NCBI GenBank assembly: GCA_013054445.1
Contig: JAAMPI010000107.1
Span: 1 to 64,000, forward strand
Origin: Cudoniella acicularis
Taxonomy: Eukaryota > Ascomycota > Leotiomycetes > Helotiales > Helotiaceae
Direction of reading: 5' to 3'
Length of the DNA: 64,000 nucleotides
Below are positions 1-64,000 of this stretch, piece by piece. The notes below the pieces were generated by a model. The model worked only from the letters and a program-made list of their open reading frames with translations. It searched no databases and was not told where the DNA came from. The position numbers and the translations under genes were made by a program. Within the stretch, counting starts at the first letter, position 1, and the number at the start of each line of letters is the position of its first letter.

Positions 1-602
1 GGGTTCCTGAGCGGCGAAATAGGTGGATCTCCCTAAATCGCTGGCTAAATGCTGTTGCTTTGATGTGGGAATGTGTTTTGAGAATTGAGATGGGACATAT
101 GTGGTGTAGAGTGAGGCCTGTCGTGGTGAGGGAGTCATTTGGTCAGGGTCGTGCGTGTATATACGTAAGCAAGGATGCATTAGGAAGCGAGACCGCTGAT
201 TGGGGGTTTGATGTTTTGCTTGTAATATTCTTTTCCTCTTCTATTCTGTTCGTGATATTTTGGCTTTAGGGGGCACGAGTTCTGAAGCTGGATAGGTTGA
301 ATTGACATAAAGATTATCGAAGGAAAAGGGGGCGTAAGGTGAAGGGCGGAGGCCGAGGGTGGAATGGGAAAATAAAAATAAAATAAGAAAAGGCGTGAAT
401 AATCAATCAAAAGCATGGAAGTGGTGGAAGGATAGTATTACGGTAGTGTGAAGATATAAAGGTCGAATTGTTGATGGAAAAAAACATAGACTCAGGTGAA
501 TTTTTCAAATTGGCTTTTATTTGTCAGTTTTGTTGATAGGTAAAACCCAGAAATGTCTTTTGTAGGAAACCCTTTCAGAGAAGTGGAGAAAAAAACACTT
601 AG
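1..602. other. Gene-free left edge
   Basis: I see no convincing coding region here. The short open frames lack recognisable motifs and splice structure. The right end lies just past the stop codon of the minus-strand hydrolase, so part is probably its 3' untranslated region. Confidence 0.5.
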
Positions 603-1857
603 CTAGACATGCTTGTTGTAAAATGCCACCATCGCGGAAGCCGTTTTCTCAGGCACCTCCTCTGCAATGAAATGTCCAACTCCATCACCAAATCCTTCGA
701 CTTCCAGCTTTCCTTTGCCCATCCATTCACTCCATACCTCCTGAATATCGTATCTCTTGCCAAGATAATGAGCCGAGTATAAAGCAAGGACGTCAATATC
801 TATTTTCCTCCCTGCTTTCTGATCTTCCTCTTGTAATTTGATATCCTCTTGCGCACCAGCTCTGTAATCATCACAAGATGCTCTGATCACAGATTCATAT
901 TTGAAAGACTTCGCATAAACATCAATAGCATCGTGTTCATCGAGCTTCTTGTTGCTGAGTTCGTTTCTTCCAGCCCATCGAGTAAACAAGCTCCGGACGA
1001 AGATATCGCCACCTTGCGCTTTGATCATCACAGTTGCGAAGTCGACATTTGCTAAAAAGGACCAGTGGAATGACATCACGGCACCCATAGGGCTAGAGTT
1101 TGAGGCCCATTGGTGGAGGGTTGGAACAATATCCATGAAAATTGTTCCGAGAAGGCGAAATTGGGATTGAGATGATGCGTCTACGGCGATGCGATGGCAG
1201 ACTCGAGCGCCGCGATCATGGCCTGCGATGATAATTTTTTGCTCGGATGGGTGGATGGGAAGTTTGCGGAGAGCTTCGAGAATTGCAAGGCCAACACTGT
1301 GCTTGTCGTGGGGTCCTGCAAGGGGTGCAGAGCGGCCATAGCCAGGGATCTGAGAGGTTAGAATTGCAAGAAAAAGGAATATGATGTCCTTACGTCCGGG
1401 ATGAAGAGCGGAATATCAGCTGGAATTAGCGGTGCTATCTTCGAGGACTGTCAATAAAAGGAAGCCATCTCCTGGGGAAGGACTTACATGTCTCCACCTA
1501 TTATCGGAATTAGAAAGTGTCAGGGATAGAACGAAAATACTACGCAATCAAATGAAGGAAAAAAGGATTTCTATGTAGAAATTGCCTCTTTAAAGAATGG
1601 AAATACATACATAAAGTTCCTGTGCTTGATATCAGCATTGCTTGAGACGCTTTGTTGTGTTCAACTCACGTTTGAGGATATCCATGAATCAAGACCAGAA
1701 TGGGTGAGTTCTTCGGATTTTGCCCAATTCCACGACGGTAGTAAAATATCTTTTCTTCGGGAGTTTTGTTTATATTGCTCTCCAAGCCCAAGCTTGTCAT
1801 GTGTTCGACGTCCCGAGTCGAAGCCTTGATGCAGCTCTTATCCCAGGAAGAGTCCAT
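603..1857 (-). CDS. Alpha/beta hydrolase, epoxide hydrolase / fluoroacetate dehalogenase type
   Basis: Read as four exons (1857-1670, 1497-1488, 1447-1394, 1349-603), giving 332 residues. Exon 2 is only 10 nt, but it restores the family oxyanion-hole motif HGYPQTWRH across two splice sites with good GT-AG ends. The nucleophile elbow is GHDRG with Asp129 as likely nucleophile. The C-terminal GVGHFIAEE supplies the catalytic histidine near residue 310. An Asp nucleophile is the epoxide hydrolase and haloacid/fluoroacetate dehalogenase pattern, rather than the Ser of esterases, so hydrolysis through an aspartyl-ester intermediate is expected. Substrate is unknown. No signal peptide is visible, so it is probably cytosolic. 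It is divergent from NCL1, with 519 bp between them. Confidence 0.85.
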
Positions 1858-2376
1858 CGTAAAATCAAACCATAAATATAAATAAACGATAGAATTACAC
1901 GGAAATCAAGACTTAGGAATAAAATGGTGTCGGGAAACTTCCTGGTCCAACTGGCGATGTCGGAGCCTGGAGGTGACAAGAAATCCGGGGAACTTTGGAA
2001 GAGGGGAGAAATCGGCAATTGACATCAAATTGCCGGATAAAGAGGCTTAAGACCAATATGATCGCCAACCCTTAGAAGTCTCGTGACGTTTAACCACGTC
2101 CTGGCTTGAGAGACTCCATTCAACATATTGAAAAACGTCAATGAAGGAAGTTTTCAATCGATGACGATGGTTAGTGAGAGGAGCTGGCGTTGATAATTTT
2201 AGTGGGGCGGCACGTGCGCGGATAAATGTTTCACCTAGCCCTGCTATCCCCTGTCCAATGAAAACGAGCCCAGGTCGAGCTTCTGAAGCTCAATTTTTGT
2301 GCGAAAGCTTCCAAGACAATTGACACCATCGACCTCGATTTTGCACACCACTTAGGCCAATCAATTGCGTATCAAC
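1858..2376. promoter_or_regulatory. Divergent promoter region, hydrolase / NCL1
   Basis: These 519 bp separate two divergently transcribed start codons and must hold both promoters. A CCAAT-type sequence (tgtccaatgaaa near 2252) and a CACGTG-like core (near 2210) are visible. No clear TATA box was found. Confidence 0.45.
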
Positions 2377-5287
2377 ATGGCCCGAGGGAAACGAGTAAGT
2401 ATTCAACTCAATCATCTTGATCGCTACTAATATTTGGCAGGGTGGTGGTCGCGGAGGACGAAATCGCGGGGGGCGGTGGGGGGTAGAGGTCGAGGCGGGG
2501 GAGGACAATCGAGTCAGCTTCGACAAAGTTGAGAAAACAAATACACGCCTGGAGAGATTTTACAACCAGGTTTTGGATATTTCAGATGACGAGAGGGAAG
2601 ATTTTTGGGCTGCATACAAGAGAGAATTGCCAAACAGCTTTCGGTTTGCAGGATCAAAAGGGTACGTGAATATGCGACAACTACGATGCAGCTTGGGACT
2701 AATGAATTCCGACAGACACGCACTGGCGGTGAAGAATCTCCTCAAGGATCGATATATCCCCGAGATATCTAAAATCTCCCACTACGATGGCACACTGGTT
2801 GAGGCGCCAAAGCCTGTTATCTGGTATCCAGACGAGCTTGCATGGTGGATGACAACGCCAAAGAATGTCGTTCGCCGATTCCCACCCTTCGCTGCGTTTC
2901 AGAAGTTCTTGGTTTCAGAGACGAGTGTTGGAAATATCAGTAGACAAGAGGTTGTTAGCATGATTCCGCCGTTGGTTATTGATCTGAAGCCGGGAATGAC
3001 AGTCTTGGATATGTGTGCCGCTCCCGGTAGCAAGGCTGCGCAACTACTGGAAATGGTCCATTCCGGAGAAGAAGCTCGAGTCAAAAAGTCCCTACGAAGT
3101 TATGCAGAAGAAGATGGTCGAAAGATGAGTCCTGAACCGGAAGTCAAGTTGGAAGATACAGAAGCATTAGAGATGGACTCAAGCGATTGCGGCAGAGCTA
3201 CTGGACTATTGATAGCTAATGACAATGACTACAAGCGTAGCCATATGTTGATCCATCAACTCAAACGATTATCTTCGCCAAATCTGATCGTTACCAACCA
3301 CGATGCGACCATGTTCCCATCTATCAAATTACCACCCACCAAAGAAAATCCTGCCTTGAACCGATACCTTAAATTCGACCGCATACTGGCAGATGTGCCT
3401 TGTTCAGGAGATGGAACCCTGAGGAAAAATGTCAATCTTTGGAAGGATTGGCAACCAGGAAGCGCTATTGGCTTATATGTCACACAAGTCCGCATACTTG
3501 TTAGAGCTCTACAGATGCTTAAGGCTGGAGGTCGCGTTGTCTACTCAACCTGCAGCATGAACCCTGTAGAAAATGAGGCAGTCATTGCGTCCGCAATTGA
3601 GCGATGTGGTGGTTTGGAGAAGGTTGAGCTACTTCTCAGCGATGACAAGCTTCCTTTATTGAAGCGTCGCCCTGGTTTGAAGAACTGGAAAGTTATGGAC
3701 AAGATTGGAGGAATTTGGAGCTCACATGCAGAGGTTCAAACAGCAATTGAGGAGGACGGACCGAGTCATGCACTTGAAAAGCTTGTTCCTGGCATGTTCC
3801 CACCTCTCCCCGGCTCACCCGAGGCGCAAATCCCACTGGAGAGATGTATGAGGGTATATGCTCATCTCCAAGATACTGGTGGCTTCTTCATCGCCATTTT
3901 GGAGAAGAAAAGCGAGTTCAAGGCAAAGCCCGAGTCGGACCCCGTCAAAATCGAGCCGAAACCTCCCATCAGTGCCATTGTTGATAAAATTGAGTCTCGA
4001 CCTGCTCCTGCCGACGGAGGCAGCGTGGCCCCGAAAATCAAGGCTGCTGATGCCCTAGATGGTTCTTCGGCATCAGTTACAGAAGCTACTCCCGTGGCTC
4101 GTCAAAATCAAGAAGGCCCTACATCCGATGCTACACTCGATACCACAGTTAATGGTAAGAAGCGAGCCGCCGAAGACGATGAACTTCTTTTCGATGGCGT
4201 GGCACAAGCGAAAAAGCTCAAGGTAAAGGAGGACATCGATGAACCAGCCGAGGAAGGTCTGCAGGATCGAGAAGTTCATTACCCTCCACCACCTGCGGCA
4301 GAGTTGGATTTAACTACTAGACCGGGCGATCTCCGCGATCGGGCTCCACAATTTCGGCCAAACAGAAATAAAGGCGCCCAACAATTCGAGGAGCCTTTCA
4401 AATATATTTCCGCCGACCACCAAGAAGTCAAAGTTGTTGAGGAGTTCTACAAATTATCCCCTCGATTCCCCCGAGACAGATTCATGGTCCGAAATGTACA
4501 GGGCGAACCTGCCAAAACAATATATTACACCACCGAATTAATTCGAGATATTCTTGTGGCAAATGAAGGAAAGGGTATTAAATTCATTCATGGCGGTGTA
4601 CGAATGTTCATGAAGCAGGACGTGCAAGGCGAGGGCGTTTGCAAGTGGCGTATTCAATCCGAAGGTATGCCTATTCTCGAGGGTTACGTTGGCGAAGAAC
4701 GAGTTGTTCGTTTATACAAGAAGGAAACCTTGAGGAAACTACTTATCGAGATGTTCCCCAAACTGTCTGATGGAGCCTGGAAGAATCTGGGCGAAATTGG
4801 CGAACATGTCAATCAGATTGGGATGGGTTGTTGCGTCTTGAGAGTTGAGCCCAGTGATGCCGAAGATGGATTCAGGGAACGAATGGTTATACCACTCTGG
4901 CGAAGTCTGCACTCACTCAATCTCATGTTAGCGAAGGAGGATCGATCAGCTATGTTGCTGCGAATATTCAACGATACAACACCTTTAATCAATAACTCGA
5001 AAGAAGGTCGCGCTAAGGAAGAGAATGATGGTATAATTAAGAATGAGGCTGAGGCCGAGGCTGCGGCAAGTCGCTCAATCGAAGCAAGCGCTCCAGTGAA
5101 CGATAGACCCACAGATGGAATCATCAAACCCGGTCCTTACGGCTCGATTGTAGCACAACCAAAGACGGGTGCTGAGCCAGATGCTAGGGCGGTAATGATC
5201 GAGAAGGATGAAAATACTGGTGGACCAGAGCAACAAATAGATGGTATGGATGGAATCGAGGAACATGTGGAAGTGTTTGGTAATTGA
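2377..5287 (+). CDS. NCL1: tRNA (cytosine-5-)-methyltransferase, NSUN2/Trm4 family
   Basis: Exons 2377-2394, 2441-2661 and 2716-5287 give 936 residues. The start MARGKR lies 5' of a 46-nt intron. A second, 54-nt intron keeps frame and would add 18 foreign residues if read through; removing it gives GSKGHALAVKNLLKDRYIP, which fits the family. Motifs seen: the SAM site LDMCAAPGSKAAQLLE, motif IV DVPCSGDGT with Cys309 and motif VI STCS with Cys359, the two cysteines used by RNA m5C methyltransferases. An RGG-like N-terminus and a charged, low-complexity insert around residues 480-630 precede a conserved C-terminal domain. It is expected to make m5C in several tRNAs in the nucleus. Longer than the yeast protein because of the insert and acidic tail. 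Confidence 0.93.
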
Positions 5288-7625
5288 TTTATTTCCGATT
5301 GCTGTGCGATGCAAGCGCTGCCACTCTTGGTCATAGATTCATAGCAAAAAATGACTGATGACCTTATTCGATCCTGGTATGGTAATTTCAATGACTCCGA
5401 TCTTCGCTTCGTTCGAAACCCCGTCCTAAGATTATATTTCGCTCCACTCCCCCTCCCCCTTCCTCGATCGCTTAACTACTTCAGTACAAACACTTCTCTC
5501 TTCAACGCCAAAAGAACTTTTGTTGTAAGTCGCTCCTTCCTTACAATTTTTGTGGTCAAATCTGGGGTTGCTCTTTCCTCCAGGATCAGTCATCTACTGT
5601 TTGCTTCGATTTTACATTTGCTCAACCCTCGCCCAAGCTACTGAGTAGAAAAGAAGGCCTTCTCGTCCTCTCTCTACTCCTTTATTCACCAACTCCATGT
5701 CCTCGCCACATTTTTCTTACTTGACTTTTTAATTTGAGGTTATATGTGTTTTTTGCGAAATGTCAACTCAATTCAACAATGCGCTACAATAATTTATTTA
5801 CGCTACAAGTGATGCAATCCTTGATATTTCAACAAAAAGTTGCTCCTTGAAATATCCCTCCCTTCCCCCCCCCTTTTCCCCTTTCTTTTTAACAATGCAA
5901 AGTCGCGCATGCAGTCAGGTACCAAACCATCCCGACATCACAAAGTTTCCTGGCAGGGGTGTCGAATCCATCGGCCTTTGATTGGCTCGTCACTCCGAGG
6001 TCGATCATTCGCTAAGGTTATTTCCACGACGACATCCCTCCGATCCCCTCCTTTTCAGACTTCACTCCCCAGCGCTCCTCAACAAAAATTGCGTGTTCGG
6101 ATATCGCGGAGCCAATAATAAATACATCGCGACAGAGGCAGCGATCTTTAACCCCTACACCGTGTGAATAGCCTCACCTCCTTTCGAATTGTCGCCGCCG
6201 CAGTGGCATCAAGGTCCTTCAATCCTTGGTTAGCCGGAAAGCGATAAACCACCGTGCTCTTATGGATTATTGCAAGCAAGATCATTTACACGATATAGGA
6301 GTTAAGATTCGTTCAGAATGTCTTCGACCTACGTCCTCTGTTACCAAGTCGGGGAAACTGCACCTTTTTGTGCCTCAATCATGCCGCACGGGCAGCCAAT
6401 ACGAAACAAGTATTCCAAGTTTTGGCTGTGCTGATGTGAGACAATTGGTGAAGGCCCGAGGTTCCACCCGCATTTTTTGAGCTCGTCCTCCAGGTTTGCC
6501 GACATTATCTTTTACACCCCTGTTGCTGTCTCGTTTGATGGTTGGACAACACACCAGCTGCTTCTTCACCAAAGCCGAGGCGGAGGTTCAGCCTGATCAT
6601 GACGGCTCCTTGTATCCTTGCAATGTTCTAGCGTTGGCCGACGGAAACACCTGTACCCGAGACCTGGTATGGCGTGGTGCGCTAATCATCGACAACGTGT
6701 AATGCAACATCACAGTGTTGTCAGTACTGTTCATCGAAGTCCCCCTCCTCTCCACAGCACAAAATCCCTTTTTCCCTGCTACCTACAGTCGAGACAAAAG
6801 TAACACCAACCCTACTCAACTCTACTGTCACTGTCGACTTTACTGTTGCTATCACGAGCTTCAGCCACCCAAAACACGACATCAGCTCGAGCATCAGGTA
6901 TCTGCCACCTTCCTCTGAAGCGTACCAGTAAGTCGCTTCACCCCTCCTCCACAGTTTCTCCTCAACACCATATCACACCCAACCTTTTCCCTGACCAACC
7001 ACCTCTTCTAAGTCATCAAAGGGGCCTTCTCGATATCCTTTCTTCTCTTCGACTATAGCACCACATGACATAAAACCCGACTTCTTTTATGTGAAGTCCC
7101 ATCGTCTCAATTATTGGTATTGATTCTGCTCTTGCTACCGCCCCTGTTATTGCTGTCGCTATCTTCGGCTACACCATACGAGGATCAACGAAACTATCAG
7201 GCGCTAACCACATTCCTTTCGCCCTTTCGTCTTTATGTTTTATCATTCTTCGCAACTCCAGAACAATTATAACCCCTGAACCTCACTTCACAAACCCGGC
7301 TTCACTACCGCAACTCTACACTACACCCAACTCTTCTTCCTCTATTCAATTTTGATTATCAACACTATTGTTGTCAACTCTACTGTTGCTGTCGCTATCT
7401 TCACCCATACCATACGAGCATCAACCATCTCCTCGGGTATAAAAGGGGACCTTCTCACCCCTCCTCTCGCCCTTCTTTACAACAACAACTACAGGTTCGA
7501 ACAAGGGGCTCTCTTTTCACTCTTTCATCTGAGCATTCTACAATTCTCTACAACTCTACAACAACTGTAACTACCAACCCACACTTCACTACAACAACTT
7601 CACTATCACAGCTTCACTGCTTATA
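5288..7625. other. Long pyrimidine-rich gene-free stretch
   Basis: About 2.3 kb with no credible gene on either strand. The plus strand is very rich in C and T (for example a C-rich run near 5865-5885) and becomes increasingly CT/CA-rich toward the P450 start. A degenerate direct repeat is present: the 16-mer tgctgtcgctatcttc occurs at 7151-7166 and 7387-7402, each followed by accatacgag-atcaac. The right part is probably promoter plus a long 5' leader of the P450. The left part includes the NCL1 3' untranslated region. Confidence 0.5.
7438..7444 (+). promoter_or_regulatory. TATA box upstream of P450
   Basis: TATAAAA in the context gggtataaaagggg, about 180 bp before the P450 ATG at 7626. 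It is a consensus TATA box in a CT-rich promoter, consistent with a start site about 30 bp downstream. Confidence 0.5.
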
Positions 7626-9597
7626 ATGTCGATCATTCCTGCACTTTACTCACTCTCGATCACTACTCTCTTGTCAGTGGCCGTCCTCTTGGGCTTTGGA
7701 GTCTATGCCCTTACCTTTTCAAGCCGGTACAAGTTCCCATCCAAGTCTCCGAAGCTAGTGAAGGAAGGATATCCAATCCTTGGCACTCTTCGGTTCTTCA
7801 CAGCACGCTGGGATTTCTTCCAGCATGCACGTGCCCACTCAACTACCGGGAATTTCAGTTTCTTTCTTGGAAAACATCCTGTTGTGGGTCTAAGTGGAGA
7901 GAAAGGAAGGCAGATCTTTTTCGAGAGTCGGGATTTGGACTTCACCGAAGGGTATGGACAAACCCCGTTGAACGCGAGTCATGATATGATACGAGTACTG
8001 ACTTTAAACTTATTGCTAAAGATATGCTGTGCTCTTTGGACAGTCGCCGAACAGTCTAAAAGAAGATGGAATACAGAATATTGACAAAGACTTTGCTGGC
8101 CCTGGTGGCTACTTCGCTCGCCGAATCACGCGGATGCTTAACAAAGAGAATTTTGGGAAAAGTAATTATTTCTTCACAAATATGTTGTTCTCTTAGGTCT
8201 AACATAATACAGGCTTTCCAAAGCTCATTTCGGATGTCAAGACCACACTCGACGGATTTGCTCTCGATCCTACGGGGATCACAGACCCTTTCGAAAGCAT
8301 TTACAAGATTGTCTTTCAGCTTACTATCCGAATGGTAGGCTGTGATGACATTGCTGATGATCCAAAGCTCTTGGATAAAACCCTTAATTTGTATGAGACA
8401 ATCGAAGCCAGCTCCACCACCGCTGCAGTTTTGTTTCCCAAATTTCCTTCAATGGGAATCATCAAACGAACCGTTGCCGGAGGTCGTCTTTACGTGATTT
8501 TCAACAAGATTGTCAACGAGAGAAAGCAGTCAGGCAAAAGAGGTGAAGATCCGTTGCAGTTCTTGATGGATCAGGGGGACGACATACAAAGAATCATCGA
8601 GGTTGGTGTTCCAGCTCATAGAGTGAGATCCAAGCGGTTTGCTAACTTCGCCCCTCAGTTCATCGTTGGGGCTCTTTTTGCAGGTCTTCTCAACAGTGGC
8701 GTAAATGCTGCGTGGGTTCTTGTTTATCTTGCGAAGGACCCATATGTAAGGACAATTGATTTCTTCAATTCTTTATTCCTTCACTCCAGCATATACTCCT
8801 GGAATCTTCTGACAAAATATTTTTCGCTCTGTTTCGCTCTGAATGGGCCTTCTTAAAAATCATGTTGACTTCTTGATTTTTTAGTGGATGGGGAGGGTTC
8901 GCGAGGAAATCAAAGGAGTAGCGGCAAAATATAGCAACAACAAAGACGCGCCACTGGTCGACCAGCTGTCTCAAGTTCCCGTAGAGGCGTGGGAATCGGA
9001 GTTTCCAATGGTAGATTTATGTCTCAAGGACAGTATCAGGTTGCAACTGCTCGGTACTGCTTTCCGGAAGAATATCAGTGGTAAGGACATTCCAACTGGG
9101 AGTGGAAATGAGATTATTCCCAACGGCGCTTTCGTTACCTATCACACCGGCGATGTTCACCTTGATCCTACAATATACAAGGACCCGAAGAAGTGGGATC
9201 CTTCGAGATATCTTCCGGATCGCGCAGAAGATAAGAAGAAGCCGTACGCGTACATGGGATGGGGAATGGGAAGACACCCTTGTCGTAAGTCTTCAAGCTG
9301 ATTTGAGAGACATCTGATGGACATATTTGCTAACTTTGGCTATCACAGTTGGAATGAGGGTAAGCGTTTTGATTCTTATATTGCGAAAAGATTCGAAAAT
9401 TCAAAGACGCTGGCTAACATTCGTAGTTTGCCAAACTGGAACAAAACATCATAACCGCGTTCTTCTGCGCTATGTTTGACTACGAGCTTGTAGACAAGGC
9501 AGGCAAGCCGATGACAACAACACCACCAGTCGACTTCAATGGTCATTCAGCCACGAAGCCAAGTCCATCTATCTACTTGAAATACAAAACGATCTAG
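7626..9597 (+). CDS. Cytochrome P450 monooxygenase
   Basis: Seven exons (7626-7951, 8022-8161, 8213-8601, 8659-8745, 8885-9284, 9349-9359, 9427-9597) join in frame to 507 residues. The 57-nt intron 8602-8658 is in frame and the sixth exon is only 11 nt. An N-terminal membrane anchor spans residues 8-30. The I-helix has FAGLLNSGVNAAW. The heme-binding loop WGMGRHPCLG is complete only after splicing. The K-helix motif reads DSIR instead of the usual ExxR, a conservative change I believe is shared by this fungal P450 group (class E group IV-like, distantly related to CYP51/CYP7). An ER-bound oxygenase; substrate unknown. No obvious partner genes are adjacent. Confidence 0.88.
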
Positions 9598-10477
9598 AAG
9601 ATCATTCTCTGACGACGTTCGAAAGTGCCTCTTGCTTAAGTGAATCCTCCCCCCTTTTGCTAACCCACGCAACATACCTCGGCAAGTTCTTATCTTCCTA
9701 TTGTCTCTTTATCTCAATAGGTAGGTATGACGCACCCAGCCAGCCTTGCTAGATTCAATTTGTCCGCCCGCTACCTAGCCAACGACCGCAAATTCACCGC
9801 AAAATGGCATGCTAAGCGAATCCCACAGGTTTTGGAGGCATATCAGCGTCGTCAAAATTCGATCTCCTTCCTTCTTCCTCTCTAGAGTCATCTCCATAGC
9901 GCAATAGTTCTTCGCACCGTCTGCATCACTGCACCACTGCATTTCAATCACTCTTTGAGATTACTCTTCATCGCACTCTCTCACGCGCCTTTCGTCAAAC
10001 TGCTTCGGCACTTGCTTTTGCACGCGTCTCCTATCCTCCACGTTTTGGTTCTCCGCGACTTGGAAGACTTTTTGCACTTGACACCCAGCCTTCGCGCTTT
10101 TTACCTTACTTACATCTTGCGACGACAACTGTGCTCGACTACTAGAGTATCAGTCACGGTCATATCTCTCTCCCTCTACACCCAGCCTTCGCGCTCTTTA
10201 CCTTATTTACATCCTGCGACGACAACCGTGCTCGATTACTAGAGCACCAGTCATGGTCATATCTCTCTCCCTCTATCTCAGCCGACCACGTCACCTGCTT
10301 TGACTCGCGGCACTCGACCTTACCCTTCTCTTCTCTTCGTCACGCTCGACTACAGAGCCGCAGACTCGCATTTACCTCTTCCATATTTACGACAAGTCAT
10401 CCGCTTACTAGGGTGACCTCTGGACTTTACCTCTCCACATTTACGAAAAGTTATCCGCCTACAGGGTGACTTTCGAC
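9598..10477. other. P450 3' region and leader of the 952-aa gene
   Basis: No gene is seen. The second half is CT-rich and contains two different tandem duplications directly before the next ATG; these are listed separately. Confidence 0.5.
10081..10274 (+). repeat. Two-copy 97-bp tandem repeat
   Basis: Copy 1 is 10081-10177 and copy 2 is 10178-10274, both starting acacccagccttcgcgct. I count 8 differences over 97 bp, every one a C/T transition. It lies about 200 bp upstream of the ATG at 10478. Confidence 0.8.
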
Positions 10478-10480
10478 ATG
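10371..10480 (+). repeat. Two-copy 55-bp tandem repeat running into the start codon
   Basis: Copies at 10371-10425 and 10426-10480 both start tttacctct and contain catatttacgacaagt-like and agggtgac segments. Copy 2 ends at the ATG of the downstream gene. The copies are diverged, but the alignment is unambiguous. Confidence 0.7.
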
Positions 10481-13406
10481 TCTTACGGTTGGAACGGCTG
10501 CACCAAGTGTGCAGAGCTACGCATAGAGTGCCGCAAGGCACCTGGTGCTTTTGCCTGCGGTAACTGTTTGGGAACAAATAACTACTGTTTTCAGCTGCAG
10601 AACCCACCCACTCCAGTTGTTGCTTCGGGCTCTGGAGCGATTGACTACAGCAGCATCCTCCAGATGCCCACAAGTGGCCCTACCCCCCAATACCCACCGC
10701 CGCCAGATCCGAATTACCCAGCGTACACCTACCCACCGCCATCACAGCCTAACTACCTGGCGACAGAAGGGACTACCATCAAGGAATCCGACCCCGAAGG
10801 TGATTTCGAGGACGATTGGGATGATGGGGAGGCCTCTGGTCAAACCCTGACTCCCAATCCTCTCGCTCCTCTCCCTTCGGTGGACCCGTCACATTTGTCA
10901 GGCGGAGAGAGTTTCCCGGCTGCCCCGGCAGTCGACCAAGATGGTGTGGCGGAGACTCCGGGCCCGGTTTCGGGTTATTATGTGAGTTCCGTTCATTATT
11001 TCTGTGGTTTTCATTCAGATCTTTTTGCTAACAGTTGATCCGATGACACAGGTTTCAGAGGATTACTTAAGCTCTGTAATAGAATCCAATGACTGCCCGT
11101 CATGTCCGACTTTGGCATATCAATTCGCAGAGCTCAATGGCAAAGTGAATTGCACAGAGGCAGAGCTACGTGATTATAAGCAAAGACTAATAGAGGCGCA
11201 ATCCAAGCTGACAGACATGCAAAAGACACATGTCCATAAAAAGTTCTCCAAAAAAATCAAGAGTGATTTGGACCAGGCAAACGAACTCGTTGCTGAGTTG
11301 AAGCGTCAAGCCCAAGAGAAATGCGAGAAACTTGAGGAACAGATTAAGGAACTTAATGAACGAATTAAGGGGCTTGAGCCCGAACCAGATGCTGCTGCAG
11401 CAGATTCCCAATCTACTCAAGTTCAAGCCGATAGCACCCTCAGTGAGGAAAATAACTCCTTGAACGATCGACTTAAAAGCCTGCAATCTCTACTCAACCA
11501 AGAGCGCAACGATCACCAAAACGAAATCAATCAGAGAGACTTAACGATTAGTCACCTGCAAGGGCGGCGGCCATGCACTGTTGAAGCTCACACATCGCTG
11601 GAGGTTAGTAATACAGATTTACAGTCTCGACTCAACCAAGAGCAGAATCATCATCAAACCGAAATCAAACAGCGAGACTTAATGATTGCTCACCTACAAG
11701 GGCGGCGGTCATGCATTGTTGAAGCCCACGCGTCGCTAGAAGTTCTTAACTCAGAGTTGCGAGGTCAAATCCAACAAGAAAGCAATCAAAATGAGATCGA
11801 TCGATCTAAGCTGTCGGATGAGATTATGTCGTTGAAATCCACAATTGCATCCCTGGAGAAAGAGAGAGATGAGAAAAAGCATGAGGTCAGCTTATTGAAG
11901 ATCGAAAAGCAGAATCTGTTCTCTGATCTGGAAGAGCAAAAGAACAATATTACGGGTCTTAATGCTATTATGCGACTTCGGGAAAAGGAAATCAGCCCAT
12001 TGAAGACTGACAACTCGGATCTCGAGTGCAAAGTGAAACAGCTAGAGGAAGAAATTAAAAATCTTCATGAAGCAGCGCGACTCCGGACTGAGGATGTTAG
12101 CTCCTTGGAGACTAAGGAGTCGGAATTAGAGCAAAAGATAAAGGAGCAGGAGAAAGTCATCTCGAGTCTCAATGAAGATTCTGAAACTCAGAAAAAGGCA
12201 ATTCGCTCATTGGAGGCTGATAAATCACAACTAGAGCAAAAGACAAAGGAGCAGGAGGAAACCATCTCAAGTCTCAATGAAGGTGCTGAAACTCAGAAAA
12301 AGGCAATTCGCTCATTAGAGGCTGGGAAGTCGAATCTTGAGGATCAGCTCGAGGGGCAGAAGCGTAATAACAAGAAGCTTCGTGGCATTCCTGATTCACG
12401 ATCGCATAGGGAACAAGTTGATATCGAAAGTCTGCAACTTCAAATTCGCCAACTTCGACAAGACGCCGAGGCCCGCGAAATTTACGAGAGAAAGAAGTAT
12501 GCTCTGGAACAGAATGATTCGTCTCGGAAAACCCTCCGTTCCGTGCTAGAGAAGCTCGAATACGAGGATAAGGTTGCTTCGCTTGAAAAGAAGCTGAAAA
12601 CCCTTCAACTCGAGTACGAAAATCTCAACGAAAACCACCATAGCATCTTGAGCAATCTGCAAAATGCCAAGGAAGAAGTTGTGAAATTGATATCCATTCT
12701 TCAGCCTAGCCTCAAAGTTATTCGACACTTGACGGCACAAGCAGCTGCTGCAGAGCCAACTTCCGGTCAAAATGCCAGAAAGTGCAGATCCATGGCACAG
12801 CGAAAGTCCCACAAGTTGAGAGCAGGTCAAGCATTAAAGACAGCTACTACCCCCACAAGGACCACTTCTGCATCTGACAAGGAGTCTGCTAAGCTAGAAG
12901 ACACTTCGTCCGAGACTACTGGAGCTTCACAGTCTTCGAAATCTCCATTGTCCTGGCAAGTGATCATATCACTCCTCCTCTTGGGTTATGGGTTGTATTC
13001 CCTCAACTTTTTGCGAGAAATATCTCCCATCACAGCAGACATCTCGCCCATCACAACTGACCTGTCTATCATCACCGCTCCCCCATCCGATCTTGTACTT
13101 CTCAATGGTTTTTGCGACTCCCCAGACCTCGAAGAAGCTTACTTGATGTTACTCGAGCCGGAATTTAAATATGATTACGATGAATCCAAATCTATAGTTC
13201 GTCGATTCTTCCACTCTATTTGGATGGGCACGGCTCTCAATGATTTAACATGGTGGTTGGCAATGTTGTACCACAAAGGCCCATACGCGGCTTGCCATGG
13301 AGGTCGTCGATGGCTGAAGGACGACACATGGTATCAAATCTGGGGCTACGGCTCCGAACCAGATTGGACGCCGCTCGGGCGACCTCTCTTCCACGTCATT
13401 TATTAA
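10478..13406 (+). CDS. Zn2Cys6-spaced, coiled-coil, membrane-anchored protein
   Basis: Exons 10478-10981 and 11052-13406 encode 952 residues. Residues 8-36 have cysteines spaced C-x2-C-x6-C-x8-C-x2-C-x6-C, exactly the fungal binuclear Zn cluster pattern, although the usual run of basic residues is sparse. A Pro/Tyr-rich then acidic linker follows to about residue 165. A long coiled coil covers about 190-740. It contains two tandem 46-residue repeats (each with HLQGRR-C-VEAH) and two tandem 35-residue repeats (each with ETQKKAIRSLEA). A hydrophobic segment at about 802-822 (SLLLLGYGLYSLNFL) looks like a membrane span, with about 130 residues beyond it. The family is unknown to me. The domain mix suggests either a membrane-held regulator or a structural protein whose Cys module is not used for DNA binding. 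Confidence 0.8.
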
Positions 13407-14441
13407 ATAGGGCATATCGGGCGTGGACATTTGTACGATTATTAATTGAGCCTCTGTTATCACGATACCCGCCTTTCAAGGCATTTTCTTTTCTTATTTG
13501 AGCACACTACGGCGTTATGTTACCCGTCTGCATGTGTCTCCGAATATTTCTTATTGGCTTTGGCATCGGCTCTCATGCTAGGAGATCACCATCTGAAGCA
13601 CTCTCGACGTTTCTACTCCGAAGGGCCTCGAAACCACGCCATTTTCCGAGAAATTATAGAGCCTGGCCACTCAGCCAGATCAATCACCTTGGTCAGCTTT
13701 TGCGCAGCTGAACCACCAAACCATCACAGCGACTTCGTCAACAAGTCAAACGACGATCGATTCCTCGACCAGCAAAAAAAAAAAAAAAAAAACGAACCTC
13801 AGCATAGCAGGCGCCTCTACGTGGCGCTGGGGACCAGTACTTGACTCTGTTCGAGGAAGCTAGGAACTGCAGTTTACGATTGAGATTATCATGAGATTAT
13901 CATGAGATTTGCAAGTGTTGTGTTTTTTATGACCTGGATTCGAAAGGTTGGTGGTCTACTGCTCTCTTTCACTCACCTCTCAACTGTTTCTTTCGGGAAA
14001 GTTTGGCTAACTGGACTGTGCATATCAGGGCTTTTTACGCGCGAAATAATTGGGACATGCGCTGAAGCAGATTCCAAATAATCGAGGCTTGATTTGGTGG
14101 AAGAAGAAGACGGAAACTTGTTGGATGCGATCATAGTTACTAAGGAAGAGGCGATTGGTTTTCTTAAGCAACGCGCAAATTTCAAAATTATGAAAGATCG
14201 AATAAGCAAAATACAATTCAATATACTGGAAAGACAAGATAGATGTGGTGAAATGAACACTTTTCCATCCTTGGAGCACTTGGCAAAAAATTCGCTTGTT
14301 TTGGGGGTCAGGGATGGCTAACCCTTTATGACCCAGTGTCATTCATCAACTTGCCCGTGGGATATCTGAATAAATTTCGCCCAGCAGCATACCATATATC
14401 CTGAACCAGCGCCATTTACTACCCATGGAAAATCCGTTTCT
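13407..14441. other. Convergent intergenic region
   Basis: No gene is seen between the converging 952-aa gene and the MAPK gene. It holds a homopolymer A run near 13775-13793 and a small tandem repeat, gagattatcat, near 13882-13905. Confidence 0.5.
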
Positions 14442-16045
<1,604 letters not shown>

Positions 16046-16559
16046 GGTGGAGACGACTGGGGGATAGTCAGGGGGCAAGAACGACGTCAAATGATTCAAG
16101 AGATTTTGCGCCACGTCGACTTGTCTTGCGTAGTGGAAAATATATGTATGAGAACAAGAGGGGTCGTTGAGAACAGAAGAAACGTGCGGTAGCCAGATTC
16201 TATCGGGAGGTTTCAGATAGATTACACCGAGAGGCAGGGGTTCTCAGGTAGTAAGCACCGCCTTGGGCCGAGGGCGGCAGGGCTAACCTTGGAAGGGGAA
16301 GTAATCTAGAGACTTTTTATTAGACCAACCCGCAAGCACTCCTGTACAACTATACGTAGCTTAAATAAAAAAAAATCCTAAGCATGTATAATCGGTTCCA
16401 TGCCCTATGCGTTATTAAGCGACTTAGGCCTCCCCTACTTTAAACTCTCATAACTTAACAACTATAAGCTTAAATCGCTTCTAAATTAGGTAATTTTAAA
16501 GCTATTCTAACATTTCGTGGCCTTACCCTTGTTTTTAATATATATATCTAAACGCTATA
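16046..16559. other. MAPK promoter grading into RIP island
   Basis: Normal-composition upstream DNA of the MAPK ends near 16300, where a sharp change to AT-rich, TA-dinucleotide-rich sequence begins. No gene is seen. Confidence 0.5.
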
Positions 16560-17420
16560 ACATACTTTTATTTAACTTAACTAAGTAATTACTATTAATA
16601 TTAGGCTATAACTATATTAATACTAACTCTATTTTAAGAATATTCCTAACCTTATACCTCCGTTTATTAAGAATATTCTTGATATACCTCTATAAATTTT
16701 TAATTAGGGAGAGATCTAGGGACTATAAGGGCTAGTTTAGCTTTAGGATATTTAAGTCCTTTTAAAACTTCTACACTATCTTTATAGTATACTAGAGAGC
16801 GTTATCCTCTTAAACTATAATATATTTTCTATACTTTCTTTTTATCTTATAGAAAAGCACGAAATACTTCTTATAGGCCTCTATATATCGCTTTATATTT
16901 ATTTGTTCCCCTTTTAGAATAATAGCTAAAGGACCTATTTTATCGCTATAGAAACAAGACTAAACACTAATAGCTGTCACGGAGTTCGTTCGCGTGACCT
17001 GTTCTACACGTGACAGCACTAGGCCTAAGCGAGGTTTCGGGCAGAGGTTAAATACGTGGCTGCTTCTCTCTTCCCCTTCTTCTCTTCTTCGTCGATTATT
17101 CTAAGGAATAGAGCACTGTTTACTTGACTTCTCCTGAGTGTTCTATAACAATAGCTATACGCCTAGATTTAAATATAGGTTATAGGTTTTTATCTAAATA
17201 CTCTTCTCTAGGGCCTTATATAACATAAACTACTATTATATATTCTCTAACTATAAAAGTAACCTTATTAGACTAGATAGCCCTATAATAGTTCCTTTTT
17301 ATCCGTTTCTCTACCTTATACTAATATAATCGCTTCTTCTTGTTTTTAGGACAATATAACGGATCTAGGTCTACTTAACTAAAGACGGCGCCTTAGGTAA
17401 GCAGGAGGTCTGTTAGATTA
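16560..17420 (-). mobile_element. RIP-degraded Tc1/mariner transposase
   Basis: Read on the minus strand with stop codons ignored, the sequence keeps Tc1-type blocks in order: GPREEYL-KNL near 17200, then (after the nested LTR) a CFYSDKIGPLAII block near 16940, EDNA near 16815, KF-KDLNILKLN-PL near 16740, and -SLDLSLIKNL near 16690. These match the DDE regions (EDNAP and WPPYSPDLNPIEN). Most damage is C-to-T or G-to-A and creates stops, as expected of RIP. No intact frame remains. Confidence 0.7.
16975..17150. mobile_element. Solo LTR nested in the Tc1/mariner remnant
   Basis: It starts tgtcacgg and ends tctataaca (TG...CA). It is flanked by the perfect 5-bp duplication atagc at 16970-16974 and 17151-17155. 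Its higher GC and lack of RIP damage contrast with the host element, so insertion came after the RIP episode. Confidence 0.8.
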
Positions 17421-17538
17421 GTAGTATAGAAGTATAAGTAAGGCGATACTATAGTTAGTTACTAACTAGGAAGCTTAGCACGTTATAAGCAATGATAAGT
17501 TAAAGTATAAGATAAGATTATTAAAATAAGTTAAGTAT

Positions 17539-17752
17539 TGTAACACGGATCGCTAAGCTTAGATCGCACTGCCCGCTAGGCCAAAAGACTATAGTATTCG
17601 CCCGTAGGGTGAATACGCTTAGCACGCTATATAAGGCAAGAATATACTGTAGCTATGCTGCAGCCGAAGTCTGCCCGGGCCACGTGACTAGTCGCGTGAC
17701 TATCACGTGGCTTCGGCGTCGTGCCACGGACCTCCGACGCCTCCCTATTACA
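17539..17752. mobile_element. Candidate solo LTR or LTR fragment
   Basis: A 214-bp GC-richer block starts tgtaacacgg and ends ctattaca, so it has TG...CA ends and TGTAA/TTACA terminal inversion. It contains a TATA-like ctatataaggca near 17620. Flanks (agtat / acctg) do not form a target duplication, so the ends are less certain. Confidence 0.4.
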
Positions 17753-17849
17753 ACCTGATACCTACCATGACTAGCTAACGGCTCTACCCGCCACCCGACC
17801 CTTCTAGAAGCTTTTTCAAGCTAATAGAACAGTATCGCCTACTTACTAT

Positions 17850-18034
17850 CCCCCCCCCGGCTCACTTGTTATTTTGCCACTCTAGATAACACTACTTAGA
17901 ATCTCGTTAACGATTCCTAAGGAGGAGACACTAGAAGTTTTCGTTTGTCTGATTGGTCACTCGCAGTTATAAATGGCGTGAAAAGCAGTGGTGTTACGAT
18001 GGCAAAATAACAAGTGAGCCGGGGGGGGGGGGGG
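17850..18034. mobile_element. 185-bp TIR element (MITE) with C/G homopolymer ends
   Basis: The left end is 9 C followed by ggctcacttgttattttgcca (17859-17879). The right end is its exact reverse complement (18000-18020) followed by 14 G. The terminal inverted repeat is thus at least 30 bp. The interior of about 120 bp has no coding potential. Target duplication is not clear (tat / tag). Confidence 0.8.
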
Positions 18035-18739
18035 TAGTAGTGCCTGCGAACTGTAACCTTAATTAGACCTCGTATCGCCCCCTCTAAAAATATAATCACG
18101 TGACCTAACAATCAGAATACTAATCTATTCTAATCACTAATCAGATTATTAGATTACTAGTGACTAATCTAATTTAATCTACTCATTTAGTATACTAGAA
18201 TCAAACACTTTATCAAGAGTTATAAAAATAGTATAAAGATAGTAGATTATTCTAGAAGAAGTATATTTTAATATACCTAGAGAGTAAATCCTTTATCCTT
18301 ATACTAGTTAGTAGCTTATCTAAATATTCTTATTTATTTTCGTATTAGGCGAAATAGAAGATATAGTAACTTAAAAACTTTATATAGATTATAAGCGTAA
18401 TACTAAAAATATAGGAGCAGCTTATGATTTGAAATATAACTAAAAGAGTATATAGCTAATAAAATTGCTCTTCTGAAAATCTATACTAGTTTCCCAAGTC
18501 TACGAAGTAAAGCGGTACTATGAAGCCATTTGAAGATGACTGTACAATAGTCTAACCCCGCCCGTAGAAAATGCAAATAAATTCAATCAAGTAGATAATT
18601 CAAGCCTATTCCTATACTCAATTGCCAGCCTTCCGCGTAGTCCCTCAATTTTTATACTCTTATTATAGGCAGTACAAAAAAAACTCTAACTGATTGCAGG
18701 AATCTAGACACCCTCACCCTCAACTCAGAGAGCACCTAG
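18035..18739. repeat. AT-rich RIP-like repeat remnant
   Basis: TA-rich sequence with stop codons in all frames and several short palindromes (for example aatctgattag-like runs at 18120-18180). I cannot name the source element. Confidence 0.45.
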
Positions 18740-21700
18740 TCATTTTTTGATTCTGGGAGTGAGGTCTTTCAAAACATACATCTGCCCGTACATATCCGCG
18801 GTATGACAAAAGCTCTTGATAGCGTTAAAGATATCTTTAGAAGCTACCTTTTCTAAGTCAACCAGGGAATACTCCAGGCACCTTCTTTCGTATTCGGCAA
18901 TGTCGAGAAGTCGTGACTTTGAAGAATCATCGGATTCATTTGGGCATAAATCATTGGCAAACTCTGGGAACTGGATGCTGTTGAGGTTATCTTCGGCGCG
19001 ATCTCGCGACATCGAACCACAGTCGTTGAACAGTCGACATAATGACGCAAGATGACGGGATACGTCTTGAGCCACGTCCCTTGCTTGAGCGGATCTTAAA
19101 CAATCTTTGCCGTCTCCTTTACTCAGGAGACACAGGAAAAAGGAGAAAGCAAATGGGCCCGCTGTGTGGTTGCCTGATGTGCTCCGAATCCAGCCAAAGA
19201 ATGAGGTCCGAGCTGATTGAAAAGTCTTTCTTCCATTGTCCTCTGGTCTATTTTGTGTGCTCAATTTCTGATTGTCTTTGACCTGAATCATATGAGCTAT
19301 CAGAAACTCCCTTAGCTCGATCCTTAGTTGGGCTTGATCGTAAATGCTGGCTTTCTGGACTTTGCTGTGTGTGAGGTAGTAGCCGATGAAATGCTTTAAA
19401 TTTGCCACTACCTGTTTGAATTTCATCGGTTGTTCTGTTCTGTAGCTATCTTCTGGATTCATATGACCTCTGCTGTCGCAATTTTCACAACCCAATTCGG
19501 CAAAGTTTCGTTTTATTTTTCTTGCAATGTTGTTTGGAATTCGTTGAAGTTCCTTGTCTTGGTAGCAAATGGCTTCGACTTCCGTCAAATTTATGACTAT
19601 GGATTTGAGATGAAGCCAGTCTTCTTCCGCGAGCGAAGCGACAGCAGATTCCATAATCCGGTTAATGTCAAAGGCAATTGCTGATACAGCCATCATTTCA
19701 AGGAGAGTATCATATCCGAGCGTAGCCACCTCCATAGCGTTGTTTGCTGCCGTCCAGGTAAAAGGGATGAATTCGAGGTGCTTCCCTTTTCCCACGCCTT
19801 GTTTCGGGATTATTTCATCACACTTGTTTCTTAATGGCTGGGAGAAGATAAGGCCTTCGGTCAACGCGCTTTGAAGATGCCACTTCGGTGTCGATGAAAA
19901 CATTGGAAGCTTCTCAAAGAAACGTACCGATGGTCCTATATCAATCAGAAAACCATCCCAAAGCACTTGAAACCTCTCAGTCGCGGTATAGGAAGCTGGG
20001 GTGGCCTTCAGAGCAGCGAGGATATATGTGTTTGACACTGCATGAGATCTGTACGAGACCTTTTCGGTCCACACGAAATCATGGGAGCCCTTTCTCACCT
20101 GGGATAGAAAGTCCCGTGCCTTCTCCAAGGAACTTGCCACTTGAGCGCTGAAAGGTTGGTGTATGGGTAGGGATGAAAGCGCGTTGATGATGAGAACTGC
20201 GTATGCCGTCACTTCCGAAGAATTATCCCACGACCCATCGTCACGCTGGCTTTGAAGTATGCGAGCCATTGCCTGGAACACAACTGCAACTACTTTCTTC
20301 CTCAGTAATTGAACATCGAGCTCGAATTTCTCGTTCGCGCCCCCCACAATGAGAAGGCGCACAAAAGCTTGGGAGACAAGCATCGTGGTGTACTGTGTTG
20401 AAAGATTCTGAGGTCGCACATGTAAGCGACTGTGTTCACTAGTGATAAACAGACCTTACCCATTTGTCTCGAACCAGATTTGGATTGTCAAGCCAGGTTT
20501 TGCATAAAAATTGAACCACTTTTTGAATCTGGTAGGCATGTTGTGTTATTTGAGCAGCGGATGATATCAATGCACTCAACACGTTGCAATTGGTGCTGAA
20601 GCTAACATTCCGCTCGTGTCGATACGCTTTAAACTATTCTCCTGCACTAAAAGTTTTCACTAACATATCTTTAGAACAATCCTGTCCCAGCAAGCTCAAG
20701 GCAACCATTCCCTTGGCTGAATCATCTGCGTCTGGCTTTATAAAAGGTGCTGAAATTTGATATTAGCAGCTTGTGGCAAGTTTTCTGTTCGATGCATCTT
20801 ACCGAAACCAATTAGGCCACGGCCACACTCAATGGCTTGTTGTAATATTCTTTTCGCCTTTTTCAGAGAATGGCCTAATCGGGGGACGACGAACCCGCCC
20901 TCAATAAGTGTTGTCACCGCCTGAAAAATTAAATGTTAGCTCTTGGTCACAGCTTCTAGTCGGGGCTTTAGCGTTTCTCACCCATGCCATCTCAAACAAA
21001 TGAGAAGGAAAAGCACTTGGAACACTACCATCTCTCTTGCCAGCACCTGCTTTCATCACATGTCGGATATACGCCTCTGAGTCGGCATTCCATGTAGTAG
21101 AGTAGATCATATAGGCAGCTGTCGCGGATGGGGAACCCATCATGCTCCCACAAGCCTTGTGGTGGCCAACTTTATCGAAATCAATACTTCCCACAAAGGC
21201 TTCAAGAGAATGGAGTGCACTTGTTTTTTGGTCGCTATAAAAGATCTGAGGATCGAGCTTGGCAAGTTTGGCATCTCGAACCTTGATAAGACTCTGACGG
21301 CAATCAAAAACGAAGAAGTCCCCGTTTTTTTCGAGTAATTCGAGAAGGTTAGGAACCAGGATCTCAAACTCCACATGTCGCGTTCTAGAGACATCCCAGT
21401 TACCAAGACACTTTTGAAGATGGATTTTTGCTCTCTGGATTCTGGGCACAATTGCACCTATAATACTTTCATCCAGTTGGTATGGATTTTCGAGGTGTTT
21501 GTAGAGTGATAGTAAGGATGCAGCAGTGTTTAAGATCCCGTCTATATCAGATGAATAGGAGTCCCAACCCCCGGAAGGCCTTTGCGTGTTGAGAATGTAC
21601 TGGAAGCTGGAGGGGAAAAGTGTCACGACCCCAGATCATGTGACGACACGACACCTCGGTCCCTTATCACCATCACTACCTATATAGCCATATAGTTTTC

Positions 21701-22001
21701 CTATCTTGGAGCTTCGTGCTCAACTCATATTCCAATATCATCACTTGATTAGGATAACGCTCTACCAGAATCTGCTTGACGCTTTCAAGGCTAAGTAAAC
21801 CCCTACCACGTGATATAGCGATACCACGTGACAACAGAACGTTACAAAAAGCCATTCCTTCTTCCCTTTCATATCTTTGCTGATCATAGACACCCAGGCG
21901 GTATCGTAGACGGTGCTTGTCATTGTTCCAGCGCCGTAATAGTCATCATAGTTTTCGATGACGCTATCAAGCAGGTTGGATGCTTCCAGGTCAAGATCCA
22001 T
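18740..22001 (-). pseudogene. Bifunctional-type copalyl diphosphate / ent-kaurene synthase, disrupted
   Basis: The fungal class II/class I diterpene synthase reads from MDLDLEASNLL at 22001 through exons near 22001-21852 / 21615-20982, 20920-20803, 20749-20460 and 20407-18740. The class II acid motif is intact as PDADDSAKG (20735-20715). Three lesions are seen. First, a 226-bp solo LTR splits WLF|PSSFQ in exon 1. Second, an in-frame TAG occurs at 20636-20634 within a conserved block (SAGE-stop-FKAYRHERN). Third, at the expected DExxE metal motif of the class I site the sequence reads FDINRIME, although the second class I motif NDCGSMSRDRAE is well conserved. An intact enzyme would cyclise geranylgeranyl diphosphate to a labdane/kaurane-type diterpene. 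It faces a P450 across an 808-bp divergent promoter, as in gibberellin-like clusters. The gene is probably dead as a two-step synthase. Confidence 0.85.
21621..21846. mobile_element. Solo LTR inside the diterpene synthase gene
   Basis: It starts tgtcacgacc and ends acgttaca, with the perfect 5-bp duplication aaaag at 21616-21620 and 21847-21851. Removing it and one duplication restores the synthase frame exactly (KEWLFPSSFQ). A TATA-like cctatatagcc lies near 21680. The lack of internal retroelement sequence shows LTR-LTR recombination after insertion. Confidence 0.88.
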
Positions 22002-22809
22002 CTTGCAAGAATATAATGCCGGTGATGATTAAAGTGCCGGTTGCGTATTCGATGACAGAAGAGGGAAGATTCTCTATTAATTTCCTTTGGATATTTAAAG
22101 AGAAAGATATTGACAAGCTAGAAAAGTACAAAATTTGTTACTGCTTTTAGAGCCAATCTGCAGATATTCCGGTGAGTTAAGAAATGGCCGGTTCCGGCTT
22201 CGCTAAATTTTGCATTTGCTTGCCTCAGTGTGTGCCTTTCCCAAAAGCTGTGCCACAGTCGTCATCCTGGAGAGGAAAGTCATTTAGACGGACCCAAACC
22301 CGAGCCGAGTGATTTAATTAAAGAGTTGGGGAAAATGTAAAATTATCAAATCGGCTTATGCAGTGCGTTCGTGCCAACAGATAATAAATTCACACCGTCC
22401 ATATTGTACTACCACAAATTAGCTCGCTGATTCGTTATTTCACCATCTGCTCCGCCACAGGGCTAATCTGCCAGCTGCATAGTTGTACTCGGTGATTGTT
22501 TGAACGAAGAGAGCATGGAGTGTGCTTCCCACGCATCCTTGCCTGTACGACGATATGACATACATAGTTCCTCGTTTGATCAAGGGGCTAGCCTTGACCC
22601 CTCTCTATGCGCCGAAACGCGGTGAATCCCATGTTACGTTGCATTCTACTATAATTTTCATCCGATAGTGTTTCCTGTAAATGAGGTTTGATAGGTACAT
22701 AGCTAATCATCTCGTCTGACGCGACTCTACCAGTTTGTGGATTGTTGGAACTCGAGAATGCTCTCTTGCTGCCTTTGCTACCTGAGATTTGCTACTGGAA
22801 TTTGCTTGC
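22002..22809. promoter_or_regulatory. Divergent promoter of diterpene synthase and P450
   Basis: 808 bp between two divergent start codons. No gene is seen. Shared regulation of the two genes is inferred from the arrangement. Confidence 0.45.
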
Positions 22810-24626
22810 ATGCCAAACAATACCACAACCAACGTCGACACAACGATGATTCCTTCATTCCCTTCATTATTATCTCTTATAGGTGTTGGACTTCCTCTGC
22901 TCCTTATCGTTTTGCTACAACGCTTCGGAAGTAGAAACAAGTACACACGGTTGACAAACGCCCCTGTGGCGGGGAAATACTGGCGATGGGAGCCTGATTT
23001 CATCACGAGATATAGATTCGTTTTAAATGGATGGGCTGTTGTACATAAAGGTTGGAGCAAGGTAATGTGGAAAGCGTGTCTACTCGTCTTCACACTCACA
23101 TCACTAGTATGGAAATTCTGTCTTCACCATACTTCGCCCAGATTCCAACGTAACGGTAATACCTCAGAGATATGTTCGTGAGTTGCAGAACTTGGGGGAT
23201 GATGTGTTGCATCCGATCGAAGCTCTTTCTCAGGTGAGTTGTCGACTTCTGTATTTATAGAAAGCTCTGACTGGCGCTCAGGATGTGATGGGTGATTACA
23301 CAGGAATGAATATTCTTGTCGGCAGCCATTTGAGTTTTAATGTCATACGAAACAAATTGACTCCTAATTTGGGGGATATGATACCCATCATGGAGGACGA
23401 AATGAGATATGCTATGACACAGGAAATGCCTCCCTGTCGAGGTGGGTGAGATCGATTCTCTTTAACTTTCCATGAACCAAATCACGGCTGAAGAACTGCG
23501 CAGGTGAATGGAAAGAAATCGATCTAAACAATATTATGACGCGTGTGATATCAAGAATGACGTCCAGAACTTGGGTTGGTAATCCTCTCTGCCGGAATGA
23601 TGACTGGCATTCGACGAACCTTTCAACTACAGAACAAATATTCCACACAGCTTTAGCGCTAAGAGTGGTTCCGAGTTCTCTACAACCATTCTTGCATTGC
23701 TTGCTTCCGTCTAGAATGAAGCTCCGCAGAGGCCTAGAACAGATTCACTCTTATCTAATTCCCATCATCCTGCAGCGACAGCGCTCACTTCAATGCGACG
23801 AAAGACCTCCAGAGTCTCCCCATGATGTTCTCCAGTGGATGATTGACCTAGCAGACCAGGAACAGAATAAGCCCCAAAACCTTGCGACTAGATATGTTTT
23901 CGCCGTCATCGGGTCCTTGTTTACCGTCTCCTCTGGCCTGGTTGACTGTCTGTATGACTTGACAGAAAACCCGGAAATGACACGCGTATTAAGAATCGAA
24001 GCTCAATCCGTTACTTCTGGGGACTCTGAGTGGAAAAAAGGAACCGCAAAGAAACTGGAAATGCTGGACAGCTTTATGAAAGAGTCGCAGAGAGTGAACG
24101 CGCCTAGTCCACGTAAGTACTACCAATCCATGGAGTGGAACTAGGCTGCCCGATAGATGTCGATAACAGAACTCTCAATGCTGATACATTCTGTCAAAAT
24201 ATAGTTAGTTTCAAGCGCATTGCTCAAAGAACTATCACACTTTCAGATGGCTTAGTGCTTCCAAAAGGCGCTTACATCTGTGTTGTAAACTCTCCTCACA
24301 TCCAGGTCGATGATGGTACTGACCCTACCGTTTTTGATGGCTTACGTTATTACAAGAAAACACTGGCTCAAGCATCAAGCTCTCGGTATCAATACTCGTC
24401 AACTGATGCCTCTCACATTTCATTTGGGCATGGGAGATACGCCTGTCCAGGACGCTTTGTTGCATCAGTCGAACTGAAAATGGTGTTGGTGCACATGCTG
24501 TTGAATTATGACCTAAAATTCACAGAGGGGAAGAGATCAAGACCGAAGAATCTGCAGTTCCTGGAGCTTGGGTTTCAGGATCCATCAGTCCGAGTCTTAA
24601 TACAGGAGCGAGGACAATCAAACTAG
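22810..24626 (+). CDS. Cytochrome P450, diterpene-cluster type (kaurene oxidase-like)
   Basis: Five exons (22810-23061, 23108-23233, 23282-23441, 23504-24112, 24205-24626) join in frame to 522 residues with no lesion. An N-terminal membrane anchor is at about residues 16-38. The K-helix motif ESQR fits ExxR, and the heme loop is FGHGRYACPGR. The C-terminal half (SVELKMVLVHMLLNYDLKF) resembles fungal P450s of gibberellin and related diterpene clusters (CYP68/CYP503-like). It is expected to oxidise a diterpene hydrocarbon at the ER. An alternative start is Met12. The gene is intact although its presumed partner, the diverging synthase, is broken, so it may act on another substrate or be newly orphaned. 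Confidence 0.85.
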
Positions 24627-25184
24627 TAATAATAATTTCATAGTAATTAACTTCATTCACCTTGGGAGTATTAGCGAGATTGTTTTCCCCTCAAGTGCCG
24701 TTGATTAAAGCAACTTTTCCTGTAACCAGAATTTAAATTCAAAGCATCTATTTCTATAGTTATATTTGTTTAATTTCTGAGGCTCTTTTTATTCTTTTTA
24801 GACATCCTTTTCTCTAAGTAAGATTTGATTGACGCTAGTAAAAATTATATATATTTTTTTTAAATAAAGATCTTTTTATTGTTGAAGAAAACATGAAAAT
24901 CTGTATTTTTCAATTTCAAAATGAATGGTTGCATATACTTAATAGTTGTAGAAATGTAATATTTCAACAATTGAAAGAAGAGTGATAGATTTGTTATATA
25001 GAACTTGATACTATATATCTAGCATCGATGAAGAGAACTTTTAACGTCACAATTCGCTGCTATACAGCAATGAAACTCCATTCCTCGATTGTGCCATTCC
25101 ATCCAACGAGAATCTGCCTCAGATTTCCCGAAAATATGCTGGCTAGCAGCAGTGCGAAACTACATTTTCTGCGTGCTCGGCTAC
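24627..25184. other. AT-rich convergent intergenic region
   Basis: No gene seen. The region is AT-rich (runs of T and A near 24780-24900) and lies between the converging P450 and the receptor remnant; it probably holds their 3' ends. Confidence 0.5.
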
Positions 25185-26414
25185 CTAATGTCTGCCAGTT
25201 GTATAATCGGTGGTCACTTCAATACCTCCGTTATCCCTGTGAACCCTTCCCCTAGATTCAGCATTTATCTTCGTGATAATGCGGCCATCTGGATGCCCGA
25301 TGCCATTATTCAAGCTGCTCGAAGCTGATATTGGCTTTAGCTGAACAAAGTCATCGCGGTCCGAAGACTTGTTTTGCCTTGTCGATCCATTTGAACCGGA
25401 CCCACGAGATCCATCCCTGGTAAAAATTCGATTGCGGAGAGAACGCATTGAAATCATCCAGTCAGAGGAGATCGAGTAGGCATTGTTAAGGAAAGCGGGA
25501 AACAGTGGCATGCAAACACACATAATTCCAACGCAGCATTCGATTTGACTGCAATTCAATTAGTCAAATGGACCCAAGCTTTGCTTTTGGAATCGTGAAG
25601 TATTTATAGTCCATTACTTACTTTACCAAAATGACATTCAGTAGAGCCCAAGTGAAGTCGGTTCCATCGTTTGCGAATTTGAAGCGGAAAACTGCCCCGA
25701 CAATGCTCATTACAATTGCGCTACGTGCCATTAGCAAGTGGTGGTAAAATATTTTTTGAATTCTTGAAACTTACAATACTCCAGTCGCGAATATGAGAGC
25801 GAGACCAATCTTCTTTCGCTTGGGAAGGTAAAGCTTAACCACCGAGTAGATCGGCAGAACGAGAACGTAACAATCGGTGAGAACATTAACCACGGCCATC
25901 GTCTTATTTGTAGACTGTAATGATTTTTGGTTCTGTAGAAAAATGAATAGGAACATCAGGGTGGTATAGCACACGAATATGAATACCATTCCGATTATGA
26001 CAGCCAGTTTCACAGCTAGGTTTGGAAAGAATAGTCGGTAATAGAACGGCAGGAGAGACAGTTTGGTGAGTATAATCGAAGGTTCAGTTATATTTGCCAC
26101 GACTCCAAGAGGCTAATGGTAATGAGAATGATGGAAGGAAAGCATTGGAAGGAGTTAGGTTCGCTCACCTTCAAGAGGGGAAGAGCTTCAAGGAGGCGCA
26201 AATCCCACCCATGTCTGCCGACTCCGCGATTGCACACTAAACAAGTATTCAAATAAATGATTTCGGACTTAGGTGCGGAAACTTACGCCAGATATTTATG
26301 CCAGTGTATGCAGATTGTGATAGCTTCATTTCATTAGCAATTCGCTAGTTCTTGAGGAAAACCCTGAGCTTACCAAGACTAACACAGCGACCACTTTACG
26401 CAACACGCAATGTT
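25185..26414 (-). pseudogene. PTH11-like integral membrane protein, 5' truncated by an LTR
   Basis: Minus-strand exons read RKVVAVLVL (up to the LTR edge at 26415), SAYTGINIW, GVGRHGWDLRLLEALPLLK, ILTKLSLLPFYYRLFF, VLTDCYVLVLPIYSVVKLYLP, then LLNVILVNQIECCVGIMCVCMP. A polar Ser/Gly/Asn-rich tail ends at 25185. The order of hydrophobic segments and the GVGRH, TKLS-FY-R and ECC-GI motifs fit fungal PTH11-type/rhodopsin-like seven-TM proteins. All visible splice junctions keep frame and no internal stop was found in the retained part. The first transmembrane region and start codon are missing at the LTR boundary. Any product would lack the N-terminus. Confidence 0.65.
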
Positions 26415-26762
26415 TGTTGTATTATTAGGTAATAAGCACTATTCTAGGCTTAAGGTTTAAACCTTACTAGAATCTTCTGGGTTGTTCTTTGATTTATAAG
26501 CGTTGATTTATAAGCGTTGATTTCTAAGTTATAGAAGCTTCTAGTAACTACACTTGTAGTATATATAGTCCGCTCACCCCTTTGTAGATAAATAAGTCTT
26601 TAAGTCAAATTCATATTATTATTCTATATACTTGAATCACTCTCGACCTAACAGTCGACTCTTCTTCCGCTATCCACACCTTAGCCGCCTACCGACGACT
26701 ATATAGATATATCTTCTATATACTATATACCGCGTACTACGGTTATACCCTTACCTCCAACA
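26415..26762. mobile_element. Solo LTR, copy A (348 bp)
   Basis: It starts tgttgtattattaggtaa and ends ttacctccaaca. It is highly similar to 37259-37536 in the same orientation, but carries about 70 extra bases before the 3' end. It has internal tandem units of tttgatttataagcg and the palindrome aaggtttaaacctt. There is no target duplication (atgtt / tcaat). Coding sequence of two different receptor genes abuts its two sides. Confidence 0.85.
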
Positions 26763-26879
26763 TCAATTAGCTAAAATTCCATTCGAGTTCTTGGTAATAT
26801 ATAACTAACTATCCATATCTGATGTGAGGAAATCATCTTCGTTAAATCAGTAAAATAGTCGCATATGAGAGGCTCAATC

Positions 26880-27947
26880 TCTCTTACTTTGTAAGGTGTA
26901 AACAATGCTAACGATAATTACAACTTTGATAAGTGACGCAACAATGGTACTATAAAAATCACGAGTGGTTAGCGGTTTCATCTAATAGAAGGAGCCAGGA
27001 AACTTGCAGTGCTCCTAGAGCTAGGATAAGAATAACAGCAATTCGACGCTTTGGTGACATATGGAGCTTCCAGATCTGTGGCTATTAGAAAGCTTCTGAA
27101 TCTTTTATTAGGGATAAATACCGTAGGTAAAGGCATTATCAAAATAAAGACATCTAAAATGAAGTCGGAATAAATATATCCCTGATTCATTGCCGGCTCT
27201 TGGATGCACTCTGTAAGTGCCTCCGTTATAGTCGCATTCCAATTAAGCGAAAAGTGGGTTCCACATTCGAAAAGGTTGGCGAAGAAGAATGCAATACCCC
27301 ACAGGACAGTAACAACAATAGTTGCGATGGTGACGAAGTTTAAGACGCTAGTCCTGGAAGTACAAAATATTCTTCGATAAAAAAAACAAGATGCTTAGCT
27401 TGGCGAAAGCAATCTGTAGACATGAAACGGTGAGAATTACAAATTCGACCTCCAGGAAAGATTAGCCTTGTCTTGTTGACTGGGTAAAGTTGAAGCCCTA
27501 CCTTATCCGTAAGTATTTCCACGGGAAAATTGGTCACAGTTCCATTGGTTGGAATACCATCAACCTCTGTTGGGGTTGGATAACCCTCGCCATGTCCAAC
27601 CACACCTTGAATTGTGAGTAGAATATCCATACGGCGAGAACATGAAGACCAATACTTACCCACTATCAAAGCTACTCCCAAAATAATGAGGAGGAGCTAA
27701 AATCAACAACCTCAGCAACATAGCAACGGCAAAGGGTTGTTGGAACTCGCCTCTGCTGGAATCACAAGCCTGGATATAATTAATCTCAATAATCACGTTG
27801 GTGAGTGCAAACTTACCAATCATCACACAGGAGTTTTGCTTTTTGAATCTTCCTGGTGTAGAAACGGAGCCCGGTGGTGATAAGACCAAGGGTGGGCAAC
27901 AAAGCTCCCAAGACAATGAGACCAGCAGGAGTTGCGTAACTGCTCAT
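26880..27947 (-). pseudogene. PTH11-like integral membrane protein, frameshifted and 3' truncated
   Basis: It starts MSSYATPAGLIVLGALLP at 27947. Spliced reading continues GLRFYTRKIQKAKLLCDDW, LVIPAE, LLLIILGVALIVG, VVGHGEGYP, IAFAKLSILFF, then in another frame RRIFCTSRTSVLNFVT, later PLPT|IWKLHMSPKRRIAVI and GALTIVASLIKVV, before sense is lost near 26880. Damage: an 8-T run at 27377-27384 shifts frame by one base inside the KLSILFFYRR block. Two introns would need GC donors. The C-terminal membrane helix and tail are missing before the LTR at 26762. Family as for the neighbouring gene: fungal seven-TM PTH11-like proteins linked to surface sensing. A sequencing error in the T run cannot be excluded. 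Confidence 0.65.
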
Positions 27948-28841
27948 GACGAGTGAGTTGACCCAGAATTGAAATTTAGATGTGCTTGTCTTGGGATAGT
28001 ATTGAACAACGTCGAAGCTTTCCAAATGGTGGGCCCGAGCGATTATGGAGCTTGATAGATTTGTTGAGCCTCGAGGCCTTGGTGATTGGGGAACATCGGA
28101 GCTGAAGCGGAAAAAGAAGCTCTTGCTAGATAATTTAATCACAGTAGCACAAATCCGACCCTCCATGCTGTTTCAATCCCCGTTGCTCCTCGTGTTGGTC
28201 TCATTTTATCCCTACCAATGAAAGTGTTCAGATATGATCTGTCAGTATAGTTTGATACGTACACTCTCGTTTTCACGGCTTCCTCGAAACTATGCCGGGA
28301 ATTTGCAGTAACCACGCGCGCCTTCCGTTGTAGGGATGCACAAGATGCATACGAGATTATGCAAGTCATCTCAAGTTTTGGTTTCTTGAGTGAGGAGAAA
28401 GGGCCGTTATCACTGCGCCTCTTTTTCTAACTCATACCTAAGTAGTGAGAGGTTGCAGATTGAGTAGTTGTGTAACCAACAGCCTCTCCAAATCGCTTTA
28501 GGAAGGTGCTAAACCCGCATGAAGGCCTTCGCCAAGTTCTTATGCATTCACAGTATGGAGAATAACAATGGCTGGGCGCAAGGGCTTGCTGCATCGCTCG
28601 ATAAGAAAGATAAAATCACTAGGGCTTCTAGATAGTCAATATATTGTGCCAACAGATAGGGCCGATGAATCTGCCGATCCTTGCCTTCTTGTATTTGGAA
28701 AAGACTGCAGCAGATTTTGTGTCGCGTAGATCGTGAGGTGTTCAAGTTTTATCTCACTTCTCTTGGATTTGCGTGACCGAGCGTTCATTCTTCACAATAC
28801 TTTAGCAGCCGTGTTGCTTGTGTTCTTTTCGGGCTCTCATC
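27948..28841. other. Divergent intergenic region
   Basis: No gene is seen between the minus-strand receptor remnant and the plus-strand acetyltransferase. Short open frames here lack motifs. Confidence 0.5.
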
Positions 28842-29704
28842 ATGTCTTTTCAACTCATAGAAGTAAAAACCGACGAGCAATTTGAGAAGATGATGCCGGG
28901 ATTTTGGGCAGGCTACACTCACCCACGCAATGCTTTGATGGAACTGATGTATCCCATCAAAGGAGGTGGACCAAGTGCTCTGGCCGAAGCAATGGAGGAT
29001 TGCAAGACACGGCTTCTGTCTTCTTGGCGCGCCAACCCGCTCGCTCATTATATCCAAATTCTTGACGGCGGTAACAATAATGCTGTTGTGGGGTCGGCCA
29101 TGTGGATAATTTGCGATAGCGAACATAACCCATTTTCCAAAAAGAGCGAAGAGAAGCCCGAGGACGGGGTGGTGTGGTGGCCTGAAGGGTCTGACATCCG
29201 CAAATTTACAAACCGAGCAATAGAAGAAGCCACAGTTCTCAAAGTGAAGAGACAAACGAGACCACATCTGTGTTAGTACTTTTATACTGCATTCGCTGTC
29301 ATCACTCCGAACAATCCGGGCTAATACCGCAATATGAAGGGCTTGGAATGTGCTACACCGATCCTGTTTATCGACGACAGGGAGCAGCCACTATGTTAAT
29401 GGAATGGGGCGTCAAGAAAGCAGATGAACTAGACCTCGAATGCTTTCTTGATTCGACTCCCATCGGTGTTCCTCTATACAAGAACTTCGGCTTCCTAGCC
29501 ATTGATGATACTTCCCTCGATATGACAATTACAAATCCAAGCGACGAGTGGAAAGAGTGGGAGAAGAAGATTTTGCCATACCAATGGTGAGTGCACCTAG
29601 CTGACAACTGTTATCTCGCTCTCGCTGATTTATTAAGGACGAACATGTGGAGACCCAAAGGTGGAAATTTTGAAGAAGGGGCCAAGTATCCATGGGAGGA
29701 CTAG
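28842..29704 (+). CDS. GNAT-family N-acetyltransferase
   Basis: Three exons (28842-29271, 29340-29586, 29638-29704) join in frame to 247 residues. The C-terminal half has the acetyl-CoA-binding signature: LGMCYTDPVYRRQGAAT (motif A, with the R-x-x-G-x-A loop) followed by MLMEWGVKKADELDL and the LYKNFGFLAIDD strand-turn at the end of the fold. The W-rich N-terminal half resembles fungal GNAT proteins of unknown acceptor. No targeting signal is seen. The first splice junction is set by joining PHLW to LGMCYT. The gene is stand-alone, with no functional link to neighbours visible. Confidence 0.87.
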
Positions 29705-30697
29705 GAGCTCGTATTACACAAAGCATTCGTGTGGGCATGTCTGGCGGGTGGGTAGAGGGCATTTGGGGATTTTAAATCATATTGTTACATGAATCAAGGT
29801 AGAAACATTGGAAGATTTATAAACTCAGATACTATAAGAGTGCGTTCTCTCTTGTTACAATATAGTTTGCTTGCCATAGCAATTTGATTTCTGTGATCAT
29901 ATATATTAACTTTGGACGCAATTCACTCCAAATGACAAAGCCGTACCCTTTATATCGCTGGCTATAAGTTGACGAGATGAAAGGAACTTGGGGCAAGCCT
30001 AGGGCTGAGATAGATAAGGAGGACGGGCCAGAGTCTTGGAGGAGAAAAATATTCTCAGGTTGAATTGTAACTCAATTCTAATACAGTCCGAAACAATCTT
30101 CCTTGGAAACACGATCAATTAGATACATAGGCCAGGTATGATCTCTCAACGTGTTTGAATATTGAAGGAGCTCACTGATGCGCACCTTATAAATCTATTC
30201 CTTACAATCTAAAGGTCCACGACAGTTGTTTACGCCTTTAATCTGGCTCAGTTAAATTTGGGAAAGACAAACGATTCTTAATTAATTTCAGCTTACTGGC
30301 ACATGAATAGATGTACAGACATGTGGTAACCTCGGCAAGATAAGCTAGATTCCCCAGCTCAATTATCCGAGTAACAGGTTGATTTATTTGCCAGATATGT
30401 GCTTCACAAAGAGGACTAGGATAATAGATTCTTGACTGTCACCTCGTTGATTTCCTATTGTTGATTCTTACATCACAGGCCAGGCGACTTGATCGTTTGC
30501 CGAGTTTGGGGTGGGGCCTTTCATTTGCATGAAAATATGGGGCGAACGCCACGCAAGGTTCCAACAACCCTGTGAGGCGGATGACCGCAGCCTGCGTATG
30601 TTTTCATCCACAACATCTTCAACTTGCACACCTTCGACGCAGGCTCCCTAGTCTAGTGGGCGTCGCGCCATCAAGAGGCGGAAATGTAGTCCGACTA
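29705..30697. other. Intergenic region
   Basis: No gene is seen. Contains the acetyltransferase 3' region and AT-rich spacer; ends at the foldback element. Confidence 0.5.
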
Positions 30698-30833
30698 GGC
30701 TGCGTGATGGGTAGTGGGTAATACCCATTACCCGCGGGCTACCCACTACGGGTACTACCCACCCGCGGGTGGGTAGTACCCGTGGTGGGTAGCCCGCGGG
30801 TAATGGGTACTACCCACTACCCATCACGCAGCC
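30698..30833. mobile_element. 136-bp near-perfect foldback element with TA duplication
   Basis: The two 68-bp arms are reverse complements with only 2 mismatches and no loop; the centre is acccgc|gggt at 30765/30766. Both ends read ggctgcgtgatgggtagt inward and are flanked by TA (30696-30697, 30834-30835). The arms are built from repeated GGGTA/TACCC words. This fits a foldback MITE of a TA-targeting (Tc1/mariner-like) family. Confidence 0.85.
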
Positions 30834-30896
30834 TAATAATGCGTAAACAAGCTTGATTAGCTGTACACTTGTCTACTCTCACCTTCTCTCTGCGAC

Positions 30897-32830
30897 ATGA
30901 GTTCTCTTGCACTTCACAACTCGCCACCACTCCCAACCTCCTCCTCTTCTCCTTCAACCTCAGCTACTACTCTGTCCCAACCATCTCCCACTCTTCTCCC
31001 ATTCTCCGTCGCCCCTGGGAAAGAGATGCCCGACGAAAACGCCTGGGATTCAGTTACCCACCCATCTTGGTTCGGACCATTGTCCCGCCTTGATGATGAT
31101 GTTGAATCCATATTCTAGGATTGCGAGGGGGGATTCCACCACGTACAACTTCTGGATTCCTTCCAGGATGGAAGATACAGAGTACTTCACAAGCTTGGTG
31201 CCGGAGGATTTGCTACCGTCTGGCTAGTGCGTGATACGAAGCTACGGCGCTTCCTGGCGTTGAAGATCATCGCTGCTGATTACTCGGGGTCAACCAAGGA
31301 GCTTCAAATACTAATGCAACTTTCATCTCACAGCTCTGTCCTTGATTTATCCTACAAATACATTTTCCCCCCTGCTTGATCACTTTCAATTCCAGGGACC
31401 AAATGGCACTCGCCTCTGCCTTGTTTTCCCTCTGGCTGATCAGAAAGCCACGAGCTTAGAAGGCCATGAAAACGAGCTCATCACTTCAGCCAAGACTATT
31501 GGTCTACAGCTTACAAAGGCAGTTGCATATTTACACCAGTATGGGATTGTTCACGGAGGTTCGTCACAATCCAAACCGAAATTGGATTTCACTCACAGTA
31601 AAGGCAGATCTCACTCTGTCAAACATCCTTCTCCAGGTTGGTGAGGCCCAAATCAATGATTTTTCTCTTGAACAACTATACGAGCTTCTCCGTCGCCCAA
31701 TCCGAGTCGAGTCCTGAGGCTCTGTTGAATGCCTCGTCGAAGCCGCGAACGTTTCCAAACTCCCCCAAAAGCTCGAAACCCACATCATCGACTTCGGCGA
31801 AGCATTTCTCATCGACCAACCCCCAAGCCACGGCCTCGGAACCCCACTCTCATAGACCCCGGAGGACTGTTTTCCCACGAGGTATTAGCTGGAGCCAATC
31901 TCTGGGCACTAGGCTGCATGCTCTTCGAACCCTGGGCCGGACAAGCACTCTGGCAACCATCTACTGATGACGAACTTATCAAGCTATGGGTACAGATGCT
32001 CGGAAAGCCGCCAGAGCCGTTCTTCAACGCGTGGGTAAATTTAAAATTCGCTATTGCCTATACGATCAAGCGTTTTATGGATCAGATTGTGGGAGAGAGC
32101 AATGTTTTACTTAGCCCATCCTAAGCCTTCCTCCGCCTTTTTGTGACCGTGGAAAGGTTAGGTTGAGAAAACAATATAATAAAGATTATAAATCATTAAT
32201 ATAGGGTATTTCTAAAGCTGTACTTAAAATCTACTCTCCAAGTATCTAGGTATCTTTTTACTATACTTAAAGCGTTTTAGGAGTAGTCTTAATATTAATA
32301 TGTAAAAAGTAAAGTTCTTGGTTTTTACTCCGGACTTCGGAAAAAATCGTGCCCCGGCGGCTGACGATGGGCTGAGTCCAACATTGGGAGAGAGATCAAC
32401 ATGGAGGTTCCGGAACTCGGATTTCAATCGCTTTAAAGATCTAAGACCTACTGTTCTACCTCTTAATATCGTAACGACGACGGTTGAGCTGCTAGTCGAC
32501 GTAGCAACTGTTTACACCCGCTCTCCTAAAAGCATCAGTCGTTCCGAAAGCATGCTTTCTCCACGGATTGCTAACACTTGCAACTCCCAGACGGTATTCA
32601 TTTGGTGTGAGAAGCAAGATCGATACCCCTCAACCACAGCCACATCGACAGCACCACCTCTTCACAAAAACCAAGACCAAGCGTCTAACCTCACCATTTC
32701 GGAATGCAGCACTCAACTTGAAATTCTCCTTCTCCAGCTTTTCAAATGGCACCCGAATCAACGATTACCTGCCCTACTAGTTGCGCAACACCCATGGTTG
32801 CATACCTCTACCTCCGTGAATGAGAGTGAA
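30897..32830 (+). pseudogene. SRPK-like protein kinase, multiply disrupted
   Basis: Fragments in three frames give a Ser/Pro-rich N-terminus, then LGAGGFATVWLVRD (glycine loop), FLALKII (VAIK-like lysine), FSPLLDHFQFQGPNG, YLHQYGIVHG and ADLTLSNILLQ (catalytic loop), HIIDFGEAFL (DFG), LWALGCMLFEPWAG and a final LEILLLQLFKWHPNQRLPA. Lesions: TAG after DDDVESIF, a frameshift near 31350, TGA near 31717, further stops near 31855, a frameshift near 31860, and an AT-rich insertion of about 200 bp at 32130-32340 before the last block. Intact relatives phosphorylate SR-type splicing factors or are orphan fungal SRPK-like kinases. It is clearly non-functional as read. Confidence 0.8.
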
Positions 32831-32959
32831 TGCGCTGCCGCGGACCTAGACGTTTCACAGTGGTGTGTAGTGAAGCATGATGGCAATTGCGATGGTGATA
32901 CGATCTGGGGTTATGCCCGTGGTAGGGATTTGATCGGTGCTGGAGGTCGAGGAAGATGA

Positions 32960-35924
32960 GTCTCCTTTTAAGGAAAGCTTTTGATGTGACGATGTTTATA
33001 CACGGAAGGATTGTGACCATTCTGATGAATTTGTGGCAGCTAGGGCTCCCTCGTCGAGAGGGATATGCCTCGAGAGGCTGAACGATTCATTTTGGGAGGA
33101 GGAACTGGGTAGTTTGAGAACCCTGGCCATGAGAGCTGATTTGGTTTTCCTAGACATAGCCGTGATAGTTAGCAAAATTTGTAAGACAAGAGCGAATAAA
33201 AGTCAGCCTTGATATTAGTCGAAACTCCCGAATAAAGGTCCAAGGACTAGAAAGATACCTGTATCGCCGTATGTGGGTGTGGCGAAGCTTTAGAATTACA
33301 AAATACTCTAGGCAGCATATAATGTTCTTATTGCCATGGCTTACGGGAGGCCTTATGGTCGGTATCGTGTGATGCTGGAAATCCTACTTCTTCTATCACC
33401 ATTAACTCGTAACCGCAACTGACCATATTATTGAGGTCTTGCACCCTCCAGAAATCTGGGCCACTTGAATGAGTAAACTGCGCCTCGGTTGGACTTTTAG
33501 AGATGATTATTCATCAGCTGCGGCCTTATTTATGACGGAAGCTGAAGAACATGTATTTCGAATCTAAGAATCAAAAATAAGAATGCTGTAACCAGTACTC
33601 GATAGATGCTGTGTCGTTCTTAAGCCTATAGCATCTTTCGACTGCTAGGCGAAAACAATCTTAGGAAAATAAGAGATTTGTATTTTTTTAAACAGTGTTA
33701 TTCACTCTTATTTATCTCAGATTGAGGCAAAAGTCTTTGCACAAAATGTAGTGTTACTTTTTTAAAGATTTTATATAAAGCTTGGATGTCTCGTGGACAA
33801 CGAAACAAAAACAGTTCTTGAAAAAATAGTGGGGCACTTGCCAACTTGAGATGGGGAACATGTCTCCAAACTGCAAGTAGCACGACTTAATTGTATTCTA
33901 ATTACCTAATGCAGCGATTTTTGATGATTTTTAAACATGACCTTATTTTGGAGCACGCATTTTTAGAAGCGATTCGTATTTCTATCAAACTTAAGCGAGC
34001 CATTTTTCACAGCGCTAAGGCTCTCGGAATCAGTCTGTGCGTTTTTGGTATCGAATGCCAGGAATTGCTTGAAAGCATTGCACACTATCGCGATTACTTG
34101 AAAGTTGTAAAAGCATGGCCACCAATTATTTCCAGTTTAAGCACGAGTTAGATGGTAGTGTAGAAGATCCTTCCGGCAGCAGTTGCTCTGTCTTTTAATT
34201 GGCTACGAAAATAACGCAATATAGGAGGGTAGAGAGAAAAGCCAGGGCGCTAGCAGTCCACCCACAGTTGACTCATACGATCGCATTTCTTGCTGGTGGT
34301 TTTGGTGTAACTTTTTCCTCGGAGAAAGTTTTTTGAGGCCTGATCGAGGGAATTTCACCAATGACTTTTGCAGGGATGCGGGGTTGGTGGGGTGTGAAGG
34401 TTCAGGTTTGAAGACAAGGGAGCCACGTTGCGTCGTTGGCCCGCAGGCGGGAGGCGCTTATTGTAGCCCTTTATGGAACAACATAGGGGGAGATGCGATT
34501 TCATGACGTAGTGAATCAGTTCGATCTTTCAAGATTTGAATGATGTAGTAGTAATGCAGTAGGAAAATTCGAGACGGGTAGCCTCAAATCGCCTTGTTTC
34601 TACTATCAAGATAAACAACTTCAAGTACCTAAACCCAAAATGAATTGCTGATTTGTCTTCCGTCATTAGAATTATAAACATATTTTGGATTCTCAAATGA
34701 GACAACTGACAGACTTTCCGATACTACTGAGCTTTAATGCACAATTATGTTACCAAGTATGCCGAAGAATGAAAAGCTGGCAGATTCTAGATGAACTCAG
34801 CCATGGTTCTCTCATGAGCTGATATGTGCAACATATTTTATAGCTGAACTTACAAATTGTAGCTAAACACGAAAGTGGTCTGAGTGGCGTTTATGCATAC
34901 CGCATGCATCATGTATCCCGGCAGGCACGACTCAAAATTTTAGCCAGGCAGCGATCTCGTGACATTGTAAGACAAAATCAATTTGGAAGGATATATGTCC
35001 GAGGCGGCTAGAAAAATTTCGGGTATTGTAAGACAGCACACATTCCTTGGGCTGACTCAGGGGCCACGCACTATCTGGAACGGCCGCATTCAGCGGAACA
35101 GTGCACTCAGCTCTCAGAATCTAATGGTCCATACATTCCCCTTCACAGGTCTCCACAGTCTCGGGGAACCTGCATTGCTACCCTGTGCTACTGCATGAGC
35201 TCACTAGTCGCCATTGAAGATACACTGATCCGCTGATGCAGATTTCGGGTGGGTGTCAACAGCTTTTTGTCGGAGTATCCCGTCTCAGCTTTGAACTCTT
35301 AGCCCCAGTCGTTTGTGTCACAGAAAGGTTACCCGGTTGGTCGTTTCCTGATTTGTAAAAGTCAGATCTGATTGAACAGGAAAACCACCTTCAGATTGAG
35401 CCTCATTCTTTGAATTTAAAAGTACTGTAACTTTGAAGGATTTATTAAGGCATGTTTTTAATGAAGTACATCGCATATGATGGTGGAGCACGAAAGATAC
35501 CTCGAGCTTGTGAAATAACGAGAAACGAATATGAGAAAAGCCAGTGAGCAAAAGGGTGGATTTTGGGCTCGCAGATAAATCACCAAATTGGAAGTTTCTG
35601 CCTAAACTCATATAAGTGTGTCACACAAGGCGTTTGGAAAAATGGGACTTAAAAAAGAGACTGAGTAGTTAGCTTCTTGAGGCGCAATCCTACTCTGACA
35701 CGAGGCAGACAGGGAACATATTGTGGTGGTTGGTAGACGAGAGGTGGCTTGAAGAGGAATGGGGGTGATAATGGATCTTTTTAACGGTATCCGATCCAGA
35801 GACCTTTCTGACCCCACAATATATTTGACCGCCTTCTCAAACATCCGGTAGGGAATAGTTAGAATTAAATGACAGACAGCTATAAGACCAAGAAATATCA
35901 AATTTATACTCCATTTACGTCGAA
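32960..35924. other. 3-kb gene-poor stretch
   Basis: I find no supported gene. Short open frames (for example 33891-34151, 86 codons) lack motifs, splice context and family resemblance. The sequence is AT-rich but without strong RIP bias. It separates the kinase pseudogene from the isocyanide cluster. Confidence 0.45.
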
Positions 35925-37215
35925 ATGAGCGAGTCAACCCCATCGGATATTATCAACCCCGCCGGCATCCAAGGTCCATCACCGAGGGCGGCCAAAGATC
36001 GGGTTGAGAATGGAAATATAGACCCTGCAGAGGCTTCGGGAGTAGCAGAACGCAGAAGGCTGCAAAACCGAATCGCACAGAGAAACCATAGTAAGAATCA
36101 ACTTGGTCTATTGGTGGCTGCAAATATTAATCATGATCGCAGGGAGAAAAGTCCGCGAGCATATCTCTGCTCTTGAAGCAAAGCTTGTTGATAATATGCT
36201 TATGGGATATGGGCTCACCAACATTCAAACGCCATCTTCGCTGGCTAGCCAAGATATTAATTTTACGATAAAATCGCCATCTCCCCAAGAAAACACCCTA
36301 TACGAGTCTCCTCAGTCGATCACGTCTCCGCTGGGAGATCATTTGAGCCAGCCAACGGACCACATGCTTGATTTTCCAATCGATCTCACGGAGGAAATAA
36401 ACCAAGTATATGCCCCTTCATCTGCGCCTCAACCTTGGCAGCCTATGTCAGATTCCACAACTCCTGACGCATATTCTCTTGGACCATTTTCCATGACAAC
36501 AAACAAATCAAAGTGTCATTGTTGTAGTACATACCCCAAGACCCAAAATTGGTGGACCCATGACGGTATGGACGAGTCTCTCAACGGGTTTTCTTTGGGA
36601 ACACCATCCCCTCTGAATAATCCAGCTGGTCTCCGACAGTTCTCGGTCCATTAATTCATGAACAAGGAGGTGATTACAATGCAAATCCCAAGTCGCTTAC
36701 TGTCAGAGATTCACGTCAAAATCTAGCACCGGTGCAACAAATACTTCACACACACCAGCGATCTGGGAATGAAGGACCTTTTTCTACGGCTCAACCCGTT
36801 CAGCATGCGCAGCCATGTTGTCAATCGCACCCACGTGCTTCTCAGCAATCTCCTTTTACATCCACAGATCACAGAATTGTCACCATTCCAAACGCAATTT
36901 CTTGTAAGTATAAACTTAGATTCAAAGCTCTATACAAGGACTTTGTTCAAAGCGTAGGACTTGTATGAGGCTGGTTCAACTATAACTGACATCTTAGTAG
37001 CGACTCATCACATCCACCATACCACAAACGAAACCAACAGATTGCAACAATCAAACTTCAGCATGGTTCCTGGTTCTGCAGTAAGAAATCCTAATGTGTA
37101 TCAGCCGCAAACCTACGTCCTTGTCCCAATATCCGAACCGTATTCTCAACCAAGCCCCTTGCACGACCCCCATCACCAATACTTATCATACCCATACCAC
37201 AGCTTTCAAAAATAG
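35925..37215 (+). CDS. bZIP transcription factor at the cluster edge
   Basis: Four exons (35925-36090, 36143-36565, 36640-36903, 36998-37215) join in frame to 356 residues. The first junction completes the basic region RRRLQNRIAQRNHRRKVRE (43-61), with the N-x3-Q-R core of fungal bZIP proteins. The leucine zipper after it is short (HISALEAKL). The rest is Ser/Pro/Gln/His-rich, with a CHCC cysteine cluster. Without the second intron (donor gtatgg, acceptor ctccgacag) a stop at 36652 would truncate the protein. It is the nearest regulator to the isocyanide synthase and the likely pathway-specific activator; the xanthocillin cluster of Aspergillus fumigatus also has a bZIP regulator (XanC). A solo LTR begins 43 bp after its stop. 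Confidence 0.82.
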
Positions 37216-37258
37216 GTGATAAATACTGGATAGAAGTTCTGTGATTGCTATTCAATTA

Positions 37259-37536
37259 TGTTGCATTATTAGGTAATAAGCACTATTCTAAGCTTAAGGT
37301 TTAAACCTTAGTAGAATCTTCTAGGTTGTTCTTTGATTTATAAGCTTTGATTTATAAGCGTTGATTTCTAAGCTATAGAAGCTTCTAGTAACTACACTTA
37401 TAGTATATATAGTCCGCTCACCCCTTTGTAGATAGATAAGTCTTTAAGTCAAAATCATATTATTATTCCATATACTTGAATCTCTCTCGACCTAACAGTC
37501 GACTCTTCTTCCGCCTACACACCTTTACCTCCAACA
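37259..37536. mobile_element. Solo LTR, copy B (278 bp)
   Basis: It starts tgttgcattattaggtaa and ends ttacctccaaca, same family and orientation as 26415-26762. Flanks aatta and gatta form a 5-bp duplication with one mismatch. It sits between the bZIP gene and the 3' end of the isocyanide synthase gene. Confidence 0.85.
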
Positions 37537-37810
37537 GATTATAGATATTCTCTCAAAATATACAATAATATCGCTACTTATATCCTGTGGAAAATGTGTT
37601 CCGAGTCAATTGATTTCACATTTACATTATTCAATTTATCTCATCCAAAGTTCCTGAGGTGCAAATATCTATTTGTTATTGAGTAGCTAGCACAAACTTT
37701 CACCTATGAGAGAGCTTTCCAATTCAGATGAAACAATAATGAGAGACCGGAAATCCAAATACACATTTAGCTACCTGTTATACCCTTCGCTAACACTCTT
37801 CAATGACTCG

Positions 37811-40033
37811 TTAATCGAAATGAATTCTCCACAGCTCCCTAGCACAATTGCTTGTATATCCTGTTCTTGTATGCAACATCGAGGTGTTATCACTGACTAC
37901 CCAGTCTCCGACATTCCAAGAGAATCTCAAGCAAACCCGATAGTCATACAACAACTCTGTAATGACATCCACAATTTCTTGATCATCATTGCTCAGGGTA
38001 ACTTTGCATGTGGAGAATTTTGTCTTGGTCTCGTCCCATGGTTCGTGCCAGCGAATGCAGGGTTCGTTCGTAACCGGATGACGAACAATCAGAGGCAAGT
38101 CTTTCAGCTTTGCGTCCCAGAATCCATCATTGTCCATATTCCATTTGATCTTTTCGAACCGTTCGAGGTTATATGGGGCTCTTAAGTATTGAAAGAACAG
38201 ACGAGCAGAGGCAAAGAGCGTGTATCCGGTGCCTTCAGGAGCTGTAGCAAGGGCAGTAAAAAACTGATAACCTGGTGGTGCCTGGACATTGGTAATTTCG
38301 CCAGTCGTTGGATCAGTTTTCTCTTCAAATTTAAACATGCCATCGAAATGCATAGGCATCCCTTCATTTGAAGTAACATTGTTCCCCATTTTGGTATTGA
38401 CGCCAGCGTCCTTAACCTTCTGAATAATTCCGAAGGTCCAAGGGAGGATTTTCCCCGCCTCATGTGCCTTCTCTGTGTATAATGCCTCATCGAGAGTCTC
38501 AGAGAAGCCTCGAAGGACAATTGGTGACATATCAATTGACAGCTGTTGGATTTTCTTCATGGGAACGTCACGAACCGATGGATGGCCGTTTGTGGGACGA
38601 ATGACAAGGCCGCATGGATATAAATGTTCGAACTCGACCTTTAGATCGCCCCAGTTGTACAACTCGGATTTCTCTCGGAAATAATATGGCCGTCCATCAC
38701 GATAAATGAGATCGTGAGTTGAGTGGAAATCCTCGCTGTGACCAGTAGTAAAAGAACCATCTAATCCAACTGCAATGCTTGAGTGCCATGGTGTTTGGCC
38801 GAAATTTCCAGATTTTTGAGCGATCAATTGTACGGGGAATTTGGTGACAGCAGTTGTGGGGTGAATAGAAAGCCGAACATAATCTCCATGGGTTTTCTGG
38901 ATGGCGGCTGCAAACGCGGCACCGCGGCTGATCATGGCTTGAGCAATGGCTTCGATAACTTTGGCATGTTTGTTCGCACTGAGGGGTGATCCATCTTGAC
39001 CAAGTTTCAACTCTTCCATGTTTTGAAGATCTTTTTTAAGAAACCGGAGATAACCTCGGTAAGTAAGGCAAGTGTCTTTATTGTCCTTGATTGCTTTCTT
39101 TGCGTCAAAACCAAATGGTGTAAATCGAGCGACGAGTTCTCTTCTTTGGCAGGATGCATGTGTAAGATAGGTGGCTCGATCGTGTTCCGAATTCTTGAAA
39201 TGAGCAGAATGGATCAAGGCAATTGGGTTGTGGTGAGAAATATCGCCGTCGAGTAAGTCAGATAATCTCATAAATTTGATATTGGCATGTTTTTTCTCCC
39301 GAGCCATTTGTCGCAAGGCCTCGCCATACGACCAAACATCGTCGTCGCTGACTCTGAGCAGATCTAATATGCAATTCAGTTATAATTCTACACATTTGAA
39401 GCGAAGAATAGACTTACCGTTATATACAAGACCATCAGAGGCGATAGTTATTTCTCCACCATGCTGATAAACTTGCCTAATGCTATCGCAAAGGCCTTGC
39501 AAGCAAGCAAGGGCAATTTCTTCCCCCAGATCCGGGAGTGCCCCTAACACTTTTCCTTTGCGGTTGGGGGACTTGAATGGAAATGCGGGAAGGATCATTT
39601 GAATTGGAACACCATTGTTGATTCGCTCCAGGATGGTAGGGAGGAAGGTTGCCCTTGCCTTGCACGGCTCTGATTGATTGGATTTCTCACTGATTCCGTA
39701 TGACTCAATGATATCGAGGATCTTACTTCCAACAGCAAGGTGTTCGGGGTTTGCAGGCTTACTGACTGGAGCCACGAGTGTTTCCGTGCTTGATGTCGAT
39801 GTTTTCTGGTCTTGGACGGCAACATCCTTGGCATTTCTTCCTGAGCTGAGTTTGGGATGCGAAAGAGCTTGAGTCCAAGCCTCAAAGGTCCAGTCCTCCA
39901 GGGCTTGAACTCGTGCAATCAAGGCGTCAATTTTGCCAGCATCGCTCAAGTACCCGAGTGGAGATGCCCCCGGGTTCACTTTCGGGGTTTCGAAATTGAG
40001 CGCCGAAAGAGATGGATAAACTGATGTAGACAT
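37811..40033 (-). CDS. Isocyanide synthase (DIT1/PvcA) - TauD dioxygenase fusion
   Basis: Two exons (40033-39418, 39363-37811) give 722 residues. Residues about 110-465 form a DIT1/PvcA domain: ERINNGVPIQMILPAFPFKS, GALPDLGEEIALACLQGL, ITIASDGLVYNDLL across the intron, HGDYVRLSIHPT and a terminal FEHLYPCGLVIRP. Residues about 480-722 form a TauD-type Fe(II)/2-oxoglutarate dioxygenase. HFD (His544, Asp546) and a distal His703 are the likely iron ligands, and RELWRIHF carries the 2-oxoglutarate-binding arginine. In characterised systems the first domain converts an amino acid (often Tyr or Trp) with ribulose-5-phosphate to an isocyanide, and the dioxygenase decarboxylates and desaturates it. 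Both active sites look intact. No signal peptide. It is the core gene of the cluster at 35.9-49.4 kb. Confidence 0.92.
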
Positions 40034-40973
40034 AGTAATAGATGCTGAAAGTCTTGAGCGGTTTGCTTGTTGTGGGAATTTCAAGTCTATCCCACTTCAC
40101 ACTTATAAGTTATTTGAACACTGAGGAACTTCACTATACACCTTCTACTGAACTTTCAGCCTCATGACATATCCAACACATACCTTTGGGGTGGCAAGAG
40201 CAGCTGATAGTAAAACAAAGCCATTTAGTCACACAAGTAACACCAATTTCAGGCTTTTAGTCATATCACGACAAGTTGAAGCTCTTTTCGACCCCATCGA
40301 ATGATGTCTCATCTAAATGAGGCTAGCGTGTACAGATAGCTAACTATGTTAATTAATAACAGTAGATATTTAAGCCAATCGCATTCTATTGAAATAGCAA
40401 TAACTTTCTACGAGAAAAGGTTAGATATTACAATTCATAGCCCAAAAACTTAAATTTCTATCACGTAAAATTATCCAAGTGCTATATGAGAGCCTTAACT
40501 ACAATTATCCAGTCATAATGTGCAGCACTATGACCTAGAAAATAATAATACTGTCTAAATTTTACACGACAGACGGAAATATGGGCGTAATAGAGAAAAT
40601 GCTGACAGTTCTGACAGTATTGCACCGCCACCGCCATAATGTCATTTTCAGTATTAATTTAGTCATTGAGGATTAAAACATTCAACACAAATTTCATTCA
40701 GCTCTTTAGCGAACTGGAAAGGGGAAGCGGCCCGGAATGCTGACGGAGTGAAAGCCACGCGGTGCCCTTGCAGTCATGCTGCTGCACGACCTGTCATCAC
40801 TCCGACGCTGTGCAAACACACAGATGCTTAGTACTCGGAGATTCCGGGATTATCTGTGCACTTTCAGCTCCCAAGACATCTAAGGTAACGAAGTTTGAAT
40901 AGCGAGCCCTCCTTAAAAGGCACTTGGAATTTGTCTGTCTCGGGAACACTAATTCAACTCTAGCAACTTGTTC
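40034..40973. promoter_or_regulatory. Divergent promoter, isocyanide synthase / O-methyltransferase
   Basis: 940 bp between two divergent start codons. No gene is seen. Candidate for shared control by the cluster bZIP factor; I did not find an obvious TGACTCA-type palindrome by eye. Confidence 0.45.
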
Positions 40974-42583
40974 ATGCCAATACCGAAGATTATTTCTAAC
41001 AGTACAATGAACGGCAATTTGCACAAACTTCCAAAAGGAGGTGACTTGCGCCAACTTGTCAGCTTCCTGGGCGAACGCGTGGAGACTTATCTAAGTCGTG
41101 TTGAAGCTATAGGAGCATCTCCACCAAATTTAACAGAGCCTTTTCCCGATCCAATAAAGGATGATGAGGCATTAACTGCTAAACTCGAGATTCTAAGGGC
41201 CTGTGAAAGGACAATGGCTCTGGTTCTTGGCCCTGTGGAGTGGATGATGTTTCAATGCATGGCATTCGTGGATCCGGCTTGCATTTCTGCAATGATGGAG
41301 TTGGGCATCCACGAGGCCATTGCACCTGGTTCAAACCCCACTTCACTCAGTGAATTAGTTGAGAAGACAGGAGCGTCAAAAGATGTTCTAAGTTAGTCCC
41401 GATATTTGCCAATATTTTTCGTCACTAATTTACTGGCGCATTTAGTGAGAATCATGCGTGTCTGCACACAGCGACTTTGTTTTGAAGAAGTCTCACCTGG
41501 AAATTTTGTACACAACGGGGTTTCCCTTCTATTTCTTGCACCTCCAATATGTTCTCTCGTAGGGCACTGGTGAGTATAATTCATCTTATGAAGTGATACC
41601 AATACTGATCAGATATTTAGCTGTGACGACGGGTTGCGATCAGCTGGCCAACTCACAACCTCACTTCGTGAGAACAAATTTCAAGTCAGCAACGATCCTG
41701 CACAGTGTGCATTTAGCAAGGCTTTTGGAAGTAAGCCAGGCCTTCAATGTGTTTTCGTTTTCTTCAGGTGCTGATTCCGACCTGTAGCAAATAAGGGCCT
41801 CTTCGATTACTACTACAGCGACGATCATGAGAGAGGCCAACGCTTTGGTCTCGGGATGGCCGGGTCTGAGATAATTAAAGCTCTGACTGAGGATATATTT
41901 CCCTTCGAGACACTTCCAAAAAATGCTAAGATTATTGATGTTGGTGGTGGTAGAGGTCAAGTCAGTGTCCGAATTGCAGAGAAGATGCAGGGGATGACAT
42001 TCGTTATCCAAGACGAAGAACTCATACTGGAAGCAGGAAAAGACTGCGGGATTCCGGAGGAAGTAATTGACCGGGTGGATTTCATGCCCCATGACTTTTT
42101 CAAGCCACAGCCAGTAAAAGGCGCAGATGTTTACCTTTTTCGGTTCATCTTTCACGACCATCCGGATAGGTAAGGCCTCCTGAATTTTTATTCACGTATG
42201 TCTTTCCGTCTACTGACTTGAGCCTCTTCTAGTAATTGCATCAAAATCCTGTCCCAGATTATCGATGCAATGGACCCAGACAAGTCACGCATCCTAATTG
42301 ACGATGCAGTGGTACCAGAAGTACTCGGTGATGAAAGTTTGCGCATCTTCAACTTCCTAGATATGTATGTACCTGAGTCTCGACCAAAGTTCGAAACAGC
42401 GCATTTACTAAAGTATACAGATATATGATGATGATTCTAAATGCCAAGGAGCGAACAGAACCGCAATGGCGCGAGTTGTTTGCCCTTGTGAGTGAGCGAT
42501 TGGTGTTGGAAAAAATTTGGAGAGAGCCTGGCGGTGGTCCACAGGGAGGATCTGTGCTCGAGTTGAGGTTGCGAAAAGATTAG
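40974..42583 (+). CDS. SAM-dependent O-methyltransferase (plant/fungal family 2)
   Basis: Six exons (40974-41391, 41446-41569, 41621-41730, 41788-42169, 42233-42364, 42421-42583) join in frame to 442 residues; a start at Met12 (41007) would give 431. Seen: a helical dimerisation domain with VGHCCDDGLRSAGQLT, the SAM-binding motif KIIDVGGGRGQVSV, a following acidic strand FVIQDEE, and FIFHDHPDRSN, whose histidine is the usual catalytic base. Family members methylate phenols. In this cluster the likely role is capping a tyrosine-derived phenol, as XanE does for xanthocillin; this is inference from context. It diverges from the isocyanide synthase. Confidence 0.88.
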
Positions 42584-43287
42584 AGACTCTCTTCTTTGTA
42601 ATTTAGAAGGAGCATAAATATAGAATTTGGATCCTGTAACGGTTCAAAAATACTTGAATTTATTTGTTTAATTTTTGGAAGCAAATTTTCATGCTCTTTG
42701 GCATACTGTGGTCTGCTGTAATTAGCGACCATGCGCCGAGTTCCAAGGACATACGGGGATATTTGGGTAATCATGCGCTGAAAATTAGAGGGGGCGTGTG
42801 CTCTAAAATTGCTAAGGACATGCTGAAGGTCGCTAAAGTAATCGCGCCAGCAGAGCTTAAACCGGGTCCATTCAGTGCACTTCCTTGGGCAACGACTCAA
42901 AGAACAAGAATTCTGCTCTCATGGTATACTATCGGAAGGCTATCTCCTGAAATCACCTTAGTATGCCTTCTTGATCAGCTATTTAAATATTGTTTTGAAT
43001 TTGGAGGGCTGTGCGTATTCTCGATTCGGTAGGCAAGCCGGTAAACCACTGAATTGTTACGCCCAGGTAGAAGGTTCACTAAAAGTGGGCGGCCTACCCT
43101 ACATACTGTAGCACTTCACAAAACTATCTCCTGCAGCTCTGGAAACAACACGTTAATATTCACGATAATCAAACACAAATGCTAAGTGTTACAGAAGATG
43201 GCAATTTTGATGTTAAACATCTAGGGCGAAATATCTAGTGACGAAGTGTGCATCCATTTTCTAATCAATCCTCAACTCTCCTGAAAA
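42584..43287. other. Convergent intergenic region in the cluster
   Basis: Long open frames exist on both strands (42664-43032 plus, 42580-42900 minus), but neither shows a family motif. I treat the stretch as 3' regions of the methyltransferase and P450. Confidence 0.45.
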
Positions 43288-44943
43288 CTACTTTGCAACC
43301 AATAGGTGCAAGAATTCCCCCCTACAAAAGGTTAGCTGAAATGCTACAGTTGTCAATCCGGTTTGGAGACTTACAGGTGTGAGTTTCAAGGTATAATCTT
43401 GATGAATGGTCCATTTAACCTTTCTCAACAACACAAACAACATAATTTTCATCTCCAGCAGTGCAAAGCCTTGTCCAAGACACTTCCTGGTATGTGCATT
43501 GAAAGGGATATATGTTCCACGGACTGTCTCTTTCCTGAATTTTGCCTGCATTTCATCTACGGTAGTACCCCATCGCTCTGGAATAAATTCTTGCGCGGTA
43601 GGCCCCCATATATTCTTGTCGATTTGGACTCCGTATGCATTCCATCCTACCCAAGTGCGTGCAGGAATATGAATATCGCCCCCAAGAACGGCGGGCTGAA
43701 GCGTGACTCGATTTATCAGCTGTGAGACTGGTGGGTATAATCTTAGGAGTTCGAAAATGGTGGCGGTGAGATATGGCATGCGATTTACAACTTCTGTGGT
43801 TGGGGTGTCTGTTTCCACACCCAATATCTCTGTCCGAAGCCGATTTTGAACCTCCTGGTGTGAAGTTAGCAGAAGTAAGGACACTATATCCCTGACCTGG
43901 CTCACCAAGTTCTTTCCAAGTTCCCAGAATGTGCTGTTCATCAGTTGTTGAACATTCTCGTGCGCTGTCAAAAATGTGATTTTTAGGTTCGCACGGAACT
44001 GTGTGTCGTTGATTTTGCCAACATCTAATGCTTCTTCTAGGAGTTGAGCAACTTGCTTATTTTTAATCTTTTCCGTAGCCTGCCTTTCCTTCCGTGGGTT
44101 TGTCAAGACAATGTTGTAGAGTTTGTCCTCGAATTCCTTCATAATGACAAAGGCTCTTCGACGTGAAGTAAAAATATTTGGATATTTGTCTAAGACTGGA
44201 AAGTTGAAGTATAGAGGCTGAAAGAGGGTCTTCTTGATTATTGTCTGCAGTTCTTCAACTCGTACATGAGATTTCTCAAGACACTAGAAAATATTATAAC
44301 TGGTCAATGCATGCAAATCGTGAAAGTGATGTGGTAGACTCACCTGGAAATCGTAATCGAGAAAGCTTTCTCCCATCACATCGATTGCCCACTTTTGAAC
44401 ATCGCTGTTGACTGCAACACCTCCTTCATGGCCAAGATCGTTGCATTTAGCTACGCGTTGCTTTTCCAAGAGGATGTCTACCAACCTTTCCGACTTTCGC
44501 ACCATGGGGTTTGTGTCGAAGTCTCTCTTCTGCATCCCTGGTTTCATTATTTGTGTATATAACTTCCAGTTTTCGCCATGTGTGTTGATGATGTTGTCGC
44601 CTACTAGAGACGCAATAACAGACCAAGGAATCTTCACTTGGCTCCCTGCCTTCGCATACAAATCTTCGTTGCGAAATATCTCAGTGAGGTACCGAGGACG
44701 AGCGACAAGTATACTCCAGCGACCCGCAAACCAAATAAGTACAGCTCCATGTTTCTCAAGAGGTTTCCGTAGCCAACGTTCATAAATCTCATCTTGGCCC
44801 ATATCATTCCATAAGCTGATCAGAGAAACGTAGACAGGAATGAGTGGGAGGTGACGAGGAAGATCCCCCGGAATGTGGAAATAATACCAAAGTAAGACGC
44901 CGAAGAAAAAGAATCCAAGTAATATAGTCAAGATAATTGTCAT
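43288..44943 (-). CDS. DIT2-like cytochrome P450 of the isocyanide cluster
   Basis: Exons 44943-44344 and 44283-43288 give 531 residues. A possible 39-nt in-frame intron near the end (donor gtaagt, acceptor catttcag, about 43372-43334) would shorten it to 518. N-terminal membrane anchor at 3-22. The HGAVLIWFAGRWSILVARP block is typical of CYP56/DIT2-like P450s. The I-helix has AHENV and the K-helix ELLR. The heme loop reads FNAHTRKCLG, with His where most P450s have Gly in FxxGxRxCxG. Yeast DIT2 couples N-formyltyrosine radicals, and the xanthocillin P450 (XanG) is proposed to join two tyrosine isocyanides. Phenolic coupling or related oxidation is therefore the likely role. Confidence 0.88.
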
Positions 44944-45404
44944 GCTCGCGGCGAATTGGTGAATTTTGAAGAAGAGAGATTTTTGACTTCGAAAAAAGAG
45001 TAATTTCTAGGAGGAAGTCATAATTCGAAGATTGCATCCAGAAGGTCTGGGTGAGCGAGTAAACCTCGCCTCAAGTATCATTCTCTAATGACCAATGAAT
45101 TTTCCATCTCCAGTGACCACCAATACTACGATTATGTTACAGTCCAAAACTTATTTGGTGTTGACAAGATTACAGTCAGCCCTCTAATGTGGCGTCTAAG
45201 CCATTATGCATCTCATGTCAGGCACCGAAACCACCTCAGAAGCCACCTTGCAGGGGCCTAACCAACTTCTCAACAATCATTCAATGAAACCGTTGTGGAA
45301 CACTTATTAACATCCTCAAACCTGCATAGAATATTTTAAATTGTCATCTTGGGAATTCTGCAATCATTACCAGAAAGACACATTTGGATCTTAAAGAAAA
45401 CGAC
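44944..45404. promoter_or_regulatory. Divergent promoter, P450 / hemerythrin-like gene
   Basis: 461 bp between two divergent start codons inside the cluster. No gene is seen. Confidence 0.45.
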
Positions 45405-46230
45405 ATGGCTACAACAATGACCCATCAGGCAACACCTGCCGCCCTGCCAGAGAAGGAAGAGAAGACAGAGACTCAAAGCCTGAGTATGCACAAAGACAGT
45501 TTATCGGCAAATACTCTTGATCTCAAAGATCAACATGGTATGTTTAATCCTTGCCAAATGGGCATTTCCATCTCCTGCCTTTCATAATTTCAAAACTGAT
45601 GCGCAAAAAACAGTCTCTGCTGCTCTTGGCCTATTTGCCATCCACAATGTACTCCGTCGAACCCTTTTTGCCTGCGCTCAACACGCAAAGAATGTCTCGG
45701 CTTCAAACACTATCCCATTTATCTGCTACTCTAGCTACACCTTGAATTTACTCAAAGAGCAACTGCAGTCCGTTGACACTGTATGGTTCCCGAAGTTTTC
45801 GGAATACGATGGCAGGTTCCGGGAGCAGATCAGGGCACACGAACCAATTGTGGCAATGGTCACTGAGCTCGAAGAACTCCTTGAACCTCAAAACCTGGTG
45901 AAAAAGGCGGTATTGATTTCCGAAAAGTTTGAGGAGATTCATAAGAGAGTGAATTTGGAATTCGATATCGAGGAAATATTGTCAAATGAATTGGGACACC
46001 GTGTGCCTATGGATGAAATCAGGGGTATGGAGAAGAATCAGGAGGAACGCCGTGCTGCACAAGTGAAGATTTATGGTCATCTCTGGTCAGCTGTCTATCT
46101 TTTGAGGGCACTGTCACCTAAGGAGAGAGCGATATTTCCTCCAGGAATCCCCAAGGTCGTGATGAGTGGAATGTTGACCGCAGGTGCACTCCAATTCCGG
46201 AAGTACTTCAATCCCTCTTTTCCTCTTTGA
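45405..46230 (+). CDS. Helical protein with weak hemerythrin-like pattern, in the isocyanide cluster
   Basis: Two exons (45405-45537, 45614-46230) give 249 residues. After a polar, Thr/Glu/Lys-rich N-terminus the protein is almost wholly helical: GLFAIHNVLRRTLFACAQH, FICYSSYTLNLLKEQLQS, VDTVWFPKFSEYD, REQIRAHEPIVAMVTELEELL. The order H-N-x-L-R-R, then an amphipathic helix before WFP, then EQI-x-x-H-E resembles HHE/hemerythrin-like fungal proteins. However, the middle histidines and the Glu before the aromatic-Phe-Pro motif are replaced (Y/T and V), so a full di-iron site is unlikely. Its place between P450 and transporter genes suggests a pathway or self-protection role. I do not recognise a precise family. 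Confidence 0.75.
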
Positions 46231-47303
46231 TTGGCCCTTACTAAACATTATGTAGGGAATTGCAATTCTCTCCGAAATTTTGAGAACTCGAACACGTATT
46301 ATCCCGGGATTCTCAACTACTTTGATTTATTCTCTTCGTATAATATCAGATAATATCTTTCAATGGGTAGTGATCTTTTGGAGCACTAATTGTGTTCGGG
46401 GGAAATCACTGGGTACTAGAGTTTCTGATAAAGAAATGAAAACATACTTCTCAAATTTGAAAGAAAAAAACCTACCTGAATTTGAAATCTTAATTTCGCA
46501 AAATTTTTTGATGGTCGTGCCCTTGCCCCTGCTCGTAGAATTGTACTTATCTCAAGCGGGGCGAGATCTCGCCTGTTTGGAGTTGTATCATACCTTCTAA
46601 ACAGTTCTAAATTCCACTTTGATCTCTAGTAGTCGAACGCAAATTCATTGAAAAAATTGTCTTGTGCCCAGCTATCCTCGATTTCCTCACCCTTCACAAC
46701 ACTTGGCTTGGGGCTGTTTTTCTCATTGCTGAAGCTTTTGACACGTGATAGTGGAGTAAGAAAGGGAGGGGAAAAGGGGGGGGGTTACTGGTGTGACTAT
46801 ACGGACGTAAAACAATAGAATGTTTAAGAATTCTAGTCACGGCAACTTTAAGCAAGGGCCATGCCCGCCCAGACTTAGATGTGCTCACAGGCTGTAAGGG
46901 AGAGCAGTGGCTGTCGTGACACACCACAACTATTGCACTTGTGTTACCAGTCGCGAGAAACCGTGGCGGCATGACTGTTGGCAATCGGCGCTGACGTTTC
47001 CCACCGCCACCCACAGTTGGATCGACCTATAAGTGTTAAGGTGCCGAATTACAAGGCATTTTTGGATGTTATTTGTCGTATCCTCAGCGCCTCAGAACGC
47101 CATGTTATGCAGGTGTGGTCAGCAATCGCCGATCGGATATAGCTGAATCGGATATAGGGACATGGCCAGATCAAAGCATGTAATAAGACATCATTTCGAA
47201 CATGTAACTAAGTATAGATAAAAGGAATGTTTGGTTTGATTTTTAAACCAAAAGCTTCCAGAACAACAACAGCTCAGCACGCTGAGAACCACCTTCGCTC
47301 ACA
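46231..47303. other. Intergenic region upstream of the MFS gene
   Basis: No supported gene. Contains a G-rich run near 46776-46785 and AT-rich spacer. The last 200 bp are presumably the transporter promoter. Confidence 0.45.
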
Positions 47304-49429
47304 ATGTCGTCACAGGACAGTGAAGTAAAGAATGGGATAAATGACGATACAGTTCATGTGAATGAAGCTGAGTACGAGGATGTAGATTTCATACAGGAAG
47401 ATGTTCAATCAGGAGTGTCGAAGCCTCTGGTAAGAGATTCCCTGCACTCGATATATTTTTAGAGGGGACCGCTGATCATTTTCTCCTACCTACAGTGGGT
47501 TCTTATTGTAGCAACAATTATGTCTTCGACTTTCCTTTTCTCATTAGATAATACGATCATCGCGGACGTGCAGCCAAAAATCGTGGAAGTTCTCGGAGAC
47601 GTTGGCAAGCTGAGCTGGCTCGGTGTTGCTTTTGTTCTCGCAAGTTCCTCCACTCTCATCACTTGGTACCAAAATTCAAATCCAAAGGGATATGCAAATC
47701 TTGAAACTGACTTTAACTGTATTTAGGGCTAAATTGTACGGAATCTTCAGTGCAAAATGGCTCTACATTGGATCAGTCATTTTATTCGAGGGTGGCAGCG
47801 CTCTTTGTGGAGGTGCACCAACAATGAATGCTATGATTGTTGGTCGAGCAATAGCTGGCTTGGGAGTATTAAACCGATTCCTATGACTAAAGATAGCTGC
47901 TGACACTCGTAGGGTGCCGGAATGTACATTGGTTGTCTCACTCTTCTCAGTCTCACAACATCTGTCCGTCAAAGGCCAAATTATATGGCTTTCGTTGGTT
48001 TGAGTAAGTTGATTTCTTCGAGTCAGGGAGTAATACTGACCATCAACCATAGCTTGGGGTTCAGGAACTGTTCTGGGGCCTGTTGTTGGAGGCGCGTTCT
48101 CCGAAAACGCAAAGACTACAGTACGCTTCATCAACCATCTTTGCGAAGTCACTCAACTAATAAAAAAATTAGTGGCGATGGGCTTTCTATATAAATCTTT
48201 GTATAGGTGCTGCTTTTGCCCCTATCTACTTTTGGTTTCTTCCTAGAGGAGATCCCCAGAAGACCATCCCTTTCGCTGCGAAATTCAAACAACTCGATTA
48301 TCTGGGAATTGCTCTTAACATTGGTGCATTCACTGCGCTCATCATGGCAATTAATTTCGGAGGAAATCTCTATGCCTGGAACGACGGGCGAGAGATTGCA
48401 TTGTGGACTGTCGGTGGTTTTCTCCTCCTTCTCTTCGGTCTGCAGCAAGCTTTCAAGATTGGAACAACTTTCGAGCAAAGAATATTTCCGGCAGATTTTT
48501 TGAGGATGAAGATTATGTGGGTTTTGTTTGCGCTTATGAACGCTGCAGCTACCTGTGTTTTTGTAAATGAAAGTCCCATGTTTTTGATTTCTGCTAATAC
48601 TCTCAGATTCCAACATTTTACATACCCCTTTTCTTTCAGTTCGTTCGTGGAGATCCTCCATTAACTGCCGCCGTGCGGCTTCTCCCATTCATTTGTCTAA
48701 TGGTCTTCTTCGGTTTACTTAACGGCGCGTTAATGAGCAATTTTGGTTATTGTAAGATATTATCTTAGGTTATGTTTAATTATTTCACTACTGACATCTA
48801 GCAGATATGCCATGGTACCTACTTGGTGGAATTTTCACTACAATTGGCGGTGCTCTGATGTGTATGTTCATGGGATCCGTGTATGCAAACGCTAACGAAT
48901 TCCAGATACCGTCACCGAAGCATCCTCAAACAGTCAATTGTACGGCTATTCTATCATAATCGGAATTGGGGCCGGCATGTTTATCCAGACCTCCTTCTCA
49001 GTTGCCCAAGCAAAAGTATCAAAAGACAGGGCTTCAGACGCTGCCGGCTACATTGCCCTCGCTCAAAACCTGGGAATCGTCCTTTCTCTTGCCATTTCAG
49101 GCTCAATCTTCCAAAACAAAGCTTTAGATGGTTTGCAATCTATTCTCCCAAATGTGCCTACGGAAGCATTGCGTGGTGTCATCACTGGATCTGGTAGTGC
49201 TTTGTTCAATAACCTTCCCCTGGAAACCAAGGCTCAGGTTCTTGATGCGATCCTCAAGGCTATGTCTTACACCTACGTTCTTGTGATTGTTGCTGGCTCA
49301 ATGGCAATTATTGGCTCACTGTTTATGAAGGTGGGTTCTCTCAAACTTGAATAAGCAATAAAAATTTCTGATACTGACCTCCACATTTAGTTAGAGAGAA
49401 TCTTCGTCACGGGAGCAGTAGCTATGTGA
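47304..49429 (+). CDS. MFS transporter, 14-TM drug/metabolite efflux type
   Basis: Ten exons (47304-47429, 47496-47665, 47727-47865, 47913-48003, 48053-48120, 48173-48562, 48607-48751, 48805-48861, 48906-49330, 49391-49429) join in frame to 549 residues. After a polar N-terminus come FLFSLDNTIIADVQP (TM1, the D-x-T-I-V-type motif of DHA2), VGRAIAGLG, WGSGTVLGPVVGGAF (motif C) and WRWAFYINLCIG, then further membrane helices to the end. This is the plasma-membrane drug:H+ antiporter family typical of fungal secondary-metabolite clusters. It is the last gene of the isocyanide cluster and probably exports the product, giving self-protection. Confidence 0.92.
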
Positions 49430-50252
49430 ACAGCCTTTTAAGAGACCCATAAAGGTTCAATATAAATTTCAATGAAGGGACGTTTTCTGTGCCAATTTTT
49501 GTGGCCCAATAATTATTCGCGTTTAGTGGGGATACGTGAGAAAGGCAATCTGGACAAATTTGGTAAATCTCATTGCAAAAAGCGTCGAAAATATTTTAAT
49601 ACTTGTACAACTGACTACCATAGTCTATCTTTGATTATTTAGCACATTTGATTAGATTGCGTGAAGCGCCTTGAAATAAAATCAATTGGATTACTTGTCC
49701 ATTCCCCTGTCGGGTGATCTTTCTCGTGAAGCTGTACAAGACACCTGAAAATCATTAAATAATTACATAGTATAAGGAGGCTCTGATTAGAAAAATTAAA
49801 GGGAAGATCAAAGTCGATTGTCTTTCTTTCATCAAAGCAATACTTATATTACAACATGGTGTTTGATTTCTGAGGTGTCCCCTGTATTTCGCGACACAGC
49901 TCCATTACATGGGTGGAAAAATACAGCGTAGGTTAGATTTCACGAATCAAAATGTAAAGCCAGAGAGTGAGGAAGACAGCGTATAAATCCGCGCGACGAG
50001 AACGACGTCTTTCCAAGCATTTTAGGACTTAACTTAAAAAATTATTTATAGTGACTTTTACTTACCAAGGGGTATTTATTCATAGTCTTTGATAGCAATC
50101 TATTTGTGTTGAATTGATGCGAGCCAAAATAGCAGAGTCCACCCTGAAGTGTAGGGAGTAACACCTGTGGCTTCTGAAGCAGTCGCTGTATCACCGCCTA
50201 AGGGAGCCTTATTTTTCAGCGACTGTGCCCCGCAACTCCGCAATCACTCGCT
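49430..50252. other. Intergenic region right of the cluster
   Basis: No gene is seen. Composition becomes more AT-rich. This marks the right edge of the metabolite cluster. Confidence 0.5.
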
Positions 50253-50413
50253 ATCCGTTACGCTGCCACCAGGACCACACTTCCGTGATCAATTATACCG
50301 CAAAATTGCAGCTAATCAGAAGTCTTAGATCAAGGATTGGAACTTATGATTTGCTGAAAATACTCGCTTAAGTGTGCACGGGCCACTGTGGTCCTGATGG
50401 CAGCGCAGCGGAT
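50253..50413. mobile_element. 161-bp MITE related to the piggyBac-like element
   Basis: Terminal inverted repeats of about 26 bp (atccgttacgctgccaccag at left; reverse complement with three mismatches at 50388-50413). The right subterminal cgcttaagtgtgcacgggccac matches the 3' subterminal sequence of the large element at 57723-59732 (cgcttaaaaatgcacgggccac), and the ends share GGAT/ATCC and GCTGCCA. Confidence 0.65.
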
Positions 50414-50667
50414 AACTCTCAATGCAGAGCACCAGTAAAAGACAGGATCGTCTAACTTTATACTTTTATAATATGCATTCCTTGCCCTTCACTTACCTCT
50501 ATTATTTAATGGAGAACATGTTTGCGAACATAAACTGCGAAATAGGATAACTTGCAGGCCTCGATATCGTCCTCTTACCTCTGAACTGTGTTACGAGCCT
50601 GGTCAGCTAAGTCTACGTTTTCAGGCCTTTAGCGACCCCGCACACACCCTAATAAAAATAATTAATT

Positions 50668-50800
50668 ATGCCACCGTCGACCCCCCCATTCGTCTTTAAC
50701 CACGCTCCTGGCTTCGAAATAGCAACAAAACATAAGGAAGCGATACGCCAGCTTTATAGCTTTGGAAAGAAGTCGGTTGAGGAGATTATGGCGATGGGTG
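50668..50800 (+). pseudogene. Transposase N-terminal fragment
   Basis: From an ATG at 50668 the frame reads a short segment with TKHKEAIRQLYSFGKKSVEE, which resembles the helix-turn-helix N-terminus of fungal Tc1/mariner-like transposases. After about 45 codons it runs into sequence without coding character. A truncated transposon remnant is the best explanation; the family call is tentative. Confidence 0.4.
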
Positions 50801-51344
50801 AGTCTGCTTGATTGTGGGTTTATACAGTAGGTGGTTTTGAGATATCGTGATCTTGGCTTGCTCTTAAGGGAGGTATTAGAAACATAGATTTGAAGATGAA
50901 CCTATTGTAAATTGCACAAGCTATTAGAGATGTGCTATTTTTCACAAATTATCCTGTTAGTTTGTTGGAATTGTTTTGGTGTTTCTTATAGAGATGTATG
51001 TGCTGTAACTCAAAGTTCTAAAGGCTGTTCTCACTAACCTTCAGCGATTGGTGCGCTGTAAACCATGCGCAGCGACGTGCAAATTAGCGACCTAAGCCCT
51101 GTAGTTCCCCGAAGTTCAGCGCACACTCGCTAACTCACAGCGAGCAACTCCCTAACAGGGAGCCTACTTCTAAATAGTATATATATTAATTTCAAACATA
51201 ATGAAGTTATCGTGCTATATCTTAAAATAAAGGTTAAACTAGTTTAATAATTAATAAATTATTATTTAAGTATTAATTATTAAGAAAAATAAATAATTAT
51301 AATTATAAAAAGTATTCTATGACACGGTTACGTGATCCGCCAAC
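50801..51344. other. AT-rich repeat remnant
   Basis: No gene. A short block at 51040-51160 repeats cagcga/gcgctg words in both orientations, consistent with decayed TIR elements. The remainder is TA-rich. Confidence 0.4.
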
Positions 51345-51665
51345 GTCCTCTTCGTTCAAACCTTTTATTTCCACAGACCTCTTATTTCTCCTAACCTTGT
51401 ATTTCTGCAGACCGCTTAATTATACTAACCTTCCCTTTCTACAAACCTTAATCCTGCCTACTACTTATTCCTGCGCATCTCTTATTCCTGCCCACCTCTG
51501 ATTTCTGCACATCCTTATTTCTGCAAACCTCTTATTCCTGCCCACCTCCTATTTGTGCCCACCCTTACTCCTGCAAATTGCCTAACCTAATTCCTACTAA
51601 CCTCTTATTCCAACTTGCTTCTTATTCCTACTCGCTTATTATTCCTACGCGCTTCTATTCTAGCA
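51345..51665 (+). repeat. Degenerate minisatellite, about 18-20-nt unit
   Basis: At least fifteen imperfect head-to-tail copies of a unit close to cttattcctgcccacct. The T-rich start and the C-rich end of each unit are conserved and the middle varies. No coding function is seen. Confidence 0.7.
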
Positions 51666-52815
51666 ACCTAGAGACCTATCCGGGGGCTATCCTGTGTTTA
51701 GGAGAAAGTTCATAGGAGATATACTCTCCTAGGAAGCAACCATTCCTAGGAGCATTCTCCTATAAGAAACAAACTCCTCGGAAATAGTTCCTAAGAGGCC
51801 GGTCTCCTTTGGGCCTTCTCCCTTGCGCTATCTTCTCCCCAGAACACTCTCCTAGGAAATACTCCCTCCTCGGCATGGTAATCTCCCCGAAGCCGTTTTC
51901 TAGGCCTCTGGAAATCATATGACGAGTGTGAGGACGAGGCAATGACAGCTCCGTCTTTGGAGAGACACGGCTATGGTATTGACAGGTTCACCACATTTTC
52001 ATAGACCTCATGTATGATATACCGATAAGATTTAGCTATATGCTATGTCTTTATCTACTTTAGCCTCTTAAGAAGTTGTGATTTTTAGGTCATTTTATGT
52101 TATAGTGCAGTATAGGGGCCAAGTTTGGACCCGCGATCCCTCTAAATCTTAGTCGAAGGATTGACTGCACCGCGGGGCCTGAATCGTCCCCTTTTGAAAC
52201 AAAAGATAGGGAGCCAGATTTGAACCTATAATTCTAAGAATAGACTTAGCGCGGTTTAGTCGTTCTTTATGATATGCCAGAGTTTCTTATTTCTTGGACT
52301 GACAAACAATTGCGCAGTTCTTAGACGGCGTGAGTGGCTGGACGGCGGGACGATATAAGTCGATAGACGACATAGTATAAGTCTAACTACGATCTTGCTT
52401 ATTTCCTTTACCTTGCTTGCCTACTTCTAACTTTTTCCGGAGTATGGTAGACTTATTCTGTTCTAGTCATGTCCGTAGTATAAATCTAATTACTATAAAG
52501 ACGGAAGTTTGAGACTAAATATAGTTTATAGGGTACGCTAGCCAGAACTATTCCTAATTAGGCAGAAACGTCGTTGATAAATAAGGAAGACGCTTGCTAG
52601 CTCACGTGACATCGGTTAGCTAACGAGTACTCTTAGAATTTCAAGCTATTCGAGTCAAAAACGAGTGTATTCCATTAAGGAGAAGATGACTACTGTACAG
52701 GAAGAGCTTCTAGAGCCTATAATTATGGGCGTGGCACCAGGCCAAAGCGTACCCTGAAACGGGTCTGCGACCCAAACCGCAACAAGTACTAGTTAGCTCA
52801 TGTAACATCACTCTA
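51666..52815. other. Non-coding region with tcctaggag palindromes
   Basis: Between 51710 and 51860 the words ctcctagga and tcctataag recur in both orientations. From 52080 on the sequence is mixed, with two tRNA T-arm-like fragments that do not fold as tRNAs. No gene supported. Confidence 0.4.
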
Positions 52816-53040
52816 GGACGATGATGTGATCAAAATGGGTCAGAACATCAAACTGAAGAATGGAAGTAACGATGTCGTGACCAAAATAAGTCGGAACATC
52901 TAATGTCAAGCTGAGGAATGGAACTAACAATGTTGTGACTAAAATGGGTCAGAACATCAACGCTAAAAATATTTCGGCATGAGAAATAGAGCTAATGATG
53001 TTCTGACCAAAATAAGCCAGAACATCAGCGTCTGGAATAC
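52816..53040. repeat. Tandem/inverted array around ggtcagaacatc
   Basis: Four diverged units of roughly 55-68 bp each contain a-tg-tg-gaccaaaat, then ggtcagaacatc or a variant, then gg-atggaa-taa. The word gatgttctgacc (52991-53002) is the exact reverse complement of ggtcagaacatc, so units can pair as hairpins. Confidence 0.6.
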
Positions 53041-53368
53041 CAAGCGCCAGCGCAACGAAGGCGCCACGCACACAAGAAAGTAAGGAGAACATCCTGAGAA
53101 TAACCACTCCTTTCCCCCCGTCCGAACCCAGCATCGATGACACGAGCCTCACGCGCTACATGGAAGCTCCAAAAGCTTCTTCTCTCATCACCGAAGCACT
53201 GAAGAAAGACACCCCCGACCCGAGATGTTCAAGTTGCCAGGGTTGGGACAACCAAAATCCGAAAGTATTGCTTCGTTTGATTGTAGTTGAACACCATGGC
53301 TGTATCCATTTGTGCTTTCGTCATCCATCATCTTCGACCTCCTTAAGCGTAGCCAAACGGCCATCGCT

Positions 53369-55165
53369 TCACGTCGTGAAAGTTGGAGCAGCACCGGTTG
53401 ATGTTGTAGAACCCGCTGGGGAGTCAGGGTCCAACTGTCCAACCAGATACGTCTGGGACCTATAGGTCTTTGGGGTAGGATGAAGAGGAATGGCAAAAGG
53501 AATAGTTGGGTTATACGTGGATGGTTGTGTTGTCGGGCGGGAGCTTTCAGTACGGCCTTGGGAAGGTGCAGTTGTAAGTGAGTAGGAGCTGAGGCTATCA
53601 TGGAGGTGTTGGTCTTCATTTACAATAGTAGGGCCCCTTTTGGGCGACGATGGCCACTGTGACGAAGATTGGTCTGAAGCAAAAGGGGAGGCGTTTGCTT
53701 GCCAACTCTGCACATTGCGGACATCGGCTGACGTGTCGCGGCGGGGAAGATTTGTTGGTGGTGATGCTACAGTTGCAAGAGGGTGGAGAGGAGCAGGGGA
53801 AGGAGGAACTTGAGATCTTAGTGAACTTGGCGATGATTGTGCTGTACTAGCTCTAATTGAACGATATATACGATCGTTTGTCCATAGATGAGATGGCACA
53901 GGTAGACTATAATCGTTCTGTCGAGGGGGAGGGGTATTGTCAAGCGAGAGAATGGAGGAATATGGCAGGCCACCCGAAAGTGGAGGCTCAGGGGTTTCGT
54001 CCAGAGATCGGACGATCTCGACTTCTCGTCGAATTTCGGGTTGCATATTGATGGCTGCTGTTGAATTAAAAGGGGTACCCGACGTTGTTGTAGAAAGGTC
54101 CAGTAATTTCTCTGGCTCTCTCACGAGCAGCTTCTCGTCAAACAGGACACGGCGTGCACTACTGTGTAGAGAATAATCCTCTGAAGGTGGGCGTTTTCTA
54201 GGATTGTATACCGGTTTTAGAATCTGTCGTGGGGCTTTAGTAGTGAGAATTAATCGCCGGAAAGCAAGTCGGAGGTCAGGCTCGGGGATGAGAGCCTTCT
54301 TTATTCCTCTTCTTGAAGATCTGTCCTTAGTGTTGCTGCTATTTTGTGGCTCAGGTTCCTTGTCTTCAAGCTCGATAATTCGCTCGTAAGTTGCTCCGCA
54401 CTCCTTACTGTAATTTATCAATTAGGCATTTGTATTTGCGGGATAATTCCAATCGGTAACTTGCCAAGTGGTTGGCTGCCCCTCAACACTCTCATTTTCA
54501 GCACTGCAGTGCGGACAAGATTGTTGCGCTGATCCCATGTCGCGGAACGTGATACTAATATAACGCTTTTTGCCTGGTTTCATTACAAAGCTAAAAGGTT
54601 GTTGCTGTAAGTTGAATTTCTGCTTTGCCTGCAGATCTTGAAGAAGGAATTCTCCATGGCGTATCTTTGCTGAGCCCCTGTCTTTGTATCTCTCTTCAAG
54701 ATTGTCTCGAGTTTGCCTCTCCAACATTATTAGAAAGTTCTAGAGGCTATTAGTGTGAAAGCTCTAAATGGGATTCGTGGCTAGGTTCTCACCTCTGCTG
54801 TGGATATCCAATCAAGGGAGAAAGCGAATACCCTGTCAAATGCGTCATGCAATACAACAGGGTTGCTGAGAATTACTTGGGGGGGGATATTCTGCTGCGA
54901 AATACGGGTGTAGTAATGACGTCGCCAACCCTCTTGAGCGTCTTTTAGAAATTCAACTTCATCCACGAAGTTGTTAGCTACTGGCTAAGTATAATACGAG
55001 TGTGAAGGCTCATTAGGACAAACAATTGTGAAAATAGAAAAGATCTGTACACCAAAAGTGCCTCCGAGAGATTTCCAGCTAGCTTGTAATGAAACATCAT
55101 ATTGCCGCGTCTTCCCCATTCATGCTCCCAGTTTCTATGTTGACGGTGATGCTCATTAACAAGCG
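53369..55165 (-). CDS. Unknown protein with CPHC motif and disordered tail
   Basis: Minus-strand exons: one ending at 55053 (NMMFHYKLAGNLSEALL), one ending at 54793 (DEVEFLKDAQEGW...DWISTAE), 54739-54461 (NFLIMLERQTRDNLEERYKD...CPHCSAENESVEGQ) and 54403-53369 (ECGATYERIIELEDK to the stop). The last two exons are exact multiples of three with good splice sites. I could not fix the start codon or the first junction. The 54739-54403 part may bind zinc through CPHC and the following ECG. The last 345 codons are Ser/Pro/Thr-rich and look disordered. The family is unknown to me. It lies head-to-tail just downstream of the phosphorylase-domain gene, and I cannot exclude that both are one longer gene. 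Confidence 0.55.
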
Positions 55166-55231
55166 TTTTGACCAACGACAGCCCAATCTCGATATATAGG
55201 CTATGATCAAACCACCAAGAAGCAGAGACTA

Positions 55232-56200
55232 CTAACCTTCCTCACGCCGCCATGGAGGGTTGGCAGAAGGATCTGCTCCAATAACATAGAGAAGCCCTTT
55301 AGTATATGCAGAGGCTGTGGCAGCAGCGTAGCGATGCCACACGTCATTTTTATGAGAATCGGCATAGTCACATATCCCTCGTATGACGGCCACAGGCAAT
55401 GTGTTCATGAGGCCGGCTGCTTCCATCTCAAAGCAAATTATCTTGTACTTGTCTCTCAACTCGTCCCGAAGCTTCGCATTCTTTATAAGCTTATCTCCCG
55501 ACGCGATAAGGCCGTAATGAACAACCGGATCCTCAGAGTCTCGAAGATCGCGCGCTATCAACCTGTATGTGTTGTCTACTAGGCCGCCTGTCTTTTCCGC
55601 TTCGTACAGTTGATCGTTCTCTACGCCTGGATACAGGAATTTCTGACCATTAGGCCGAGCACTGAAAGCGTCAAGATACTGTAGGAAGCTGTGAGAGCCG
55701 TTGAATTCTGCCTCCGTTTGAATCGTCTCAAACGCATTTCGCAAGCGTCGATCCGTTGGGTATAGCCAACCTTTCCTGACAAAGCCATCCACAGTCTCCT
55801 TCCCAAATTCGTAACCTATGACCCCTTGTACATCATCGGAACCATCTCCTGGTGTACCGACCACTACATCACCAAGGCGGATATCAGGTTCCAAGTGTCG
55901 TCCAGGCACTCCAGCCCCAATGCCTACCATTAAACCGTACCGAAGATTCGGAAAGCTTTGTCTCATCTGGGCAACAAGGCTGGCTGCAGAGACAGTGCCG
56001 GTTGATTTCCTTGGCAAGCCAACTACAATAACATTGTGACCACCAATAGTGCCTGGTATGTAGTCGTTGTCGTCACCATGCCTCCCAGGAAATACGCCGT
56101 TATGTTTTTCATCTAACATGAATCTAGCAGCAAGTAACTCAACTTGGAGCGCACATATCCACCCTATTGTATAATCTTCGTATCGGAGTGTAGAAGACAT
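55232..56200 (-). CDS. Nucleoside phosphorylase-domain protein (PNP_UDP, NLR-sensor type)
   Basis: One exon, 322 residues, starting MSSTLRYEDYTIGWICAL. Motifs follow the fungal PNP_UDP family: TIGWICALQVELLAARFMLD, GLMVGIGAGVPG (phosphate-binding loop), DIRLGDVVVG, CFEMEAAGLMN (ribose/base site) and RGICDYADSHKNDVWHRYAAATASAY. In filamentous fungi this domain usually forms the N-terminus of NACHT or ankyrin NLR-like proteins linked to non-self recognition, where it may act on nucleotides. Here it ends in WRREEG with a stop, with no NACHT domain visible downstream. A donor-like gttagt overlaps the stop, so splicing to downstream exons is possible, but I found no in-frame acceptor. Confidence 0.82.
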   Translation of the reverse strand: MSSTLRYEDYTIGWICALQVELLAARFMLDEKHNGVFPGRHGDDNDYIPGTIGGHNVIVVGLPRKSTGTVSAASLVAQMRQSFPNLRYGLMVGIGAGVPGRHLEPDIRLGDVVVGTPGDGSDDVQGVIGYEFGKETVDGFVRKGWLYPTDRRLRNAFETIQTEAEFNGSHSFLQYLDAFSARPNGQKFLYPGVENDQLYEAEKTGGLVDNTYRLIARDLRDSEDPVVHYGLIASGDKLIKNAKLRDELRDKYKIICFEMEAAGLMNTLPVAVIRGICDYADSHKNDVWHRYAAATASAYTKGLLYVIGADPSANPPWRREEG

Positions 56201-57722
56201 AGCGTGCAAGTGATACGACGGGGGATTTGCATGTGAAGCAATCGCAACGACTAGGAGGAACGCTGCATAACTCGAATCGTTGGAATTTGGGCGATGGGGT
56301 TATGGGGCGATGAAGAACGGCTTGCTACGTGAGAAACGACGTTCGCGACAGTGACGTAACAGCGACTTTAGCTCGGGCTACAGGTATTTGAATGACAGGC
56401 AGTTATGGTGAACGAAAGGAGGACGAAGAGAGCTGCGTAACGAAGTATCACGATACTGTCTGGAGAGGCGATGAAATTTCAAGAGTAATAGTTCAGCATT
56501 ATGATTATGATCCCAAGTTCACCCGGCTCTAAACCTAAAGGGCACTAGCACTGTACTCGATTTCCCGGTTAAGTTCCCGCTTATATAACCAAACCTACCA
56601 CCTACTTTAAAAATCAATAATTAAATAACTATATAAGATAATAATTTACTATTAAAGATATAAAGAGATCAAAGATTAATATATGAGAATATATAATTTT
56701 TAAATACCTTGTTTAAAGATATATAGTGTTTTTATTACCCGGCCTGTCTTCGTATGTTTTTCCGGCTCCGTAGACCCCCTCTTATCAACACTAACACTAA
56801 CAAATTGTATTATCTTCTTTTTATAAACAGGTGTCTTTCTAGACTTTATAAGAGACCTAGCTTATATAATAGTATCGTTTAAAGATTTTTTTAGCTTAAG
56901 CCTTCTTCTTTTTTTCAAGCCTACTTTTTAGTCTTTTCTTAGGCCTTAATCTCGTCTTTATTAGCCTGTTAAGCTAAGGTCTTATCTACCTTCTCTATGT
57001 CCTTCTTCGTCTTTTTAATCATAGTAATAACTTTCTTTAAGTCTATTCAAGCTCTTTCTTATCCCTCTTTCTTTTCTTTTCTACTTAGATAGCTTATATA
57101 GCCTTTACTTAAGATATACTAAATAGCTATAGGCTATTATCCTTCTTACTAAATAGATTAAGCTTTTTCTTATAAGTATAACACCGTTTTTTAAGCTTTA
57201 AAGACTTAATTGGCCCTTCCTTTATATATTATTATTAATCTTACGCCGATCTAGCTTATTATTATACGGGATTACTATATATGTTCTAACCCTAGGAAAA
57301 CTAGTAACTAGAAGAAAAACCTAGGTACTGCCTATTAACTCTAGTCTTTTAGTTTTCTATTATCGATTATTATCCTTTTTTATTATATTTTAAAGGCTAT
57401 CTAGTTATAAAGAAGTTCTCTCGCTAGAAAGAATTAGCCTAGTTAACTAGACTATATTATCTATTATATCGCTTATTAGACCCTCTTAATAGTATTTAAG
57501 AGGCTGTTTATATCTAGTCTTCTATTTGTCTTTAATAAGTATCTATAATATCTTTTATATTTATAATAGGCTAGAATATATCTTATTATCTCTTTATCTT
57601 CTATATATTTATAAAGCCTTATTATATATTCTAGGACTCTTAGTCGTCTAAATATATTATTAAGTCCTATAACTCTTATATAAAACTAGATTACTATTAA
57701 GCTTTTAGCTTTATAAAGGTTA
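56201..57722. other. Promoter then RIP-degraded repeat
   Basis: About 350 bp of normal-composition upstream DNA, then from about 56570 extremely TA-rich, stop-filled sequence typical of RIP. Lysine-rich minus-strand fragments are visible but I cannot identify the element. Confidence 0.45.
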
Positions 57723-59732
57723 TTATCCCCTAAGCTGCCAGACGCACGTCTGTTCCTGCCTTAGGCACCAACTTTACAGGGGTAAGAACACCAAAATAAA
57801 GTAAACAACCAAAGTAAATAAAACCACTATTCTACTCTACTTGACCTTAACTATCATAGCAGAAGGCACTTTTTTTTGATCTTACGGATATAGGGACACT
57901 ACGTCCTAATACCAAGCCACTAGAAATCAAAGGCACCCGATTTAAGCCAATAGAATGCCCCGATTTTGACTTTGAAATACGGCTTCTACCTCATGCTTGC
58001 GCCAGCGACCCTATTACTCTCTTTACCTTATATTATCCTCTTAAAATTATCTAATCGATAGTCGACTATACGAATGCTCATTCTAGAGAGCCGCAGGACC
58101 CTACGAAGCCGAATAGTCGAGTATTAAAGTGGTATCCGACCTGCGTAAAAGAGATATATATCTTCCTTATAATAAAGATATATATGACGATATACCTACT
58201 AAACCAAGTCTAGGACTATTAGGATACTCGATCGGGTACTCCTTTTCACAATATTATAAAGTATATAGTAAGGAACCGGTTCCAGGAGCTAAAGATGCGA
58301 TACCGGATCTACGGTCCTAAGACTACGGATATTTACCAACGAGTAGCTTCCCTACTCTTATTCTTAACTTAGTACTAACTTTCTTATAGTAGGAGCCTCT
58401 TAATAACCATATCTAATTAACGAATACCCTCCTTTGGCGTCTAGGACGAGATATAGCAGTTGACGAACATATCGAGCGGTATACGGGGAGGGCAAAGGAG
58501 GTTATAACTGTCCTAAATAAGCCTATACTAACTGGTCTTAAGGTGTGGTGTGTTATATAAAGGGGGGTAATGCTTAAGTGGGTATAGCATTGTCCGAGGA
58601 GGAAGAATAGTCTAATTAGGGTTAAAACTCCTGAGGAATTAGGTGGTATAAAGACCGGGAAATAGGGAAACAAGACTCAAGCCCTAGTAGTCTACCTTCT
58701 AGACCAACTACCTAAAAGAGACCCTCTATACGCCTATCACGTTTACCTCGATAACCTCTTTATGTCTATAAAGCTTCTTAAGCTCCTCCGATCCCTTAGT
58801 TACGCCGTAACTAGAACTTGTAGGACTACTTCCGGTGTTTTATCAGAGTTAATTGAGCTTAAGAGTAAGGATAAGGGCGAGAACGAGATGCCTTAGGGTA
58901 CCCTTTATGCCTTTCCTACGCAGTCAAGCCAGGTCAACCAGGTGGGATAGAAGGACAACGCTTTTATGCTTACTATGTCGACATATTAGGAGGCAGATAA
59001 GAAGGTCTTATCCTTACGCAAGCGCCCTAAACTCTTATCCTCTAAAGCAAAGACAGCTCGAAAGCTATTCGGTAACCTCTCTAAAAAAGAGATATAGATC
59101 CCACAGCTCTACGACGCTTATAACTATTAAATGGGTATAGTTGACGTAGGAGACCAGCTTTAGGGGCATAATGCAGGGCAGCGACGACTTAGGAGGGGGG
59201 GAGGGCAGGCTATAGAGCACTTCTTACTTATGATAGTTCTAGTGAACTGTTATTTGATCTCCTTATACTCATAATAGGAGGGGAAAAGAACATCGCGCTC
59301 ATAGGATGATTTTAGGGTTCAGTTAGTGGATATATTACTTATATTAGGTAAAGATATAGAGGTACCTAAGAAGAGGGTGTATCCCTATACAGATTCAGAG
59401 GCCCTAGAAGTACCTTTATATCAGCACTTATATATTAAGATACCTACACGCAAAGACTGTGCAGCCTGTAAAGGTGTAAGGCATCAAGACCGGCCACAAA
59501 AGAAGGCTATACTATCTGTAATTATAGCTAATTTAGGTAGATCTTCTAATAGGAGGACCTCTATCTATGGCTACAAGCAATACAAGGTCGCTTTATGTCA
59601 GGGGGGTGGTTGTTTTACTAGATATCACCAAAATGGATAAAATTGCACCCCTATTCTTAGAATTTTAGCTATTTAACTGGCTCGCTTAAAAATGCACGGG
59701 CCACGTGCGCGCTGTGGCAGCTTAGGGGATAA
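57723..59732 (+). mobile_element. piggyBac-like DNA transposon, RIP-damaged
   Basis: A 2010-bp element with perfect 18-bp terminal inverted repeats, ttatcccctaagctgcca at 57723-57740 and its reverse complement at 59715-59732. The plus strand keeps piggyBac-type (DDE_Tnp_1_7) blocks in order: ERYTGRAKEVITVLNKPIL, VYLDNLFMSIKLLKLLRS, a DNAFMLTMSTY strand, MGIVDVGDQL, LLMIVLVNCYLISLYS, and a C-terminal cysteine segment with CAACKG. The D in VYLDN and in VDVGDQ are likely catalytic. Several in-frame stops, mostly TAG/TAA from Trp/Gln codons, show it is inactive. No TTAA flanks are obvious. Confidence 0.75.
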
Positions 59733-59759
59733 AGGCTAAAGACCTTCTTTTTAATACGG

Positions 59760-61075
59760 CCTCCCTAGCCTATTCGTCTTTCTTTTCTTTTATAGATATC
59801 TGTCTATATTATAAATAGGCGTCTCTAGTTCTATATTTTACCTTTCTTTAGTAGCTTCTATATCGTCTCTAATAGGGCTCTAGCCTACTATTCTTCTATT
59901 CTCTTTTATTCTTATTCTTTATAGAATATATCTATTTTTTTCTTTTTATTCTTCTATCTATATAAATTTTATTTTAAATAGAATAAGTTTTTATAGTCTT
60001 CTTAGTCTATCTTTTTAGTTCTATAAGCGGCGTTATATATCTTTATAGGCTATATAGATCTTTCTTATAACTGTTAAGCTATTATTTTTATTCTAGTAAT
60101 ATTTTACTAGACTGTCTAAATAGATATTAATTAAAAGGATAACTATTTCTATCTTAACTTGTCTTATAGGTATAGCCTTACAGGTTCTAGCTACTTTTTA
60201 AAGGCTTATATTCTAGGTCGGTTAGAGCTTTATAGCTATATCTTATAGTTTTCCTAGTGCTTAGCTTAGCTTATACTATATTAGTACTCTATAGGAGATA
60301 GCTATTCTTATAATCACTATATAGATCTATTATAAGGTTTTAAAGGTTATTTTCTAGGTTAATATAGAGGTTATTAATAAGGCTCTAATATATATTAAAA
60401 GCTTATTTTTAATCTCTTAGAAATATACTATCTAGGAGAGCTTTATATCTATCTAGACTCTAAGGACCTCGATATCTAGGCTTAGGTTCTTTATAGTTTC
60501 TTCTAGGTTTATTAATATTATAAGGTTAAAGGCTTTTCTTTTTTAAATAAAGTATATAAGCTTATATTTCTATAATACGAACTTTATTCTAAATTGTTTT
60601 ATCTATATTAGATATCTTTTATAGGCCTTTTCTAATACTTAATAGTTCCTTACTATAGTCTTATTATATATAAGGATATTTATATCGTCTATAAACCTTA
60701 TAACTATAGTCCTTTTCCTAGTATTTAAGTATAATTTAATTAGTTCTATATTATAAAAGAGGAATAAGATAAGTAAGAAGAGAGACTCTTATAAGGCTTC
60801 TCTTAAGGTCTAGAATACCTTTATTTTAAAGTTATTAATTAGGATCGTTATTATATAGTCTAATATAAACGTCTTAATCTATCTAATAAGCTATAGTAAG
60901 AGGCCTTTTTCTTATAAGATATATTAAAAGCCTTTAATATATCTAGTAAGAATAGTATAGCTATATATTTCCCTAAGTTCTAGACTATATAGATCTATTT
61001 AGTAAGAAGCTTAAGTACTAAGATTATAAAGCGTCTTCTTCTTGTCTTTATTTAGGCTTTTAAGAAAAGGTCGTA
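59760..61075 (-). mobile_element. RIP-degraded LINE (Tad-like) reverse transcriptase
   Basis: Strongly TA-rich. On the minus strand near 60780-60640 the sequence reads LFLLILFLFYNIELIKLYL, then RTIVIRFIDDINILIYNKT, matching reverse transcriptase blocks of the form SPILF...E and F-x-DD. Numerous stops in all frames. The 5' and 3' ends cannot be placed. Confidence 0.65.
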
Positions 61076-61079
61076 TATC

Positions 61080-61450
61080 TGTTACGGCTCTATAAAGGCA
61101 CTAGGGCCCTGACGTCACGTGGGGACGTATTTGCAAGAAGGTGCTGTATTATCGAAGAGACTAAACTAAGGAGAGAAGAAAAGGTTCTCCCGGAGGGAGA
61201 AGCTCTATTTAACTACACAAATAGCGCTAGTAAGCGAAGTAGTCCGTAAGCGACTCCCCTGGATAGTGAGTCACTCGGTCAGTCGTCAAGTCATTGAATC
61301 GACTATCGATCAGAAGGACAGGCTATTATCAAGTCATTGAATCGACGAGCGTCGAATCAAGTCATTACGTCGACTACTATCAAGTCAATCTATCCTAGCG
61401 TCGAACTAGGTCTGTGACAGAGGGTCGTTTAAGCAAGGCCGTGGCGTGCT
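61080..61450. repeat. LTR-like block with internal tandem repeat
   Basis: A GC-normal block starting tgttacggctctataaaggc and ending near gtctgtgaca, abutting the RIP-damaged LINE. Inside (61285-61400) the word tcaagtcattgaatcgac recurs two to four times with small changes. TG...CA ends and a TATA word suggest an LTR, but no target duplication was found. Confidence 0.4.
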
Positions 61451-61639
61451 TACTGTGACACTCTTCGTACCTGGAAATCCAACATGCAACATCATGTGAT
61501 GTTGGCTTCTAAGTTCCAAAAATAAGTTACGAAGCCACGCAGCAAGTGGAGTGCCAGATATACGTAAGAGACCAGCCAAGATGTTTCAGACTCGAGGAGG
61601 ATCGGGTCTAATAAGCCACCCAACATCTTGGGAGATAAC

Positions 61640-62249
61640 ATGGCATATTGTAACATCGACTTCTACGAAGAACAAGTCAAGCAATTCAATAAACGTACGT
61701 TCCTCCATGCCAAACCCGTTCAGAAAAGGTCCAAGATGTATCGCGTCCTAGCTATCCTGTTTCCTTGCTTCTCCAGGAACCCCAAACCCCAAACTACTCC
61801 CAAAAACTCTGTTCATCTTCCCCAAAAGAGCATCACACCACGAGCCTCACATGAGAGCAAGGTCACAGAACCAAATAATTCAGCCGCACCTGTGACAGGT
61901 CTCCGAAAGTCATCTAAAAGCCNTCCCAAANGAGACACCAAAGAATCCACAACGAGCAACGCGCAAATTCCTCTATTTCGGCCCAGACGGGCCCGATTTT
62001 TCGCAGCGCCCAGATCCCATAAGTGGCCAACAATCTCAGTCTGGTGGTCAGAAACCCGTCAACGCAATTATCGGTACGATGATGCCTGCCAGAGACGATT
62101 GCGGATACTTGAATACGGGGATAAATAGTAGTGTTTATGCACCGATGGGATATTCGTATCTGACTTATGGTGGTTCATTGCAGTACGATTACACTGGGAC
62201 GCAGAGTTATGGTGCGCCGCATATGCCGGGAGGACTTGGAGGAGTTTGA
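61640..62249 (+). CDS. Small unknown gene interrupted by ambiguous bases
   Basis: The frame from ATG 61640 (MAYCNIDFYEEQVKQFNKRT) continues through a basic, Pro/Ser-rich part to two N bases at 61923 and 61931. Beyond them a different frame has clear coding character (YFGPDGPDFSQRPDP, then MMPARDDCGYLNTG, Gly/Tyr-rich, ending GGLGGV). Deleting one base at the N site merges both into a single frame of 202 residues. The family is unknown. The C-terminal Gly/Tyr/Gln bias suggests a disordered or low-complexity protein. A true frameshift is possible, but the Ns point to an assembly error. Confidence 0.55.
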
Positions 62250-64000
62250 AGTTATTCGGTTGGGAGTAGAATAGAGAATGGAAGGGATTTTTTTAGGTTT
62301 AAAGAAGTTGGCATTTTTTTCTAAATATTGGTATAGGGCGTCAGGCCATGTATGTCAAAACGGGTGATAGCAACCTCTGTACTCCCTACTCACCCTACTT
62401 GGCAATTCCGCGCAATTAATACCAGAAGTTAGCTACCTGGAATACCATTGAGAAGACTTCATGATACAGATGTCGGAATTATCTATTGAAGTCAAGTTAC
62501 TGACAGAAGGATTGTGCTATACAGCCAATGGAGAGGATAAACGGTATGTGGACTTCAATGAATAGATTGATAGAAAGATATTCTCTGCAACTTCAGATAT
62601 TCTTCACAGGGTGACAAAGCTAGCAATGAAAACCAGAGATCGATTTATATCAGAGTCAATTGATTTCTTCTTCTATCTTTCGTCGGGGTTATTAAGTAAT
62701 TTAAGGTGATCTTTGCGAGAGATTTTTAGCTAGTATTTCCTGCTCTTTCTGATGTTGGACTTTTTTTCTTGAGATTTTTCGATGCACTACTGTATTTTGA
62801 TAGTGTATTGGCTTTTTAATGTTCAACTGCTTTCTTCTACCAGGCTGTTTTTCTCTTTCTTTCTCGACCTTGAATCAATATAAAGCCCTCTGAAAATTCC
62901 ATTTCTACTATAGCAAAACTCAAGAGTGCATGTAAGCGTTAATTCTTGTGTTTTGTATTTAGGAATTTAAGATATGTGTGAAACTTTAAAGTCAGTCTTC
63001 TCCCCTAGCAAAAATGAAGATGCGAACATAGGAGAAATAGGAGGAAATTAAAATGGCTGCTACTAGACTCTAAGAATATACATTGTATGCATAGTTAGAA
63101 TTCTTGAAGTCTCTCACGACGATGCGACGTTCCATTCCGCCATATCTCACTGAGCAGTCCTAAAACTCTCGCCTATTATGTTTGCATGAATTAAATCTAT
63201 ACATCCTTTCGCGAAGTTGAAGTTTTACATGTGACGGCATGCCCCCCTTCAAACTAAATCCAGCAATACAAACATAGACCGCTATCCCGGCTTCCCTCCC
63301 TAAGATATCCTCCCAATGTCTCAGCCCCCTTAAATAAAGATTCGGTCCCCAACCTCCAAGCTCCCCCGCCGTTGTAGCTGCTTCCTCGATAGAATAATTT
63401 GATTTCGTAATAAGAATCCGGTGAACCATTCTTGGCACTGGGCACGAGACCATTCCTACTGTGGCATGTCGGTTGCCTGAATTAGGCGGTTGATTGATTT
63501 GTCTGCCGACTTTCCAGGGACGTCGCTGGTATTTTAAGGTGGTGGTGGTTGCGAAGTGTTAGGAGAAGTATTAGTAATTCGACGAAATATCGATTTTAAG
63601 GAAAACCTAGCCATCTTCGCTTGGTTTTCTTCCACTTTTCTCAACACTCCCTCGCTCCATCGTTGAGTCTCAACCTACGCCGTCAACCCCCTACCTACGC
63701 CGACTTACCCCGAATAACCCCTCTACCGCCCTTGCCGCAGCTGAAAACGACGGTCTTTGCTAGTTTGAAGCCAGAATCCCCGATCTCCCACTCTGGATTC
63801 GATGCTCTCGAGGTCTACGACGGGCAATTCTTCCTCTAGAGTCAGCTGGATTGGTCGGAATACGAACATAGGCACGGGCTCAGCTCCCTTCTCGCTGTTA
63901 CACTATCAAAACCTTCTAGGCGCGAGAACCATACTAAGAACCATCATCATCCCGTCACTGCTATACGCATCGGAACTATAGTAGAAAGGAATCCCCGAAC
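62250..64000. other. Right edge, no supported gene
   Basis: A minus-strand open frame at 63160-63452 (97 codons from ATG, starting MVSCPVPRMVHRI) is the best candidate, but shows no motif I recognise. A plus-strand frame at 63621-63839 is Pro/Leu-rich and may be the leader of a gene beyond the window. Confidence 0.4.

What the first reader, a model, noticed from the sequence alone, without database searches (positions are those of the whole stretch)
35925..49429. Intact isocyanide biosynthetic gene cluster of xanthocillin-like composition
In 13.5 kb the window carries a bZIP factor, an isocyanide synthase-dioxygenase fusion, an O-methyltransferase, a DIT2-like P450, a helical unknown and a 14-TM MFS exporter. 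No lesion was found in any of them, and three gene pairs are divergent or convergent as in co-regulated clusters. The A. fumigatus xan cluster has the same core types (from memory: ICS, bZIP, methyltransferase, P450). The set, order and helical partner here may define a new variant with a different product.
Basis: partly seen in the sequence, partly recalled or inferred. Interest (0 to 1): 0.9.

Follow-up and report, generated by a model that had tools for sequence, protein, structure and literature searches.

The report
Fungal isocyanide gene cluster, xanthocillin-like
Six neighbouring, apparently intact fungal genes look like a small pathway that makes and exports a xanthocillin-type isocyanide (a metal-binding, antibiotic-like compound); the kind of pathway is already known, but this one carries an unusual, probably hemerythrin-like partner protein and its own exporter.

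Summary
Hand-spliced models give six open genes at 35925-49354: bZIP factor, isocyanide synthase-TauD fusion, O-methyltransferase, P450, a small helical protein and an MFS pump. The synthase matches PF05141 at 7.6e-88 and TauD at 2.1e-21; it is the only PF05141 locus found in this 53-Mb assembly.

The TauD domain keeps the metal ligands and both residues that a published rule links to vinyl-isonitrile formation (K550, H645). The methyltransferase keeps the His taken as catalytic (role recalled). A xanthocillin-type, O-methylated product is the best guess.

"DIT2-like" is untested.

New here: the "helical unknown" is probably a diverged hemerythrin-like protein that lost part of its metal ligands (weak scores).

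Verdict: a real but rather ordinary isocyanide cluster, a new member of a known kind; organism unidentified.

The parts
35925..37215 (+). bZIP transcription factor, 356 aa; exons 35925-36090, 36143-36565, 36640-36903, 36998-37215; Pap1-type basic region NRIAQRNHR with a short, imperfect zipper (L66, N73, L80, then S87)
   Evidence: Model; Pfam bZIP_1 0.0038, below cut-off; Pap1 at E 0.047 in PDB; zipper register
37811..40033 (-). Isocyanide synthase-TauD fusion, 722 aa; exons 40033-39418 and 39363-37811
   Evidence: PF05141 7.6e-88 at 136-422 and TauD 2.1e-21 at 559-719; only PF05141 locus found in the assembly; keeps 35 of 45 ICS columns (79 bacterial sequences) and 25 of 34 TauD columns (74 sequences) conserved at 95% or more
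40974..42583 (+). Class-II type O-methyltransferase, 442 aa, 6 exons; SAM motif DVGGGRG (from 268) and His in FHDHPD (from 339)
   Evidence: Methyltransf_2 4.6e-23 and Dimerisation 6.3e-10; best PDB relatives LepI 6e-33, OxaC 5.9e-31; positions
43288..44943 (-). Cytochrome P450, 531 aa; exons 44943-44344, 44283-43288; ExxR, PERW and heme Cys present; I-helix TAHENV lacks the usual Thr; heme loop FNAHTRKCLG has His for the usual Gly
   Evidence: PF00067 9.3e-46; no close paralogue among 61 other matches in the assembly, best-scoring 34% over 177 aa; motif positions and small survey
45405..46230 (+). Small helical protein, 249 aa, probably a diverged hemerythrin-like protein; exons 45405-45537, 45614-46230
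   Evidence: no hemerythrin match in Pfam at E<=1; best of 5002 sequences against an HMM of three own-genome hemerythrin-like proteins; among 2218 ORFs only ORFs of the four hemerythrin loci score higher
47304..49354 (+). MFS exporter, DHA2-type, 544 aa, 9 exons
   Evidence: MFS_1 5.4e-38; EfpA 4.3e-16, EmrB 2.6e-9 in PDB
37259..37536 (+). Dispersed repeat (TGTTG...CAACA ends, possibly a solo LTR) between the 3' ends of bZIP and ICS; interrupts none of the six genes
   Evidence: 39 other copies scored at 90-98% identity, 40 being the number scored of 172 first-look candidates; second copy at 26415-26695

Best explanation
It is a small isocyanide biosynthetic gene cluster of xanthocillin-like logic. 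The ICS domain turns the amino group of an aromatic amino acid, most likely tyrosine, into an isocyanide using a carbon of ribulose-5-phosphate; the fused Fe/2-oxoglutarate TauD domain then removes the carboxylate and desaturates to give a vinyl isonitrile; the P450 couples two such units oxidatively; the O-methyltransferase caps one or both phenols; the DHA2-type MFS pump exports the product; the bZIP protein is the local switch; the hemerythrin-like protein is an accessory of unknown role. Shown here: gene content, open frames, families, retained catalytic residues. Inferred: substrate, coupling step, methylation site, export and regulation.
For: PF05141 and TauD in one chain, as in XanB (PMC5974471). 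In the alignment to PIsnB (7TCL) metal ligands H101, D103, H250 and the carboxylate anchors R265, W74 correspond to H544, D546, H703, R718, W514, and the two residues that forecast vinyl isonitrile (K/R at 107, N/H at 188; PMC9467999 section 12) are K550 and H645. TauD scores better to PIsnB (9.7e-21) than to PvcB (7.6e-13). Methyltransferase with SAM motif and His fits a phenolic product. P450 I-helix TAHENV lacks Thr: of six other P450 loci of this genome that I looked at (of 61 other matches), five show AG-x-[DE]-TT and in one my pattern found none; loss of that Thr is recalled from phenol-coupling P450s such as OxyB (not looked up; one search gave nothing usable).
Against: None of 74 bacterial TauD relatives has His at the 188 position and 47 of 74 fit neither residue pair, so H645 rests on the paper's wording alone; single swaps at these positions did not change the product in PIsnB-Ah. 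In the MAFFT alignment K550 fell in a gap column; it was placed by counting six residues from H544 and by the pairwise alignment. No AfXanC site AGTCAGCA in any of the four promoter stretches. No isocyanide hydratase found on the contig. The ICS domain lost 10 of 45 bacteria-conserved columns and TauD 9 of 34, including W102 of PIsnB, here F545; no fungal set was available to tell clade drift from altered activity. Tyrosine as substrate was not tested. No shared promoter word beyond chance.
Confidence: 0.6

Rival explanations
1. A real isocyanide cluster whose product is not xanthocillin-like: the vinyl isonitrile monomer is methylated and then epoxidised, hydroxylated or otherwise modified by the P450 without dimerisation.
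For: The P450 could not be tied to XanG or Dit2; heme loop FNAHTRKCLG and I-helix TAHENV are unusual, and no close paralogue was found in the assembly. ICS clusters are diverse (200 families, PMC10153163).
Against: The gene types match core xan functions (ICS-DOX, P450, methyltransferase, bZIP); Thr loss in the I-helix fits coupling better than hydroxylation (recalled).
Confidence: 0.3
2. Several genes are bystanders: only ICS, P450 and perhaps OMT form the pathway; the MFS, hemerythrin-like and bZIP genes are neighbours.
For: No shared promoter motif above chance: one 8-mer in 4 of 4 promoters, a result reached by 120 of 2000 random sets, and one copy of the longer 9-mer lies inside a dispersed repeat. 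MacA-type site in 1 of 4 promoters.
Against: Six genes packed in 13.4 kb with four head-to-head or tail-to-tail pairs. The nearest recognisable pieces in the flanking ORFs scanned are a sub-threshold kinase match at about 31.1 kb and a GNAT at about 29.2-29.6 kb upstream, and a PNP_UDP_1 ORF at 55.2-56.3 kb downstream (38 distinct ORFs scanned). MFS and P450 genes are the commonest ICS cluster members.
Confidence: 0.25
3. A decayed, silent cluster.
For: A dispersed repeat sits between bZIP and ICS; zipper is short; part of the conserved ICS and TauD columns is changed.
Against: All six frames are open with GT-AG introns; metal ligands and anchors are kept; XanC proteins are reported to lack the typical zipper leucines anyway (PMC8406171).
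Confidence: 0.08

Closest known systems
xan cluster of Aspergillus fumigatus (xanA-G; PMC5974471, PMC8406171)
   Same: ICS-dioxygenase fusion, bZIP regulator without a full zipper, P450, methylation gene(s)
   Different: Here no isocyanide hydratase (XanA) found on the contig, one methyltransferase instead of two methylating proteins (XanE, XanF), an MFS pump (xan has no predicted transporter), a probable hemerythrin-like protein, no AGTCAGCA promoter sites; sequence identity to xan proteins not measured; what XanD is was not learned
Bacterial IsnA/IsnB (Photorhabdus PIsnB, 7TCL)
   Same: Same two domains; PIsnB-type K and N/H positions, ligands kept
   Different: ICS and TauD are separate ORFs in 73 of 80 bacterial loci, fused in 1 (L063), and in 6 no TauD ORF was found in the stretch held; ICS domain identity 26-32% in 79 loci
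dit1/dit2 superfamily (PMC10153163, PMC5974471)
   Same: ICS plus P450
   Different: yeast Dit1 is a single-domain ICS transcribed divergently from dit2; here the ICS carries TauD, an OMT gene lies between ICS and P450, and both are on the minus strand
Fungal hemerythrin-like proteins (PF01814)
   Same: Motif order: HN in helix A, WFP after helix B, His in helix C
   Different: HEHHDNEE of helix B (as in L012) is replaced by KEQLQSVD; below Pfam detection

Membership tests
Two-domain isocyanide synthase-dioxygenase (ICS-TauD) | PF05141 domain | tested here: met
   7.6e-88, positions 3-270 of 273
Two-domain isocyanide synthase-dioxygenase (ICS-TauD) | C-terminal TauD (PF02668) with HxD...H and Arg | tested here: met
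   2.1e-21; H544, D546, H703, R718 aligned to PIsnB and 74 bacterial relatives
PIsnB-type (vinyl isonitrile) dioxygenase | K/R at 107 and N/H at 188 of PIsnB | tested here: met
   K550, H645; of 74 bacterial relatives 23 have K/R with N, 4 have L with C, 47 neither, none H at 188
xan gene cluster family | bZIP factor XanC with AGTCAGCA sites in target promoters | tested here: not met
   bZIP present, but 1 site in 64 kb, inside the OMT gene at 41684; 0 in promoters. The site is also absent in A. nidulans xan genes (PMC8406171)
xan gene cluster family | Isocyanide hydratase XanA (DJ-1/PfpI) | tested here: not met
   11 PF01965 matches in the assembly, none on contig C80
xan gene cluster family | P450 orthologous to XanG | not testable with these tools
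   P450 present; no XanG sequence available; protein database off, so no such search was made for the P450
xan gene cluster family | Methyltransferase(s) XanE/XanF | tested here: inconclusive
   One Methyltransf_2 protein; family of XanE/XanF not stated in the texts read
dit superfamily | dit1 and dit2 neighbours in the yeast (divergent) orientation | tested here: not met
   OMT lies between ICS and P450, both on minus strand; Dit2 orthology itself not testable
Hemerythrin-like (PF01814) | Pfam match over cut-off | tested here: not met
   Absent at E<=1; none of the 4 PF01814 matches in the assembly lies on C80
Hemerythrin-like (PF01814) | Homology to fungal members | tested here: inconclusive
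   For: 12.3 bits, best of 5002 (5000 shuffles, best 9.1, and the reverse); 12.1 bits and E 0.012 among 2218 ORFs, next unrelated 4.7. Against: hhalign probability only 21%; reciprocal search E 0.42 and 0.68
Hemerythrin-like (PF01814) | Full HHE metal-ligand set | tested here: not met
   Helix B H/E lost; His of helix A (H55) and helix C (H120) kept; a helix D His (H154) is not aligned to one

The most novel reading that the evidence does not exclude
A hemerythrin-fold protein with a remodelled, probably non-diiron site has been recruited into an isocyanide pathway, where it binds the copper-isocyanide complex or shields the cell from free isocyanide, taking the place of the missing hydratase and handing product to the MFS pump.
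Probability: 0.1. Interest if true: 0.6.

Novelty: new member of a known kind. Interest (0 to 1): 0.3.

Why it matters
ICS clusters such as xan were missed by standard cluster prediction (PMC5974471) and their products bind copper and act on microbes; an intact cluster with a predicted vinyl-isonitrile output, its own exporter and an odd, probably hemerythrin-like partner is a concrete target for product discovery. If the partner protein handles isocyanide or copper, it would be a new self-protection route beside isocyanide hydratase. As it stands, the kind of cluster is well known.

Tried and rejected
Promoter co-regulation: AfXanC motif absent from promoters (1929 sites genome-wide). Enumerated words: ACACTTAT in 4 of 4 promoters, but 120 of 2000 random segment sets share at least as many 8-mers, and one copy of ACACTTATA (37394) lies in the dispersed repeat; rejected as evidence. 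Copper motifs: TGTGCTCA (MacA; PMC6514546, passage) once in the promoters, upstream of MFS (3 in the window); recalled yeast Mac1-like pattern once (9 in the window) and recalled Ace1-like core twice (43 in the window); too few to mean anything.

Structure of the helical protein: single-sequence AlphaFold model of exon 2 had mean pLDDT 42.9, so no fold search was run. PDB sequence search gave one chance hit at 0.36. The own-genome hemerythrin loci came from the genome search, which is not among the sources the structure tool lists, so I did not hand them in.

Species: no 5.8S rRNA found; organism unnamed. Viral collection: no relative. ICS tree: no fungal reference sequences available, so the cluster family (xan, GCF 6, 7 or other) was not assigned. 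Literature: no held paper joins 'isocyanide synthase' and 'hemerythrin'; a broader search gave 5 papers, listing only seen. P450-coupling search gave nothing usable; the OxyB remark is recalled.

Pfam on flanking ORFs: held 40 entries, 38 distinct ORFs, 37 of them among the 152 flanking ORFs of at least 75 aa listed; small or split genes could be missed.
Full report
Setting. The window is part of contig C80 (66,524 bases) of a 53.2-Mb assembly in 1,836 contigs. Short introns and the gene set point to a filamentous fungus (inference); the species could not be named (no 5.8S rRNA found).

Observation. I rebuilt each gene by hand from GT-AG introns that keep the frame and the family pattern; there are 19 introns. 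All six proteins are open from ATG to stop. Order and strand: bZIP (+), ICS-TauD (-), O-methyltransferase (+), P450 (-), helical protein (+), MFS (+), from 35925 to 49354. Pfam supports four genes over cut-off: PF05141 7.6e-88 and TauD 2.1e-21 in one chain, Methyltransf_2 4.6e-23, p450 9.3e-46, MFS_1 5.4e-38; bZIP_1 is sub-threshold at 0.0038 and the helical protein has no credible match. PF05141 was found at one locus only in the assembly.

Isocyanide synthase. A scan of prokaryote genomes with the conserved N-terminal stretch gave 177 relatives, of which the best 80 loci were kept. Over the whole domain 79 of them are 26-32% identical to the window protein; ICS and TauD are separate ORFs in 73 of 80 loci, one of 80 (L063) is a fusion, and in 6 no TauD ORF was found in the stretch held. 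Of 45 ICS columns conserved in at least 95% of 79 bacterial sequences, 35 are kept, including L148-P152, K154-P156, D200-G201, S371-P374 and T396-H399; 10 are changed. The fused L063 was left out of the ICS alignment (79 of 80) and the six loci without TauD out of the TauD alignment (74 of 80).

TauD domain and product type. In PIsnB (7TCL) the metal is held by H101, D103, H250 and the substrate carboxylate by R265 with W74 (PMC9467999, section 7, and passages). The window has H544, D546, H703, R718, W514 at these places. The same paper links K/R at 107 and N/H at 188 to vinyl isonitrile, and L and C to isocyanoacrylate (section 12). The window has K550 and H645. Among 74 bacterial relatives, 23 have K/R with N, 4 have L with C, 47 fit neither, and none has His at 188. 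The rule therefore points to a vinyl isonitrile, as proposed for XanB, but its authors found that single swaps do not change the product.

Tailoring and export. The methyltransferase's best PDB relatives are LepI and OxaC; where LepI has RD at the aligned place, it has HD (alignment; the catalytic role of that His is recalled). This fits methylation of a phenol. The P450 has ExxR, PERW and the heme Cys, but TAHENV in the I-helix and His for Gly in the heme loop. Of six other P450 loci of this genome that I looked at, five show AG-x-[DE]-TT, and the four where my pattern found a heme loop have Gly. No close paralogue was found. I read this as a coupling rather than a hydroxylating P450; that is inference. 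The pump matches EfpA and EmrB.

The helical protein. It has no credible Pfam, PDB or own-genome relative by direct search. Its motif order suggested hemerythrin to me. An HMM of three hemerythrin-like proteins of the same genome scores it 12.3 bits, above all 5000 shuffles (best 9.1) and its reverse. Among 2218 ORFs, seven ORFs score above it, all from the four hemerythrin loci L012-L015, and the next unrelated ORF has 4.7 bits (12.1 bits, E 0.012 here). Against this: hhalign gives only 21% probability, and in the reciprocal search L012 and L015 rank first and third among non-self ORFs but at E 0.42 and 0.68. The helix-B HEHHDNEE of L012 is replaced by KEQLQSVD; H55 and H120 remain. So: probably a diverged hemerythrin-like protein without a normal diiron site; about 0.7 by my judgement, since I chose the family after looking.

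Regulation. AGTCAGCA, the AfXanC site (PMC8406171, section 8), is absent from all four promoter stretches. A shared 8-mer did not beat random segments, and copper motifs were too few. Co-regulation thus rests on layout alone. The bZIP has a short zipper; XanC proteins are reported to lack the typical zipper leucines.

Surroundings. In 38 distinct flanking ORFs scanned against Pfam the matches were an NSUN2-type methyltransferase, two P450 genes in parts (8.9 kb; 23.5-24.6 kb), a kinase (14.4-15.6 kb), weak coiled-coil matches, a fungal rhodopsin-domain piece (27.0-27.4 kb), a GNAT piece (29.2-29.6 kb), a sub-threshold kinase piece (31.1-31.4 kb), a PNP_UDP_1 ORF (55.2-56.3 kb), two weak zinc-ribbon or DUF matches (54.4-54.7 kb) and a transposase piece (58.7 kb). 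None is an evident seventh cluster gene, though the P450 at 23.5-24.6 kb lies 11 kb from the bZIP.

Comparison. A. fumigatus xan has hydratase XanA, ICS-DOX XanB, bZIP XanC, XanD, methylation proteins XanE and XanF, and P450 XanG, with no predicted transporter (PMC5974471 Results; PMC8406171 section 5; order in PMC13068945, passage). The window shares four functions, has no hydratase found on the contig, and adds a pump and the hemerythrin-like protein. MFS genes occur in about 60% and hydratases in about 21% of fungal ICS clusters (PMC10153163), so these differences are not remarkable. I file it as an ICS cluster with xanthocillin-like logic, not as a xan family member.

Papers seen: PMC5974471 (abstract, Results section, passages); PMC10153163 (abstract, section 16 parts 1-3 of 4, figure legends); PMC8406171 (abstract, sections 5, 8, 9); PMC9467999 (abstract, sections 7, 12, passages); PMC10342363, PMC11051388, PMC11898546, PMC13068945, PMC6514546 (passages only); all others in the listings were seen as listings.

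Noticed in passing
37259-37536 and 26415-26695: Dispersed repeat of about 280 bp with TGTTG...CAACA ends (possibly solo LTR); 39 other copies scored in the assembly at 90-98% identity (40 scored of 172 candidates); the first lies between bZIP and ICS.
   Followed up: partly
30696-30835: Two 70-nt arms, 97% complementary with no spacer: a long near-perfect palindrome.
   Followed up: no
51347-51670: Degenerate minisatellite of about 17-bp units downstream of the cluster.
   Followed up: no
8885-9298 and 23476-24623: Parts of two further P450 genes outside the cluster.
   Followed up: no
10986-13403: Long ORF (806 aa) with weak coiled-coil family matches and tandem duplications of 138 and 105 bp inside it.
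   Followed up: no
58666-58893: Fragment matching the DDE_Tnp_1_7 transposase family, just under the cut-off (22.1 against 22.4 bits).
   Followed up: no
55235-56299: Open 355-aa PNP_UDP_1 (phosphorylase superfamily) frame, the nearest well-matched gene downstream in the ORFs scanned.
   Followed up: no
L034-L113, TauD genes: 47 of 74 bacterial TauD partners fit neither the PIsnB nor the PvcB residue pair (mostly A/V/I with A); a third product class may exist.
   Followed up: no
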